Shown: one piece after another, positions 1-64,000 of the stretch
Position numbering within the stretch: position 1 is the stretch's first letter
Layout of the letters: every line of letters begins with the position of its first letter
Assembly: GCA_003665825.1 (NCBI GenBank)
Contig: QPFY01000009.1
Location: forward strand, 868,001-932,000
Reading direction: 5' to 3'
DNA length: 64,000 nucleotides
Origin: Microbotryum silenes-acaulis
Lineage: Eukaryota; Basidiomycota; Microbotryomycetes; Microbotryales; Microbotryaceae
Translations under genes and position numbers: made by a program
Notes under the pieces: model-generated
Told to the model about the DNA's origin: nothing
Database searches by the model: none
The model's input: only the letters and a program-made list of their open reading frames with translations

Positions 1-106
1 GAGAGCGACTCGCGGCGGGGACACGTGAAGCTTTCACAACATGTCGGCATTACAAGGGTACATGTACAAGTTCCAACTACGATGATCCACCCTTTCCACC
101 CCCTGC

Positions 107-2223
107 TCAGAACTGTCTTGGTGGTCTCGACGCCGTCTTGGCATTCTCCTTTCGCTGCCCGTTCTGGCTCATCTCGACCCGGGTCCGCTCCAGAACTTTT
201 TGCAGTCGATCTGATGCCGAAGCGCTCGTGGACGTAGTTGCTGTAGTAGCCTGCGTCGAACCTAGGGGTGCGCGTTGCAGCTTGGCGACTTTGGCGGCCA
301 GGGACTCGAGAGGGGCTCCCGTCGGCGCCGGGGAGTCGAGACCGAGGTCGCTGAGGAAAGCGGCGACGTCCTGGGCGCGTTGGGCTTCGAAGCGGTCCGC
401 CTGAACGTTCAGACAGTCGATCGGTGAGTTTTTTAAAGATTGCCATCGAGCTGGATGCGCTGCCATGGCGACTTACCGTGGCGATCGACGGTCGAGGGGC
501 AGGATCGGCTTGCGAAACGGCGGTGCTCCGCGGCGGCGAGACGACGACGAAAGCGATTTCTTCCTCGACGGCGCTGAGGTAGAGGAGAATCGTAAGTGCA
601 AGTCGCAGCATACGTGGGCTTTCGAAGCTTGCGGCTCACTCTTTGAGCGCCACAACGGGGCCGGCAGCGCTCGACAACTGGCGGGCCGCGAAATCTTGCA
701 TCAACTTGTCCGACTGCGCAATCGCCTCTCGGGCCGCAGCTGGGCAAGATTAGAGGAGTCAGTCCCCCGTCCACCCAGTTCTAGTGAGATGGTAATCCTA
801 CCGAGTTCGTGCTCGACGTCGACCTGGACCTTTTTGGCCTCTTGCAGCTCCGCGTGCTCCCTTTCGAGCTGGTTCGCGAGTTTGGTCTGCGCCGCCTCGA
901 GTCGATCCTCGACGCCCGCAACGAGCGCCGCGACGCCGCAGCGGATCTGGTACAGCTTGTTATGGAGCGGCGTCGCGAGTTCGGCGACCGTGACGGCGAG
1001 GTGAGGCGAAGGGACCGAGAGCGACTGTGGACGGATCGAGAACAGATAGGGAACGGGAACGGACAGGGAGGTCAGTGTTGGTCCGAGAGAAGCGCTGTCC
1101 CACCATGGTGACCCACGGTGTCGGCAGCGAAGCCATCGCCAATCTCTCGCGCCTCTTTGTTGTTGACGGTGTCCGTGTCGAGCATCAACTCGGCCCATTC
1201 GCCGACCTCGCCGACGAGCTCGCGCAATTTTTCATTCTCCAGCGCCAGCCTCGACCGCTCCGATTCGCAGTCCTCCAACGCGCTCTGCCAGTACACGACC
1301 TCTTCCGAGGATCGATCGTCGACGCGAGACGACGGGGGGCCCGACCGAGCCGAAGAGGCCATCCGGCCGGAAGGACCACCGGCGACCGCCGAGGCCACGA
1401 CGGTGTTGACGTGGGCCAGCTTGGCGTTGGCGATGACAAACTTGGTTTGCGCGGGATCAGCAGTCAGGCGTTGCAGGCGGGCCATCATCGTCGACACTGT
1501 GGCGTCGCGCCGTTTCTGATCGAGCTGTAGGGGATGATGAGGGCAGGGACGAGGAAGGTCAAATTTCGTCGAGCATCTAGCGCGACGCCGCCGAGCAGTG
1601 AAGGAGGTGCGCTGGCTGACCTGGGCCTGGGTTCGGACGAACTGCAGCGCCGATCGCGCCCTGACGAGTTCTTCTCGAGCATGTCGATGGCGGGTCTGTT
1701 CGGTCGTGAAGGCCGCGGTCGCCGATCTAGTCAAAGGAGGTTGGAGCGTCAACCCCCGGGATTGTTCGCGGGCTGAAGCGGGTCGGACGGAGGCGGAGAT
1801 AGAGGAGAGAGAGACAACTGACTGTGCCTTGGCCTTTTCGTTCTGCTTGTCGCGTTCACTCGCTTCACGGGCCTCTCGCTCCCTTTTCAACATGGCCTTG
1901 GTGCGCTCTATCTCGTACGCGAGCACACGCTCCCTCGCCGAGACGGCCTCGAGCCCCTCGGCGGCATCGTTGCGCGCCGTCAACAAGCTCCACAGACACC
2001 GCAGGACCTGTTCCCGTGCGCGATACTGTTGCTGCATCGTGGCCTGGTGGGCCAGGATCGAGGCCGGGTCGTCGTTCGTGCCGCCTTTGGCGGTCGTCGG
2101 GGTCGGCGCAGCGGCGGAGAAGAGGGACACGACGTCGAGCGGGCGCGAGAGGAAGCCGAGCGACTGCAGCTGCGAAGACAAGTGAGACAGCGAAGCCGCG
2201 TCCATCGTGGTCGGATCGTCCAT
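107..2223 (-). CDS. Coiled-coil protein, afadin/alpha-actinin-binding (ADIP/SSX2IP)-like
   Basis: Modelled as complement(join(107..400, 477..573, 640..739, 802..1024, 1117..1524, 1621..2223)), 1725 nt, 574 aa. Introns are 62-96 nt, with donors such as GTCAGC, GTGGGT, GTAGGA, GTGAGC and GTAAGT, and all phases close. The intron at 1525-1620 is 96 nt and lacks a stop, so the frame reads through it. The N-terminus (about 1-100) is helical, with a short conserved-looking block starting LSSQLQSLGF. It is followed by two long heptad-type segments rich in R, E, K and Q (about residues 95-130 and 270-420), and a Ser/Thr/Ala-rich tail. That organisation resembles ADIP-domain proteins, which act at centrosomes or cell junctions in animals; a fungal role is unknown to me. 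The start at 2223 is the first ATG of the frame. The family call is moderate; that it is a real spliced coding gene is firm. Confidence 0.72.
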
Positions 2224-2743
2224 CGTAGAAGGTTTGCTGACTGACGCAGTGACTGGGAGGTTGTGGAGGAGAAAGGGGGGGGGGGTGCAGGCGGGGGGAG
2301 GGGCTTTTTGCGAGGCGCGCCCCTGGGAACGTTGAGTGATACTTGGAGCGCGGTCACGTGCCGGCAGGTGACTCTAGTGCCCGAAAGAGAATGAGTAAGA
2401 GAGATGGGTGTCGAACTCGACCGAAATCATGAAAAACTGTGAAGAGGGAAAAGCAAAAATCCCTTTTCAGCAGGTGAGTTGTATAACCAACTTGAACGCG
2501 CTTCTGCGCCAATGGTGTTGGGCCGGGGCTGCGAGGGGCGCATCGCGCCCTCGCTGCCCCGCGCCACAGAAGCCCCTGCGACGTCGATTCGCTCCTCTTT
2601 CTTTAAAAACAATCTGACGCGCCGGAAAGGTCAACAAGACACAACACACCTTCCCAATACACTTTGGACGCTGAACAACAATTTCAGCCGGTCCCACATG
2701 CAAAAAGACATCTTTTCGGCTCCCCGGGGAGCAAAACGTATTT
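2224..2743. other. Intergenic region between the coiled-coil gene and tRNA-Leu
   Basis: This holds the presumed promoter and 5' UTR of the minus-strand coiled-coil gene and the downstream flank of the tRNA gene. There is a G-run near 2275-2284 and a G-rich stretch to about 2305. I see no convincing coding exon; small frames here have no family resemblance. Confidence 0.5.
2733..2736 (-). terminator. Pol III terminator of tRNA-Leu
   Basis: On the minus strand a TTTT run lies seven bases beyond the discriminator base of the tRNA gene, the expected place for an RNA polymerase III stop. A second short run of four (AAAA on the minus strand at 2741-2744) precedes it and is not a terminator. Confidence 0.6.
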
Positions 2744-2751
2744 TGAAGACA

Positions 2752-2783
<32 letters not shown>

Positions 2784-2861
2784 CGAATCACATCTGTACC
2801 ATCGACCAGTACATAATGCAACACCTTAAGCTGGCGCCTTAGACCGCTCGGCCATATCTCC
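2744..2861 (-). tRNA. tRNA-Leu (anticodon AAG) with 38-nt intron
   Basis: Read on the minus strand from 2861. The acceptor stem GGAGATA pairs with TGTCTTC at 2751-2745 (two G-U pairs). The D-stem is GCC/GGC, and the A box TGGCCGAGCGG matches consensus. The anticodon stem CCAGC (2834-2830) pairs with GCTGG (2784-2780). The loop places the anticodon AAG at 2827-2825, which reads CUU leucine codons. A 38-nt intron at 2823-2786 follows base 37, the canonical nuclear position. The long variable arm (CC-GAAA-GG core) is class II, as expected for Leu. The T arm GTGGG-TTCAAAT-CCCAC is perfect and contains the B box. The discriminator base is A (2744). All parts fit a functional gene. Its 5' half is also the start of the 1585-bp tandem array. 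Confidence 0.95.
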
Positions 2862-2967
2862 TGTGGAGTATATCGTATACTTTTGGTTTCTCGTACGGAT
2901 CGTCATGGTTTTCCGGGGTCGCTGGAGGGTCAAAAAGGGTCGGAAAGGAATGCAGCATCGGATTGTC

Positions 2968-2992
2968 CGCCCGCCGCCGCCGCCGCCGCCAC
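2968..2992. repeat. GCC/CCG trinucleotide microsatellite
   Basis: About eight CCG units lie inside the 1585-bp repeat. The tract recurs at the same length in each copy (near 4553, 6138, 7723 and 9308), which is notable because such tracts normally vary fast. Confidence 0.85.
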
Positions 2993-3615
2993 TGCCGTTC
3001 TCGTTCCCGTCCAGTCCCGTCCGGTCCGGTCCGGGCAGGCTCACCTGGCACTACGACGGGTGGTGTGGGTTGCAGTTGGTTACTGCTACGAGTGGTGGAG
3101 GTGCCTAGCCATGCAGGTGGGGCAGATGTATGTACCTGGCTGTGCCTTTGAAGATTGTGACACGGTAAAGACTCGATCCCCGCCCCAAGCGGCCGATATA
3201 TGTGCTATGTAATCGGATATCGCCGTGCACCGCACCATGGCTAGTTCCATATCGGACCTCAAGCGTTCCAATTTTTCTGTTCGGTTTAATTTGGTTGTAT
3301 GGTGAGGTATTCGGCCCAATCCAGGCTCGGAGTCGGATCCAATGGAGCTCGGCCCGGCCCAGTTCGGCGAGACGCCAGCACCTGCTCCTCCTCCTGCCTT
3401 CCGCCGTGCGTCGTGTCCGTCCTCAGTGCACCACAACCCGGGCGGCGCGACCTTAATCATGGACCCAGATGCCATCCTCGAAGAAAGGTCGGCGCCTGAA
3501 CGAACCCTTGATCTACCATACGCAGAAACGGGGTCGCAGCAAAGCTGACTCGTGTCGGGCACACCGCGCTTGGCCAACCCCACCCAGACTTCGTCGTCCA
3601 AACTTCTGCCGTTCG

Positions 3616-3831
3616 ATCAGCCACCGGGTTCGCGTGCGAATACTGTGGCTCAGGACGTACGAGGAGAAGCGATGCAATCAAGCATGCCGCTTTGGGGAAA
3701 CACCGTGCGAAAGTCTCCGGGCTGGGCCACGAGCACGAGGCCGTCTCCGCCGCCCCGTTGGCCATGTATTCCTTCCCGGATTTGACAGACGAGTCGGGGG
3801 TGGACAGTGCGGAGCTAGGGAGAGAGCAGGG
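3616..3831 (+). pseudogene. C2H2 zinc-finger exon fragment inside the 1585-bp unit
   Basis: After a CAG acceptor (about 3616) one frame encodes a finger with spacing C-X2-C-X12-H-X5-H: Cys codons at 3635 and 3644, His at 3683 and 3701. It begins FACEYC and carries the R-R-S-D run often seen in fungal C2H2 fingers. The frame stays open and reaches a GTATGT donor near 3830. No complete gene can be assembled around it, so I treat it as a captured exon or gene remnant. The same exon recurs 1585, 3170 and 4755 bp downstream. Target genes and function are unknown. Confidence 0.5.
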
Positions 3832-4023
3832 TATGTGGGAGCAGGATACGTATCCGACACCGGTACGTCCGGGACGTGATGGGGGTGGCGCTGCCCCGTG
3901 CGGAGTGCTGGCCCCCGGACAGGTCAGCCAACACCTCAGAGGCCCCTCGTTGACTGCAGTCTTGAATCCTCCATTGACACGGGTCGACTTCATCCCACAG
4001 GGAAGGGCGACCGGCTCGTTTAG

Positions 4024-4331
4024 GCCGCCGAACACGACCCCGCCGCCATCCTCGCGGCCATGGGACTTCCCGCAGCGTTACAAGTTGTGCAAATTGCTCA
4101 AGTGAGTGAGTTAGTAGACTACGTGGAGAGTATCTATGCGGCTACTCATGTGAGAATCTCTGGGTAACGGTCGTTTGCCCGCCAGGGGTGGCTCGAGGAT
4201 CCGGACACCAAGGAGCGACCCGGCCTCCTTCGCTACCGTATCACTCACGCAAGTATGAACGAAGTTCTCTTGGAGGACATGGCCAAGTCGAAGGATGCGG
4301 TAGTCAAGTTGAGCGTGACTGATCTCGAGGT
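4024..4331 (+). pseudogene. Spliced protein-gene fragment (two exons) in the 1585-bp unit
   Basis: After a TTTAG acceptor, an exon of exactly 26 codons (4024-4101) ends at a GTGAGT donor. An 84-nt intron (4102-4185) ends in GCCAG. The second exon (from 4186) continues in frame with a charged, conserved-looking stretch around RYRITHASMNEVLLEDM. Splice signals and phase agree, which argues that this derives from a real gene. I do not recognise the family. No start or stop belongs to it, so it is a fragment. Copies lie 1585, 3170 and 4755 bp further on, and the last ones run into the tRNA-like junction. Confidence 0.45.
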
Positions 4332-4370
4332 TCGTGCATCCTTTTCGCAAACGGCAGAATCGTCGTATTT

Positions 4371-4446
4371 AAAAAGAAGGAGACTGACTAGCTTGCGAAC
4401 ACTCGAACACCGCTGCTGGCGCCTTAGACCGCTCGGCCATATCTCC
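4371..4446 (-). ncRNA. tRNA-like Pol III cassette at repeat junction (copy 1)
   Basis: On the minus strand, 4446 to 4371 starts with the tRNA-Leu 5' half including the A box. A B-box-like TGTTCGAGTGT follows at normal tRNA spacing (8 of 11 consensus positions, canonical TTCGAGT loop). Next comes GTCTCC, which can pair with the 5' GGAGAT as an acceptor-like stem, and then a TTTTT run. The 3' half of the real tRNA, with its anticodon arm partner and T-stem, is missing, so it cannot be a standard tRNA. Transcription is not shown; the layout is what a short Pol III gene would need. Confidence 0.4.
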
Positions 4447-5955
4447 TGTGGAGTATATCGTATACTTTTGGTTTCTCGTACGGATCGTCATGGTTTTCCG
4501 GGGTCGCTGGAGGGTCAAAAAGGGTCGGAAAGGAATGCAGCATCGGATTGTCCGCCCGCCGCCGCCGCCGCCGCCACTGCCGTTCTCGTTCCCGTCCAGT
4601 CCCGTCCGGTCCGGTCCGGGCAGGCTCACCTGGCACTACGACGGGTGGTGTGGGTTGCAGTTGGTTACTGCTACGAGTGGTGGAGGTGCCTAGCCATGCA
4701 GGTGGGGCAGATGTATGTACCTGGCTGTGCCTTTGAAGATTGTGACACGGTAAAGACTCGATCCCCGCCCCAAGCGGCCGATATATGTGCTATGTAATCG
4801 GATATCGCCGTGCACCGCACCATGGCTAGTTCCATATCGGACCTCAAGCGTTCCAATTTTTCTGTTCGGTTTAATTTGGTTGTATGGTGAGGTATTCGGC
4901 CCAATCCAGGCTCGGAGTCGGATCCAATGGAGCTCGGCCCGGCCCAGTTCGGCGAGACGCCAGCACCTGCTCCTCCTCCTGCCTTCCGCCGTGCGTCGTG
5001 TCCGTCCTCAGTGCACCACAACCCGGGCGGCGCGACCTTAATCATGGACCCAGATGCCATCCTCGAAGAAAGGTCGGCGCCTGAACGAACCCTTGATCTA
5101 CCATACGCAGAAACGGGGTCGCAGCAAAGCTGACTCGTGTCGGGCACACCGCGCTTGGCCAACCCCACCCAGACTTCGTCGTCCAAACTTCTGCCGTTCG
5201 ATCAGCCACCGGGTTCGCGTGCGAATACTGTGGCTCAGGACGTACGAGGAGAAGCGATGCAATCAAGCATGCCGCTTTGGGGAAACACCGTGCGAAAGTC
5301 TCCGGGCTGGGCCACGAGCACGAGGCCGTCTCCGCCGCCCCGTTGGCCATGTATTCCTTCCCGGATTTGACAGACGAGTCGGGGGTGGACAGTGCGGAGC
5401 TAGGGAGAGAGCAGGGTATGTGGGAGCAGGATACGTATCCGACACCGGTACGTCCGGGACGTGATGGGGGTGGCGCTGCCCCGTGCGGAGTGCTGGCCCC
5501 CGGACAGGTCAGCCAACACCTCAGAGGCCCCTCGTTGACTGCAGTCTTGAATCCTCCATTGACACGGGTCGACTTCATCCCACAGGGAAGGGCGACCGGC
5601 TCGTTTAGGCCGCCGAACACGACCCCGCCGCCATCCTCGCGGCCATGGGACTTCCCGCAGCGTTACAAGTTGTGCAAATTGCTCAAGTGAGTGAGTTAGT
5701 AGACTACGTGGAGAGTATCTATGCGGCTACTCATGTGAGAATCTCTGGGTAACGGTCGTTTGCCCGCCAGGGGTGGCTCGAGGATCCGGACACCAAGGAG
5801 CGACCCGGCCTCCTTCGCTACCGTATCACTCACGCAAGTATGAACGAAGTTCTCTTGGAGGACATGGCCAAGTCGAAGGATGCGGTAGTCAAGTTGAGCG
5901 TGACTGATCTCGAGGTTCGTGCATCCTTTTCGCAAACGGCAGAATCGTCGTATTT

Positions 5956-6031
5956 AAAAAGAAGGAGACTGACTAGCTTGCGAACACTCGAACACCGCTG
6001 CTGGCGCCTTAGACCGCTCGGCCATATCTCC
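5956..6031 (-). ncRNA. tRNA-like Pol III cassette (copy 2)
   Basis: Identical to the cassette at 4371-4446, at the junction of the second and third 1585-bp units. Confidence 0.4.
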
Positions 6032-7540
6032 TGTGGAGTATATCGTATACTTTTGGTTTCTCGTACGGATCGTCATGGTTTTCCGGGGTCGCTGGAGGGT
6101 CAAAAAGGGTCGGAAAGGAATGCAGCATCGGATTGTCCGCCCGCCGCCGCCGCCGCCGCCACTGCCGTTCTCGTTCCCGTCCAGTCCCGTCCGGTCCGGT
6201 CCGGGCAGGCTCACCTGGCACTACGACGGGTGGTGTGGGTTGCAGTTGGTTACTGCTACGAGTGGTGGAGGTGCCTAGCCATGCAGGTGGGGCAGATGTA
6301 TGTACCTGGCTGTGCCTTTGAAGATTGTGACACGGTAAAGACTCGATCCCCGCCCCAAGCGGCCGATATATGTGCTATGTAATCGGATATCGCCGTGCAC
6401 CGCACCATGGCTAGTTCCATATCGGACCTCAAGCGTTCCAATTTTTCTGTTCGGTTTAATTTGGTTGTATGGTGAGGTATTCGGCCCAATCCAGGCTCGG
6501 AGTCGGATCCAATGGAGCTCGGCCCGGCCCAGTTCGGCGAGACGCCAGCACCTGCTCCTCCTCCTGCCTTCCGCCGTGCGTCGTGTCCGTCCTCAGTGCA
6601 CCACAACCCGGGCGGCGCGACCTTAATCATGGACCCAGATGCCATCCTCGAAGAAAGGTCGGCGCCTGAACGAACCCTTGATCTACCATACGCAGAAACG
6701 GGGTCGCAGCAAAGCTGACTCGTGTCGGGCACACCGCGCTTGGCCAACCCCACCCAGACTTCGTCGTCCAAACTTCTGCCGTTCGATCAGCCACCGGGTT
6801 CGCGTGCGAATACTGTGGCTCAGGACGTACGAGGAGAAGCGATGCAATCAAGCATGCCGCTTTGGGGAAACACCGTGCGAAAGTCTCCGGGCTGGGCCAC
6901 GAGCACGAGGCCGTCTCCGCCGCCCCGTTGGCCATGTATTCCTTCCCGGATTTGACAGACGAGTCGGGGGTGGACAGTGCGGAGCTAGGGAGAGAGCAGG
7001 GTATGTGGGAGCAGGATACGTATCCGACACCGGTACGTCCGGGACGTGATGGGGGTGGCGCTGCCCCGTGCGGAGTGCTGGCCCCCGGACAGGTCAGCCA
7101 ACACCTCAGAGGCCCCTCGTTGACTGCAGTCTTGAATCCTCCATTGACACGGGTCGACTTCATCCCACAGGGAAGGGCGACCGGCTCGTTTAGGCCGCCG
7201 AACACGACCCCGCCGCCATCCTCGCGGCCATGGGACTTCCCGCAGCGTTACAAGTTGTGCAAATTGCTCAAGTGAGTGAGTTAGTAGACTACGTGGAGAG
7301 TATCTATGCGGCTACTCATGTGAGAATCTCTGGGTAACGGTCGTTTGCCCGCCAGGGGTGGCTCGAGGATCCGGACACCAAGGAGCGACCCGGCCTCCTT
7401 CGCTACCGTATCACTCACGCAAGTATGAACGAAGTTCTCTTGGAGGACATGGCCAAGTCGAAGGATGCGGTAGTCAAGTTGAGCGTGACTGATCTCGAGG
7501 TTCGTGCATCCTTTTCGCAAACGGCAGAATCGTCGTATTT

Positions 7541-7616
7541 AAAAAGAAGGAGACTGACTAGCTTGCGAACACTCGAACACCGCTGCTGGCGCCTTAGACC
7601 GCTCGGCCATATCTCC
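7541..7616 (-). ncRNA. tRNA-like Pol III cassette (copy 3)
   Basis: Identical to the cassette at 4371-4446, at the junction of the third and fourth 1585-bp units. Confidence 0.4.
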
Positions 7617-9125
7617 TGTGGAGTATATCGTATACTTTTGGTTTCTCGTACGGATCGTCATGGTTTTCCGGGGTCGCTGGAGGGTCAAAAAGGGTCGGAA
7701 AGGAATGCAGCATCGGATTGTCCGCCCGCCGCCGCCGCCGCCGCCACTGCCGTTCTCGTTCCCGTCCAGTCCCGTCCGGTCCGGTCCGGGCAGGCTCACC
7801 TGGCACTACGACGGGTGGTGTGGGTTGCAGTTGGTTACTGCTACGAGTGGTGGAGGTGCCTAGCCATGCAGGTGGGGCAGATGTATGTACCTGGCTGTGC
7901 CTTTGAAGATTGTGACACGGTAAAGACTCGATCCCCGCCCCAAGCGGCCGATATATGTGCTATGTAATCGGATATCGCCGTGCACCGCACCATGGCTAGT
8001 TCCATATCGGACCTCAAGCGTTCCAATTTTTCTGTTCGGTTTAATTTGGTTGTATGGTGAGGTATTCGGCCCAATCCAGGCTCGGAGTCGGATCCAATGG
8101 AGCTCGGCCCGGCCCAGTTCGGCGAGACGCCAGCACCTGCTCCTCCTCCTGCCTTCCGCCGTGCGTCGTGTCCGTCCTCAGTGCACCACAACCCGGGCGG
8201 CGCGACCTTAATCATGGACCCAGATGCCATCCTCGAAGAAAGGTCGGCGCCTGAACGAACCCTTGATCTACCATACGCAGAAACGGGGTCGCAGCAAAGC
8301 TGACTCGTGTCGGGCACACCGCGCTTGGCCAACCCCACCCAGACTTCGTCGTCCAAACTTCTGCCGTTCGATCAGCCACCGGGTTCGCGTGCGAATACTG
8401 TGGCTCAGGACGTACGAGGAGAAGCGATGCAATCAAGCATGCCGCTTTGGGGAAACACCGTGCGAAAGTCTCCGGGCTGGGCCACGAGCACGAGGCCGTC
8501 TCCGCCGCCCCGTTGGCCATGTATTCCTTCCCGGATTTGACAGACGAGTCGGGGGTGGACAGTGCGGAGCTAGGGAGAGAGCAGGGTATGTGGGAGCAGG
8601 ATACGTATCCGACACCGGTACGTCCGGGACGTGATGGGGGTGGCGCTGCCCCGTGCGGAGTGCTGGCCCCCGGACAGGTCAGCCAACACCTCAGAGGCCC
8701 CTCGTTGACTGCAGTCTTGAATCCTCCATTGACACGGGTCGACTTCATCCCACAGGGAAGGGCGACCGGCTCGTTTAGGCCGCCGAACACGACCCCGCCG
8801 CCATCCTCGCGGCCATGGGACTTCCCGCAGCGTTACAAGTTGTGCAAATTGCTCAAGTGAGTGAGTTAGTAGACTACGTGGAGAGTATCTATGCGGCTAC
8901 TCATGTGAGAATCTCTGGGTAACGGTCGTTTGCCCGCCAGGGGTGGCTCGAGGATCCGGACACCAAGGAGCGACCCGGCCTCCTTCGCTACCGTATCACT
9001 CACGCAAGTATGAACGAAGTTCTCTTGGAGGACATGGCCAAGTCGAAGGATGCGGTAGTCAAGTTGAGCGTGACTGATCTCGAGGTTCGTGCATCCTTTT
9101 CGCAAACGGCAGAATCGTCGTATTT

Positions 9126-9201
9126 AAAAAGAAGGAGACTGACTAGCTTGCGAACACTCGAACACCGCTGCTGGCGCCTTAGACCGCTCGGCCATATCTC
9201 C
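9126..9201 (-). ncRNA. tRNA-like Pol III cassette (copy 4)
   Basis: Identical to the cassette at 4371-4446, at the junction of the fourth unit and the truncated fifth. Confidence 0.4.
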
Positions 9202-9390
9202 TGTGGAGTATATCGTATACTTTTGGTTTCTCGTACGGATCGTCATGGTTTTCCGGGGTCGCTGGAGGGTCAAAAAGGGTCGGAAAGGAATGCAGCATCG
9301 GATTGTCCGCCCGCCGCCGCCGCCGCCGCCACTGCCGTTCTCGTTCCCGTCCAGTCCCGTCCGGTCCGGTCCGGGCACTACGACGGGCTC

Positions 9391-11130
9391 GTACCCGCTC
9401 ATGTCAATGGGTGACCCTTGGGGGGTTCTGCTGTAAAGTGCATAATTCCGCTTCAGCAAGTGCTGTCACCTGCTTCTTCCCTGATATCTTAGTAGACGAT
9501 GCACCTTCCCACAACGTAAGCCGCGCCCGCGCGTCAACGACAGCGGGACCACGCCTGAGCTCTGTAGACGCTAGTGTAAGAGAGGGGGCAGGGTGGTAGT
9601 GTCATGCAAACCCACACGCTTGCTAGGTGAATACGTGATAAGCAGCTCTACATTCCCATATTACTTAAAACCTCGACAAAAATCGTACTCGGGCTGTAGC
9701 TCGAGTTTATGTTGTGGTCCAGATGATGCAGAAATGGTCGGACATGACATCTGGTCGGGACACCGATACCACACGGACGTGTGGCAGACTCAGCGGTATG
9801 CTGGTACATTCACCACAGGCGGCTTTCCGGGCCGCAACACAGCCAAAAACAGCAATTTTGGGTACATGGCTCGCGGAGCGAGACCTTTTGACTATGTTAG
9901 GGTACTGGATTTTAAAATAGTCCAATTGCACTAAGGTCTAGAAATCACAGGAACAGTTGGAGGAGATGCATTTAAGTTCACGGGCTAGGCCAGGACCTGT
10001 CGAGCTTGCAACAAACCCAACCATACCCACTAAGACCCGCTTGGGTGTTGTCACACAGATATGAGGCGACCCTTGGACGCCTGGTTCGACGCCCGCAGTT
10101 CCTCGAAAGCCGTTTCGGTGATTGGTTCCAAATGTGCCGCCGATTCTCGGCGGCGGCGAGAAACTGGACAAAGGGAACACGTACCTCGACTAGTCGACGC
10201 TCCGAACGAGAGACGACCGTGTATACGAAGCCGAGAGAAGCGGGGTGAGGCGCCGGAGACAGAGCGACTCGATCCGAAGACGCCGAGTGATCGGACGGCC
10301 GACCAAAAAAATATGCCACCGACTCGCGTACGTTCATGAGGCACACTTTCACGCACGATTTTGGTCGTTTTGGGTCGGACCTGTACTGCCACACTTGCCG
10401 ATTCGAAAGTATACTTCGACTACCACGAGTCATTGGATGTGAAAAAAAGTGCGCCTATCCCACTGCTCGTACGCGGCTATCTCAGCAAAAAAAAAGTGTA
10501 TTCGCTTCTGAGCCATATATTTGAATGCACGTGCAACTTTAAGATCGCTGCCAGTAAGCGCTCAGTAGCGCTCAGTGCGCAGGCGCTCACTGGGCGCGCT
10601 TCTGGCCCCGACCACGGAGCGACGAATCACCAGCGGTGTCTAACAAATACCACACCTTATCAATAATCTCTGCTTCAAAGTCCAGTTAAGCTGTTAGCCT
10701 CGTCTACCCATTGATTCTTGCCCATAGACCCGGGCGACGCTTTGAACGTGGAGATGTGGGGGTGCTGGCTCCTCGTCTCCTGAGAAGGTCGGGGTGCCGG
10801 CTCCTTGTCTCCTGAGCAAACACTCCCGCGCGCGCCGGCTTTCGGCACGATCAGGTGCGGTGCAGTTTCAAGTCGGCCACATCCCTGAACTTGCCCATAT
10901 CACTCGTTTCCGTTATCGAAGATATCCGCTATCGAAGACATCGGGACCCTCTTCAAGGCTTTGACAGTTGGCGCATCGAGCTCAACGTGGTGAGTGACCG
11001 ACTTGAGGCATAGGTGGTGGATCTCGATCGCTGTCGGCGAGATCGCGACAGGTTTGGGCGTACGAGTCCTGTGCGACCCTCGTGACGTTGTACTGACCTG
11101 CCGATACGTCGTTCAGACCCAGGCACGACC
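9391..11130. other. Non-coding spacer between the 1585-bp array and the next gene
   Basis: No frame here resembles a protein family or shows paired splice signals. It includes an A-rich stretch (about 10440-10500), a short run of GCGCTCA-type repeats near 10555-10600, and an imperfect duplication near 10760-10825. The last ~150 bp should contain the promoter of the gene starting at 11131. Confidence 0.5.
10762..10820. repeat. Short imperfect tandem duplication
   Basis: A block reading GTGCTGGCTCCTCGTCTCCT recurs about 35 bp later with two substitutions and is again followed by GAG. It is small and of unknown meaning. Confidence 0.5.
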
Positions 11131-14100
11131 ATGGAAATGCGACCCACTTTGTACCTCCCCCCTTCCCAACCCTGGTCCGATCCGATCTTGGGTCTGTGCG
11201 ACACGCTCGAGGCGATCGAGGAGCAACGGCTCAAGCTCGCGACGTCACTCGACCCATCCGAGTCCAACCTCGAAAAGCTACGCGACGCAGTTCTGAATGT
11301 GTCGGACGTGCGCTCTCAGTCTCGCTCAGAGTACTCATTCAGCAACTCTACTCTACTCTCCGCATACCTCGCCAAACGGCCCGACATCGTGCGGGGTTCA
11401 GCGTCGCTCGCCGCTCTCGGGCCTCAGTACGATCCCTTGGCCGACAAGACCATGTGGACGGCCGTGAGCGAGATATCGTCGACGCGACCCCCTATTCCAC
11501 TGGTCTACCTTCGTGGTTTTTCTGCTACCGTTGGAGAGCACCTCGAGTACTCGCGCGTGTTCCAGATCAAGTTCCCGGGTTCCGCTTTGGAAGAGAGGCC
11601 CTTCCGCAAGCGCATCGAAGGACTCAACCTCGACCTCGTCGTATGCCGCTTCTACGTGGGCTGGACGACACGAGATGTGATCTTACGTGCCCAAGAAGAC
11701 CAAGAAGCACTCGAAAGGGGAGAACTGCGCACCCAGTTCGGCAACTACATGTCGTCGATCGGTCGAGGCCGCGTAAAGGACTTCACCATCTTCGTTCTCA
11801 ACCTTCCCTCGACGACGGTTCATCGAGCGCAAGCTCGCCAACTCACAGAACAGTTCGAGGCCTTCTTCATTGCGCTTCTCGGGACTGAAAGATTGAATTC
11901 GGCTTCCGGGGGAACGACAACGAGATGGACGGCGAAGAGCGGCCTCCTACGTTGGCGCGACATCATCTCCGCCCCACCCGTCGCGGAGGGACAGGTCATC
12001 GAGGCCTCGGACTCGCGATACTCCGACCATCGTGCGCTCCACGAGTTCGAGACCGCCGTTCGTAACCATTTCCAGGATCTCAAAGAATACTTTGAGAAGA
12101 ATCGCATCGCTCTTGACGACCCTCAGAACGTTTACATCTCGTCGACTTACTTCGAGCGGATAGTCCTTGCAGCGTGCGCGGTGCCGTTCAACCGCTTTGG
12201 GCAAATCATCACCATGAATGTGTTCGAGGTGCCACCCGCGAGCGAGTTCGACGGCGTGACTCGGTTCTTTGGCGATGACCCTGGTCCTACGGCGGCATTT
12301 CATCGTCGATCTGCGGCCTTCACCTTCGGCATACCCGAAGGCGGCAACACCTCGGAGGTGCTCCCTTCAGAGATCGATATCGCTCGACCACTCGCGCGCG
12401 CTGGTATAGGTTTCGTCAATGCTGTCCCCTTTCTCGACACTTCGCGCGCCGAAGAGTGTATGTATTTTTTGCGTCGCTTCTTGTCTTCGGTTGCTCGAGC
12501 GCCACTCGTCGTCACCAACGGGTTCAAGGCCACCAAACTCGTCCTTTCCCTCGCCCAGATTCATGGCACCGAATGGTCTTTGCCCCAAGAAGGCTCCTTC
12601 TATGACGACCTCGATTCCTCCGGACTCTCGCCGTCGTCCTTTCCGGCGATCCCCGGCTTGCCTTCTTGGCACTCGATCGAAATTCCGTCCTTCGTCCGCG
12701 ACCAAGTCGGCAATCTCATCGTCATTGAGATCCGCCCCGGCGCGTGGCGCTTGATCCTCGTGCAGCTTCACCCAGGATCCTTCGGCTACAGCCCCCTGAC
12801 GGCTTCGGCTCGACAAGAGCTTGTCTCGCTGGTTCGATTCAAGCAATCACTCGTCCAACGCCTGCTCGAGGGTCGCAACACGACACATCTCACCAGCAAG
12901 GCCCCCCTCGTCGCTCTCCGACAAGAAGTGCAAGCGCTTTCGAATGCGCGTGGACTGGAGCAAGCGATCGTTGAACAACGAGAGTTCGTTGCGTCTCGTG
13001 AAAAAGCCCTCGGACGTCTCCGAGCCCAACATCGACACCAGAGGTATGAGGAAAACTCCGAAGAATACATCGCTGAGCAAGATGAGCGCCGGAGTGATGT
13101 TTCGTCTCGCACGATGAAGAAGCAAGTTGTCTCCTGCTCCCTGACCACTCGATGGCTCTTGATCGGTACGATCGCCTCTTGACTCATGCAGGCTGACCTT
13201 TCCTATTATCTTCCGACTCGCTTCGAAACCCTTCTGCAGACAGAACGCGCTCCACGAGTTGACCGAGGGTGCTCCGGACTCCGAGGAGCGCCGCGCGCAG
13301 GCGTCGCGAATCGTGTCGCGCTTCGAGGAGGAGGAGGCTCGCGGCCTGACGGGCTCGCTGCAGTCCGGGCCCAACGTGGGTCCCGACATTTCCGAGTGGC
13401 TGGCGCGCTTCGTGGCGCTCCCACCGGGGCTCGACTTTGTGCGCTCGGCACAGGGGTTGCAGGGCTCGTTCGCGGCGACCGCGGCCCGGGCGGCGGACCC
13501 CGCCAAGGACTCCGCGTTCCGCGCCTTTCAATCGTCCAAGGCGACGGCCGAGTACGCCGGACGGGTCGCAAGGTCACTGCTCCCGGACGCCGAGAAGGAC
13601 GCGTTCGTCGACAAGGATGCCCAACGGGAGCGCGCGCGCCAGAACTTTGGTCTGGGTACCGGGGCAGTAGCGCGAACCAGCTGGGCCGCGGCGAACCCCG
13701 ACCGCGCGCAGCAAATCTGGCGGACCGCACAGGCCGCCAAGGCCGCCAAGGACGCTCGCGACTTGCTCGAAAGGATTCGCCGAGGCCGCTTCCCCGTGAG
13801 TTGCCCACTACCCGCCCCGAGGCTGCTCATCCAGCCTCTTCGACCGACTGACGCCCTTTTTCTGTCTTCCGCCTACCCTTGCCCCGAATTGCAAGTGCCG
13901 CATCGCAACCACGTCAAAGCAAAACCGGCTCGCAGTGGGCACGATTTGCTCGCACCGGCTCGAATTTGGCAAACCGATGAGGATCGTCGAGTTTCCCACC
14001 GACGGTGTCGCCACGCTCGACTTTACGCTCGACCCGACCGACGTCGACCACTGGACGGCGACCTTTACGGTCGGGGACTCAGACGATGACCCCGACCGCG

Positions 14101-14666
14101 AGGTGTACGTCTGCGACAGCCGACGCAGGGCCTCGTTCGTGAAGCAGGGCACGCTGGAGTCGACGCTCCCCCGCGACCGCGAGCTCTGGAAGCCCAATGC
14201 GCAAGACTCGGGGGCGTTCCTCAACACCCTCCTGCGCCTGCCTCGAGACGCCAACCCGCTCCTCGTCTCCGCGCCGGCTCCTCGCCAGGCCCGCCAGCGC
14301 AAAGGGGACTCTTCGGAGCACGCCCAGGGGGGCCCGGCCTCGGCGTCGACGTCTCGCTCGACGGCGACCGCCGGGTCTGGTTCGAGTCATGCCGGCACGT
14401 CTCGTTCGACCTCGATCGCGATCGCGAGCTCGACGTCGAGCGCAGATACTGCGTCGAGCTCGACCTCGACCGTTACCCGCACCCTCGACGGGTACTTTCA
14501 GCGTGCCGAAGCGACTTTGCCCTGGAACGCGGCGACGACGAGTACCAGTGCCCACGGCCCGTCGAGACCGATCCTTGAACTTCTGAGCGATTCCGACGAG
14601 GACGAGCTCGAGATCCGAGAGTGCTCGCCGCCCAAGCCGAGCAAACGACAGCGCCAGCAGCAGTAG
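11131..14666 (+). CDS. Unrecognised large protein, three-exon model
   Basis: Modelled as join(11131..13043, 13240..13795, 13896..14666), 3240 nt, 1079 aa. The ATG at 11131 sits in a good context (ACCATGG). Intron 1 (13044-13239) uses AG/GTATGA and CTGCAG; intron 2 (13796-13895) uses GTGAGT and GCAAG. The middle exon has no in-frame ATG at its start, so it needs an upstream exon; that is why I join it to the 11131 frame. An alternative is two genes, the first ending at 13182 (683 aa). Residues 1-600 look globular. A coiled segment (about 600-700) follows and continues into the second exon. The C-terminus has a compact block (EFGKPMRIVEFPTDG), then a long Ser/Thr/Ala-rich tail and a basic end, KRQRQQQ, possibly nuclear. 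I do not recognise a family. Confidence 0.65.
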
Positions 14667-14751
14667 ACACCTGGCCCGACAGACAGATAACCCGTGGCCT
14701 TCGGGCTCGATCAGCGCACCAACCCCATCTCGACAAATACAGAAAAAACAC

Positions 14752-14791
<40 letters not shown>

Positions 14792-15465
14792 GACACGACC
14801 AAAAAAAAGGGGGGGGGGACGACAAAAGCAAGGCATCTCGGGGCTCGGGGGAAGCGAGGGAAAGGCTTTCACCGAATTGCGTGTAGTGTTCTTAGAGACG
14901 TTGAGGAAATCGACTCCCTGATCAGCGAAAGCACATTGAGAAGCGGATGGGGAGAAACTAAGCCGCTTCTGCGCGCGGAGCCTACCAACGTCTAAGCAAT
15001 ACCCAATTGGACACTTTCTAATGAATACTGAGCCCAAGAATCCCTGGCCTCGCTCTCACTCGCGATCACCGCCTCAACCCAGTTGGCTCCCCCTGTGCTC
15101 ACAGACGAGATCGTCTTCTGTTGCACCAACCCATTCCAACATTGCGAAAAATAGCGTCCAGAGGAACGAGAAGAAGGACGATTTGAAGTGTACCAGGCTT
15201 TGCTCTAGCGCATGTAGAAGAAATAGTCCGCCGCATGGTAAAAATCACAGGGGGGGTCTCGCTCTGTTGTCGGGTTCAGTTTTGCGACTCCCTCCGTTTG
15301 CAAGTTCAAGTCCCAGGCGCATGTGGAGTGGAGCTCGCTTTCCATTTCAATTGAAAGGGAAGTTAAAATGGGACCATAATAAACTCTCGCTCGGAAAAAA
15401 AGCAATTCCCCGAATCGTCTCGCTCGGTAAATCCATTCGTTTCTGCCTTGGCCGGTCCCATCTTT
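14667..15465. other. Spacer with homopolymer tracts before the satellite
   Basis: Contains an A-tract of about 32 (14755-14787), a shorter A8 and a G10 (near 14800-14818), then unique sequence with no convincing coding exon. The A-tract may be a retrotransposition scar, but no element body is visible upstream of it. Confidence 0.5.
14755..14787. repeat. Poly-A tract
   Basis: An uninterrupted A-run of about 32 lies about 90 bp after the stop codon of the upstream gene. Confidence 0.85.
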
Positions 15466-18400
15466 TTCGGACGTCCAAATCGCGACTCCTCTATCGCTCC
15501 TCGCGATTCATCTTCTCTCGTTCCCTCAGCCTTCGCTGGCCCTTAGACCGCTCGGCCATATCTCCCCCAGATGTGTACAGTGTGTTTTCAGTTGCTCGTA
15601 CGGATAGCAATCTTTTGGCAGTCGTGTTGGAACAAAACCGTTCATTCAACTGGGTTCCCTCATCCTCATCCTCAGCCTTCGCTGGCCCTTAGACCACTCG
15701 GCCATATCTCCGGTTGTGTATGTCGTATACTTTTGGTTTCCCGTACGAATCGTCAGGTTTTTCGCAGGTCCAAATCGCGACTCGTCTATCGGCGTTCCTT
15801 CATCCTTCGCTGGCCCTTAGACCGCTCGGCCATATCTCCCCCAGATGTGTACAGTGTGTTTTCAGTTGCTCGTACGGATAACAATCTTTTGGCAGTCGTG
15901 TTGGAACAAAACCGTTCATTCAACTGGGTTCCCTCATCCTCATCCTCATCCTCATCCTTCGCGGGCCCTTAGACCGCTCGGCCATATCTCCCCCAGATGT
16001 GTACAGTGTGTTTTCAGTTGCTCGTACGGATAGCAATCTTTTGGCAGTCGTGTTGGAACAAAACCGTTCATTCAGCTGGGTTCCCTCATCCTCATCCTCA
16101 TCCTCATCCTTCCCTGGCCCTTAGACCGCTCGGCCATATCTCCCCCAGATGTGTACAGTGTGTTTTCAGTTGCTCGTACGGATAGCAATCTTTTGGCAGT
16201 CGTGTTGGAACAAAACCGTTCATTCAGCTGGGTTCCCTCATCCTCATCCTTCGCGGGCCCTTAGACCGCTCGGCCATATCTCCCCCAGATGTGTACAGTG
16301 TGTTTTCAGTTGCTCGTACGGATAACAATCTTTTGGCAGTCGTGTTGGAACAAAACCGTTCATTCAGCTGGGTTCCCTCATCCTCATCCTCAGCCTTCGC
16401 TGGCCCTTAGACCGCTCGGCCATATCTCCCCCAGATGTGTACAGTGTGTTTTCAGTTGCTCGTACGGATAGCAATCTTTTGGCAGTCGTGTTGGAACAAA
16501 ACCGTTCATTCAGCTGGGTTCCCTCATCCTCATCCTCATCCTCATCCTTCCCTGGCCCTTAGACCGCTCGGCCATATCTCCCCCAGATGTGTACAGTGTG
16601 TTTTCAGTTGCTCGTACGGATAGCAATCTTTTGGCAGTCGTGTTGGAACAAAACCGTTCATTCAACTGGGTTCCCTCATCCTCATCCTCAGCCTTCGCTG
16701 GCCCTTAGACCGCTCGGCCATATCTCCCCCAGATGTGTACAGTGTGTTTTCAGTTGCTCGTACGGATAGCAATCTTTTGGCAGTCGTGTTGGAACAAAAC
16801 CGTTCATTCAGCTGGGTTCCCTCATCCTCATCCTCAGCCTTCGCTGGCCCTTAGACCGCTCGGCCATATCTCCCCCAGATGTGTACAGTGTGTTTTCAGT
16901 TGCTCGTACGGATAACAATCTTTTGGCAGTCGTGTTGGAACAAAACCGTTCATTCAGCTGGGTTCCCTCATCCTCATCCTCAGCCTTCGCTGGCCCTTAG
17001 ACCGCTCGGCCATATCTCCCCCAGATGTGTACAGTGTGTTTTCAGTTGCTCGTACGGATAACAATCTTTTGGCAGTCGTGTTGGAACAAAACCGTTCATT
17101 CAACTGGGTTCCCTCATCCTCATCCTCATCCTTCGCGGGCCCTTAGACCGCTCGGCCATATCTCCCCAGATGTGTACAGTGTGTTTTCAGTTGCTCGTAC
17201 GGATAGCAATCTTTTGGCAGTCGTGTTGGAACAAAACCGTTCATTCAGCTGGGTTCCCTCATCCTCATCCTCATCCTCATCCTTAGCGGGCCCTTAGACC
17301 GCTCGGCCATATCTCCCCCAGATGTGTACAGTGTGTTTTCAGTTGCTCGTACGGATAACAATCTTTTGGCAGTCGTGTTGGAACAAAACCGTTCATTCAG
17401 CTGGGTTCCCTCATCCTCATCCTCATCCTTCGCTGGCCCTTAGACCGCTCGGCCATATCTCCCCCAGATGTGTACAGTGTGTTTTCAGTTGCTCGTACGG
17501 ATAGCAATCTTTTGGCAGTCGTGTTGGAACAAAACCGTTCATTCACTGGGTTCCCTCATCCTCATCCTCAGCCTTCGCGGGCCCTTAGACCGCTCGGCCA
17601 TATCTCCCCCAGATGTGTACAGTGTGTTTTCAGTTGCTCGTACGGATAACAATCTTTTGGCAGTCGTGTTGGAACAAAACCGTTCATTCAGCTGGGTTCC
17701 CTCATCCTCATCCTCATCCTTCGCGGGCCCTTAGACCGCTCGGCCATATCTCCCCCAGATGTGTACAGTGTGTTTTCAGTTGCTCGTACGGATAGCAATC
17801 TTTTGGCAGTCGTGTTGGAACAAAACCGTTCATTCAACTGGGTTCCCTCATCCTCATCCTCAGCCTTCGCTGGCCCTTAGACCGCTCGGCCATATCTCCC
17901 CCAGATGTGTACAGTGTGTTTTCAGTTGCTCGTACGGATAACAATCTTTTGGCAGTCGTGTTGGAACAAAACCGTTCATTCAGCTGGGTTCCCTCATCCT
18001 CATCCTCATCCTTCGCGGGCCCTTAGACCGCTCGGCCATATCTCCCCCAGATGTGTACAGTGTGTTTTCAGTTGCTCGTACGGATAACAATCTTTTGGCA
18101 GTCGTGTTGGAACAAAACCGTTCATTCAGCTGGGTTCCCTCATCCTCATCCTCATCCTTCGCGGGCCCTTAGACCGCTCGGCCATATCTCCCCCAGATGT
18201 GTACAGTGTGTTTTCAGTTGCTCGTACGGATAACAATCTTTTGGCAGTCGTGTTGGAACAAAACCGTTCATTCAGCTGGGTTCCCTCATCCTCATCCTCA
18301 TCCTTCGCTGGCCCTTAGACCGCTCGGCCATATCTCCCCCAGATGTGTACAGTGTGTTTTCAGTTGCTCGTACGGATAACAATCTTTTGGCAGTCGTGTT

Positions 18401-21400
18401 GGAACAAAACCGTTCATTCAGCTGGGTTCCCTCATCCTCATCCTCATCCTTCGCTGGCCCTTAGACCGCTCGGCCATATCTCCCCCAGATGTGTACAGTG
18501 TGTTTTCAGTTGCTCGTACGGATAACAATCTTTTGGCAGTCGTGTTGGAACAAAACCGTTCATTCAGCTGGGTTCCCTCATCCTCATCCTCATCCTTCGC
18601 GGGCCCTTAGACCGCTCGGCCATATCTCCCCCAGATGTGTACAGTGTGTTTTCAGTTGCTCGTACGGATAACAATCTTTTGGCAGTCGTGTTGGAACAAA
18701 ACCGTTCATTCAGCTGGGTTCCCTCATCCTCATCCTCATCCTTCGCTGGCCCTTAGACCGCTCGGCCATATCTCCCCCAGATGTGTACAGTGTGTTTTCA
18801 GTTGCTCGTACGGATAGCAATCTTTTGGCAGTCGTGTTGGAACAAAACCGTTCATTCAACTGGGTTCCCTCATCCTCATCCTCAGCCTTCGCTGGCCCTT
18901 AGACCGCTCGGCCATATCTCCCCCAGATGTGTACAGTGTGTTTTCAGTTGCTCGTACGGATAACAATCTTTTGGCAGTCGTGTTGGAACAAAACCGTTCA
19001 TTCAGCTGGGTTCCCTCATCCTCATCCTCAGCCTTCGCTGGCCCTTAGACCGCTCGGCCATATCTCCCCCAGATGTGTACAGTGTGTTTTCAGTTGCTCG
19101 TACGGATAACAATCTTTTGGCAGTCGTGTTGGAACAAAACCGTTCATTCAGCTGGGTTCCCTCATCCTCATCCTCATCCTTCGCTGGCCCTTAGACCGCT
19201 CGGCCATATCTCCCCCAGATGTGTACAGTGTGTTTTCAGTTGCTCGTACGGATAGCAATCTTTTGGCAGTCGTGTTGGAACAAAACCGTTCATTCAACTG
19301 GGTTCCCTCATCCTCATCCTCAGCCTTCGCTGGCCCTTAGACCGCTCGGCCATATCTCCCCCAGATGTGTACAGTGTGTTTTCAGTTGCTCGTACGGATA
19401 GCAATCTTTTGGCAGTCGTGTTGGAACAAAACCGTTCATTCAACTGGGTTCCCTCATCCTCATCCTCAGCCTTCGCTGGCCCTTAGACCGCTCGGCCATA
19501 TCTCCGGTTGTGTATGTCGTATACTTTTGGTTTCCCGTACGAATCGTCAGGTTTTTCGCAGGTCCAAATCGCGACTCGTCTATCGGCGTTCCTTCATCCT
19601 TCGCTGGCCCTTAGACCGCTCGGCCATATCTCCCCCAGATGTGTACAGTGTGTTTTCAGTTGCTCGTACGGATAACAATCTTTTGGCAGTCGTGTTGGAA
19701 CAAAACCGTTCATTCAACTGGGTTCCCTCATCCTCATCCTCAGCCTTCGCTGGCCCTTAGACCGCTCGGCCATATCTCCCCCAGATGTGTACAGTGTGTT
19801 TTCAGTTGCTCGTACGGATAACAATCTTTTGGCAGTCGTGTTGGAACAAAACCGTTCATTCAACTGGGTTCCCTCATCCTCATCCTCAGCCTTCGCTGGC
19901 CCTTAGACCGCTCGGCCATATCTCCGGTTGTGTATGTCGTATACTTTTGGTTTCCCGTACGAATCGTCAGGTTTTTCGCAGGTCCAAATCGCGACTCGTC
20001 TATCGGCGTTCCTTCATCCTTCGCTGGCCCTTAGACCGCTCGGCCATATCTCCCCCAGATGTGTACAGTGTGTTTTCAGTTGCTCGTACGGATAACAATC
20101 TTTTGGCAGTCGTGTTGGAACAAAACCGTTCATTCAACTGGGTTCCCTCATCCTCATCCTCAGCCTTCGCTGGCCCTTAGACCGCTCGGCCATATCTCCC
20201 CCAGATGTGTACAGTGTGTTTTCAGTTGCTCGTACGGATAACAATCTTTTGGCAGTCGTGTTGGAACAAAACCGTTCATTCAGCTGGGTTCCCTCATCCT
20301 CATCCTCAGCCTTCGCTGGCCCTTAGACCGCTCGGCCATATCTCCCCCAGATGTGTACAGTGTGTTTTCAGTTGCTCGTACGGATAACAATCTTTTGGCA
20401 GTCGTGTTGGAACAAAACCGTTCATTCAGCTGGGTTCCCTCATCCTCATCCTCATCCTTCGCTGGCCCTTAGACCGCTCGGCCATATCTCCCCCAGATGT
20501 GTACAGTGTGTTTTCAGTTGCTCGTACGGATAGCAATCTTTTGGCAGTCGTGTTGGAACAAAACCGTTCATTCAGCTGGGTTCCCTCATCCTCATCCTCA
20601 TCCTTCGCTGGCCCTTAGACCGCTCGGCCATATCTCCCCCAGATGTGTACAGTGTGTTTTCAGTTGCTCGTACGGATAGCAATCTTTTGGCAGTCGTGTT
20701 GGAACAAAACCGTTCATTCAACTGGGTTCCCTCATCCTCATCCTCAGCCTTCGCTGGCCCTTAGACCGCTCGGCCATATCTCCCCCAGATGTGTACAGTG
20801 TGTTTTCAGTTGCTCGTACGGATAGCAATCTTTTGGCAGTCGTGTTGGAACAAAACCGTTCATTCAGCTGGGTTCCCTCATCCTCATCCTCATCCTTCGC
20901 TGGCCCTTAGACCGCTCGGCCATATCTCCCCCAGATGTGTACAGTGTGTTTTCAGTTGCTCGTACGGATAACAATCTTTTGGCAGTCGTGTTGGAACAAA
21001 ACCGTTCATTCAACTGGGTTCCCTCATCCTCATCCTCAGCCTTCGCTGGCCCTTAGACCGCTCGGCCATATCTCCCCCAGATGTGTACAGTGTGTTTTCA
21101 GTTGCTCGTACGGATAACAATCTTTTGGCAGTCGTGTTGGAACAAAACCGTTCATTCAGCTGGGTTCCCTCATCCTCATCCTCAGCCTTCGCTGGCCCTT
21201 AGACCGCTCGGCCATATCTCCCCCAGATGTGTACAGTGTGTTTTCAGTTGCTCGTACGGATAACAATCTTTTGGCAGTCGTGTTGGAACAAAACCGTTCA
21301 TTCAGCTGGGTTCCCTCATCCTCATCCTCAGCCTTCGCTGGCCCTTAGACCGCTCGGCCATATCTCCCCCAGATGTGTACAGTGTGTTTTCAGTTGCTCG

Positions 21401-24400
21401 TACGGATAACAATCTTTTGGCAGTCGTGTTGGAACAAAACCGTTCATTCAGCTGGGTTCCCTCATCCTCATCCTCATCCTTCGCTGGCCCTTAGACCGCT
21501 CGGCCATATCTCCCCCAGATGTGTACAGTGTGTTTTCAGTTGCTCGTACGGATAGCAATCTTTTGGCAGTCGTGTTGGAACAAAACCGTTCATTCAGCTG
21601 GGTTCCCTCATCCTCATCCTCATCCTTCGCTGGCCCTTAGACCGCTCGGCCATATCTCCCCCAGATGTGTACAGTGTGTTTTCAGTTGCTCGTACGGATA
21701 GCAATCTTTTGGCAGTCGTGTTGGAACAAAACCGTTCATTCAACTGGGTTCCCTCATCCTCATCCTCAGCCTTCGCTGGCCCTTAGACCGCTCGGCCATA
21801 TCTCCCCCAGATGTGTACAGTGTGTTTTCAGTTGCTCGTACGGATAGCAATCTTTTGGCAGTCGTGTTGGAACAAAACCGTTCATTCAACTGGGTTCCCT
21901 CATCCTCATCCTCAGCCTTCGCTGGCCCTTAGACCGCTCGGCCATATCTCCCCCAGATGTGTACAGTGTGTTTTCAGTTGCTCGTACGGATAGCAATCTT
22001 TTGGCAGTCGTGTTGGAACAAAACCGTTCATTCAACTGGGTTCCCTCATCCTCATCCTCAGCCTTCGCTGGCCCTTAGACCGCTCGGCCATATCTCCGGT
22101 TGTGTATGTCGTATACTTTTGGTTTCCCGTACGAATCGTCAGGTTTTTCGCAGGTCCAAATCGCGACTCGTCTATCGGCGTTCCTTCATCCTTCGCTGGC
22201 CCTTAGACCGCTCGGCCATATCTCCCCCAGATGTGTACAGTGTGTTTTCAGTTGCTCGTACGGATAACAATCTTTTGGCAGTCGTGTTGGAACAAAACCG
22301 TTCATTCAACTGGGTTCCCTCATCCTCATCCTCAGCCTTCGCTGGCCCTTAGACCGCTCGGCCATATCTCCCCCAGATGTGTACAGTGTGTTTTCAGTTG
22401 CTCGTACGGATAACAATCTTTTGGCAGTCGTGTTGGAACAAAACCGTTCATTCAACTGGGTTCCCTCATCCTCATCCTCAGCCTTCGCTGGCCCTTAGAC
22501 CGCTCGGCCATATCTCCGGTTGTGTATGTCGTATACTTTTGGTTTCCCGTACGAATCGTCAGGTTTTTCGCAGGTCCAAATCGCGACTCGTCTATCGGCG
22601 TTCCTTCATCCTTCGCTGGCCCTTAGACCGCTCGGCCATATCTCCCCCAGATGTGTACAGTGTGTTTTCAGTTGCTCGTACGGATAACAATCTTTTGGCA
22701 GTCGTGTTGGAACAAAACCGTTCATTCAACTGGGTTCCCTCATCCTCATCCTCAGCCTTCGCTGGCCCTTAGACCGCTCGGCCATATCTCCCCCAGATGT
22801 GTACAGTGTGTTTTCAGTTGCTCGTACGGATAACAATCTTTTGGCAGTCGTGTTGGAACAAAACCGTTCATTCAGCTGGGTTCCCTCATCCTCATCCTCA
22901 GCCTTCGCTGGCCCTTAGACCGCTCGGCCATATCTCCCCCAGATGTGTACAGTGTGTTTTCAGTTGCTCGTACGGATAACAATCTTTTGGCAGTCGTGTT
23001 GGAACAAAACCGTTCATTCAGCTGGGTTCCCTCATCCTCATCCTCAGCCTTCGCTGGCCCTTAGACCGCTCGGCCATATCTCCCCCAGATGTGTACAGTG
23101 TGTTTTCAGTTGCTCGTACGGATAACAATCTTTTGGCAGTCGTGTTGGAACAAAACCGTTCATTCAGCTGGGTTCCCTCATCCTCATCCTCATCCTTCGC
23201 TGGCCCTTAGACCGCTCGGCCATATCTCCCCCAGATGTGTACAGTGTGTTTTCAGTTGCTCGTACGGATAGCAATCTTTTGGCAGTCGTGTTGGAACAAA
23301 ACCGTTCATTCAGCTGGGTTCCCTCATCCTCATCCTCATCCTTCGCTGGCCCTTAGACCGCTCGGCCATATCTCCCCCAGATGTGTACAGTGTGTTTTCA
23401 GTTGCTCGTACGGATAGCAATCTTTTGGCAGTCGTGTTGGAACAAAACCGTTCATTCAACTGGGTTCCCTCATCCTCATCCTCAGCCTTCGCTGGCCCTT
23501 AGACCGCTCGGCCATATCTCCCCCAGATGTGTACAGTGTGTTTTCAGTTGCTCGTACGGATAACAATCTTTTGGCAGTCGTGTTGGAACAAAACCGTTCA
23601 TTCAGCTGGGTTCCCTCATCCTCATCCTCAGCCTTCGCTGGCCCTTAGACCGCTCGGCCATATCTCCCCCAGATGTGTACAGTGTGTTTTCAGTTGCTCG
23701 TACGGATAACAATCTTTTGGCAGTCGTGTTGGAACAAAACCGTTCATTCAACTGGGTTCCCTCATCCTCATCCTCAGCCTTCGCTGGCCCTTAGACCGCT
23801 CGGCCATATCTCCCCCAGATGTGTACAGTGTGTTTTCAGTTGCTCGTACGGATAGCAATCTTTTGGCAGTCGTGTTGGAACAAAACCGTTCATTCAACTG
23901 GGTTCCCTCATCCTCATCCTCAGCCTTCGCTGGCCCTTAGACCGCTCGGCCATATCTCCCCCAGATGTGTACAGTGTGTTTTCAGTTGCTCGTACGGATA
24001 ACAATCTTTTGGCAGTCGTGTTGGAACAAAACCGTTCATTCAGCTGGGTTCCCTCATCCTCATCCTCATCCTTCGCTGGCCCTTAGACCGCTCGGCCATA
24101 TCTCCCCCAGATGTGTACAGTGTGTTTTCAGTTGCTCGTACGGATAGCAATCTTTTGGCAGTCGTGTTGGAACAAAACCGTTCATTCAACTGGGTTCCCT
24201 CATCCTCATCCTCAGCCTTCGCTGGCCCTTAGACCGCTCGGCCATATCTCCCCCAGATGTGTACAGTGTGTTTTCAGTTGCTCGTACGGATAGCAATCTT
24301 TTGGCAGTCGTGTTGGAACAAAACCGTTCATTCAACTGGGTTCCCTCATCCTCATCCTCAGCCTTCGCTGGCCCTTAGACCGCTCGGCCATATCTCCCCC

Positions 24401-27400
24401 AGATGTGTACAGTGTGTTTTCAGTTGCTCGTACGGATAACAATCTTTTGGCAGTCGTGTTGGAACAAAACCGTTCATTCAGCTGGGTTCCCTCATCCTCA
24501 TCCTCATCCTTCGCTGGCCCTTAGACCGCTCGGCCATATCTCCCCCAGATGTGTACAGTGTGTTTTCAGTTGCTCGTACGGATAGCAATCTTTTGGCAGT
24601 CGTGTTGGAACAAAACCGTTCATTCAACTGGGTTCCCTCATCCTCATCCTCAGCCTTCGCTGGCCCTTAGACCGCTCGGCCATATCTCCCCCAGATGTGT
24701 ACAGTGTGTTTTCAGTTGCTCGTACGGATAGCAATCTTTTGGCAGTCGTGTTGGAACAAAACCGTTCATTCAACTGGGTTCCCTCATCCTCATCCTCAGC
24801 CTTCGCTGGCCCTTAGACCGCTCGGCCATATCTCCCCAGATGTGTACAGTGTGTTTTCAGTTGCTCGTACGGATAACAATCTTTTGGCAGTCGTGTTGGA
24901 ACAAAACCGTTCATTCAACTGGGTTCCCTCATCCTCATCCTCATCCTTCGCTGGCCCTTAGACCGCTCGGCCATATCTCCCCCAGATGTGTACAGTGTGT
25001 TTTCAGTTGCTCGTACGGATAGCAATCTTTTGGCAGTCGTGTTGGAACAAAACCGTTCATTCAACTGGGTTCCCTCATCCTCATCCTCAGCCTTCGCTGG
25101 CCCTTAGACCGCTCGGCCATATCTCCGGTTGTGTATGTCGTATACTTTTGGTTTCCCGTACGAATCGTCAGGTTTTTCGCAGGTCCAAATCGCGACTCGT
25201 CTATCGGCGTTCCTTCATCCTTCGCTGGCCCTTAGACCGCTCGGCCATATCTCCCCCAGATGTGTACAGTGTGTTTTCAGTTGCTCGTACGGATAACAAT
25301 CTTTTGGCAGTCGTGTTGGAACAAAACCGTTCATTCAACTGGGTTCCCTCATCCTCATCCTCAGCCTTCGCTGGCCCTTAGACCGCTCGGCCATATCTCC
25401 CCCAGATGTGTACAGTGTGTTTTCAGTTGCTCGTACGGATAGCAATCTTTTGGCAGTCGTGTTGGAACAAAACCGTTCATTCAACTGGGTTCCCTCATCC
25501 TCATCCTCAGCCTTCGCTGGCCCTTAGACCGCTCGGCCATATCTCCCCCAGATGTGTACAGTGTGTTTTCAGTTGCTCGTACGGATAACAATCTTTTGGC
25601 AGTCGTGTTGGAACAAAACCGTTCATTCAACTGGGTTCCCTCATCCTCATCCTCAGCCTTCGCTGGCCCTTAGACCGCTCGGCCATATCTCCCCCAGATG
25701 TGTACAGTGTGTTTTCAGTTGCTCGTACGGATAACAATCTTTTGGCAGTCGTGTTGGAACAAAACCGTTCATTCAACTGGGTTCCCTCATCCTCATCCTC
25801 AGCCTTCGCTGGCCCTTAGACCGCTCGGCCATATCTCCCCCAGATGTGTACAGTGTGTTTTCAGTTGCTCGTACGGATAACAATCTTTTGGCAGTCGTGT
25901 TGGAACAAAACCGTTCATTCAACTGGGTTCCCTCATCCTCATCCTCAGCCTTCGCTGGCCCTTAGACCGCTCGGCCATATCTCCCCCAGATGTGTACAGT
26001 GTGTTTTCAGTTGCTCGTACGGATAACAATCTTTTGGCAGTCGTGTTGGAACAAAACCGTTCATTCAGCTGGGTTCCCTCATCCTCATCCTCATCCTTCG
26101 CTGGCCCTTAGACCGCTCGGCCATATCTCCCCCAGATGTGTACAGTGTGTTTTCAGTTGCTCGTACGGATAGCAATCTTTTGGCAGTCGTGTTGGAACAA
26201 AACCGTTCATTCAACTGGGTTCCCTCATCCTCATCCTCAGCCTTCGCTGGCCCTTAGACCGCTCGGCCATATCTCCCCCAGATGTGTACAGTGTGTTTTC
26301 AGTTGCTCGTACGGATAACAATCTTTTGGCAGTCGTGTTGGAACAAAACCGTTCATTCAACTGGGTTCCCTCATCCTCATCCTCAGCCTTCGCTGGCCCT
26401 TAGACCGCTCGGCCATATCTCCCCCAGATGTGTACAGTGTGTTTTCAGTTGCTCGTACGGATAACAATCTTTTGGCAGTCGTGTTGGAACAAAACCGTTC
26501 ATTCAGCTGGGTTCCCTCATCCTCATCCTCATCCTTCGCTGGCCCTTAGACCGCTCGGCCATATCTCCCCCAGATGTGTACAGTGTGTTTTCAGTTGCTC
26601 GTACGGATAACAATCTTTTGGCAGTCGTGTTGGAACAAAACCGTTCATTCAACTGGGTTCCCTCATCCTCATCCTCAGCCTTCGCTGGCCCTTAGACCGC
26701 TCGGCCATATCTCCCCCAGATGTGTACAGTGTGTTTTCAGTTGCTCGTACGGATAACAATCTTTTGGCAGTCGTGTTGGAACAAAACCGTTCATTCAACT
26801 GGGTTCCCTCATCCTCATCCTCAGCCTTCGCTGGCCCTTAGACCGCTCGGCCATATCTCCCCCAGATGTGTACAGTGTGTTTTCAGTTGCTCGTACGGAT
26901 AGCAATCTTTTGGCAGTCGTGTTGGAACAAAACCGTTCATTCAACTGGGTTCCCTCATCCTCATCCTCAGCCTTCGCTGGCCCTTAGACCGCTCGGCCAT
27001 ATCTCCCCCAGATGTGTACAGTGTGTTTTCAGTTGCTCGTACGGATAGCAATCTTTTGGCAGTCGTGTTGGAACAAAACCGTTCATTCAACTGGGTTCCC
27101 TCATCCTCATCCTCATCCTTCGCTGGCCCTTAGACCGCTCGGCCATATCTCCCCCAGATGTGTACAGTGTGTTTTCAGTTGCTCGTACGGATAACAATCT
27201 TTTGGCAGTCGTGTTGGAACAAAACCGTTCATTCAGCTGGGTTCCCTCATCCTCATCCTCATCCTTCGCTGGCCCTTAGACCGCTCGGCCATATCTCCCC
27301 CAGATGTGTACAGTGTGTTTTCAGTTGCTCGTACGGATAACAATCTTTTGGCAGTCGTGTTGGAACAAAACCGTTCATTCAGCTGGGTTCCCTCATCCTC

Positions 27401-30400
27401 ATCCTCATCCTTCGCTGGCCCTTAGACCGCTCGGCCATATCTCCCCCAGATGTGTACAGTGTGTTTTCAGTTGCTCGTACGGATAACAATCTTTTGGCAG
27501 TCGTGTTGGAACAAAACCGTTCATTCAGCTGGGTTCCCTCATCCTCATCCTCATCCTTCGCTGGCCCTTAGACCGCTCGGCCATATCTCCCCCAGATGTG
27601 TACAGTGTGTTTTCAGTTGCTCGTACGGATAACAATCTTTTGGCAGTCGTGTTGGAACAAAACCGTTCATTCAGCTGGGTTCCCTCATCCTCATCCTCAT
27701 CCTTCGCTGGCCCTTAGACCGCTCGGCCATATCTCCCCCAGATGTGTACAGTGTGTTTTCAGTTGCTCGTACGGATAACAATCTTTTGGCAGTCGTGTTG
27801 GAACAAAACCGTTCATTCAACTGGGTTCCCTCATCCTCATCCTCAGCCTTCGCTGGCCCTTAGACCGCTCGGCCATATCTCCCCCAGATGTGTACAGTGT
27901 GTTTTCAGTTGCTCGTACGGATAACAATCTTTTGGCAGTCGTGTTGGAACAAAACCGTTCATTCAACTGGGTTCCCTCATCCTCATCCTCAGCCTTCGCT
28001 GGCCCTTAGACCGCTCGGCCATATCTCCCCCAGATGTGTACAGTGTGTTTTCAGTTGCTCGTACGGATAACAATCTTTTGGCAGTCGTGTTGGAACAAAA
28101 CCGTTCATTCAGCTGGGTTCCCTCATCCTCATCCTCATCCTTCGCTGGCCCTTAGACCGCTCGGCCATATCTCCCCCAGATGTGTACAGTGTGTTTTCAG
28201 TTGCTCGTACGGATAACAATCTTTTGGCAGTCGTGTTGGAACAAAACCGTTCATTCAACTGGGTTCCCTCATCCTCATCCTCAGCCTTCGCTGGCCCTTA
28301 GACCGCTCGGCCATATCTCCCCCAGATGTGTACAGTGTGTTTTCAGTTGCTCGTACGGATAACAATCTTTTGGCAGTCGTGTTGGAACAAAACCGTTCAT
28401 TCAACTGGGTTCCCTCATCCTCATCCTCAGCCTTCGCTGGCCCTTAGACCGCTCGGCCATATCTCCCCCAGATGTGTACAGTGTGTTTTCAGTTGCTCGT
28501 ACGGATAACAATCTTTTGGCAGTCGTGTTGGAACAAAACCGTTCATTCAGCTGGGTTCCCTCATCCTCATCCTCATCCTTCGCTGGCCCTTAGACCGCTC
28601 GGCCATATCTCCCCCAGATGTGTACAGTGTGTTTTCAGTTGCTCGTACGGATAACAATCTTTTGGCAGTCGTGTTGGAACAAAACCGTTCATTCAACTGG
28701 GTTCCCTCATCCTCATCCTCATCCTTCGCGGCCCTTAGACCGCTCGGCCATATCTCCCCCAGATGTGTACAGTGTGTTTTCAGTTGCTCGTACGGATAAC
28801 AATCTTTTGGCAGTCGTGTTGGAACAAAACCGTTCATTCAGCTGGGTTCCCTCATCCTCATCCTCATCCTTCGCTGGCCCTTAGACCGCTCGGCCATATC
28901 TCCCCCAGATGTGTACAGTGTGTTTTCAGTTGCTCGTACGGATAACAATCTTTTGGCAGTCGTGTTGGAACAAAACCGTTCATTCAGCTGGGTTCCCTCA
29001 TCCTCATCCTCAGCCTTCGCTGGCCCTTAGACCGCTCGGCCATATCTCCCCCAGATGTGTACAGTGTGTTTTCAGTTGCTCGTACGGATAACAATCTTTT
29101 GGCAGTCGTGTTGGAACAAAACCGTTCATTCAGCTGGGTTCCCTCATCCTCATCCTCATCCTTCGCTGGCCCTTAGACCGCTCGGCCATATCTCCCCCAG
29201 ATGTGTACAGTGTGTTTTCAGTTGCTCGTACGGATAGCAATCTTTTGGCAGTCGTGTTGGAACAAAACCGTTCATTCAACTGGGTTCCCTCATCCTCATC
29301 CTCAGCCTTCGCTGGCCCTTAGACCGCTCGGCCATATCTCCCCCAGATGTGTACAGTGTGTTTTCAGTTGCTCGTACGGATAACAATCTTTTGGCAGTCG
29401 TGTTGGAACAAAACCGTTCATTCAGCTGGGTTCCCTCATCCTCATCCTCAGCCTTCGCTGGCCCTTAGACCGCTCGGCCATATCTCCCCCAGATGTGTAC
29501 AGTGTGTTTTCAGTTGCTCGTACGGATAGCAATCTTTTGGCAGTCGTGTTGGAACAAAACCGTTCATTCAGCTGGGTTCCCTCATCCTCATCCTCATCCT
29601 TCGCTGGCCCTTAGACCGCTCGGCCATATCTCCCCCAGATGTGTACAGTGTGTTTTCAGTTGCTCGTACGGATAACAATCTTTTGGCAGTCGTGTTGGAA
29701 CAAAACCGTTCATTCAGCTGGGTTCCCTCATCCTCATCCTCATCCTTCGCTGGCCCTTAGACCGCTCGGCCATATCTCCCCCAGATGTGTACAGTGTGTT
29801 TTCAGTTGCTCGTACGGATAACAATCTTTTGGCAGTCGTGTTGGAACAAAACCGTTCATTCAGCTGGGTTCCCTCATCCTCATCCTCATCCTTCGCTGGC
29901 CCTTAGACCGCTCGGCCATATCTCCCCCAGATGTGTACAGTGTGTTTTCAGTTGCTCGTACGGATAACAATCTTTTGGCAGTCGTGTTGGAACAAAACCG
30001 TTCATTCAGCTGGGTTCCCTCATCCTCATCCTCATCCTTCGCTGGCCCTTAGACCGCTCGGCCATATCTCCCCCAGATGTGTACAGTGTGTTTTCAGTTG
30101 CTCGTACGGATAGCAATCTTTTGGCAGTCGTGTTGGAACAAAACCGTTCATTCAGCTGGGTTCCCTCATCCTCATCCTCATCCTTCGCGGGCCCTTAGAC
30201 CGCTCGGCCATATCTCCGGTTGTGTATGTAGTATACTTTTGGTTTCCCGTACGAATCGTCAGGTTTTTCGCAGGTCCAAATCGCGACTCGTCTATCGGCG
30301 TTCCTTCATCCTTCGCTCGCCCTTAGACCGCTCGGCCATATCTCCCCCAGATGTGTACAGTGTGTTTTCAGTTGCTCGTACGGATAACAATCTTTTGGCA

Positions 30401-32415
30401 GTCGTGTTGGAACAAAACCGTTCATTCAGCTGGGTTCCCTCATCCTCATCCTCATCCTTCGCGGGCCCTTAGACCGCTCGGCCATATCTCCGGTTGTGTA
30501 TGTCGTATACTTTTGGTTTCCCGTACGAATCGTCAGGTTTTTCGCAGGTCCAAATCGCGACTCGTCTATCGGCGTTCCTTCATCCTTCGCTGGCCCTTAG
30601 ACCGCTCGGCCATATCTCCCCCAGATGTGTACAGTGTGTTTTCAGTTGCTCGTACGGATAACAATCTTTTGGCAGTCGTGTTGGAACAAAACCGTTCATT
30701 CAGCTGGGTTCCCTCATCCTCATCCTCATCCTTCGCGGGCCCTTAGACCGCTCGGCCATATCTCCCCCAGATGTGTACAGTGTGTTTTCAGTTGCTCGTA
30801 CGGATAGCAATCTTTTGGCAGTCGTGTTGGAACAAAACCGTTCATTCAGCTGGGTTCCCTCATCCTCATCCTCATCCTTCGCGGGCCCTTAGACCGCTCG
30901 GCCATATCTCCCCCAGATGTGTACAGTGTGTTTTCAGTTGCTCGTACGGATAGCAATCTTTTGGCAGTCGTGTTGGAACAAAACCGTTCATTCAGCTGGG
31001 TTCCCTCATCCTCATCCTCAGCCTTCGCTGGCCCTTAGACCGCTCGGCCATATCTCCGGTTGTGTATGTAGTATACTTTTGGTTTCCCGTACGAATCGTC
31101 AGGTTTTTCGCAGGTCCAAATCGCGACTCGTCTATCGGCGTTCCTTCATCCTTCGCTGGCCCTTAGACCGCTCGGCCATATCTCCCCCAGATGTGTACAG
31201 TGTGTTTTCAGTTGCTCGTACGGATAACAATCTTTTGGCAGTCGTGTTGGAACAAAACCGTTCATTCAACTGGGTTCCCTCATCCTCATCCTCATCCTTC
31301 GCGGGCCCTTAGACCGCTCGGCCATATCTCCCCCAGATGTGTACAGTGTGTTTTCAGTTGCTCGTACGGATAGCAATCTTTTGGCAGTCGTGTTGGAACA
31401 AAACCGTTCATTCAACTGGGTTCCCTCATCCTCATCCTCAGCCTTCGCTGGCCCTTAGACCGCTCGGCCCTATCTCCGGTTGTGTATGTCGTATACTTTT
31501 GGTTTCCCGTACGAATCGTCAGGTTTTTCGCAGGTCCAAATCGCGACTCGTCTATCGGCGTTCCTTCATCCTTCGCTGGCCCTTAGACCGCTCGGCCATA
31601 TCTCCCCCAGATGTGTACAGTGTGTTTTCAGTTGCTCGTACGGATAACAATCTTTTGGCAGTCGTGTTGGAACAAAACCGTTCATTCAGCTGGGTTCCCT
31701 CATCCTCATCCTCATCCTTCGCGGGCCCTTAGACCGCTCGGCCATATCTCCCCCAGATGTGTACAGTGTGTTTTCAGTTGCTCGTACGGATAACAATCTT
31801 TTGGCAGTCGTGTTGGAACAAAACCGTTCATTCAGCTGGGTTCCCTCATCCTCATCCTCATCCTTCGCGGGCCCTTAGACCGCTCGGCCATATCTCCCCC
31901 AGATGTGTACAGTGTGTTTTCAGTTGCTCGTACGGATAACAATCTTTTGGCAGTCGTGTTGGAACAAAACCGTTCATTCAACTGGGTTCCCTCATCCTCA
32001 TCCTCAGCCTTCGCGGGCCCTTAGACCGCTCGGCCATATCTCCCCCAGATGTGTACAGTGTGTTTTCAGTTGCTCGTACGGATAACAATCTTTTGGCAGT
32101 CGTGTTGGAACAAAACCGTTCATTCAACTGGGTTCCCTCATCCTCATCCTCAGCCTTCGCTGGCCCTTAGACCGCTCGGCCATATCTCCCCCAGATGTGT
32201 ACAGTGTGTTTTCAGTTGCTCGTACGGATAACAATCTTTTGGCAGTCGTGTTGGAACAAAACCGTTCATTCAACTGGGTTCCCTCATCCTCATCCTTCGC
32301 GGGCCCTTAGACCGCTCGGCCATATCTCCCCCAGATGTGTACAGTGTGTTTTCAGTTGCTCGTACGGATAACAATCTTTTGGCAGTCGTGTTGGAACAAA
32401 ACCGTTCATTCAGCT
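15466..32415 (-). repeat. tRNA-Leu-half satellite array, about 107 type-A units
   Basis: Units of 146 bp (variants 140, 145 and 152) repeat head to tail. Length changes come mostly from two to four copies of a TCATCC hexamer. Read on the minus strand, each unit starts with GGAGATATGGCCGAGCGGTC and continues TAAGGGCCAGC. This equals the tRNA-Leu(AAG) 5' half through the 5' anticodon-stem strand, with one C deleted, and the A box is intact. The remaining ~110 bp are unrelated to the tRNA. They include a weak B-box-like GGTTTTGTTCC about 55 bp after the A box and the palindrome CGTACG. Counting unit starts from 15571 to 32335 gives about 107 A units. Single-base variants (GATAACA/GATAGCA, CAGCT/CAACT) recur in blocks, so higher-order structure exists. 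146 is not a multiple of 3, so the array is not coding. Confidence 0.95.
15712..15839 (-). repeat. Type-B satellite unit (128 bp), first of about ten
   Basis: It shares the tRNA-Leu-half head with type A but has a different body: minus strand ATGAAGGAACGCCG onward, ending near GTATACGACATACACAACC. The body matches the start of the 1585-bp unit (GTATACTTTTGGTTT, CGTACG, ATCGTCA on the plus strand). Other B units sit near 19.5, 19.9, 22.1, 22.5, 25.1, 30.2, 30.5, 31.1 and 31.5 kb, with one more near 40.6 kb. Each adds exactly 128 bp between neighbouring A units. Confidence 0.9.
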
Positions 32416-32513
32416 CATCTTTCATCTTTCATCTTTCATCCCAATCGCACTACCCTACCTCTGCAAACGTCAATACATCGAATACATCAACTGCTACACC
32501 AGCTATCGACCCG

Positions 32514-34508
32514 ATGTCCGACCAGGCACCGCCTGATCCGGGCCGCGGCCCTCCGGAGCCGGCAGCGACGGGACAACCACGTGGTGACGCGGGGGCGGAA
32601 GCCGATGCCGCCGAGGGACCAGCGAACCCCGGCCTAGCGCTGTACCAGGAAAAGCGTGATGAAGAAAAGAAGAGGAAAGAGGATGTCGCGAGAATCCTGA
32701 AGATGATCAGTGTCGAAGATGGCACACGCCAGGGCACCCGCATCCTTGTGCTCAAAGACGCACTCGGCTTCGGCAAGGACCGGGCCACCTCCCTGCGCTT
32801 CAGCGCACTCAATGCAACGAAACCAATTACCGACACGTCTGGTGCCGTTCTGGAAGTCACGTTCGAACACACCGGCGTGGCCACCGAACGCGAGAAGTCC
32901 GAGTTGTACTCGAAGGTGCTCCGTACCCTGTCGCCCGACACGTCGTTGTGTTTTAACCTGCCCGCAGGAGTTGTCCTCCCGCCCGAGCTCCAGAAATACG
33001 CTCCAATCATCCATGGAGTCGCACCGGAATCGATCATCCAAAGCGGTAACACCCGGTTCAAGTTCGTGGTGCGCTGCGCTAGCGCAGCGGCGCTCGACCA
33101 AGTCCACGACGCGGCGACCAAGATCGAGTGGAAACGCTCCTTTGCCCAAGTCCGCAAGCGCTTGGCGTTCGTCAAAAACGTCGTCGAACTGCGTTTCATT
33201 ATCAGTCCTGAGGCCGAATACACGAACGACGACCTCTGGAACAAACTGCAAGGCGTCGTCGCCAAGCTTACCGGGGACGGCCACAAGTGCGACTTGCTCC
33301 AACTCCAGCAGCCTCTAACGGTCGTTCAAGGCTCGTACCTCGTCGCTCGAGGAAACTACGCGGCCATCGTCCAGTTCGACGACGACGACCTGTTCAAGAA
33401 CAACGGTGCTCAACTTCGGCAGGTTCTACCGACGAGGATCGACCTTCGGGGACGACTCGCAACACTCACGCCCCTTCGCCACGACTACGAGGCCGAAGCC
33501 TCGTGCCGCCGATGCGGCTTTGTAGGCCACTCCGACAACTGCGTTCAAAAGCCGGTCCAGCGTCAGCAGGCCTCCCAGAAAAACAACAACAACCAAAGGC
33601 CCCAGGCCGAGCCCCAAAGCAACATCGAGCAAACCTCGACCCCCCAAAAACAACGCAGAGGTGATGTAGCCTCTCCCTCTCCCCCAATGTCTCCTGTCGC
33701 GTCCAAGCGTTCAAAGAAGAACGCATCTCCCACAAGGGACACTAACAACTCACCACGAGTCTACCCTACTCGTTCACAAAGCTCTACACCCATAGCATCC
33801 GCCCCTCGCGGTTTCATCGTCGCCGCAAACCCATTCGCAAGTCTGGCCGGCGACGTAGCCGAGGAGGCGCAGGAGGAGCCCGCTCAGGCCCTCGAGGACG
33901 ACGAGGACGCGATGAGCGTAGTCGAGGCACAGCTGGAACAACAGCAGGAAGTGCCGCCGCTGAAGCTTTCGGATCTGTCGGATCTGCAGGACCGCGGAGC
34001 GGAGGGGAACCAGGGGGAACACACGGAGACGAGTGACGCGGAAGAAGGGGAATCGCAGTCGGCCGAGACGGGGTCTGTGCCTGAGATTGTTTCGACGACT
34101 CCTGAGCATACCCCTGAGCTGACGCGCTCCCGATCGGCCAGTCACCATCAGCTTGATATGGACGGCCTTCCCGACGACTGGATGAATCGTGTGTCGGATC
34201 GCGAGCGCAAACAGGATGCTGGTCTATACGATGAGATCACCGAGTTGGACCGCACCCCGTCTGTGACCGGTTGGATGCCTTCGCCGTCTCCAGGTCCAGT
34301 GTTTGATCCCGAGCCCGAGCCCAAGCAGGAGGTGGACGAAGGAAGTTCCCAGGGTCTTCGCCGGTCCGAGCGTATCCAGCGTCTCACCAGCGTCGCGCGC
34401 ACATCGGACTGGAACGAATCGACTGCTGCGGACCCGCTCCCCTCACCCACATTCGGACCTATGTTGTCCATCAAGGGAGCTGCTGCTGCAACGAAGGCGC
34501 GATCGTAA
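32514..34508 (+). CDS. LINE ORF1, gag-like nucleic-acid-binding protein
   Basis: 664 aa from the ATG at 32514. The frame is also open upstream to an ATG inside the satellite (32337), which would add 59 residues of satellite origin; I prefer 32514 because it lies within the element. Residues 1-60 are Pro/Gly/Ala-rich, followed by a basic helix (about 45-65) and a globular region. One zinc knuckle sits at about 331-343 with spacing C-X2-C-X4-H-X3-C, one residue shorter than the usual retroviral type. The rest is a long acidic, disordered tail. ORF1 proteins of LINEs bind their own RNA to form the retrotransposition particle. The stop codon overlaps the ORF2 start. Confidence 0.85.
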   Translation: MSDQAPPDPGRGPPEPAATGQPRGDAGAEADAAEGPANPGLALYQEKRDEEKKRKEDVARILKMISVEDGTRQGTRILVLKDALGFGKDRATSLRFSALNATKPITDTSGAVLEVTFEHTGVATEREKSELYSKVLRTLSPDTSLCFNLPAGVVLPPELQKYAPIIHGVAPESIIQSGNTRFKFVVRCASAAALDQVHDAATKIEWKRSFAQVRKRLAFVKNVVELRFIISPEAEYTNDDLWNKLQGVVAKLTGDGHKCDLLQLQQPLTVVQGSYLVARGNYAAIVQFDDDDLFKNNGAQLRQVLPTRIDLRGRLATLTPLRHDYEAEASCRRCGFVGHSDNCVQKPVQRQQASQKNNNNQRPQAEPQSNIEQTSTPQKQRRGDVASPSPPMSPVASKRSKKNASPTRDTNNSPRVYPTRSQSSTPIASAPRGFIVAANPFASLAGDVAEEAQEEPAQALEDDEDAMSVVEAQLEQQQEVPPLKLSDLSDLQDRGAEGNQGEHTETSDAEEGESQSAETGSVPEIVSTTPEHTPELTRSRSASHHQLDMDGLPDDWMNRVSDRERKQDAGLYDEITELDRTPSVTGWMPSPSPGPVFDPEPEPKQEVDEGSSQGLRRSERIQRLTSVARTSDWNESTAADPLPSPTFGPMLSIKGAAAATKARS

Positions 34509-37500
34509 TGATTGACTTCATCATCATGACCTGGAACGTCAACAGGGGCTTCAATACCCCTGAACGACGTCGTCTGCTTCTTTCGTATTTCACTTCGCTC
34601 ACACCTCCCCCTTCTGCTATCCTTCTCCAGGAACACAATGTTCCTAAATCACGACAATCTCACATACGCCACGAGTACGCCCAGTCCCACCAGGGCGAGG
34701 CCTACTTTTCTCAACACTGCCTCACTTTGATTCCAAGCTCTTCTCCTCTTCTCGGTGGTCATCGTCGCACGCGTCAGTCTCTTGGCGGGCGCTTACTCGT
34801 GACCACCTTCGATGTGCGGGGTTCGACGGACGTCGTCAAACTCAACAATATCTACGCTCCGGTTCAACCCGCCGAGCGCCTCCTCTTCTTCACCTCCCTT
34901 CACTTTCGGGCGACCGTCTCCTCTCACATTCGGGTCATCGCGGGCGATCTCAACGACTGCCCTATCCCCGCGGTGGATCGAGTGCGACAGGTGGACCGCC
35001 CGAACACCCACCACTGGCCCGCGCTTATGTCTCGGCTCGACGGGGCGTACACGGATGCCATTCGGCTCATGCACCCACTGTCGCCGGCGACCACGCGCCC
35101 GCATCTCAGCAAGGACGGCCGGCTCATTTCGCGCGCGCGCATCGACTTTGTTCTGGTGCAGCGGCGACACGAGCGACGGATCGTTTCTGCTTCCACTCTG
35201 TACAATATCTCTCGATCCATGTCGGATCATCGACCGGTTACGGTCACATTTAGGCTGCGCGCAAGTGGTGCCGAGGTCGAAGCGGAGCTCTGCCTTCCCC
35301 AGGCGGCTCATTTTCTGACCCGCATCAACTCGTCGACCTTCAAACACGCCGAGTTTAAGGAGTTCGTCACTCCTCTCCTTGAGCAAGCACCGTCTGGGGA
35401 TCCGGTCGCGGACCTTCAGCGCGTACTCTCGGAGTCTCGGGTCCAAGCTCTCGAGCTGTCTCGGCGTCTGTTTCGGGAGCGCAACGCCCTCGAGATGATG
35501 CTGGTATCTCGACTGCAGGACATTGAGTCTCGTCGGGTGATGAGCCCCTTTGACGTCATCGACTGGACGAACACCCACGACGCTCTCACCAAACTTGTGA
35601 ACGAGCGAGCAAGGCAGTCCCGGATCAGGGCGCACGTGCCCGAGATTGCATCCGAGGAACGTCTCAGTCGTCCGGTTCATGCCAAACTGGCTGCTCGGTC
35701 CCGGGATGTGAAGTTTCAGAGTATCCGGCTCGCTGATGGCGAGCTCACCACTGACATTGAGCGCGCGCTCGAGCACACCCATTCTCATTTCCAGCAGCAC
35801 TACCTTGTCGAAGCGAAGGATCCGGAACAGGTCGTGACGATGCGGGATGAGCTCTTGGGACCCATCAGATCAGCAAGACCTTGTGACGACCCGCTTTCCG
35901 ACGCTCGCTTCCTTCGGCGCTTCTCGAATTCGCACGTCGACATTCTTGCCGAGCCCATCAGCGAGGCCGAGGTGCTCGCAGCGATTCGAACCACGCACGA
36001 AGGTCGATCTCCGGGTCCTTCAGGGGTCCCCTATGAGATGTATCGAGCCTGCCCCTTGCTTTGGGCCCCTCTCTTGACTCGAGCCTACAACGAGCTGATT
36101 ACTCGAGGCTCCCTTACTCCACAACAGAGCCAGGCGAATGTGCGCCTCTTGTTCAAACACAACAAACCTGGTGCAGCGCGGTGCGACCTCAAATCGTATC
36201 GTCCGATCACCTTGCGGGAATGCGACTACAAGATCTTCACCAAGGTCTACGTGGCTCGTCTGAACCGGATCCTCCCCGATGTTCTTCCGGCCGGACAGCA
36301 TGGGTTCGTCAAGGGGCGAAGACCAGCGGACGCGGCTTTGCATCTGAGGCTCCTGATCGACGAGATTAGGGGTCGTGGGGCAGAGTTCCCGACAGCAGCG
36401 CTCCTCTCCCTGGATCAGAGCTCGGCTTACGACATGGTCGAGCACGATTGGGTCTTTGCGGTGTTTGAGGCTCTCGGCGCGCCGGAATCTTTCCAGCGCG
36501 TCTTGCGGATGCTCTACAACGGCGAGACGTCCACAGCGCGGTACATTGTCAACGGTTTCCTTACCGAGACGGTGCGACTCCTGTGCGGTCTTGGCCAGGG
36601 CGATCCTCTCTCTTCTTCTGTCTGGGATGTGGTATTCCAACCCTTCCTTGATTCTCTCAGTCGACGCAACATTGCGCTGACTATCACTCTTCCGGAGCTG
36701 GCTCCTCGTCCGCAGACTCGATGCATCACCAATTTGGCGTTCGCGGATGACGCCGTCGTCGCTGTCGCTGGACCGGAAGCTATTGCTTCGCTCGAGGCGT
36801 TAGCTCGGGATTGGCGACTCGCGACGAACGGCCGTCTAAACACCGACAAAACCGTGGTGATGCCATTGGGCGCGACGTTGTGGGATCGCGCGGACTTGTC
36901 CAAACTGTCGTTCGTGGCACCGGACGAGTCTCTTCCCTGGATCGGTCTCCAGTTTGCGCCTGACGGCAACAACAGGCTGGGATTCCATGATCTTGAGCGA
37001 AGGGTCGATCGAGTGATTCTCTCGGTGCGCGACCGATGGATGACGCATCATACCCGGGCTTTCTATCTCAATCGCTACGGCATCTCCAAGGTGCTGCACT
37101 CTCTCTCCGCCGACGTACCGCCATCCGACGTGATCAAGGCGATCGAGCGCAAGCTTGCCGACTTTGTGAAGGGAGGACCGCGGCGCAGCGACTACAAGCA
37201 ATCGGTCGTCTTCACGGCACGGGCGCGAGGTGGTCTCAGCGTCGTGAGCATCCAAGATGTGGTGGATTCAGTCTCGGTACGGATTTGGGACGTGCTGGCC
37301 GGCGGGTCAACTGCGATTTGGAGCGATCTGGCTCGGAGTTCCATCCGGCGAGCGCTTCCGACCTTTGACTTTGCTACGGATCTGTGGACGTGGAGGAACG
37401 CCGACGCACCCCGGGAGCTACATCCCCGCTGGCGAGCGGTGCTCTCGGTCGCTGAACGCTACCCTGCCGTCGTCGATCCTGCCAAACTTTCGGTCTCCAA

Positions 37501-38548
37501 TTTTCTTTCTCTTTCTCCCCTCCAACCTGGTCTGCATGACTCGCGGGCGTTCTCGGAGCAGGATAAGCGTTTGGCGAAGCTTTTCAGTTTCGAACGCACC
37601 ATCGCTGACATCTATGCGCGAGCCCAATACCCCGCAGCTCCAACGGTGCCCTGGACCCCTGAGAAGCATCCCCAAGGCGACGGCTCGGAGCTGTCCAACC
37701 TTTGGCAATGGAAGCGCGATCAAGTCCAGGCGTGGATCCAGGTCGCAGGCGATCGCCTCATCCCGCCGCTTCCGCCTCCTGTTCCCGTCCTCGCACGTCG
37801 ACCACCCGTCATTCGTGTTGTTGGAGCACCTGGAGTCCGGCCCGGCGGTCCCCTCGAGCACATCTTGCCCAGAGCGACTCCGGTCGGCATGCCTGATCAA
37901 AAACTTCCCCTCCCCTCCGGCCCCTTGTGTGCTGATCAGTGGAGAATGTTGAACTTGGACAGACCTTACACCATTGCGCGACTTCGACGCGTCATCAACC
38001 ATCGACGTTTCGACCACACACAACGCCCTGGATCACTCGCCACACCCAAAGAAAGGCGACTCTTCTGGGTGTGGTTCCACACCGGGCCCGCCACGGCCCG
38101 CGAGCGCGAGGTGCACTTCAAGCTGGCGTACCACTTCACGCCAACGCGGAAGCGCCAGTTTGTGCAGCGGCATGGCGACTCAGCCTGCTGCGTTGTGCAG
38201 GCATGCAGCCTGGCAGGGGTGGAGGATGACTTTACTCACTTTTGGCATGATTGCCCTGACTCTTCTCAATTTTGGCAAGCAGCTAGGTCCATTCTCTGCG
38301 ACGCGCTGGGGGTCGTGTCGATCCTCGACCTCGACTACACGGCACTTCAGATCGAGCACGGCCTCCCTCGACTGCGCGCTCGCCTTCCGACGTCGAAAAA
38401 GCGCCCAATCCGCGCCTTCATTGCGCTGGCGCTCGACACTCTCAGCAACCGACGCTGGGATCTCCATCGCCACGCCAGAGCGATGTCGAGCATGGACAAG
38501 GAGATGGCGGGACTGAAGGAGAGGTTGGAGCTCAGATTGGCACGATGA
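34508..38548 (+). CDS. LINE ORF2, AP endonuclease and reverse transcriptase
   Basis: 1346 aa. The AP-endonuclease domain is at about 1-250, with Asn10 (MTWN), Glu42 (LQEHN), Tyr116 (NIYAP), GDLN at 146-149, ARIDFVL near 210 and SDH at 239-241: the complete catalytic set. The reverse transcriptase is at about 480-800, with LKSYRPITL, QHGFVKGR, LDQSSAYD, GLGQGDPLS and the catalytic FADD at 745-748. A C-terminal Cys/His region (about 1225-1260, CCVVQAC...HFWHDC) resembles the zf-RVT domain. The enzyme nicks target DNA and primes cDNA synthesis on it. The start ATG shares its A with the ORF1 stop (TAATG), so translation is probably by termination-reinitiation. No inactivating change is seen. Confidence 0.95.
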   Translation: MIDFIIMTWNVNRGFNTPERRRLLLSYFTSLTPPPSAILLQEHNVPKSRQSHIRHEYAQSHQGEAYFSQHCLTLIPSSSPLLGGHRRTRQSLGGRLLVTTFDVRGSTDVVKLNNIYAPVQPAERLLFFTSLHFRATVSSHIRVIAGDLNDCPIPAVDRVRQVDRPNTHHWPALMSRLDGAYTDAIRLMHPLSPATTRPHLSKDGRLISRARIDFVLVQRRHERRIVSASTLYNISRSMSDHRPVTVTFRLRASGAEVEAELCLPQAAHFLTRINSSTFKHAEFKEFVTPLLEQAPSGDPVADLQRVLSESRVQALELSRRLFRERNALEMMLVSRLQDIESRRVMSPFDVIDWTNTHDALTKLVNERARQSRIRAHVPEIASEERLSRPVHAKLAARSRDVKFQSIRLADGELTTDIERALEHTHSHFQQHYLVEAKDPEQVVTMRDELLGPIRSARPCDDPLSDARFLRRFSNSHVDILAEPISEAEVLAAIRTTHEGRSPGPSGVPYEMYRACPLLWAPLLTRAYNELITRGSLTPQQSQANVRLLFKHNKPGAARCDLKSYRPITLRECDYKIFTKVYVARLNRILPDVLPAGQHGFVKGRRPADAALHLRLLIDEIRGRGAEFPTAALLSLDQSSAYDMVEHDWVFAVFEALGAPESFQRVLRMLYNGETSTARYIVNGFLTETVRLLCGLGQGDPLSSSVWDVVFQPFLDSLSRRNIALTITLPELAPRPQTRCITNLAFADDAVVAVAGPEAIASLEALARDWRLATNGRLNTDKTVVMPLGATLWDRADLSKLSFVAPDESLPWIGLQFAPDGNNRLGFHDLERRVDRVILSVRDRWMTHHTRAFYLNRYGISKVLHSLSADVPPSDVIKAIERKLADFVKGGPRRSDYKQSVVFTARARGGLSVVSIQDVVDSVSVRIWDVLAGGSTAIWSDLARSSIRRALPTFDFATDLWTWRNADAPRELHPRWRAVLSVAERYPAVVDPAKLSVSNFLSLSPLQPGLHDSRAFSEQDKRLAKLFSFERTIADIYARAQYPAAPTVPWTPEKHPQGDGSELSNLWQWKRDQVQAWIQVAGDRLIPPLPPPVPVLARRPPVIRVVGAPGVRPGGPLEHILPRATPVGMPDQKLPLPSGPLCADQWRMLNLDRPYTIARLRRVINHRRFDHTQRPGSLATPKERRLFWVWFHTGPATAREREVHFKLAYHFTPTRKRQFVQRHGDSACCVVQACSLAGVEDDFTHFWHDCPDSSQFWQAARSILCDALGVVSILDLDYTALQIEHGLPRLRARLPTSKKRPIRAFIALALDTLSNRRWDLHRHARAMSSMDKEMAGLKERLELRLAR

Positions 38549-39935
38549 AGTAGACGGCGCTCCTCCCTACCCAGCCAAGAACCACAAACCAAAAACCAAA
38601 TAAAAATCACAAGTCCCCTTTCCCTCTTTCTCAATCTCCAAAATGTCTCCCAAACACGCCAGAATACTGAACCTGTTTTCTCTCGCTCTTTTTGCCATTC
38701 CTCCTCATAGGCTTCCGTACTCCCCAGGAGCCTCGGGTTCTTTGCGCCGGCGGGCATTGTCGCCCTTGGTTCGAGCTTCTGCCACATCACGATGACACAC
38801 AGCGAAAGCGGATCCCCTTGGCCCTCTCCTGGACTACGCCGTGAGTTTTCCACTCCTCTCAAGGGCCGGGTCTGTCTTCTCTTTCGGTCGAGCGACTCCG
38901 TGATCTCCTGTTCAAGGCCGGCACAAACTGCCTGCGTGGCTCGCCTCTCCTTGCTTTGCTGCTCGCTCGGAGTCGCGGCCGCGCGGCGGGTGACTCGGGT
39001 ACCGAACCGCCATACACATCCACACTCGAGCGAGGTCCCACACAATGACATCACCGTCGTGGGCCTCATGCTCCTTCTTTCCCCAGTATCTGCGGTGATT
39101 GGGAACCACCTGCACGTACAACGGGACTCGAGTGTGCGTTCCGAGATTGGGAGTACGCCGCAGGGAAGCGAGGCCCCTGCGGAAGGTATACCCCGCCTCT
39201 GGTCTCCAGCCGCGCGCCGGTGTTGTCGGCCACCCGCCCGCGCTGCAGACCGAGGCGTGTCCAATGGACTGTCACATGCTCCGTGACTTTCCCCGGAAAT
39301 CTCGGGATTGTGTGTTTTTGTGCGAAGTAGGCCTGTTTCGCAGTTGCAGTCATTGAAATGGGGGTGATCTGGGGTCGTGCGGTCGCGAGGGGGGGGCCGA
39401 CTTTGGTAACCGAAAAGGGGTTTGGAATCCGCGGTGCAGATCCAGCGCAGTTGGGTACAAGGGGTAGGTGATTGCTGCGGTCGCAGGGGGTTACATCCCC
39501 CCTTTGGACCACGTGAATCATTCGGATTGAGCGGGATGTTTGTGCCATCGGAGGCCTTGTTCGACGCGTGTCAAAGAATTAAGGGGCTTCAAGGAGTAGG
39601 GCGGTCTCAGGGGGGGTCTGAAGTCAAAAGATCGAAGAAGGTTCAACTGTACAACTATAATCGGATTCGCCTGTACAACACATGTACCACCACCAACAAT
39701 TCCTCCATCGTTTCCCGATTCCTTGTGTATTATCTTCAATCTTCCTTTCATTCGTCTCTGGGAGGGAGCAACCGTGGGTGGGGGGGACTTGAACTCGGAT
39801 GTATCGGGTTGGTCTGTTCTGCTAGTTACAACGCATCGAGCGGCGGTTGTGGTCATCATCGTGCATACTGGGCAGCATCTCCTTTAGTTCCGTAGGGGGT
39901 TTTCTCGTCTTGCAAATTAGCGATGAGTTTCATAC
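38549..39935 (+). other. LINE 3' UTR
   Basis: About 1.4 kb without a plausible gene. Near its end (39745-39830) is a module with GGAGCAACCG, ACTTGAACTCGG and TATCGGGTTGG that recurs diverged at about 49130-49200. On the minus strand this module contains an A-box-like TAGCAGAACAG (39824-39814) and a B-box-like GAGTTCAAGTCC (39796-39785). Confidence 0.6.
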
Positions 39936-39955
39936 AAAAAAAAAAAAAAAAAAAA
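39936..39955 (+). repeat. LINE poly-A tail
   Basis: Twenty A residues directly abut the resumed satellite at 39956, marking the 3' end of the insertion. Confidence 0.9.
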
Positions 39956-40937
39956 GGGTTCCCTCATCCTCATCCTCATCCTTCGCTGGCCCTTAGACCG
40001 CTCGGCCATATCTCCCCCAGATGTGTACAGTGTGTTTTCAGTTGCTCGTACGGATAGCAATCTTTTGGCAGTCGTGTTGGAACAAAACCGTTCATTCAGC
40101 TGGGTTCCCTCATCCTCATCCTCATCCTTCGCTGGCCCTTAGACCGCTCGGCCATATCTCCCCCAGATGTGTACAGTGTGTTTTCAGTTGCTCGTACGGA
40201 TAGCAATCTTTTGGCAGTCGTGTTGGAACAAAACCGTTCATTCAACTGGGTTCCCTCATCCTCATCCTCAGCCTTCGCTGGCCCTTAGACCGCTCGGCCA
40301 TATCTCCCCCAGATGTGTACAGTGTGTTTTCAGTTGCTCGTACGGATAGCAATCTTTTGGCAGTCGTGTTGGAACAAAACCGTTCATTCAACTGGGTTCC
40401 CTCATCCTCATCCTCAGCCTTCGCTGGCCCTTAGACCGCTCGGCCATATCTCCCCCAGATGTGTACAGTGTGTTTTCAGTTGCTCGTACGGATAGCAATC
40501 TTTTGGCAGTCGTGTTGGAACAAAACCGTTCATTCAACTGGGTTCCCTCATCCTCATCCTCAGCCTTCGCTGGCCCTTAGACCGCTCGGCCATATCTCCG
40601 GTTGTGTATGTCGTATACTTTTGGTTTCCCGTACGAATCGTCAGGTTTTTCGCAGGTCCAAATCGCGACTCGTCTATCGGCGTTCCTTCATCCTTCGCTG
40701 GCCCTTAGACCGCTCGGCCATATCTCCCCCAGATGTGTACAGTGTGTTTTCAGTTGCTCGTACGGATAACAATCTTTTGGCAGTCGTGTTGGAACAAAAC
40801 CGTTCATTCAGCTGGGTTCCCTCATCCTCATCCTCATCCTTCGCGGGCCCTTAGACCGCTCGGCCATATCTCCCCCAGATGTGTACAGTGTGTTTTCAGT
40901 TGCTCGTACGGATAACAATCTTTTGGCAGTCGTGTTG
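39956..40937 (-). repeat. Satellite array continued after the LINE
   Basis: Resumes in phase with the unit broken at 32415. It has A units starting near 40021, 40167, 40313, 40459, 40733 and 40879 and one B unit near 40.6 kb. It breaks off in the middle of a unit at 40937 (GTCGTGTTG), where the second LINE begins. Confidence 0.93.
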
Positions 40938-41406
40938 CGCAGTGGCGAAGTTTGCGCAGATCGCGGACCTGTACTGGAGGGACGAAGGGAAGGGCTGGGC
41001 TCTGGTTGGTCATCGACGCGGGTTCTGGCAGCACTCTAAGGAACCCGCCCTGGCGCACGAGCACGTGTGGTCGCGCGTGGGTCAGTTGCTCAAGGCGAAA
41101 GCCTTGCTGCCCAAGACCGCGTTGCGACCTGCTCGGATACCTCTCAAGGAGGCTCCCCGTCCCCGGTGCTTCAACTTCTTTGGGCTCACCCGACCGTTCA
41201 CTATTCGCAAGCTTCGTCGGCTTGTGAACGTGGTTCGGTTCCCAGGGAGGGAGGATCGTGTCAAGCGTTTCCGTGATGGGACTTCTCAGAGCGATAGGAA
41301 GCGCTTCTGGAGATGGCTTCATGACCGGTTCGCGTCTGCTGTGGAGCAGGACACCCACTGGCGGCTCATGTACGACGTGACGCCGACGCGCAAGAGGCAG
41401 CATACT
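40938..41406 (+). pseudogene. Second LINE ORF2 fragment, left part
   Basis: An open frame enters from the satellite and encodes about 156 residues homologous to the region before the C-terminal Cys/His domain of LINE ORF2. It lacks endonuclease and reverse transcriptase because of the 5' truncation. It is cut by the copia insertion at 41406; beyond that the frame runs into LTR sequence and stops at 41454. Confidence 0.85.
41402..41406. repeat. Target-site duplication of the copia element, left
   Basis: ATACT immediately left of the LTR is repeated at 47084-47088 immediately right of the other LTR. Five bases is the usual duplication for Ty1/copia integrase. Confidence 0.9.
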
Positions 41407-41736
41407 TATCGCAAAAAAGATGCGAGCGCGGAAGTAAAGCCTTCCGATAGGTGAGGGTGCACGACGCCGAGAAGTCAGGACCACAATGTAGAGCGAGTGA
41501 TAATACGTATTCCAGTAACTAACCTTCCGATAGGTGAGGGTGCACGACGCCGAGAAGTCAGGACCACAATGTAGAGCGAGTGATGAGAAAGCTACCAAGA
41601 GTAAACAGCCGCGCGGGAAGAAAGCCCCGCGCGCTCCCTAACTTAAACAGATCAAACTCCAATACCAAAGTGACTAATGACTAAACGCACGCGCATCCGC
41701 GCAGATACCACAGGCACAGACACATATCAAATGACA
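41407..41736 (-). repeat. 3' LTR of copia element (two internal repeats)
   Basis: 330 bp. It contains two copies of an ~83-bp sequence starting CCTTCCGATAGGTG on the plus strand, and a GCGCGGG...CCCGCGC hairpin (near 41612-41634). Confidence 0.92.
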
Positions 41737-43562
41737 CTCCCACATGCCAAGGTAGCCAGCGAGACCATCCCGAGTCTCTCGCGATGCGTAGCGAACTTGA
41801 GCTTGGATAGGGGTTTTGTCAAAATGTCGGCCGTGTTCAGATCGGTCGGACAGTAGCGGAGATCGATATCGCCAACCTCGATTCGTTCGCGTAGATAGAA
41901 ATGATGCACATTCCAATGGCGAGTACGACCTCGAGCTCCGGGATTCTTCGCCAAATCGATGCAAGGTTGGTTGTCCTCGTGCAGAACAGTAGATCGACCT
42001 TGATTGATGCGAAGTTCGGACGCCAGGTTGCGAAGACCGATAGCCTCCTTTGCTGCGGTTGAAGCAGCCAGAGTCTCAGACTCTGCTGTAGAAGAAGCGA
42101 CCATCGTTTGTTGCTTCGACTTCCAGGAAATGGCAGCGCCAGCCATAATAACGACATACGCTCCCACAGATCTGCCGTTGTCGTGATCGCAACCAAACGA
42201 CGCGTCACTGTACACCTCGAACTTGGTAGAACCGCCTACGCGGTAGAGTAGCCCATAGTCGACGGTGTCAGAAAGATAGTGAAAGATTCGCTTGACGCAG
42301 ATCCAGTCTCCTTCGGTTGGAGCAGCCACGCACTTCGCCACCGCACGAACAGAAGTCGCGATATCGGGACGAACACGTTGCGCAGCATATTGTAGTGCTC
42401 CCACAGCCGATTGGTAGACGAGAATGTCGGAGAACGGAGCAGTAGAAGACGAAACGACGCGATCCTCCATGGGAGTCGCGACCGGCTTCTTCGACTTGCT
42501 TTCGAAGGTGTAGTGTTCGAGTAAGCCTCGAATGTACTTTGATTGGTGGACGAAGATAAAATCCTTGGTACGAAGAAACTCGAGACCGAGGAACGTCTTG
42601 ACCGGGCCAAGTCGCTTGAGCTTGTAGACCGCATCGAAAGCCGAAATCTCGGAGTCCAGAAAAGCCTGGTTGTTCGATGCAGCAAGCCCATCATCAACGT
42701 ACAATGTGATGATCGCGAACGACTTGCCATGATACTTGAAGTAGAGACAAGCATCGACATTGGAGCGCGTATAGCCGCGATCCGTCATCAGCTTGTGGAG
42801 AGCCGCGTTCCATTGCCGAGGAGCTTGCTTGGTGCCATACATGGATTTGAGGAGCTTGAGAGCGTGACCGGGCTGAGAACCACCAGTCCATCCTTCAGGA
42901 ACCTTCATGTAGACATCCTCCTCCATGATCCCGTTGAGAAACGCAGAATCATAGTCGAACTGTTCGAGGACGAGTCCGAGAGCGGCAGAAATCGCGATGA
43001 GAAACAAGATCGTCGTGATCGACGAGACAGGAGCAAACGTCTCGTTGTAGTCAATCCCAAGTCGTTGAGCAAAGCCTTGGATGACGAGACGAGCCTTGTA
43101 GCTGATGATGTTGCCTTCAGCGTCTTCCTTCCGAGTGAACACCCAACGATAGCCCAGGGCGCGTGCCCCGGTGGGTAACCTCGTAAGCTTGAAGACCTTG
43201 TGCAATTTGAATGAGCCCAACTCCTTGTCAGAAGCGGCCATCCAGTGTTTGGCCTCAGGAGAGGCCATCGCTTCCACAAACATTTTGGGAAGCGGGGGGT
43301 GACGAGACGAAACCATAGCAATGAGCTCTGGTGGACGACGGTAGACCGAGCGAGTAGACACGACACGAAGGGCGCCTGCACGATGCTGAGCACGCAGGCG
43401 AGTCGGTAAAATGTTACCGGCATCGACGTTCTCGAGCGCACCAGGGTTTCGGCCGACACGGTAAGGTCGATACTCGTAACCATCCTCAGGAGGTAATGGT
43501 TGATCGTGTTCCGCAGGGCCGTGTCGCAGAAATGTTCTCGAGTGGTAACTGATGATGACCAC
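41727..43562 (-). CDS. Copia reverse transcriptase and RNase H
   Basis: 611 aa. The RT region has [45 protein letters not shown] and the catalytic YVDD near residue 288. RNase H follows (about 450-590), with [15 protein letters not shown] and the closing DILTKPL block typical of copia. The stop codon lies just inside the 3' LTR. The frame is separate from the upstream gag-integrase ORF: about 206 bp with stops lie between them. A TCATCAG acceptor just before the conserved part suggests the two may be joined by splicing, or the element is defective. The first ATG (43562) may therefore not be used. Confidence 0.9.
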
Positions 43563-43668
43563 GACTCAGTCCAATGAACAGGGACGAGAACAGAGTAAGG
43601 TAAGATTCCAAAGAGCTGACCTGATGATGACCACGACTCAGTCCAATGAACAGGGACGAGAACAGAGT
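43551..43668. repeat. 72-bp tandem duplication between the two copia ORFs
   Basis: GATGATGACCACGACTCAGT and the next ~28 bases occur at 43551 and again at 43623. On the element strand each copy ends in TCATCAG, so an acceptor-like site is duplicated. The duplication lies in the gap that separates integrase from reverse transcriptase. Confidence 0.85.
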
Positions 43669-43768
43669 GGCCAGAGACTAAGGGACAGACTCGCGGAAGG
43701 CTAGAAAGTGAAGCGTAAAGCTAATAAGGAGAGAGATTAGAGACTAGTAAAGTAGGGAGATTGAGCGA

Positions 43769-46666
43769 CTAAGGAGTGAATGACACGCCGCTAGGCTCAA
43801 TCCCAAGTACCATAATAGGAACAATAATCAGATGAAGGACGGGACAACCCATATGACCATATACGAATGACAGGCCGTCGTCATCGTCACTGTCGATAGC
43901 CTCAACAGCTTCCTCGCGTCGATGATCGATCGGGTCCTCTTCAACTTCAGCGTCTTCGGCCAACGGGCCGACAGCCGGTAAAGGAGGAGGAGCAACGTCG
44001 TCATCGTCCATATGTTGGAAACGAATAAGAGGAGCGGGAGCTGGCCGAAAAGCCGGACCAAGCTCGGGTACGAGCGCAGGCCGTAAAGCCGGACCTTCTG
44101 CCTCGGGAAAGAGCGCAGGCCGCAAAGCCGGAACTTCTGCCTCGGGTACGAGCGCAGGCCGTAAAGCCAAACCTGCCTCAGGTAGGGGAGCAGGCCGTAA
44201 AGCCGGAATCTGCTCCAAGCCAGGAAACGGCAGTTGGTGTACTAACTCGTGTTCCTGTAGAGGTTCAACTTCGTAGATGCGAGGCTCGACAGTCGAGTCC
44301 GCGATCGAAGGAGCCTTGTCGGAGAAGGTGACATCGGAAGAGACGACGATCTTGAAAGACCGACCGTGTTCGACGCGAACCTTGTAGTTGTACTCCCCCG
44401 AATAGCCGAGGAAAGTACCCTTGACAGTATGGTCATCGAGCTTCTTACGAATCGCCTTGGGGACGAGAACGTAGGCAGTAGATCCGAACGCGCGAAGATG
44501 CGAAACGTCGGGTTGCTTGCCGAAGAAGACCTCGAACGCAGTCTTGCCCTTGAGATGCGGGTGAGGACCGCGGTTGGAAACGAAAACAGCCGCTTCCAAT
44601 GCGTAGAACCAATACTTCTTGGGAAGTCCGGAGTCCTTGAGCATGGCACGGACAAGCGCGAAGAGAGAGCCGTTCGCGCGCTCCGCTTGACCATTCTGCT
44701 GCGGCGTGTAGCGTGCAGCCAGTTCATGGGTGATGCCAAGTGCCTTGAATTCGCCGCCAAGGAGTTGGTTGACGAACTCGCCTCCATTGTCAGAACGAAC
44801 AAACTTGATCTTCTGACCGGACTGCCTCTCGACCTGCGCTTGAAAGCCGCGCCAGACCTCGAGGACTTCAGATGCCGACTTCGAACCAAGTGGAAAAGCC
44901 CACTTATAGGTTGAAAGTTGGTCAACGATAACCATGTAGATGGATCGCCCATTGGTATCGTCATCGTTGACGAATCCCAGATCGATCGAAACCCGTTGAA
45001 GAACATGTTCGGGTTTTCGACTGACATGATTGTGAGAGCCCGCGCGCGCCTTCGCGATAATGCACGGCTCACAGTCTTCAATCTTCTTGTCGAGTAAACG
45101 AATTCCAACGATAGCCTTGGATTTGACGAGTTGAAGAATTGAAGAGGGTGCCATGTGTCCGAAGTTCCGATGCCATTCCATGAGCGAAGCTCCAACGGAA
45201 GCACGGGTAGCTGCGACGAGCACAGGCGAGGGTGGAGAGACAATCTCAAAATCGAAGACGTAACTTGGTTGTTTGGCCTTCGTCTTGACAGTTTCGGCGA
45301 CGAGAGAGCCGTCAAGCCAAACCTGTTGAGTATCTCCCCCATGGCCATAAACCAATATCGCGCCTCCAGCGCGGAGCGACGACATTGAGATTAGACCATA
45401 CTTCGATCCAGGGAGGTAGTACATCTTCTTGAATTTGAGAAGGTGACCTTGCGAAGTCTTAACAGACATTCGCCCGTATCCAGTGGCTTGACCAAGCGAG
45501 TTGTCGGCCATCTGGACTTGAATCGGGGATTCTTTGAAATCCGAGAGCAGCGAGCGATCGCCAACAAAGTGGTGACCAGCTCCGGTATCCGCGATCCAAA
45601 CGAAGTCGGTATCGGGAGCTCTCGAGGAAGAACCAGCAAGGTAAAGGGAATGGGAGTTCATTGCAACCAGCGCGGGGGCTGCAGATGACTTTGAACGGTT
45701 TTCCGGGCACACTGCATCGCTAGACCAGTGTCCCTTCGCTCCACACGCATGACAGGTAGAATCGGGAGGACGGCGATTTCCTTGACCGTCGCGATTGCCT
45801 TTCTTGTGGCCTCTTTTGCGACGCGGGCCCTTTTGCGATTCGCCTTGCGCAACGAGCGCAGGAACAGGCGACTGAGCAATGGCGCGTCCGGAAGTCGTGG
45901 CAGATAGTCCATTGATTCGACTTGCCAGCGAGACTTTGAACTGGTAAGACCGTGCCTCGGAAACAATCTCCGAAGGTAGAGCCAGAGGTCGACGCAGTGA
46001 GCTTGTGAACGAGTCGTGTTGGGAGTCGAAGACGGAATCGAGCATCAGCGTCGACTGCTGAGCTGGTGGCATCCCAGAGCCACACGCCTCAAGATCTTGC
46101 AAAATTCCTTGAATGGTGATCAAGTGGTGCAGTAACTGCCCACGATCGCCAGACGAGAACTTGCGCGCATAGACCTCAGTCGTCAAGGCGGAAATCTGAG
46201 CGCTCATCGTTCCGAGGTAGAACGTGTTCAGCGAGTCGAGTATGTCGTAAGACGTGTAACAACCCCTGACCAAGCGAAGATTGGCCTCATCGAGAAACTG
46301 AATGATTTCAGCTTGAGTTCGAACCTCCTTCTTTAGCTCCTTGGCGATCTTCGCGTCCATAGCTGCGAAGTCGAGCCGCTCGAGGGGCGAGTGGAAGCCA
46401 CGCGATCGATCGTCGATTGCGGCTTGGAGAACAGCCTCCGCAGCCGGGCTCATCCGCCTCGAGGCGCAAAGATGCAAATCCTTGGACCCAAGACGACCAA
46501 TCAGACGTCGACGCCAATCCATATAGTTGGATGCCCGAAGAATTGGGACATGTAATCCACGTTCACTCGTTTCAGTGGAGTGTGTTTCGGTGTCCATTCC
46601 GATGTTGGTGGTGCGATGTGAATCGCTTTGCTGACCCGGGCCTCCTACGCTACCCGTTGGACTCAT
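43769..46666 (-). CDS. Copia Gag, protease and integrase polyprotein
   Basis: 965 aa. Gag is at about 1-300, followed by a Cys/His knuckle near 304-319 (CHACGAKGH, last Cys spaced wider than usual). The protease has the active-site DTGA near 360 (WIADTGAGHHF). Integrase has the HHCC zinc site (WHRNFGH ... CEPC) near 495-535 and a D,D-35-E core with SIDLG, SDNGGEF and ERANG (about 560-665). After the integrase is a Pro-rich stretch of imperfect ALRPALVPEAE repeats (coded near 44020-44215), then an acidic end. The ATG lies inside the predicted primer-binding site directly after the 5' LTR. Confidence 0.92.
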   Translation of the reverse strand: MSPTGSVGGPGQQSDSHRTTNIGMDTETHSTETSERGLHVPILRASNYMDWRRRLIGRLGSKDLHLCASRRMSPAAEAVLQAAIDDRSRGFHSPLERLDFAAMDAKIAKELKKEVRTQAEIIQFLDEANLRLVRGCYTSYDILDSLNTFYLGTMSAQISALTTEVYARKFSSGDRGQLLHHLITIQGILQDLEACGSGMPPAQQSTLMLDSVFDSQHDSFTSSLRRPLALPSEIVSEARSYQFKVSLASRINGLSATTSGRAIAQSPVPALVAQGESQKGPRRKRGHKKGNRDGQGNRRPPDSTCHACGAKGHWSSDAVCPENRSKSSAAPALVAMNSHSLYLAGSSSRAPDTDFVWIADTGAGHHFVGDRSLLSDFKESPIQVQMADNSLGQATGYGRMSVKTSQGHLLKFKKMYYLPGSKYGLISMSSLRAGGAILVYGHGGDTQQVWLDGSLVAETVKTKAKQPSYVFDFEIVSPPSPVLVAATRASVGASLMEWHRNFGHMAPSSILQLVKSKAIVGIRLLDKKIEDCEPCIIAKARAGSHNHVSRKPEHVLQRVSIDLGFVNDDDTNGRSIYMVIVDQLSTYKWAFPLGSKSASEVLEVWRGFQAQVERQSGQKIKFVRSDNGGEFVNQLLGGEFKALGITHELAARYTPQQNGQAERANGSLFALVRAMLKDSGLPKKYWFYALEAAVFVSNRGPHPHLKGKTAFEVFFGKQPDVSHLRAFGSTAYVLVPKAIRKKLDDHTVKGTFLGYSGEYNYKVRVEHGRSFKIVVSSDVTFSDKAPSIADSTVEPRIYEVEPLQEHELVHQLPFPGLEQIPALRPAPLPEAGLALRPALVPEAEVPALRPALFPEAEGPALRPALVPELGPAFRPAPAPLIRFQHMDDDDVAPPPLPAVGPLAEDAEVEEDPIDHRREEAVEAIDSDDDDGLSFVYGHMGCPVLHLIIVPIMVLGIEPSGVSFTP

Positions 46667-46670
46667 AACC
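46658..46670 (-). promoter_or_regulatory. Primer-binding site complementary to the tRNA-iMet anticodon region
   Basis: Directly after the 5' LTR the element strand reads GGTTATGAGTCCA. It matches the complement of the initiator-Met tRNA anticodon stem-loop (GGTTATGAGCCC) except for one base. Drosophila copia and yeast Ty5 prime from an internally cleaved initiator tRNA half at this kind of site; the match here implies the same mode. Confidence 0.75.
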
Positions 46671-47083
46671 TATCGCAGAAAAGATGCGAGCGCGGAAGTA
46701 AAGCCTTCCGATAGGTGAGGGTGCACGACGCCGAGAAGTCAGGACCACAATGTAGAGCGAGTGATAATACGTATTCCAGTAACTAACCTTCCGATAGGTG
46801 AGGGTGCACGACGCCGAGAAGTCAGGACCACAATGTAGAGCGAGTGATAATACGTATTCCAGTAACTAACCTTCCGATAGGTGAGGGTGCACGACGCCGA
46901 GAAGTCAGGACCACAATGTAGAGCGAGTGATGAGAAAGCTACCAAGAGTAAACAGCCGCGCGGGAAGAAAGCCCCGCGCGCTCCCTAACTTAAACAGATC
47001 AAACTCCAATACCAAAGTGACTAATGACTAAACGCACGCGCATCCGCGCAGATACCACAGGCACAGACACATATCAAATGACA
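46671..47083 (-). repeat. 5' LTR of copia element (three internal repeats)
   Basis: 413 bp, 83 bp longer than the other LTR because it has three instead of two copies of the CCTTCCGATAGGTG repeat; otherwise nearly identical. Confidence 0.92.
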
Positions 47084-47088
47084 ATACT
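47084..47088. repeat. Target-site duplication of the copia element, right
   Basis: ATACT, matching 41402-41406. Confidence 0.9.
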
Positions 47089-47523
47089 CAGGGTCATGCC
47101 TCTTCGCCGACGTGTCTATTCTGCGGCAACGATGCAGCGGTCATCGAGACGGTGTCGCACTACTTTTTCGAGTGCGCGTACTCGACCAGCTTCTGGGGCG
47201 GGGTGCTTCGCATTCTGTTCGACAAGCTCGGCATCGAGGATACCGACGTCGATCCGTCGACGTTCACTCCGGAGCAGCTGACTATGGGGCTCCCCCTTTT
47301 GCGGGGTCGTGGGAGAACGACCTCGAAATGGATGTGGGCTCGGCTGGCTTGCGCGATCGGCTTCCAGCGGCTGCACCTGCTCCGCTGGCGCGTTCATCAG
47401 CGGTTCGAGCTGGACAAGGTCGTGGCCCCTCCCTCGCTGCCCAGTGCACTCAGAGCGTTCGAGCGAGATTTTCTCTCTCGAGCGGGCTTTGTGCCTGGGG
47501 CTCGAGATTGGGAGGTATGGTGA
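47089..47523 (+). pseudogene. Second LINE ORF2 fragment, right part
   Basis: The LINE frame continues here exactly in phase with the left part once the copia element and one ATACT are disregarded. It encodes the Cys/His C-terminal domain (C-X2-C, then H and C in SHYFFEC) and ends at a TGA at 47521-47523. The domain therefore looks intact except for the insertion. Confidence 0.85.
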
Positions 47524-48776
<1,253 letters not shown>

Positions 48777-48786
48777 AAAAAAAAAA

Positions 48787-48925
48787 GAACAAAACCGTTC
48801 ATTCAGCTGGGTTCCCTCATCCTCATCCTCACCCTTCGCTGCGCCTTAGACCGCTCGGCCATATCTCCCGTCGACTGTGTACACCACCTCGGGTTGCTCG
48901 TACGCATCCTCATCTTTTTTGTAGG
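48787..48925 (-). repeat. Diverged terminal satellite unit
   Basis: Continues the unit broken at 40937 for about 85 bp with near-identity through the tRNA-half head, then diverges. Unlike the main array, its tRNA half reads AAGGCGC and thus keeps the bases of the real tRNA gene. The downstream part retains TGTGTACA and GTTGCTCGTACG blocks only. Confidence 0.8.
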
Positions 48926-49300
48926 TTTAAAAAACTGAGGTGGAGGTTTTGAGGGGCCTCCACCGCGTCTTGTTGTGACCGAGCATAGACTTGGGACTTC
49001 GCGGGTCGGGGTAGCTGCGCAGTCGCCCTCCTGTCTTTGTCTCGACCGAGTTGGGAAGTGGCGGCGGGGTGGGCCTCTTGTCGTTAGTACGCTAGTTGTT
49101 TTCCTTTCTCTGTCTGTCTCTCCTTCTCTCTCTCATTCGTCTCCTGGGGGGGGGGAGCAACCGCTTGGCTGGGGCACTTGAACCCGAAGTATCGGCTTGG
49201 TGGACTTGGCCCGTTTCTCGCATCTTGCGCGCGGTTTGTGTTATCATCGTCGACTTCTATCTAGTTCTTCCGTAGGCCAATCAGGGGGAACAGAAAATGG
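48926..49300 (+). mobile_element. Probable LINE 3'-end remnant
   Basis: The part at 49130-49270 aligns with the tail of the first LINE (39745-39900): CTCATTCGTCTC, a G-run, GGAGCAACCG, ACTTGAAC.CG, GTATCGG, TTGGT, and a final TTCCGTAGG. There is no coding part. It looks like an old truncated insertion of the same superfamily at the array edge. Confidence 0.5.
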
Positions 49301-49925
49301 GGGCAATATAATGAACGGTTTCTACAACAAAAAAATCACTTGATCGTTGGCGCGAAAAGCAGCCTCAGCCTCGAATTGCCCAGGAGGGAGGAGGAGGCCG
49401 GGGTGGTGAAGCAGCCCAGCCGTACGCACTGCAGCGGACGACTCGCCCCAGTCTGACGGCGAAGACTACTCGGTCCGACCAGACGCGCACCGTAGTACGT
49501 GCTATAGGAGGACAGACGTGACGAACTTTGATCGTCTGCGCGATTGGGCTTTTCGTATCGGCGATTTGGGCGTGTCGGCGTCCGGAGAAGTAGGCGTGCT
49601 TCACTCCGCCTTCCAGAGGCCGGGATTGGGTCCGTGCGCGCGGGGCCCATTCATTCTGAAGCGCAAGTCAGCGAGCGGGTGCGGCTCTTCCTCATCGCGC
49701 GTTCGATCGCGCAGTGTCCTTACACGACCCAGCGACCAAGGGGCGACTTTGCCACGCCCACGCCCACGCCCAAGAGGAAGACCCCGAAAGAAGTATTGAT
49801 TTGCTTGCTTTCTCGCCCCCACCACCCATTGGGCAATCCACGACTTTCACCTCGAGCTCCCTGCCCGTCGCGTGTCTGTCGCGAGGAGGTTGCCAGGAAC
49901 AACAAGAGGTTGGACATAGGTCATC
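49301..49925. other. Region upstream of TAF2
   Basis: Near 49311 a 12-base match to the satellite (AATGAACGGTTT) appears in the opposite orientation. The rest is GC-rich with repeated CGCCCA near 49755-49770 and probably includes the TAF2 promoter and 5' UTR. No TATA box is evident. Frames here lack family resemblance. Confidence 0.45.
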
Positions 49926-52900
49926 ATGGGCAAAGGCTTTACGTTGCTCAGTCAAAAAGTGTCCGTCAATGTCGCGCTTAACGGCAAGATTCATGTGAGT
50001 GCTCTGTACCTGACTTGGTGGTCCACCTCCCGACGAGCGGCCGAGCTCTCGAGTCAGCAGGACTGATGCCCCCCCCCCCGCCCCCCCTTCATTCGGCACA
50101 CACTCTCCCCTTCTCAACAGGGCAATACTGAACTCACGATCGCCCCTACGACCGCGGATCTGCGTACGGTATGGCTCCACGCTCGGTCCATGAACGTGCT
50201 CGCGACGGCGCTGCGTCTCCCGACCACGACCGTCCCTCTCGCCTTCTCCTACATCCCCCCTCTCGCCCCGACTCTGACCGAGCCTCACAACGTCCACACC
50301 TACCCCGAACTGAAACGAGCCGTATGGCGATCGACGAACGAAGGCGAGGAAGGGGAGGTCGGTATTGCGATCCCTCAGGGTTCGGTCGTCAAGCTTCATC
50401 CTGCGAGTCACCATGGCGAAGTGATTCAGGCCAAGAAGCAGGACGAGTGGGAACCGGTCGTATTGGTCATTGAATACGAGGTCGCATCACCTGGGGCGGG
50501 GATCGTGGTCGTCGCTCCGGATGAGACGAATCCCTCGGTGAGCAGGGACGACTGTCTCGCTGATTGAGCTGGACCAGCTAACCGTGGTGCTCTCCGCCTT
50601 CTTCGCCAGCGCTTCCCCCACGTCTTTACGTCGACGCTTTCCGAAATTTCGGCACGGCATTGGATCCCTTGTTCGGACCACGCCAAGGATCGATGCACCT
50701 GGGATCTCGAATTCATCGTCCCGCGCGTGCTCTACTCGGCTGCGGCTTCGACGCTCTCCCGACCGACCGACGTCGACGGCCAGGACGGGCCAGAATCGAT
50801 CGACCTCGACGACGAGGAAGAAGTCGAATGGCCCGTCTCGGTCGTCGCTTCGGGTGAACTGGTCGAACAGGTTGTCCATCCCGAACGGAGTGATCGCGTC
50901 ATTTGGCACTATGCTCAAGTCACACCTGTCAGCGTGCAGCAGATCGCCTGGGCCGTCGGACCCTTCGTTGTCACCGAAATTGCTCCGACGCCCAAGGAGA
51001 CCGTCGCGAATGCCGCTGCGGCAGAAGGGGAAGATGATGAGGGTGCAGAGGAAGAGGAGGACCCTCTGGCCTCGCATGATGGGGCCAAGCTGCATGCGCT
51101 GTGTTTGCCAGGTCGGGAGGCCGAGATGGCGAACTGTGTCGGAATCGTCCGGCGCGCGATGGACTTTTACACGTCCAAGTTTGGGTCTTATCCTTTCACC
51201 AACTACACCGTCGCGTTCGTCGATGCGCTGAGTTCGGGTTCGCCGACGTTCCACTCGGCCGGGTTGACGATCCTCAGTTCGGACATGTTGCACCCGGCGA
51301 GCATCATCGATCAGGCGTTCGAAACGCGGCACACGTTGGCGCATGCTCTTGCCGTCCAGTGGTCGGGGATCAACTTGATCGCTCGGACCGCCTCGGACGT
51401 CTGGCTCGTCATCGGGATCGCGCAACACATCACGTCCCTGTTCCTGCGCGAGGTGTGGGGCAACAACGAGTATCGGTTCCGGTTGAAAAAGGACATGATC
51501 CGCTGCGTCGCACAGGACGTCCAACGGGAGCCACTCTCGGTCCCCGCCCGCTTGGCTCAACCCGAACCGGCTCAGTTGCAGTTCATCGCACTCAAAGCTC
51601 CGCTCGTGCTGTACATCTTTGACAAGTTCCTGCGCAACGCCGGCACGTCGCTCGGCTTGGACAAGGTCTTGCCCAAGATCTTTCTCGATGCCATCACGGG
51701 CGATACGAGCACGACCTCGACGGGCAACTACAATGCCCTGTCGACGACGACCTTCCAACGCATGTGTCGGAAAGCATGCGGCGGTTCAGCTGATGCGATC
51801 CGGAACTTTTTCGATCAATGGGTCTATGCTTCGGGGTGTCCGACGTTCGTCGTTTCGGCCGTGTTCAATCGTAAACGCATGGCGATCGAATTGAGCATCA
51901 AGCAAGAGTGTCTGGCGCACCTCTGGGCCCAGTCCGCGCCCTGGGAAGAGACGGGCCATCTTCGACCTGTCGCTTGTTTCGAAGGACAGATGACGATCCG
52001 GATCCACGAAGCCGATGGGACACCTTATGAGCATGTGCTTTCGATCAGCGAATCGTTCAAGAGGCACGAGGTGCCGTTCAATACAAAGTACAAGCGTATT
52101 CGACGTAATACGAAGCGGTACCAGGCTCGGCAGGCAGCTGCGCAAGCAGCTGCTGCGGGCGATCTCGAAGCGGCTGAGGACGTGGCTTTGATCGATGTGG
52201 GGTTCGGCTCAACGTTGTGGGAGGAAGAGGTGGAACGAGAGAGGTGGCAAGTTGCTGATTGGACGGAAGAGGACGACGTATTGATGAGTCAGGCGACGTA
52301 CGAATGGATCCGCATTGACGCCGAGATGGACTGGATCGCGCGCATCCAATTTGAACAACCCGACTTCATGTGGATCTCGCAACTCCAACGAGATCGGGAC
52401 GTCGTTGCTCAACTTGAGGCGATCCATGCACTGTCCCATATGTGCGCTTCCGTCCATCGGAATCCGGAAAAACCGGCAATTCACGATACGGTGGTTTCAA
52501 GCAATTTGTGCAAGACCGTCCTCGTGGGGAATTACTTCATTCGCATCCGGATGGAAGCGGCGCTGGCGTTGGTCTCGTGTGCGACGAACCGGGCCGACTA
52601 CTTGGGTCTGTTTCACCTGTTCAAGTTGTTCCAATCGTGGTTTTGCTTTGAGCCTGCGGCAGAGACGAAGGATCCGTTCGCGTTTCGTTGTATCCCCAAG
52701 ACGAACGATTTCTCAGACATGTCCCTCTACTTCCTCAAGAAGGCGCTGATTCAGGCCATCTCGATGGCCAGGGACGAACAGGGGCAAACACCCGCAGTGG
52801 TGCATCAGTTCCTTATTGATCTGTTGGCCTACAACGATAACCTTGGTAATCGGCTCTCGGACGCCTTCTACATCGTTTCCATCATCAACGCATTGGGGTA

Positions 52901-55875
52901 CTCGTTCGCTGGAACACCCCCCAAACGCGACCTAGGGATATTTGGTGCCGACGAAGGCACGTTCGGTGACGAAGCGTCGAGTCTCGAGGCGCTCGAACCA
53001 GCACTGGCAGCGGTCGAGCGGTACCTCAGTACGGATCGGTTGGTCCCCTCGTTCCAGAATGCGATCACGGTCGCGGGTATCGAGTTCAAGTTGAGGTTGA
53101 TGATGGCGTCGCTGTTGCCCGAGGATCGCATGTCTTTCTTCATTTATACACGGTGCGTCCTTGGGCTCTTTGCTTCAGGACCGGAGGTGCTGTTGTTTTA
53201 ACGGTGTGATCTCGTTTGTTGCAGAGATGGGAACTACCCGCCGGTCCGAATCGCGGCTTTCGAGGCATTGCTCTTGCTCAACCCTTTCCAAGACATGCAA
53301 GAATCGATCCCGCTTGTGCAATACCTCTTTGCCGTCTTGCGCGACGACTCGTCCCGCCTCGTTCAACGACGTCTCGCCCAAGCCCTCGTCGAGATCCTCC
53401 CCTTCCTCGCCGTCACCAAAGATCTCGGGGCTGCGCCCGAGACGGGACTGGAAGAGTTCGGCGCGGGTTCGACAAAGAAGGGTGACTCGATCCAAAGTAT
53501 GCTCAAAGCTCTACGCAAGAAACCCGGTCGTTCGAACAACTTCCGGCAATGCTTGTTGCAGACGTTGACGCATCCCGATATCGATCCCGAAGTGAGGGAT
53601 TGTATGCTCAAGCTCGCCGAAGTGACGATCCGACCCGAGGGGGAACCGTTGCCCAAGATCACGTTCAGGATGCCCGTCGTTGCCGAGTCACCTGTGGCGA
53701 CGCCTGTATCGGCCTCGACGCCTCGACTCAAGCTTACGAATACGCAGGCTGCTTCGTTACCCAGGATCAAGTTGGGCAGCTCGACGGCCGCAACGCCCGC
53801 GGCCGAGAACCCGGCTCCTTTGGAGATCCCCGTCCCTGTTCCAGCGACGGTCAAGCCGAAAAAGACCAAAGTCAAGGCACCGCCCAAGCTCGAGCATGCT
53901 CAGGCCTCCGGGATGTCGCACAGCGATCTCACGGCGTGCAAGAGCATGATCAAGAAGTTGCTCAAGGACAAGCACGTCACGTTGTTTCAACACCCGGTAG
54001 ATCCCGTCAAATCTGGTGCTCCGGGGTATTGGGATATCGTTCATCATCCCATGGACGTATCAACCCTCAGTGCCAAGCTCAACAATGGGGATTATGCCGA
54101 TCGGTACGCCTTCCGAGCGGACTTCAAACTCATCATCTCGAATGCGATCTTGTATAACGTCCAGGGTGTCGTCGTCGATTTGGCGAGGAAGCTCGATGCG
54201 TTTTTCGATAAGCAATGGGATCGGATCGAGGCGACGCTCAAGATGATGGAAGCGCCGACTCCGGCGGTTCCTGCGGCTCAAATGGCCGAACTCTTTGCTT
54301 CGGCATCGACGACGACGACCACTTCGAAGAAGAAAGCGTCGGAGATGAAACCGCCTGTGTTGAAATTGGCGACGAACCCGCTGCCTCCACCTCCTCCACC
54401 ACCACCACCTGCCGAGTTGCCCGCTGACGAATTCGCACCGACACCTACTGTTCCTTTATCGACGGGCTTGTCGTTCAAGATCAAGCCTCGGGCGCCTGCT
54501 CCTGCTCCGACTGCCGTGGCTACCCCTCCTGTACGAGCGCCTCCTCCTCCTCCTTCTGCGCCGGCGGCGCAGAAGCAAAATCGTGGAGCGGCTTCACCTG
54601 CCCTACCGACTCCCTCGCTCGGGTTCAAGATCAAGTTTGGTGGAGCTGCTACGACACCGACGGCACCAAATGGGGCCGCTGCACCTCTCACGGCTGCCCC
54701 TGGTGGACCGACAGTTTCACCCGTGACTACTCCCAAACCACCTAAAGCTCCTAAACCGCTCAAGGCACCGAAGATGTCACGTACGACAACGGACGATGCG
54801 ACCTATGGAGCGGGAGGGTCGACTTCGAAGCAGTCTTCACGAAGTGTAGGGAGTAATGGGGATGCCGCCGCAGGTGTGGAGGACGTTCCCCGCCCTATTA
54901 AGGAGAAGAAGAAGCGTAAAGAAGTCAACTACGCCGATCCACCCGACGACGTCGTCGAACCTCCCTCCGCACGAGGTCCCGTAGCAGTGACCGAAGCCTA
55001 CCCACCCGCCCCTCTTCGACCTTCCGTCTTGGATGAACCCAAGTTGCCGCCCCCTTCGACTTGGATCAATCCCAATGATCGGGTCGATCCGAAGAAGGTT
55101 AGGCAGGTGATGGCGAAGATCAAGGGTATGAGGGAGGCGTTTTGGTTCCTCAAACCGGTGGATCCGGTCGCTTTGCCTGTGTAAGTCAACGTGAAACGGG
55201 CGGGGGGGTTGGGGGGGAGCCAGCTGCGAGTGCTAAATGTAGTTTGACTCTCTCGTGGACAGTTACTATCAAGAGATCAGCGAGCCGATGGATCTGCAGA
55301 CGATGGAGGCCAAACTCGACCACGGCAGCTACGCGACGTACGGCGACGTGTTCGCCGACTTTGACCGCATCGTCGCAAACTGCCGACAATTCAACCCACC
55401 CAACACCGAACCCGTATGGCACGTGCTGATGATCCAACGCGCGTGGAGCGCCGAATGGGAGAAGGCGAGTCGCATGTCGTACCATGAACGAAGGTCGATC
55501 CTCGCGTTGTTGAACAAGATCCTCAAGGAAGGGGCTTCGTGGCCTTTCCGCGAATCAGTGGACACCATCATCGATCAAATCCCGACCTATTACAGCATCA
55601 TCACACCTGGTACTCAACGTGATCTAGGCACGATCAAAGCCAAGGTCGAAAAGGATCGTTACGCCTCGATCGACGAGGTCGACGCGGACGTCGAGTTGAT
55701 GCTGTACAATTGCTTCAAGTTCAATGCCAGTCCCGAGCATCAGGTGCACCAGAGTGGGTTGGAATTGCAAAAGATGTGGAGAGGAGGGTTGGCCAAGGCC
55801 AAGGCGGAAATGAATAAAAAGAGGACGGGGGACAAGGGTTCGGCGGGGGGTCCGACGAAGAAACAGAAGATTTGA
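49926..55875 (+). CDS. TAF2: TFIID subunit TAF2 with three C-terminal bromodomains
   Basis: Modelled as join(49926..49994, 50121..50537, 50610..53152, 53225..55180, 55263..55875), 5598 nt, 1865 aa; all introns GT-AG and in phase. The N-terminus (GFTLLSQKVSVNVALNG...GNTELTI) and the M1-aminopeptidase-like fold (about 1-520) are typical of TAF2. The zinc site is degenerate: HALAVQW near residue 407 replaces HEXXH, as expected for a non-enzymatic scaffold. HEAT-like helices follow to about 1190. Bromodomain 1 lies at about 1240-1345 (HHPMDVSTL, acetyl-lysine Asn in ILYN). A Pro/Ala-rich linker follows. Bromodomain 2 lies at about 1630-1728 (EPMDLQTM, FN) and bromodomain 3 at about 1737-1838 (FN kept, PMDL replaced). 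The end is basic. TAF2 binds core-promoter DNA within TFIID. Yeast and animal TAF2, as I know them, lack bromodomains. Confidence 0.92.
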
Positions 55876-56122
55876 GTGGGAAAGAGCAGTGTTTTTCGTG
55901 CTTGTATGTGAATACGAAAGGAAGTGGTGTGTTCAGCGAGATGCGAGGCTTGGAGCGAGGCCGGAATTTTTTGCTAAACGGAGCGATTTGGTTGGCCGAA
56001 AATGGGCCGAGCGCGATCGACTGGTCTGCGCGGGCGAAGGGTGGCTCCGTTTCACCCGGACACACCGACGGGTCCAGCTCTCACCGCACCCGTCTCCCCT
56101 CATCTCCAAGTCCGAGGCCATC

Positions 56123-59106
56123 ATGTCGTCTCGCCATGGATCACCTGCACCTGGGAAGGCCGGTCGTCTGGCTCGCTCGAGGGCGGCGTGTGAGGCGTGC
56201 CATCGAGTCAAACAGTCAGTCATCTGTCGCCTGTCGCCTGCGCAGTCCATGTCGCACCAAACTGACCCAGATCACCTCGCTCACAGACGTTGCGACGGCC
56301 CTTCGATCTGTCCCTGTCATCGATGTAAAACGTGCGTCCAATATGGGCTGTGCCGTGCGAACAAGCCCAACCACTGACGACGGCAGAGGGTCGGGTCGAT
56401 TTCCAGGTGGGGCATCGAATGCATATTCCCTTCCTCCGCAGGGCCCGTACCTTCCCAGCCGCCACCCCCACCCCCACAGGCCAAAGCCTCGAAACATACC
56501 GCAACCGGCACTGGCAAGATCAAGGGCAAAGGCAAGGCCGTTGCAACGCCTACAAGTGTGGCCCACCCGAGGCGTTCGTCGACTTCTTCCGACGCGGTGG
56601 CAGCTGCCCCACCTCCCCCTCTCGGCGGCGGTACTGCCGCATCTGCTGCTGCTTCGGCGGCTTCTTCAGCTATTGCGTCGATCACCCCGATCGAGTTGAC
56701 ACAACAGTGAGTGAGGTGGCTTCGTCAGTGCCCTTCGTCCGGGGAAGTGACGCCTCCCCGCCACTCCCAGACTCCGAGCGATGGCCGCCCGCCTCGAATC
56801 CATCGAAGGTGCCTTGGCCCGAGCCGAAGTCTCCTTCCCGGCGTCTTCTTCAAGCCATTCGCACCATCCCTCGTATCATCGACCTTCGCACTCGCATTCC
56901 GGTCAGACCGTGTCGGACGAAACGCCGCTCAGTGGCCCCTACGCACGCGAGCACCACCAACACCAGCCCAACACCTCCAACCCGGTCGAAGCGACGGGCG
57001 AAGCGATCGAGGCCATGGCGGTGGAAGGCTTGGTCGGTCTATCGGATTCACACCAACAAAGCAGGTCTAGAGCAACTACGAATGGGATCGACAACGCCTC
57101 GGCCTCGAACCCGGATGTGTGGGATCCGGCTCGACCGGATGTGCTCAGTCGGACACTGATGACTGTCGAGGATTGCGAGAGTGCTTTCGACGTGCAAGTG
57201 AATTCGACGATCGCTAGATGCATTGACGGTGTATTAATGTGCCGCGATGCTTCGTCGTTTGCAGTTATTTTGTTAATTTGCACCCTTGGGTCCTCTCCCT
57301 GTCCTCGACCTTGGACCGCAACCCACTCACCGTGCGCAACCGATCGCCGCTGCTTTTCCACTCGATCCTCCTCATCTCCATCTACTACCGGGAACGAACG
57401 ACCGAGAACCTGGCGCTCTACCAGGCCATCTCGGCCATCATCGACTCGATACTCGCGCCCAACATCTTGTGCCCCCAACCGGATCAGCTCTCGTCCGACT
57501 TTATTCGCTCGATCCATCTTCTGACCCTGTACAAACCCCTGCCCATCGCTACTTTCCACGCTCGTGGGATCAAAGACTTGACGGCGATTGAACATGCCTC
57601 CAAGATGAACGTGCGCGCGTCATGGCTTTTGCGACTCATCGCTTCCCGAGTCGCAATGTTCATCGGGCTACCCTCGATCACGACCACGTTCGCACGAGCC
57701 TTCGCGAACCAGCACGAGGCGCCGATCCCTCAATCCATCATCAACGAGCAACGGCTTTACTTTGGCTGTGTATTTCACGAGGCCCATGGAGCTCTCCAAT
57801 CGGGCAAACCCAGCAACTTCGTCCCCCAAGATGCTCTCAAATCGACGCGCCTCTTCGCCTCCCTTAAGAATCAACCCGAGGACGTTCGGCTCGCGGCTTC
57901 TGTCGAATTGGCAGCGACGGCAGCTTCGGTCCTAGCTACCAGGAAAGAAGGGGATTATTTTGAGCGCGAGGACCTGCATCGATTCGAGGATGAGATGTCG
58001 CAGTGGACGGAATACTGGCAACCGATCCTAGCAGCGAACGAACAACGTGACCGACTCGCTTGGACCGCGGCGATCCCTTATCAAGCCTTCATCAGAGTCG
58101 TTGTGCATGGCTATTCGTTCGCAAGATGGAAAGTACACAAATCGGAATTGCAAGCGAGTCTTCAACCCGCACCTTTGTTGACGGAGCATGAGCACGAATC
58201 ACTCGACGCTGCCGTCGAGGCGAGTGCGGCGATCTTGTTGGCCGTTTCAGTCGAAGGGAAGAGGACCGTGCCGGGGAAGGGGATCGAGACGAGTTGGGAG
58301 AACGTCAAGGGGAGTTTGACGGTCGATCCGAACGTCGCGGATAAGGTGCGGTGGGCTTCGGATAGCTTGACTTGTGTGGTGAGTCGGAAATCCACGGTCG
58401 TGGACGCGCAATCTGTGCTCACACCTGACGTTCAAATCTGTCCACTTTGCAGTTATTCTCGTACCCCTTGATTTTCCTCGCCAAGTTGGCCAACGAAGGC
58501 TTGCTCCTGTCAAGCTTCTCCGTACTCGCCGCCTCGACGCAGCCGATCCCTCTGGCACCGCTCTCCCCCTCGGACAAACTCTGCCTCCTCCTCCAACTCG
58601 GAGCGAACCTCCTTCACACGATCGCCCCTCACCCAAGTCACCCAGCAATCAAACAAGCCGCTTTCCTGCGCAAGATTCGCGAAGCCGGAATTTCGGGCCG
58701 CAAGCAGACCCTCTCCGTTCCCACAAGCCCCAAACTCAGCGCGACCACCTCCATCCCCGTCCCAATGACGACGAACCTTTCCCTCTCCGAACACAGCACC
58801 CTCACCCAACCACCCTCGAACCTCCTCCCCCTCTCCAACGGGTCCTACCACGACTTCCTCTCTACAACCTGGAACCCCTCCCCCATCGGTTCCCCTCGAC
58901 ACGTCGACCATGTCATTGAAGATCCCTTTGGCGCTTTATTGAGTGGCGTCGAGCCGGGTATGATGTTCGCTTCGGGGCAGAGGGATTTGTTTGGGTTTGA
59001 GACGGGTTTCACCAGTGCGGATTGGGACGGGTTGGATGCTGGAGCTGCGGCCGGTGCACAGAACGGGGGTGGTGGGAATGGTAGGATGTTCAATGGGGGG
59101 TTTTAA
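56123..59106 (+). CDS. Fungal Zn2Cys6 transcription factor
   Basis: Modelled as join(56123..56214, 56287..56354, 56442..56706, 56771..57193, 57265..58378, 58453..59106), 2616 nt, 871 aa. The zinc cluster is at residues 23-53, spread over exons 1-2: C23, C26, C33, C41, C44 and C53, with extra Cys at 39 and 47. A Lys/Gly-rich then Ser/Ala-rich linker leads to a short coiled segment (about 150-165, ARLESIEGALARAE). The fungal-specific TF (middle homology) domain spans roughly 270-650. The Asn/Gly-rich end may be an activation region. The fourth intron (57194-57264) uses a GC donor (GCAAGT); only this choice gives the conserved-looking FD-V-YFVNLHPW join. The ATG lies 247 bp after the TAF2 stop, same strand. 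Target genes are unknown. Confidence 0.85.
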
Positions 59107-60599
59107 GAAGGGGATGATTGTATCTCGAAGAGGTAAAATGAAATTTGATGTTGTGCAACAGTAAAGAAATAGTGATGGGGGGGGGGGGGAGAATGTCACG
59201 AGATGCCCAGAGGGGAAGGCCCGGCCCGGGGGCGGAGTATGCGCACCACTGCGGTGCCCCACCTCGGAGCAGCCAACTTGTTGAAGGGTCCGAGGCAGAA
59301 CATAGAACCCCGAGCCTTCATGTGGTCAGAACGAATCCCGAATTACACCTGCGAATGTCTCATATTGTCCAGTGTATGAGACACAAAGGAACTATCTGTC
59401 TTTCCGACCCGGGACTCGGACGTCAGGTCGGACGCGCACCCTCCGCCGGCAAGGGTTGACGATCGAGTGAATGGCTGGATTGGGTTTGCTTAAAGCCGAG
59501 CGTCCCAGCTGGGGTAGGGGAATGGTCCTTGGTGGTTTAGGCGGGATCGACAGGGTGAGTACGCGGGTTACTAGTTCAAACAATTTTCAATGACTTTTCG
59601 ACACCACGGTGGCTCATCATCGGAGCGATCGGCTTGATCGCTGCCACCCGCCGGGACCGGGACCCCGATCTGCCCAGTTGATCGATAGAAGGGATCGAGC
59701 GAACTTTCTTCAAGCTTGGCTCTAAGTTGTTTTTGTTTGGCAAAATCGGCCGGAGATATTTTGCGAACTTGTAATATGGGATTGTAATCCTGGATTTTTC
59801 TGCAGCTGGAATGTGGAGAGAATCAAGGCTTGCCGACCACCCAACTTTTTGTGGTTGAAATTTTCAGGGCAGCATCGGGGGCGTTTTACATCACAAAACC
59901 TATTTACACAGCTCACAACGAATATCGGGATTGTGATTGACAGCATTGCGTACACCGAAAACGTGGTTTACCGCGGCGCGCCGACGTCAAACCCCCGGGC
60001 CTCCGCTCTCTCGGGTTCCGAGCAATATGAGGATCCCCTCCCCCTTAAGGGTCGTGCCTTACAGAGTCGCGAGGACGGTCGTAGATCGAAGTCGTGACAG
60101 TGAGAGGCGGTAGAGGATACTTGTTAAACGTCGTTACTGGGTTTCAGTTCGAAGTAAAACTATCAAGAGAGAGAAAGAGAAAAAGAGAGAGATGGGGAAG
60201 GCGTCCCAATTGAGTGAGGCCGAGGTCCGTGCGACTGCAGCCCTTTGTCTCCGCGGCAAAAGTCGGAATTATCCTGTTCAGAGTTTCAGCCTTTCCATCA
60301 ATGGAAGAAGATCGCTGTCGGAGCCTGCAGAGGGACAAAAGTTCTGCGATCTTGGAGCTTTGGGTTTGGAGGATCGAGCTCTTCTAGGGAATGGGTGGAA
60401 TTTTCGAAAAAGTGTACAAAGGTAGCCGAACGGATCCTTGCACTCGAGTTTTCGCAGACTAGGAATTAGGTAAAGCAAGACATGATGCATAGAGTTACAA
60501 CAAAAGTGGGGGAATGCTAATAAGAGTGTTATATATATGGAGAGATTTGCATCATATGGAGGGGAGCGAGATTATATGATGGAGGTGAAGGAGATGCGC
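59107..60599. other. Convergent intergenic region
   Basis: Lies between two convergent genes. It has a G-run at 59177-59189, a GA-rich tract at 60168-60192 and a short TATATATAT near 60530. I find no tRNA, no coding exon with splice partners and no known repeat. Confidence 0.5.
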
Positions 60600-62807
60600 T
60601 CAATTGCACGAACCTCCGTTGACCTGACACGAGGCGCTGTCGAGCTTGATGTCGTAGCAAGTGCTGCCTTGTTCGGTAGGGACTGAAAAAACCAGGAAAG
60701 TTGAAGTCAGCTTCCAGGTCTTGTATAGCAGTGAATTCACAAAGAAGCGTAGGGAGCTTACCTTGAGCCTGGTTCGCTGCGCACACCTCAATAACGAACA
60801 CACTCGCACCATCAACGTCCGTGATCGACTTTGTCAGAGCCGTCGTCGCATTAGCAGCGTAGCAATTATGAGATGTGGGTTCAAACACAGCCATGGTGAA
60901 GTTGGAGTCATAGACGCTTTCGGCGCAGTCGTATTGGTCCGGCGAGTTGGTGTTGAGGACGGTGAGGGAAGCGAGGTTGTGGATACTCGAATCGGGGTAG
61001 TACGACCAAGCGGTATCGAGAACGACTTGAGCGACATCACTACCGTCGACGACACAAGAGCTGCCGGAGACGACCCAACCATCGTTACAACCGTCGACGG
61101 TACCGTCGGCGGAGCAGCTGGCCGCGTTGGGATCAAAGTCCGAGCATGAGCTGCAAGTGCCATTGGTGAGGTAGTCGCCGGCGATGCAGGATGTCGCACC
61201 GTTGAAGATATCGCAGGTCAGAGAGTCGTCGTAGACGTCGTCGCAGTCTTGGCAGATTCCGTCTGTGGATGAAAGCAGAAGAATAGGTTGGCACCGATGT
61301 CCCGGCAAGACAGACTCTAGATTCGCGCAGCACGAGACGTGAACTGACTGTAGTTGCGGAACTGATCTCCAGCACAGGGGGTGAAGAGAGTCGAGCACGA
61401 GGACCGATCGAAGACCAAGTTGCACGACGAAGTCGTCAGGATCACATCTCGGCAACGCGCCTTCGCGGACGGGTTCAGCGCGTTGTTTTTCTTGCAAGTG
61501 CCATAGACGATCGTGGTACTGTCGATGTCCCATACAAGTTTCGCCATGGTCGAGACCGAGGTGTTGGATGTCGACGCATAGCACGTCGAAGAGTCGGAAT
61601 CGAAGACGGCGACTTGTGCTCCCTTGCCGACGGCACGGTTTCCGCAGGAGCCCGGGGAGCGGGTGTTGGATTGGTAAGGCGTGTCGGGGATGCTCGAGAG
61701 GAGGTAGATCGACCACGCGGTGCCAAGGACACAGGACTTCTTGTCGGCGGAAACGGTGTACGGCGCCCTGCAAGATGAACATTGGAGGCCGGGTCAGACC
61801 CTGCCAGCGAGTGATCCCCCTGATCGAACGCGCACGAAAAACTCACGTGCATGCCGTGACGATGGTAGAGCTCGAACAAGCGGAGGCGAACTTGTTGACG
61901 GTGTTGCAAGCAATGCATTCGTTTTTTGCGGCATTCAACTATACCCCAAAACGAACGTCAGTTTCAGCGCCAGATGAGCCGTAATGAGGGACCGCGAGGT
62001 AACTCACATAAGCTCCTGGAACGCAAGTGGCGATCTTTCCGGCGCTGCACGTTGCTGCGAGGGTGTCGAATTTGGTGCAAGGCATGCATGTTCGCGTGCT
62101 AGCCACATTAACAAAACCGGTGCGGCAAACGCTCGCGCATTGACCTCCGGTGAGGAACCCGCTGTTGCTGTGATACGAGAAGCCGCACACGGAAGAGAAT
62201 GAGATTTTGAATTCAAACTACCTCTGTGCCAGGGGTGATGGGCTCACCATTTGGTAACGCCGGTCGTTGTGCATGCAGCAGCCCCTTTAAATTTGCTTGT
62301 GCACGCTGTGCAAATATTGTTGACGCTGAAGGTACTAATAGGGCAAACGGTGACACCTGAGGGCGAGCAAGACGACGGCGATCAGTATTGCCCAAACCCG
62401 GCTCAGAACCTGGGGTTAAAACGCATGTACTCACAGGCACCAGCAGACAGGGAACCAGTCGAGCTACGAACGGTCAAGAATTTAGATATCGAGAGTTTCA
62501 GTCGGGTCGATCTCGCAAGCCCAAGTGCCCGATACACCGCAGCAACTGACCATCGGATAGCAGCGGTGGCCGTGCAAGCCGAAGCCCCTGGAAATTGCGA
62601 CGAGCAAGAGACGCAAGCACCGTTGATGGCCGTAGGGAACTGGCCAACGGCAGTGCAAGCCGCGTCATCCTTGGCCTTGATTCCATTGGTTTTCGTGGTG
62701 TCCGTATTCCCCTTGGGGAGTGGGGCAGCGTCCATGACCGAGATGAATGAAATCGTCGCTGCGAACAGGCTGAGCCAGGCTGCGGTGGACGAAGCGCCGA
62801 CGTGCAT
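60600..62807 (-). CDS. Secreted cysteine-rich repeat protein, eight exons
   Basis: Modelled as complement(join(60600..60682, 60762..61262, 61349..61767, 61847..61938, 62008..62167, 62248..62356, 62435..62463, 62551..62807)), 1650 nt, 549 aa; every junction is GT-AG and in phase. Residues 1-27 form a signal peptide (hydrophobic LSLFAATISFISV). The N-terminal half is a chain of ~40-residue modules with the pattern C-X2-C ... AC ... C ... G ... C, resembling the Cys-rich repeats of extracellular GCC2/GCC3 or furin-like proteins. Two longer domains follow (about 220-350 and 400-520), each with an A/TAWS(I/Y)Y motif, apparently an internal duplication. There is no GPI or membrane segment at the C-terminus (ends GGSCN). 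Exon 2 is only 29 nt. A cell-surface or secreted role is likely; the function is unknown. Confidence 0.82.
62435..62463 (-). other. 29-nt microexon of the cysteine-rich gene
   Basis: Flanked by GTTCGTAG on one side and GTGAGT on the other. It links a phase-2 donor to a phase-1 acceptor and supplies one Cys at each edge (split codons), preserving the cysteine spacing of the repeat. Without it the frame is lost. Confidence 0.7.
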
Positions 62808-64000
62808 GATGAAAGATTAAGAGAAGAGAAAGAAGTGATTTAGATGGAGCGGCAAAAACTGGAAGGAGTGAAGAAGAGAAAGAAAGATCGTCGAAGTTGA
62901 CTGAGCTACAACACAATGCTGTCTGTGCTCGGCTCAGGTCTCGGACAATGCTCACCATGTCTCAGAACACCCGGCTCAACAATGGGCTGGGCATTTCGCA
63001 GTAGGGGGCAGGCATCGAACATTTCCTAGCGTGCGAGACTGAGAACCGGGCAGACAAACCGCCCGAGCGGCGCGACCTCTACTTACTCCCTTTTCCGGCG
63101 AACTCCGGGGTAAGACACTCCGTCGTTTTGCCGCGCGCGCGCCGGGCTGCGGATCCCTCGAGCGCCAAGCTACCCAAACCGACGGCGATCCCTTCATGGG
63201 CGAGCCGACGATGATTTGTCATTCCAAGACCGAGCCGTCGCGGATTTAGGACTCGACCCTTTACCACCCGTAACTCCGCCTGCCGGTATGTACTCGGTGT
63301 TGCTCGATTCAGGCTCCGTAAGCCCGACAACAGCGCAGCCGCGCTCCGCCGATCAATTTGATCCTAATCGGGATCCGATCTTTGATCCAGTGAGGGTCGC
63401 GTTCAGAACACAATTCCGTTCAAGTGTTTGATGACATCAATTTTTCTATTCCAAGCTTTCGAGCCCTACCTACAGATACGCTAAAACAATATCAGTCTTA
63501 GCTTGAGGCCTCTATGACGCCAACCACTCATATTTTCATAGCTCGCTTCGGTTCCTACGGCGGAACGCGCCAAGCTCCTGGACCCCAAGCCGCCGGTATG
63601 ACGTGCGCGCGCGTATGGTGACGTCCCGAGGCACTGGTGGATCGGCTTGGAGCTCGCCAAAAGGTTGCGGGTGTCATTTCATTCTGAGAGTTTCTACGTT
63701 TGCTTCAAATAGAACTGTTCTTTCTTGGCGCCCAGAAGCTTTGAGCATCTCGGACCTTTTCCCAACAGCTAACTCAAGTCTTGAGGCTTTCGAATTTCGG
63801 AATGACGACCTCGTCGAAAATCGCGCTCGACGTAGTACTGCCCGAAATCACAAATCGTCGCATCCTAAGGCATCAAAGGCAAAAGTTCGCGAAATCGCAA
63901 TAGAGGGCATCCTAAGCCTTGGAAGTACCGATCATGCTTGCGCGAACCGGCTGGCCTGGCGTCATGCACAGGCCGAGCAGCAGACCAGCGATGCAAACTC
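62808..64000. other. Upstream region of the cysteine-rich gene to window end
   Basis: The first ~130 bp likely hold the 5' UTR and promoter (purine-rich). The rest shows no coding exon, tRNA or repeat that I can support. Confidence 0.45.

Follow-up and report, generated by a model that had tools for sequence, protein, structure and literature searches.

How a tandem array of more than one hundred half tRNA genes could come into being is the question raised by the satellite at 15466-32415 of the window, i.e. of the whole stretch of 64,000 nucleotides analysed here, on contig C9 of Microbotryum silenes-acaulis. A sequence-only reading had tentatively traced it to a tRNA half, or to a template switch at the anticodon, followed by amplification in tandem. 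We find that the array probably arose at the DNA level from a tRNA-Leu(AAG) gene, whose front was amplified in tandem at a hotspot of an L1-like LINE that targets tRNA genes.

Composition of the satellite

Table 1. Coordinates of the features (window numbering, except for the gene on contig C7).
Feature	Position	Strand	Basis
Intact intron-bearing tRNA-Leu(AAG) gene, C9 copy	2744..2861	-	Rfam RF00005; anticodon by eye
Second tandem array: 208-bp block (tRNA-Leu 5' half + 5' flank) alternating with a 1377-bp insert	2830..9377	+
Main satellite: tRNA-Leu 5' halves + upstream flank	15466..32415	-	Motif count, TRF
L1-like LINE inside the array	32416..39957	+
LINE ORF1, 663 aa	32514..34505	+	One CCHC-like motif by pattern
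LINE ORF2, 1412 aa, endonuclease + reverse transcriptase domains	34307..38545	+
Array resumption past the LINE	39958..40938	-	7 halves by motif (TRF 6.8 copies)
Outlying half	48787..48926	-
Second intact tRNA-Leu(AAG) gene, contig C7	1149363-1149480		Rfam 46.1 bits

As first described, the units of the main array carry the tRNA-Leu 5' half on the minus strand: by motif there are 116 copies of the tRNA-Leu(AAG) half, every one in this orientation. The proposed number of about 107 A units also agrees with our count of 107 A signatures, besides 10 B, one unit having both. Spacing is chiefly of 146 and 128 bp, and TRF reports 15800-32415 with a period of 146, 114.9 copies and a score of 26427. Over the window the 23-base half motif occurs 129 times—5 at 2839-9179, 116 in the main array, 7 at 39993-40851 and 1 at 48846—and never on the other strand. 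The feature is real, yet it reaches beyond the bounds it had been given, into the resumed array, the outlying half and the second tandem array.

A unit consists of the tRNA-Leu(AAG) 5' half together with some 112 bp that lie upstream of this half in a tRNA-Leu gene. Between the C7 gene and an A unit of the window the flank is identical at 109 of 113 positions, and the same figure, 109 of 113, holds against the next C7 unit. The designation of tRNA-Leu(AAG) as the source is right, but the A units match the C7 gene better than the C9 gene, with which they had been compared; it is the B units that resemble the flank of the C9 gene. None of the other tRNAs compared, a set narrower than all Leu and Ser tRNA genes, gave a better match. 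The units retain the A box and lack the B box, as had been noted. The homology had been said to stop at the 5' anticodon-stem strand: this holds for the ungapped match, which ends with CCAGC; once gaps are allowed, AAGG and TG also align beyond it, across the anticodon loop. On the other side the homology continues past the tRNA 5' end through the upstream flank. What appeared to be a satellite of tRNA halves is, as we now read its sequence, a satellite of tRNA-gene fronts.

The array is very homogeneous: 96 units of 146 bp diverge by about 1% on average, 0.57% in the half versus 1.06% in the flank, and this divergence comes largely from four columns. We considered selection on the half within the array and did not retain it, as divergence so concentrated gives no clear signal. 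Between unit types the half is nearly constant whereas the flanks, A, B and C, differ; recombination within the half accounts for this constancy as well as selection does. Both the A and the B units in the alignment lack one base of GGCGCC.

Parent genes and distribution of the halves

The intact genes might themselves have been degenerate copies of the satellite; both, however, pass Rfam with their 3' halves, at 46.2 bits on C9 (E 1.1e-6) and 46.1 bits on C7. ARAGORN, run with the bacterial code, called zero tRNAs at the C9 gene; read by eye, the motif CCAGC-TTAAGG-intron-GCTGG around its anticodon is that of a Leu(AAG) tRNA with an intron. An Rfam search of 9000-16200 with E up to 5 gave no tRNA match, even degenerate, at the left edge of the main array.

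Allowing up to 2 mismatches, the 23-base motif detects 265 halves in the genome, all in the same orientation and none in the opposite one: 45 on C7, 130 in the window and 90 on contig C52, which accounts for all of them. The reversed pattern, used as control, gave 0 genome-wide, so that chance is excluded. The motif count leaves no dispersed copy; searches at the DNA level were also made. On C7 a sister array runs on without any break from the intact gene, whose 5' half forms its unit 1; array and LINE then alternate up to about C7:1.207 Mb with a higher repeat of ~17.26 kb. This adjacency of array and parent gene is seen on C7 only, the main array of C9 lying ~12.6 kb from the intact gene. 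The tandem array next to the C9 gene has a period of 1585, with 5 blocks and 4 inserts, 100% identical, and contains no LINE.

These data bear on the idea that a tRNA-Leu 5' half was retroposed, or was part of a SINE, and later grew in tandem. The limit of the ungapped homology, at the 5' anticodon-stem strand, speaks for it. Against this, the unit includes the gene's own 5' flank, which also tells against an origin in a half tRNA or in template switching; all 265 motifs fall in the three loci; and no tail is seen by eye at the unit ends. A SINE would carry both boxes, A and B, of a Pol III promoter, whereas the unit has a 5' half only, ending at or just past the anticodon loop. We regard retroposition as very improbable, and prefer tandem amplification of the gene front because the unit carries the gene flank and because the half of the C7 gene is itself unit 1.

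A centromeric function was also considered. The putative centromeric tandem repeats of Microbotryum are described as occupying a single region per contig (PMC5962589); the present unit, found on C7, C9 and C52 only, does not support such an assignment, the two being set apart here by that description and not by sequence.

A LINE inside the array

The LINE has CATCTTT repeats at its 5' end, two overlapping ORFs and a 3' poly-A. Its ORF1 has no match in Pfam; ORF2 matches PF03372 (25.1 bits, for a cut-off of 24.5) and PF00078 (75.2 bits), and its closest relative of solved structure is human L1 ORF2p. The LINE and its targeting of tRNAs were absent from the sequence-only reading.

The LINE begins at the exact end of the main array, as would be expected if the units were promoter monomers of its 5' UTR, travelling with it. 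Tandem repeats of this kind lie 5' of the mouse L1. But the array restarts directly after the poly-A of the LINE and, unlike the mouse monomers, the repeat is missing (0/26) from the fetched 5' flanks of LINE copies outside C7, C9 and C52; the array is therefore not a fixed part of the LINE, and we give this explanation hardly any credit.

The same 26 LINE 5' ends, whose flanks were all examined, reveal where the element inserts. Upstream of 13 of them ARAGORN predicts a tRNA, directed away from the LINE; 5 have a tRNA-like B box, 118-122 bp off and always on the opposite strand to the LINE; the other 8 have neither in the DNA examined. In the subset of 19 flanks picked without prior knowledge of a tRNA, the figures are 7, 5 and 7 respectively. 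Nine direct junctions place the LINE 58-79 bp upstream of the tRNA. Among 5'-truncated copies, outside this list of 26, two start 57 and 70 bp from a tRNA, and a third (L038) has no tRNA within its locus. Of the LINE insertions, 10 can be read on both sides; their two flanks have no more than 6 nt in common (6 nt in two of them); target-site duplications of unit length are therefore ruled out as the source of the units.

Insertions inside the arrays

Within the arrays, retroelements lie 62-65 bp upstream of halves, once 86, and the units that bear them have no B box. This offset, similar to that found at tRNAs, is observed at both array loci. If offsets were uniform, finding 6/6 within 57-86 of 143 would have a probability of 8e-5, a guide only, as the six events are taken as independent, the interval was set post hoc and the C7 copies are in part duplicates of each other. 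On C9, halves have several distinct elements as neighbours, 62-86 bp away (32416, 40938, 48787): the resumed array gives way to foreign DNA at a point 62 bp upstream of a half, and the outlying half is bordered on one side by a poly-A, then A-type DNA from unit position 64, and on the other side by the third flank type, C.

The elements might have inserted only 60-90 bp upstream of an intact tRNA-Leu gene, the array regrowing between gene and element, so that the halves never attracted any element. The C7 cluster does begin at an intact gene, and TRE5-A, a LINE of Dictyostelium, is reported to require the B box (PMC5391098), which the units lack. However, several elements adjoin halves on C9, where Rfam finds no tRNA in the 64-kb window other than the one at 2744, and regrowth would be required after every insertion. 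We find this scheme doubtful; it amounts to a one-step variant of the explanation we favour.

Alternatively, the satellite grew at a tRNA gene by ordinary unequal exchange and attracted LINEs later, these having no role in its origin. The homogeneity of the units and the LINE-free array at the C9 gene are in line with this; the recurrence of retroelements at a tRNA-like offset in both array loci is less so. We consider this possible, although somewhat improbable.

Probable amplification at a LINE hotspot

Our preferred reading, amplification of the gene front at a LINE target, would proceed as follows. The amplified piece is the 5' half with its A box and ~112 bp of the gene's adjoining upstream sequence. 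The sequence does not show the initiating event; the first duplication may have come from nicking and repair at the LINE target, or from replication trouble at the tRNA gene, and unequal exchange would then have enlarged the array. The array would lie at an integration hotspot of a LINE that inserts upstream of tRNA or tRNA-like sequences, opposite to their transcription, the elements being perhaps steered by Pol III factors bound to the units or to the parent gene. No such array accompanies the LINE copies beside other tRNA genes in the fetched flanks.

A bolder version is that halves without a B box are live sites of Pol III initiation, each gathering enough TFIIIB to capture retrotransposons that target tRNAs, and together forming a self-enlarging decoy that may emit RNAs of ~74-78 nt. 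In 97 of the 116 units the first TTTT comes at 74 nt from +1. A TATA-like word is found in 9 of 14 other tRNA flanks, at 31-49 bp; the flank of the units and the C7 tRNA-Leu gene lack it, and at the C9 gene it lies at 11-18 bp. Judged from these words, the assembly of Pol III on the units is not supported, and we hold the decoy to be unlikely. Were it true, the satellite would draw LINEs off working tRNA genes, and short RNAs of about 74-78 nt would start like tRNA-Leu.

The array constitutes a natural experiment: its more than 100 tandem targets have an A box and flank and no B box, and make it possible to ask which component of a Pol III gene is recognized by a retrotransposon. The array may also illustrate how a safe insertion site becomes a satellite.

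Comparison with known systems

In the literature examined, social amoebae are the source of the LINEs described as targeting tRNA genes; a fungal L1-like element that behaves in much the same way would add a further case, presumably an independent one. TRE5-A, of the L1 clade, is described as having two ORFs, with an APE-type endonuclease and a reverse transcriptase, and as inserting ~44-54 bp upstream of tRNA genes in opposite transcriptional orientation (PMC5911963). By this description the fungal LINE resembles it in the domains of ORF2, in the additional ORF upstream, and in its place upstream of tRNA genes, in opposite orientation and within a narrow window. It differs by its offset of 58-79 bp, and in that elements here also adjoin units without a B box, whereas a TRE5-like element would be expected to depend on a B box and on contact with TFIIIB.

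tRNA-derived SINEs and Helenus, LTR elements bearing a tRNA and reported absent from Microbotryum (PMC10886601), carry tRNA sequence as the satellite does. Unlike them, the satellite lacks a B box, an LTR and a tail, includes flanking DNA, and shows no dispersed copies in the motif search. The tRNA gene arrays of Entamoeba likewise place tRNA sequence in long tandem arrays; according to their description (PMC2652664) the units hold tRNA genes, whereas those of the satellite hold a 5' half and its flank only.

Composition of the repeated unit

TRF gives the main array a period of 146 and 114.9 copies, and the signatures of the unit types, which differ in their flank, are found in 107 units for A and 10 for B, one unit carrying both; this confirms the satellite of about 107 A units plus B units, all on the minus strand, described in the sequence-only reading. 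A 23-base motif of the half (the 5' half of tRNA-Leu(AAG)) matches 129 times in the window on one strand and not once on the opposite strand. Genome-wide, with up to two mismatches, we obtained 265 forward matches and none on the reverse strand, a reversed-pattern control also giving none. Counted by locus, the same motif occurs 45 times in 80 kb of C7 and 90 times in bases 1-20000 of C52 (two other contigs of the genome), and 130 times in the window; as these account for all 265, no dispersed copies of the motif are left.

Two tRNA-Leu(AAG) genes sharing their 5' end with the units were identified, the window copy and a C7 copy. The C7 array begins at its gene: the gene's 5' half serves as the array's first half, and its upstream flank agrees at 109 out of 113 positions with the next C7 unit as well as with a window A unit. 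The B unit resembles the flank of the window gene, in 50 of the 61 alignment columns beside the tRNA and at 88-89% over 84 nt, half included. Each unit thus consists of a tRNA gene's front plus its promoter-side DNA. The observation of the satellite stands, sharper than first described; its proposed birth from a tRNA half fails, since the unit includes the upstream flank.

The homology had been said to stop at the 5' anticodon-stem strand. This is true for ungapped identity, whose edge does lie at the anticodon stem, but a gapped alignment goes on, with AAGG and TG, across the anticodon loop; the tRNA edge of the unit may then be either the exon end or the intron start. Aligned A and B units miss one base of GGCGCC, an outlying C unit misses a different one, and by eye no B box was found in the units.

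Coordinates of the tRNA genes, arrays and insertions (offsets counted from the 5' end of the half; motif, the 23-base half motif; LINE, the L1-like element interrupting the array)
Feature	Location	Strand	Details
tRNA-Leu(AAG) gene	window 2744-2861	minus	Rfam tRNA, 46.2 bits
tRNA-Leu(AAG) gene	C7:1149363-1149480	minus	Rfam, 46.1 bits
Tandem array, 208-bp block / 1377-bp insert alternating	window 2830-9377		period 1585; copies 100% identical
Motif matches	window 2839-9179		5
Motif matches	main array		116
Motif matches	array after LINE		7
Motif match	window 48846		1
Main-array end / LINE start	window 32415 / 32416		CATCTTT repeats open LINE
LINE poly-A	window 39940-39957		array picks up again behind
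Foreign DNA start	C7		offset 62; short poly-A element, LINE behind
Foreign DNA start	C7		offset 65; LINE directly
Foreign DNA start	C7		offset 62; another truncated element
Foreign DNA start	window		offset 86; LINE
Foreign DNA start	window 40938		offset 62

A second array and a related contig

In the shorter array, five blocks, each the half plus the flank of the window tRNA-Leu gene, alternate with four inserts. A large share of the insert has relatives on contigs C28 and C6 (84-89%), up to about position 1371; past this point the relatives differ from it, and by eye a few of their bases resemble the tRNA edge, so that insert and block may have been joined through short homology. The tRNA edge is placed as in the 146-bp units; there may have been another break at this site, or a half already present may have recombined.

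The spacing pattern of the array end on C9 (the contig of the window) recurs on C52, as does the LINE junction, apart from single-base shifts in spacing here and there; we infer that C52 duplicates the C9 locus or is an alternative contig for it. C52 differs from the C9 array end by small indels. It equals another contig, C53, in size (30053 bp each), perhaps by coincidence.

Position of the LINE relative to tRNA genes

ORF2 of the LINE matches Exo_endo_phos at 25.1 bits, against a cut-off of 24.5, and RVT_1 at 75.2 bits; ORF1 has no Pfam match. The best solved relative is human L1 ORF2p (E 7.6e-28); the best protein matches belong to species of Microbotryum (96% over 96% of the query, and 97% over 48%) and so point to an anther-smut fungus. 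TAF2, a host gene also present in the window, did not narrow this further.

The LINE 5' region has 35 strong matches; removing 8 in C7, C9 and C52 and one that is not a 5' end left 26 LINE copies, whose upstream flanks were all examined. ARAGORN places a tRNA in 13 of the 26 (L039-L043, L046, L048-L054), always in the opposite orientation to the LINE, L052 and L053 having the same flank sequence and L049, L052 and L053 being possibly tRNA-like repeats; it reported 14 tRNAs in 20 sequences, L045 being left out as part of the L044 cluster further upstream. Five others (L047, L055, L058, L059, L060) show an opposite-strand B-box match at the customary distance, here 118-122 bp, inside dispersed repeats of few types, where Rfam detects no tRNA even at E 0.5. 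For the remaining 8, neither was found within the DNA fetched; L056, L057, L061, L062, L064 and L065 have a poly-A run immediately before them, and upstream of L063 no cue is visible. L044 (C20:348000-348280) contains a full-length U2 snRNA match (Rfam, 117.5 bits) between the poly-A of one LINE and the 5' end of the next, resembling a U2-LINE template-switch chimera.

Seven of the 26 copies had been chosen with a tRNA already known nearby, so a fair count uses the remaining 19, of which 7 have a tRNA, 5 a B box and 7 neither. An opposite-strand B-box match lies within 450 bp in 16 of the 26 flanks, versus 6 of 53 segments of that length taken from elsewhere in the window. Nine direct junctions lie 58, 65, 65, 69, 69, 71, 75, 77 and 79 bp upstream of the tRNA, uncertain by a few bases because the LINE 5' repeat is variable; L051 lies at 92 bp with A-rich DNA in the gap, and another element separates LINE and tRNA in L039, L041 and L043. 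Among three further copies, ORF2-complete or nearly so and with a 5' end absent from the 5'-region matches, L021 and L025 start 57 and 70 bp from an opposite-strand ARAGORN tRNA; none was shown by ARAGORN for L038.

Insertions in the arrays and comparison with TRE5

Behind poly-A runs the arrays restart at position 62, 64, about 65 or 86 of the unit, and in a B unit at position 63; offsets within the arrays are near those measured at tRNA genes. Because segmental duplication (period about 17.26 kb) accounts for part of the C7 copies, the independent events are fewer. Target-site duplications are short: in 10 LINE insertions of which both ends could be read, the flanks share 0 to 6 nt (6 in two), which rules out the units being such duplications.

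According to PMC5911963, the TRE5 retroelements of Dictyostelium insert upstream of tRNA genes in opposite orientation, at about 44-54 bp; the fungal LINE tends to do likewise, but with its direct junctions at 58-79 bp. TRE5-A requires the B box (PMC5391098), whereas retroelements here adjoin units with, by eye, no B box. Either the fungal LINE is less B-box-dependent, or elements were inserted next to intact genes and only afterwards did the array expand. New in this analysis are a fungal LINE biased to tRNA-upstream sites and a satellite built from its kind of target; neither turned up in the titles and abstracts of the open-licence literature searched.

Proposed mechanism

We consider it quite probable that the front of the tRNA-Leu gene was amplified in tandem at the DNA level, at a hotspot of this tRNA-upstream-inserting LINE. 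The LINE, whose position bias is observed, would recognise the Pol III initiation region and insert upstream; nicks at the insertion site, or disturbed replication of the tRNA gene, would produce a tandem duplication bounded on one side by the anticodon loop, which unequal exchange could enlarge. The C7 and C9 loci would also have exchanged sequence, mixing A and B units, retroelements landing in the units being a later step.

The units, even lacking a B box, might be live Pol III sites whose TFIIIB catches retrotransposons, a self-enlarging decoy perhaps making short RNAs; we hold this unlikely. The first TTTT lies 74 nt from +1 in 97 of 116 units, so that a short Pol III RNA could be produced from them. 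A TATA-like word occurs 31-49 bp upstream in 9 of 14 tRNA flanks; in the C9 tRNA-Leu flank it lies at 11-18 bp and the C7 one has none, which counts against standard TATA-led assembly on the units and slightly lowers both the decoy and the amplification readings.

Neighbouring elements

The CATCTTT copy number at the LINE 5' end differs widely among copies (L042, L046, C7:1150750-1151000). A Copia element (window 41440-47083) has RVT_2, integrase and gag domains and 297-bp repeats, 100% identical, near both ends; an 83-bp tandem repeat occupies window 46704-46931. A short poly-A-ended repeat, perhaps a SINE or perhaps a different LINE's truncated 3' end, separates LINEs from tRNA genes or halves (L039, L056, C7:1150600-1150800, window 48600-48786).
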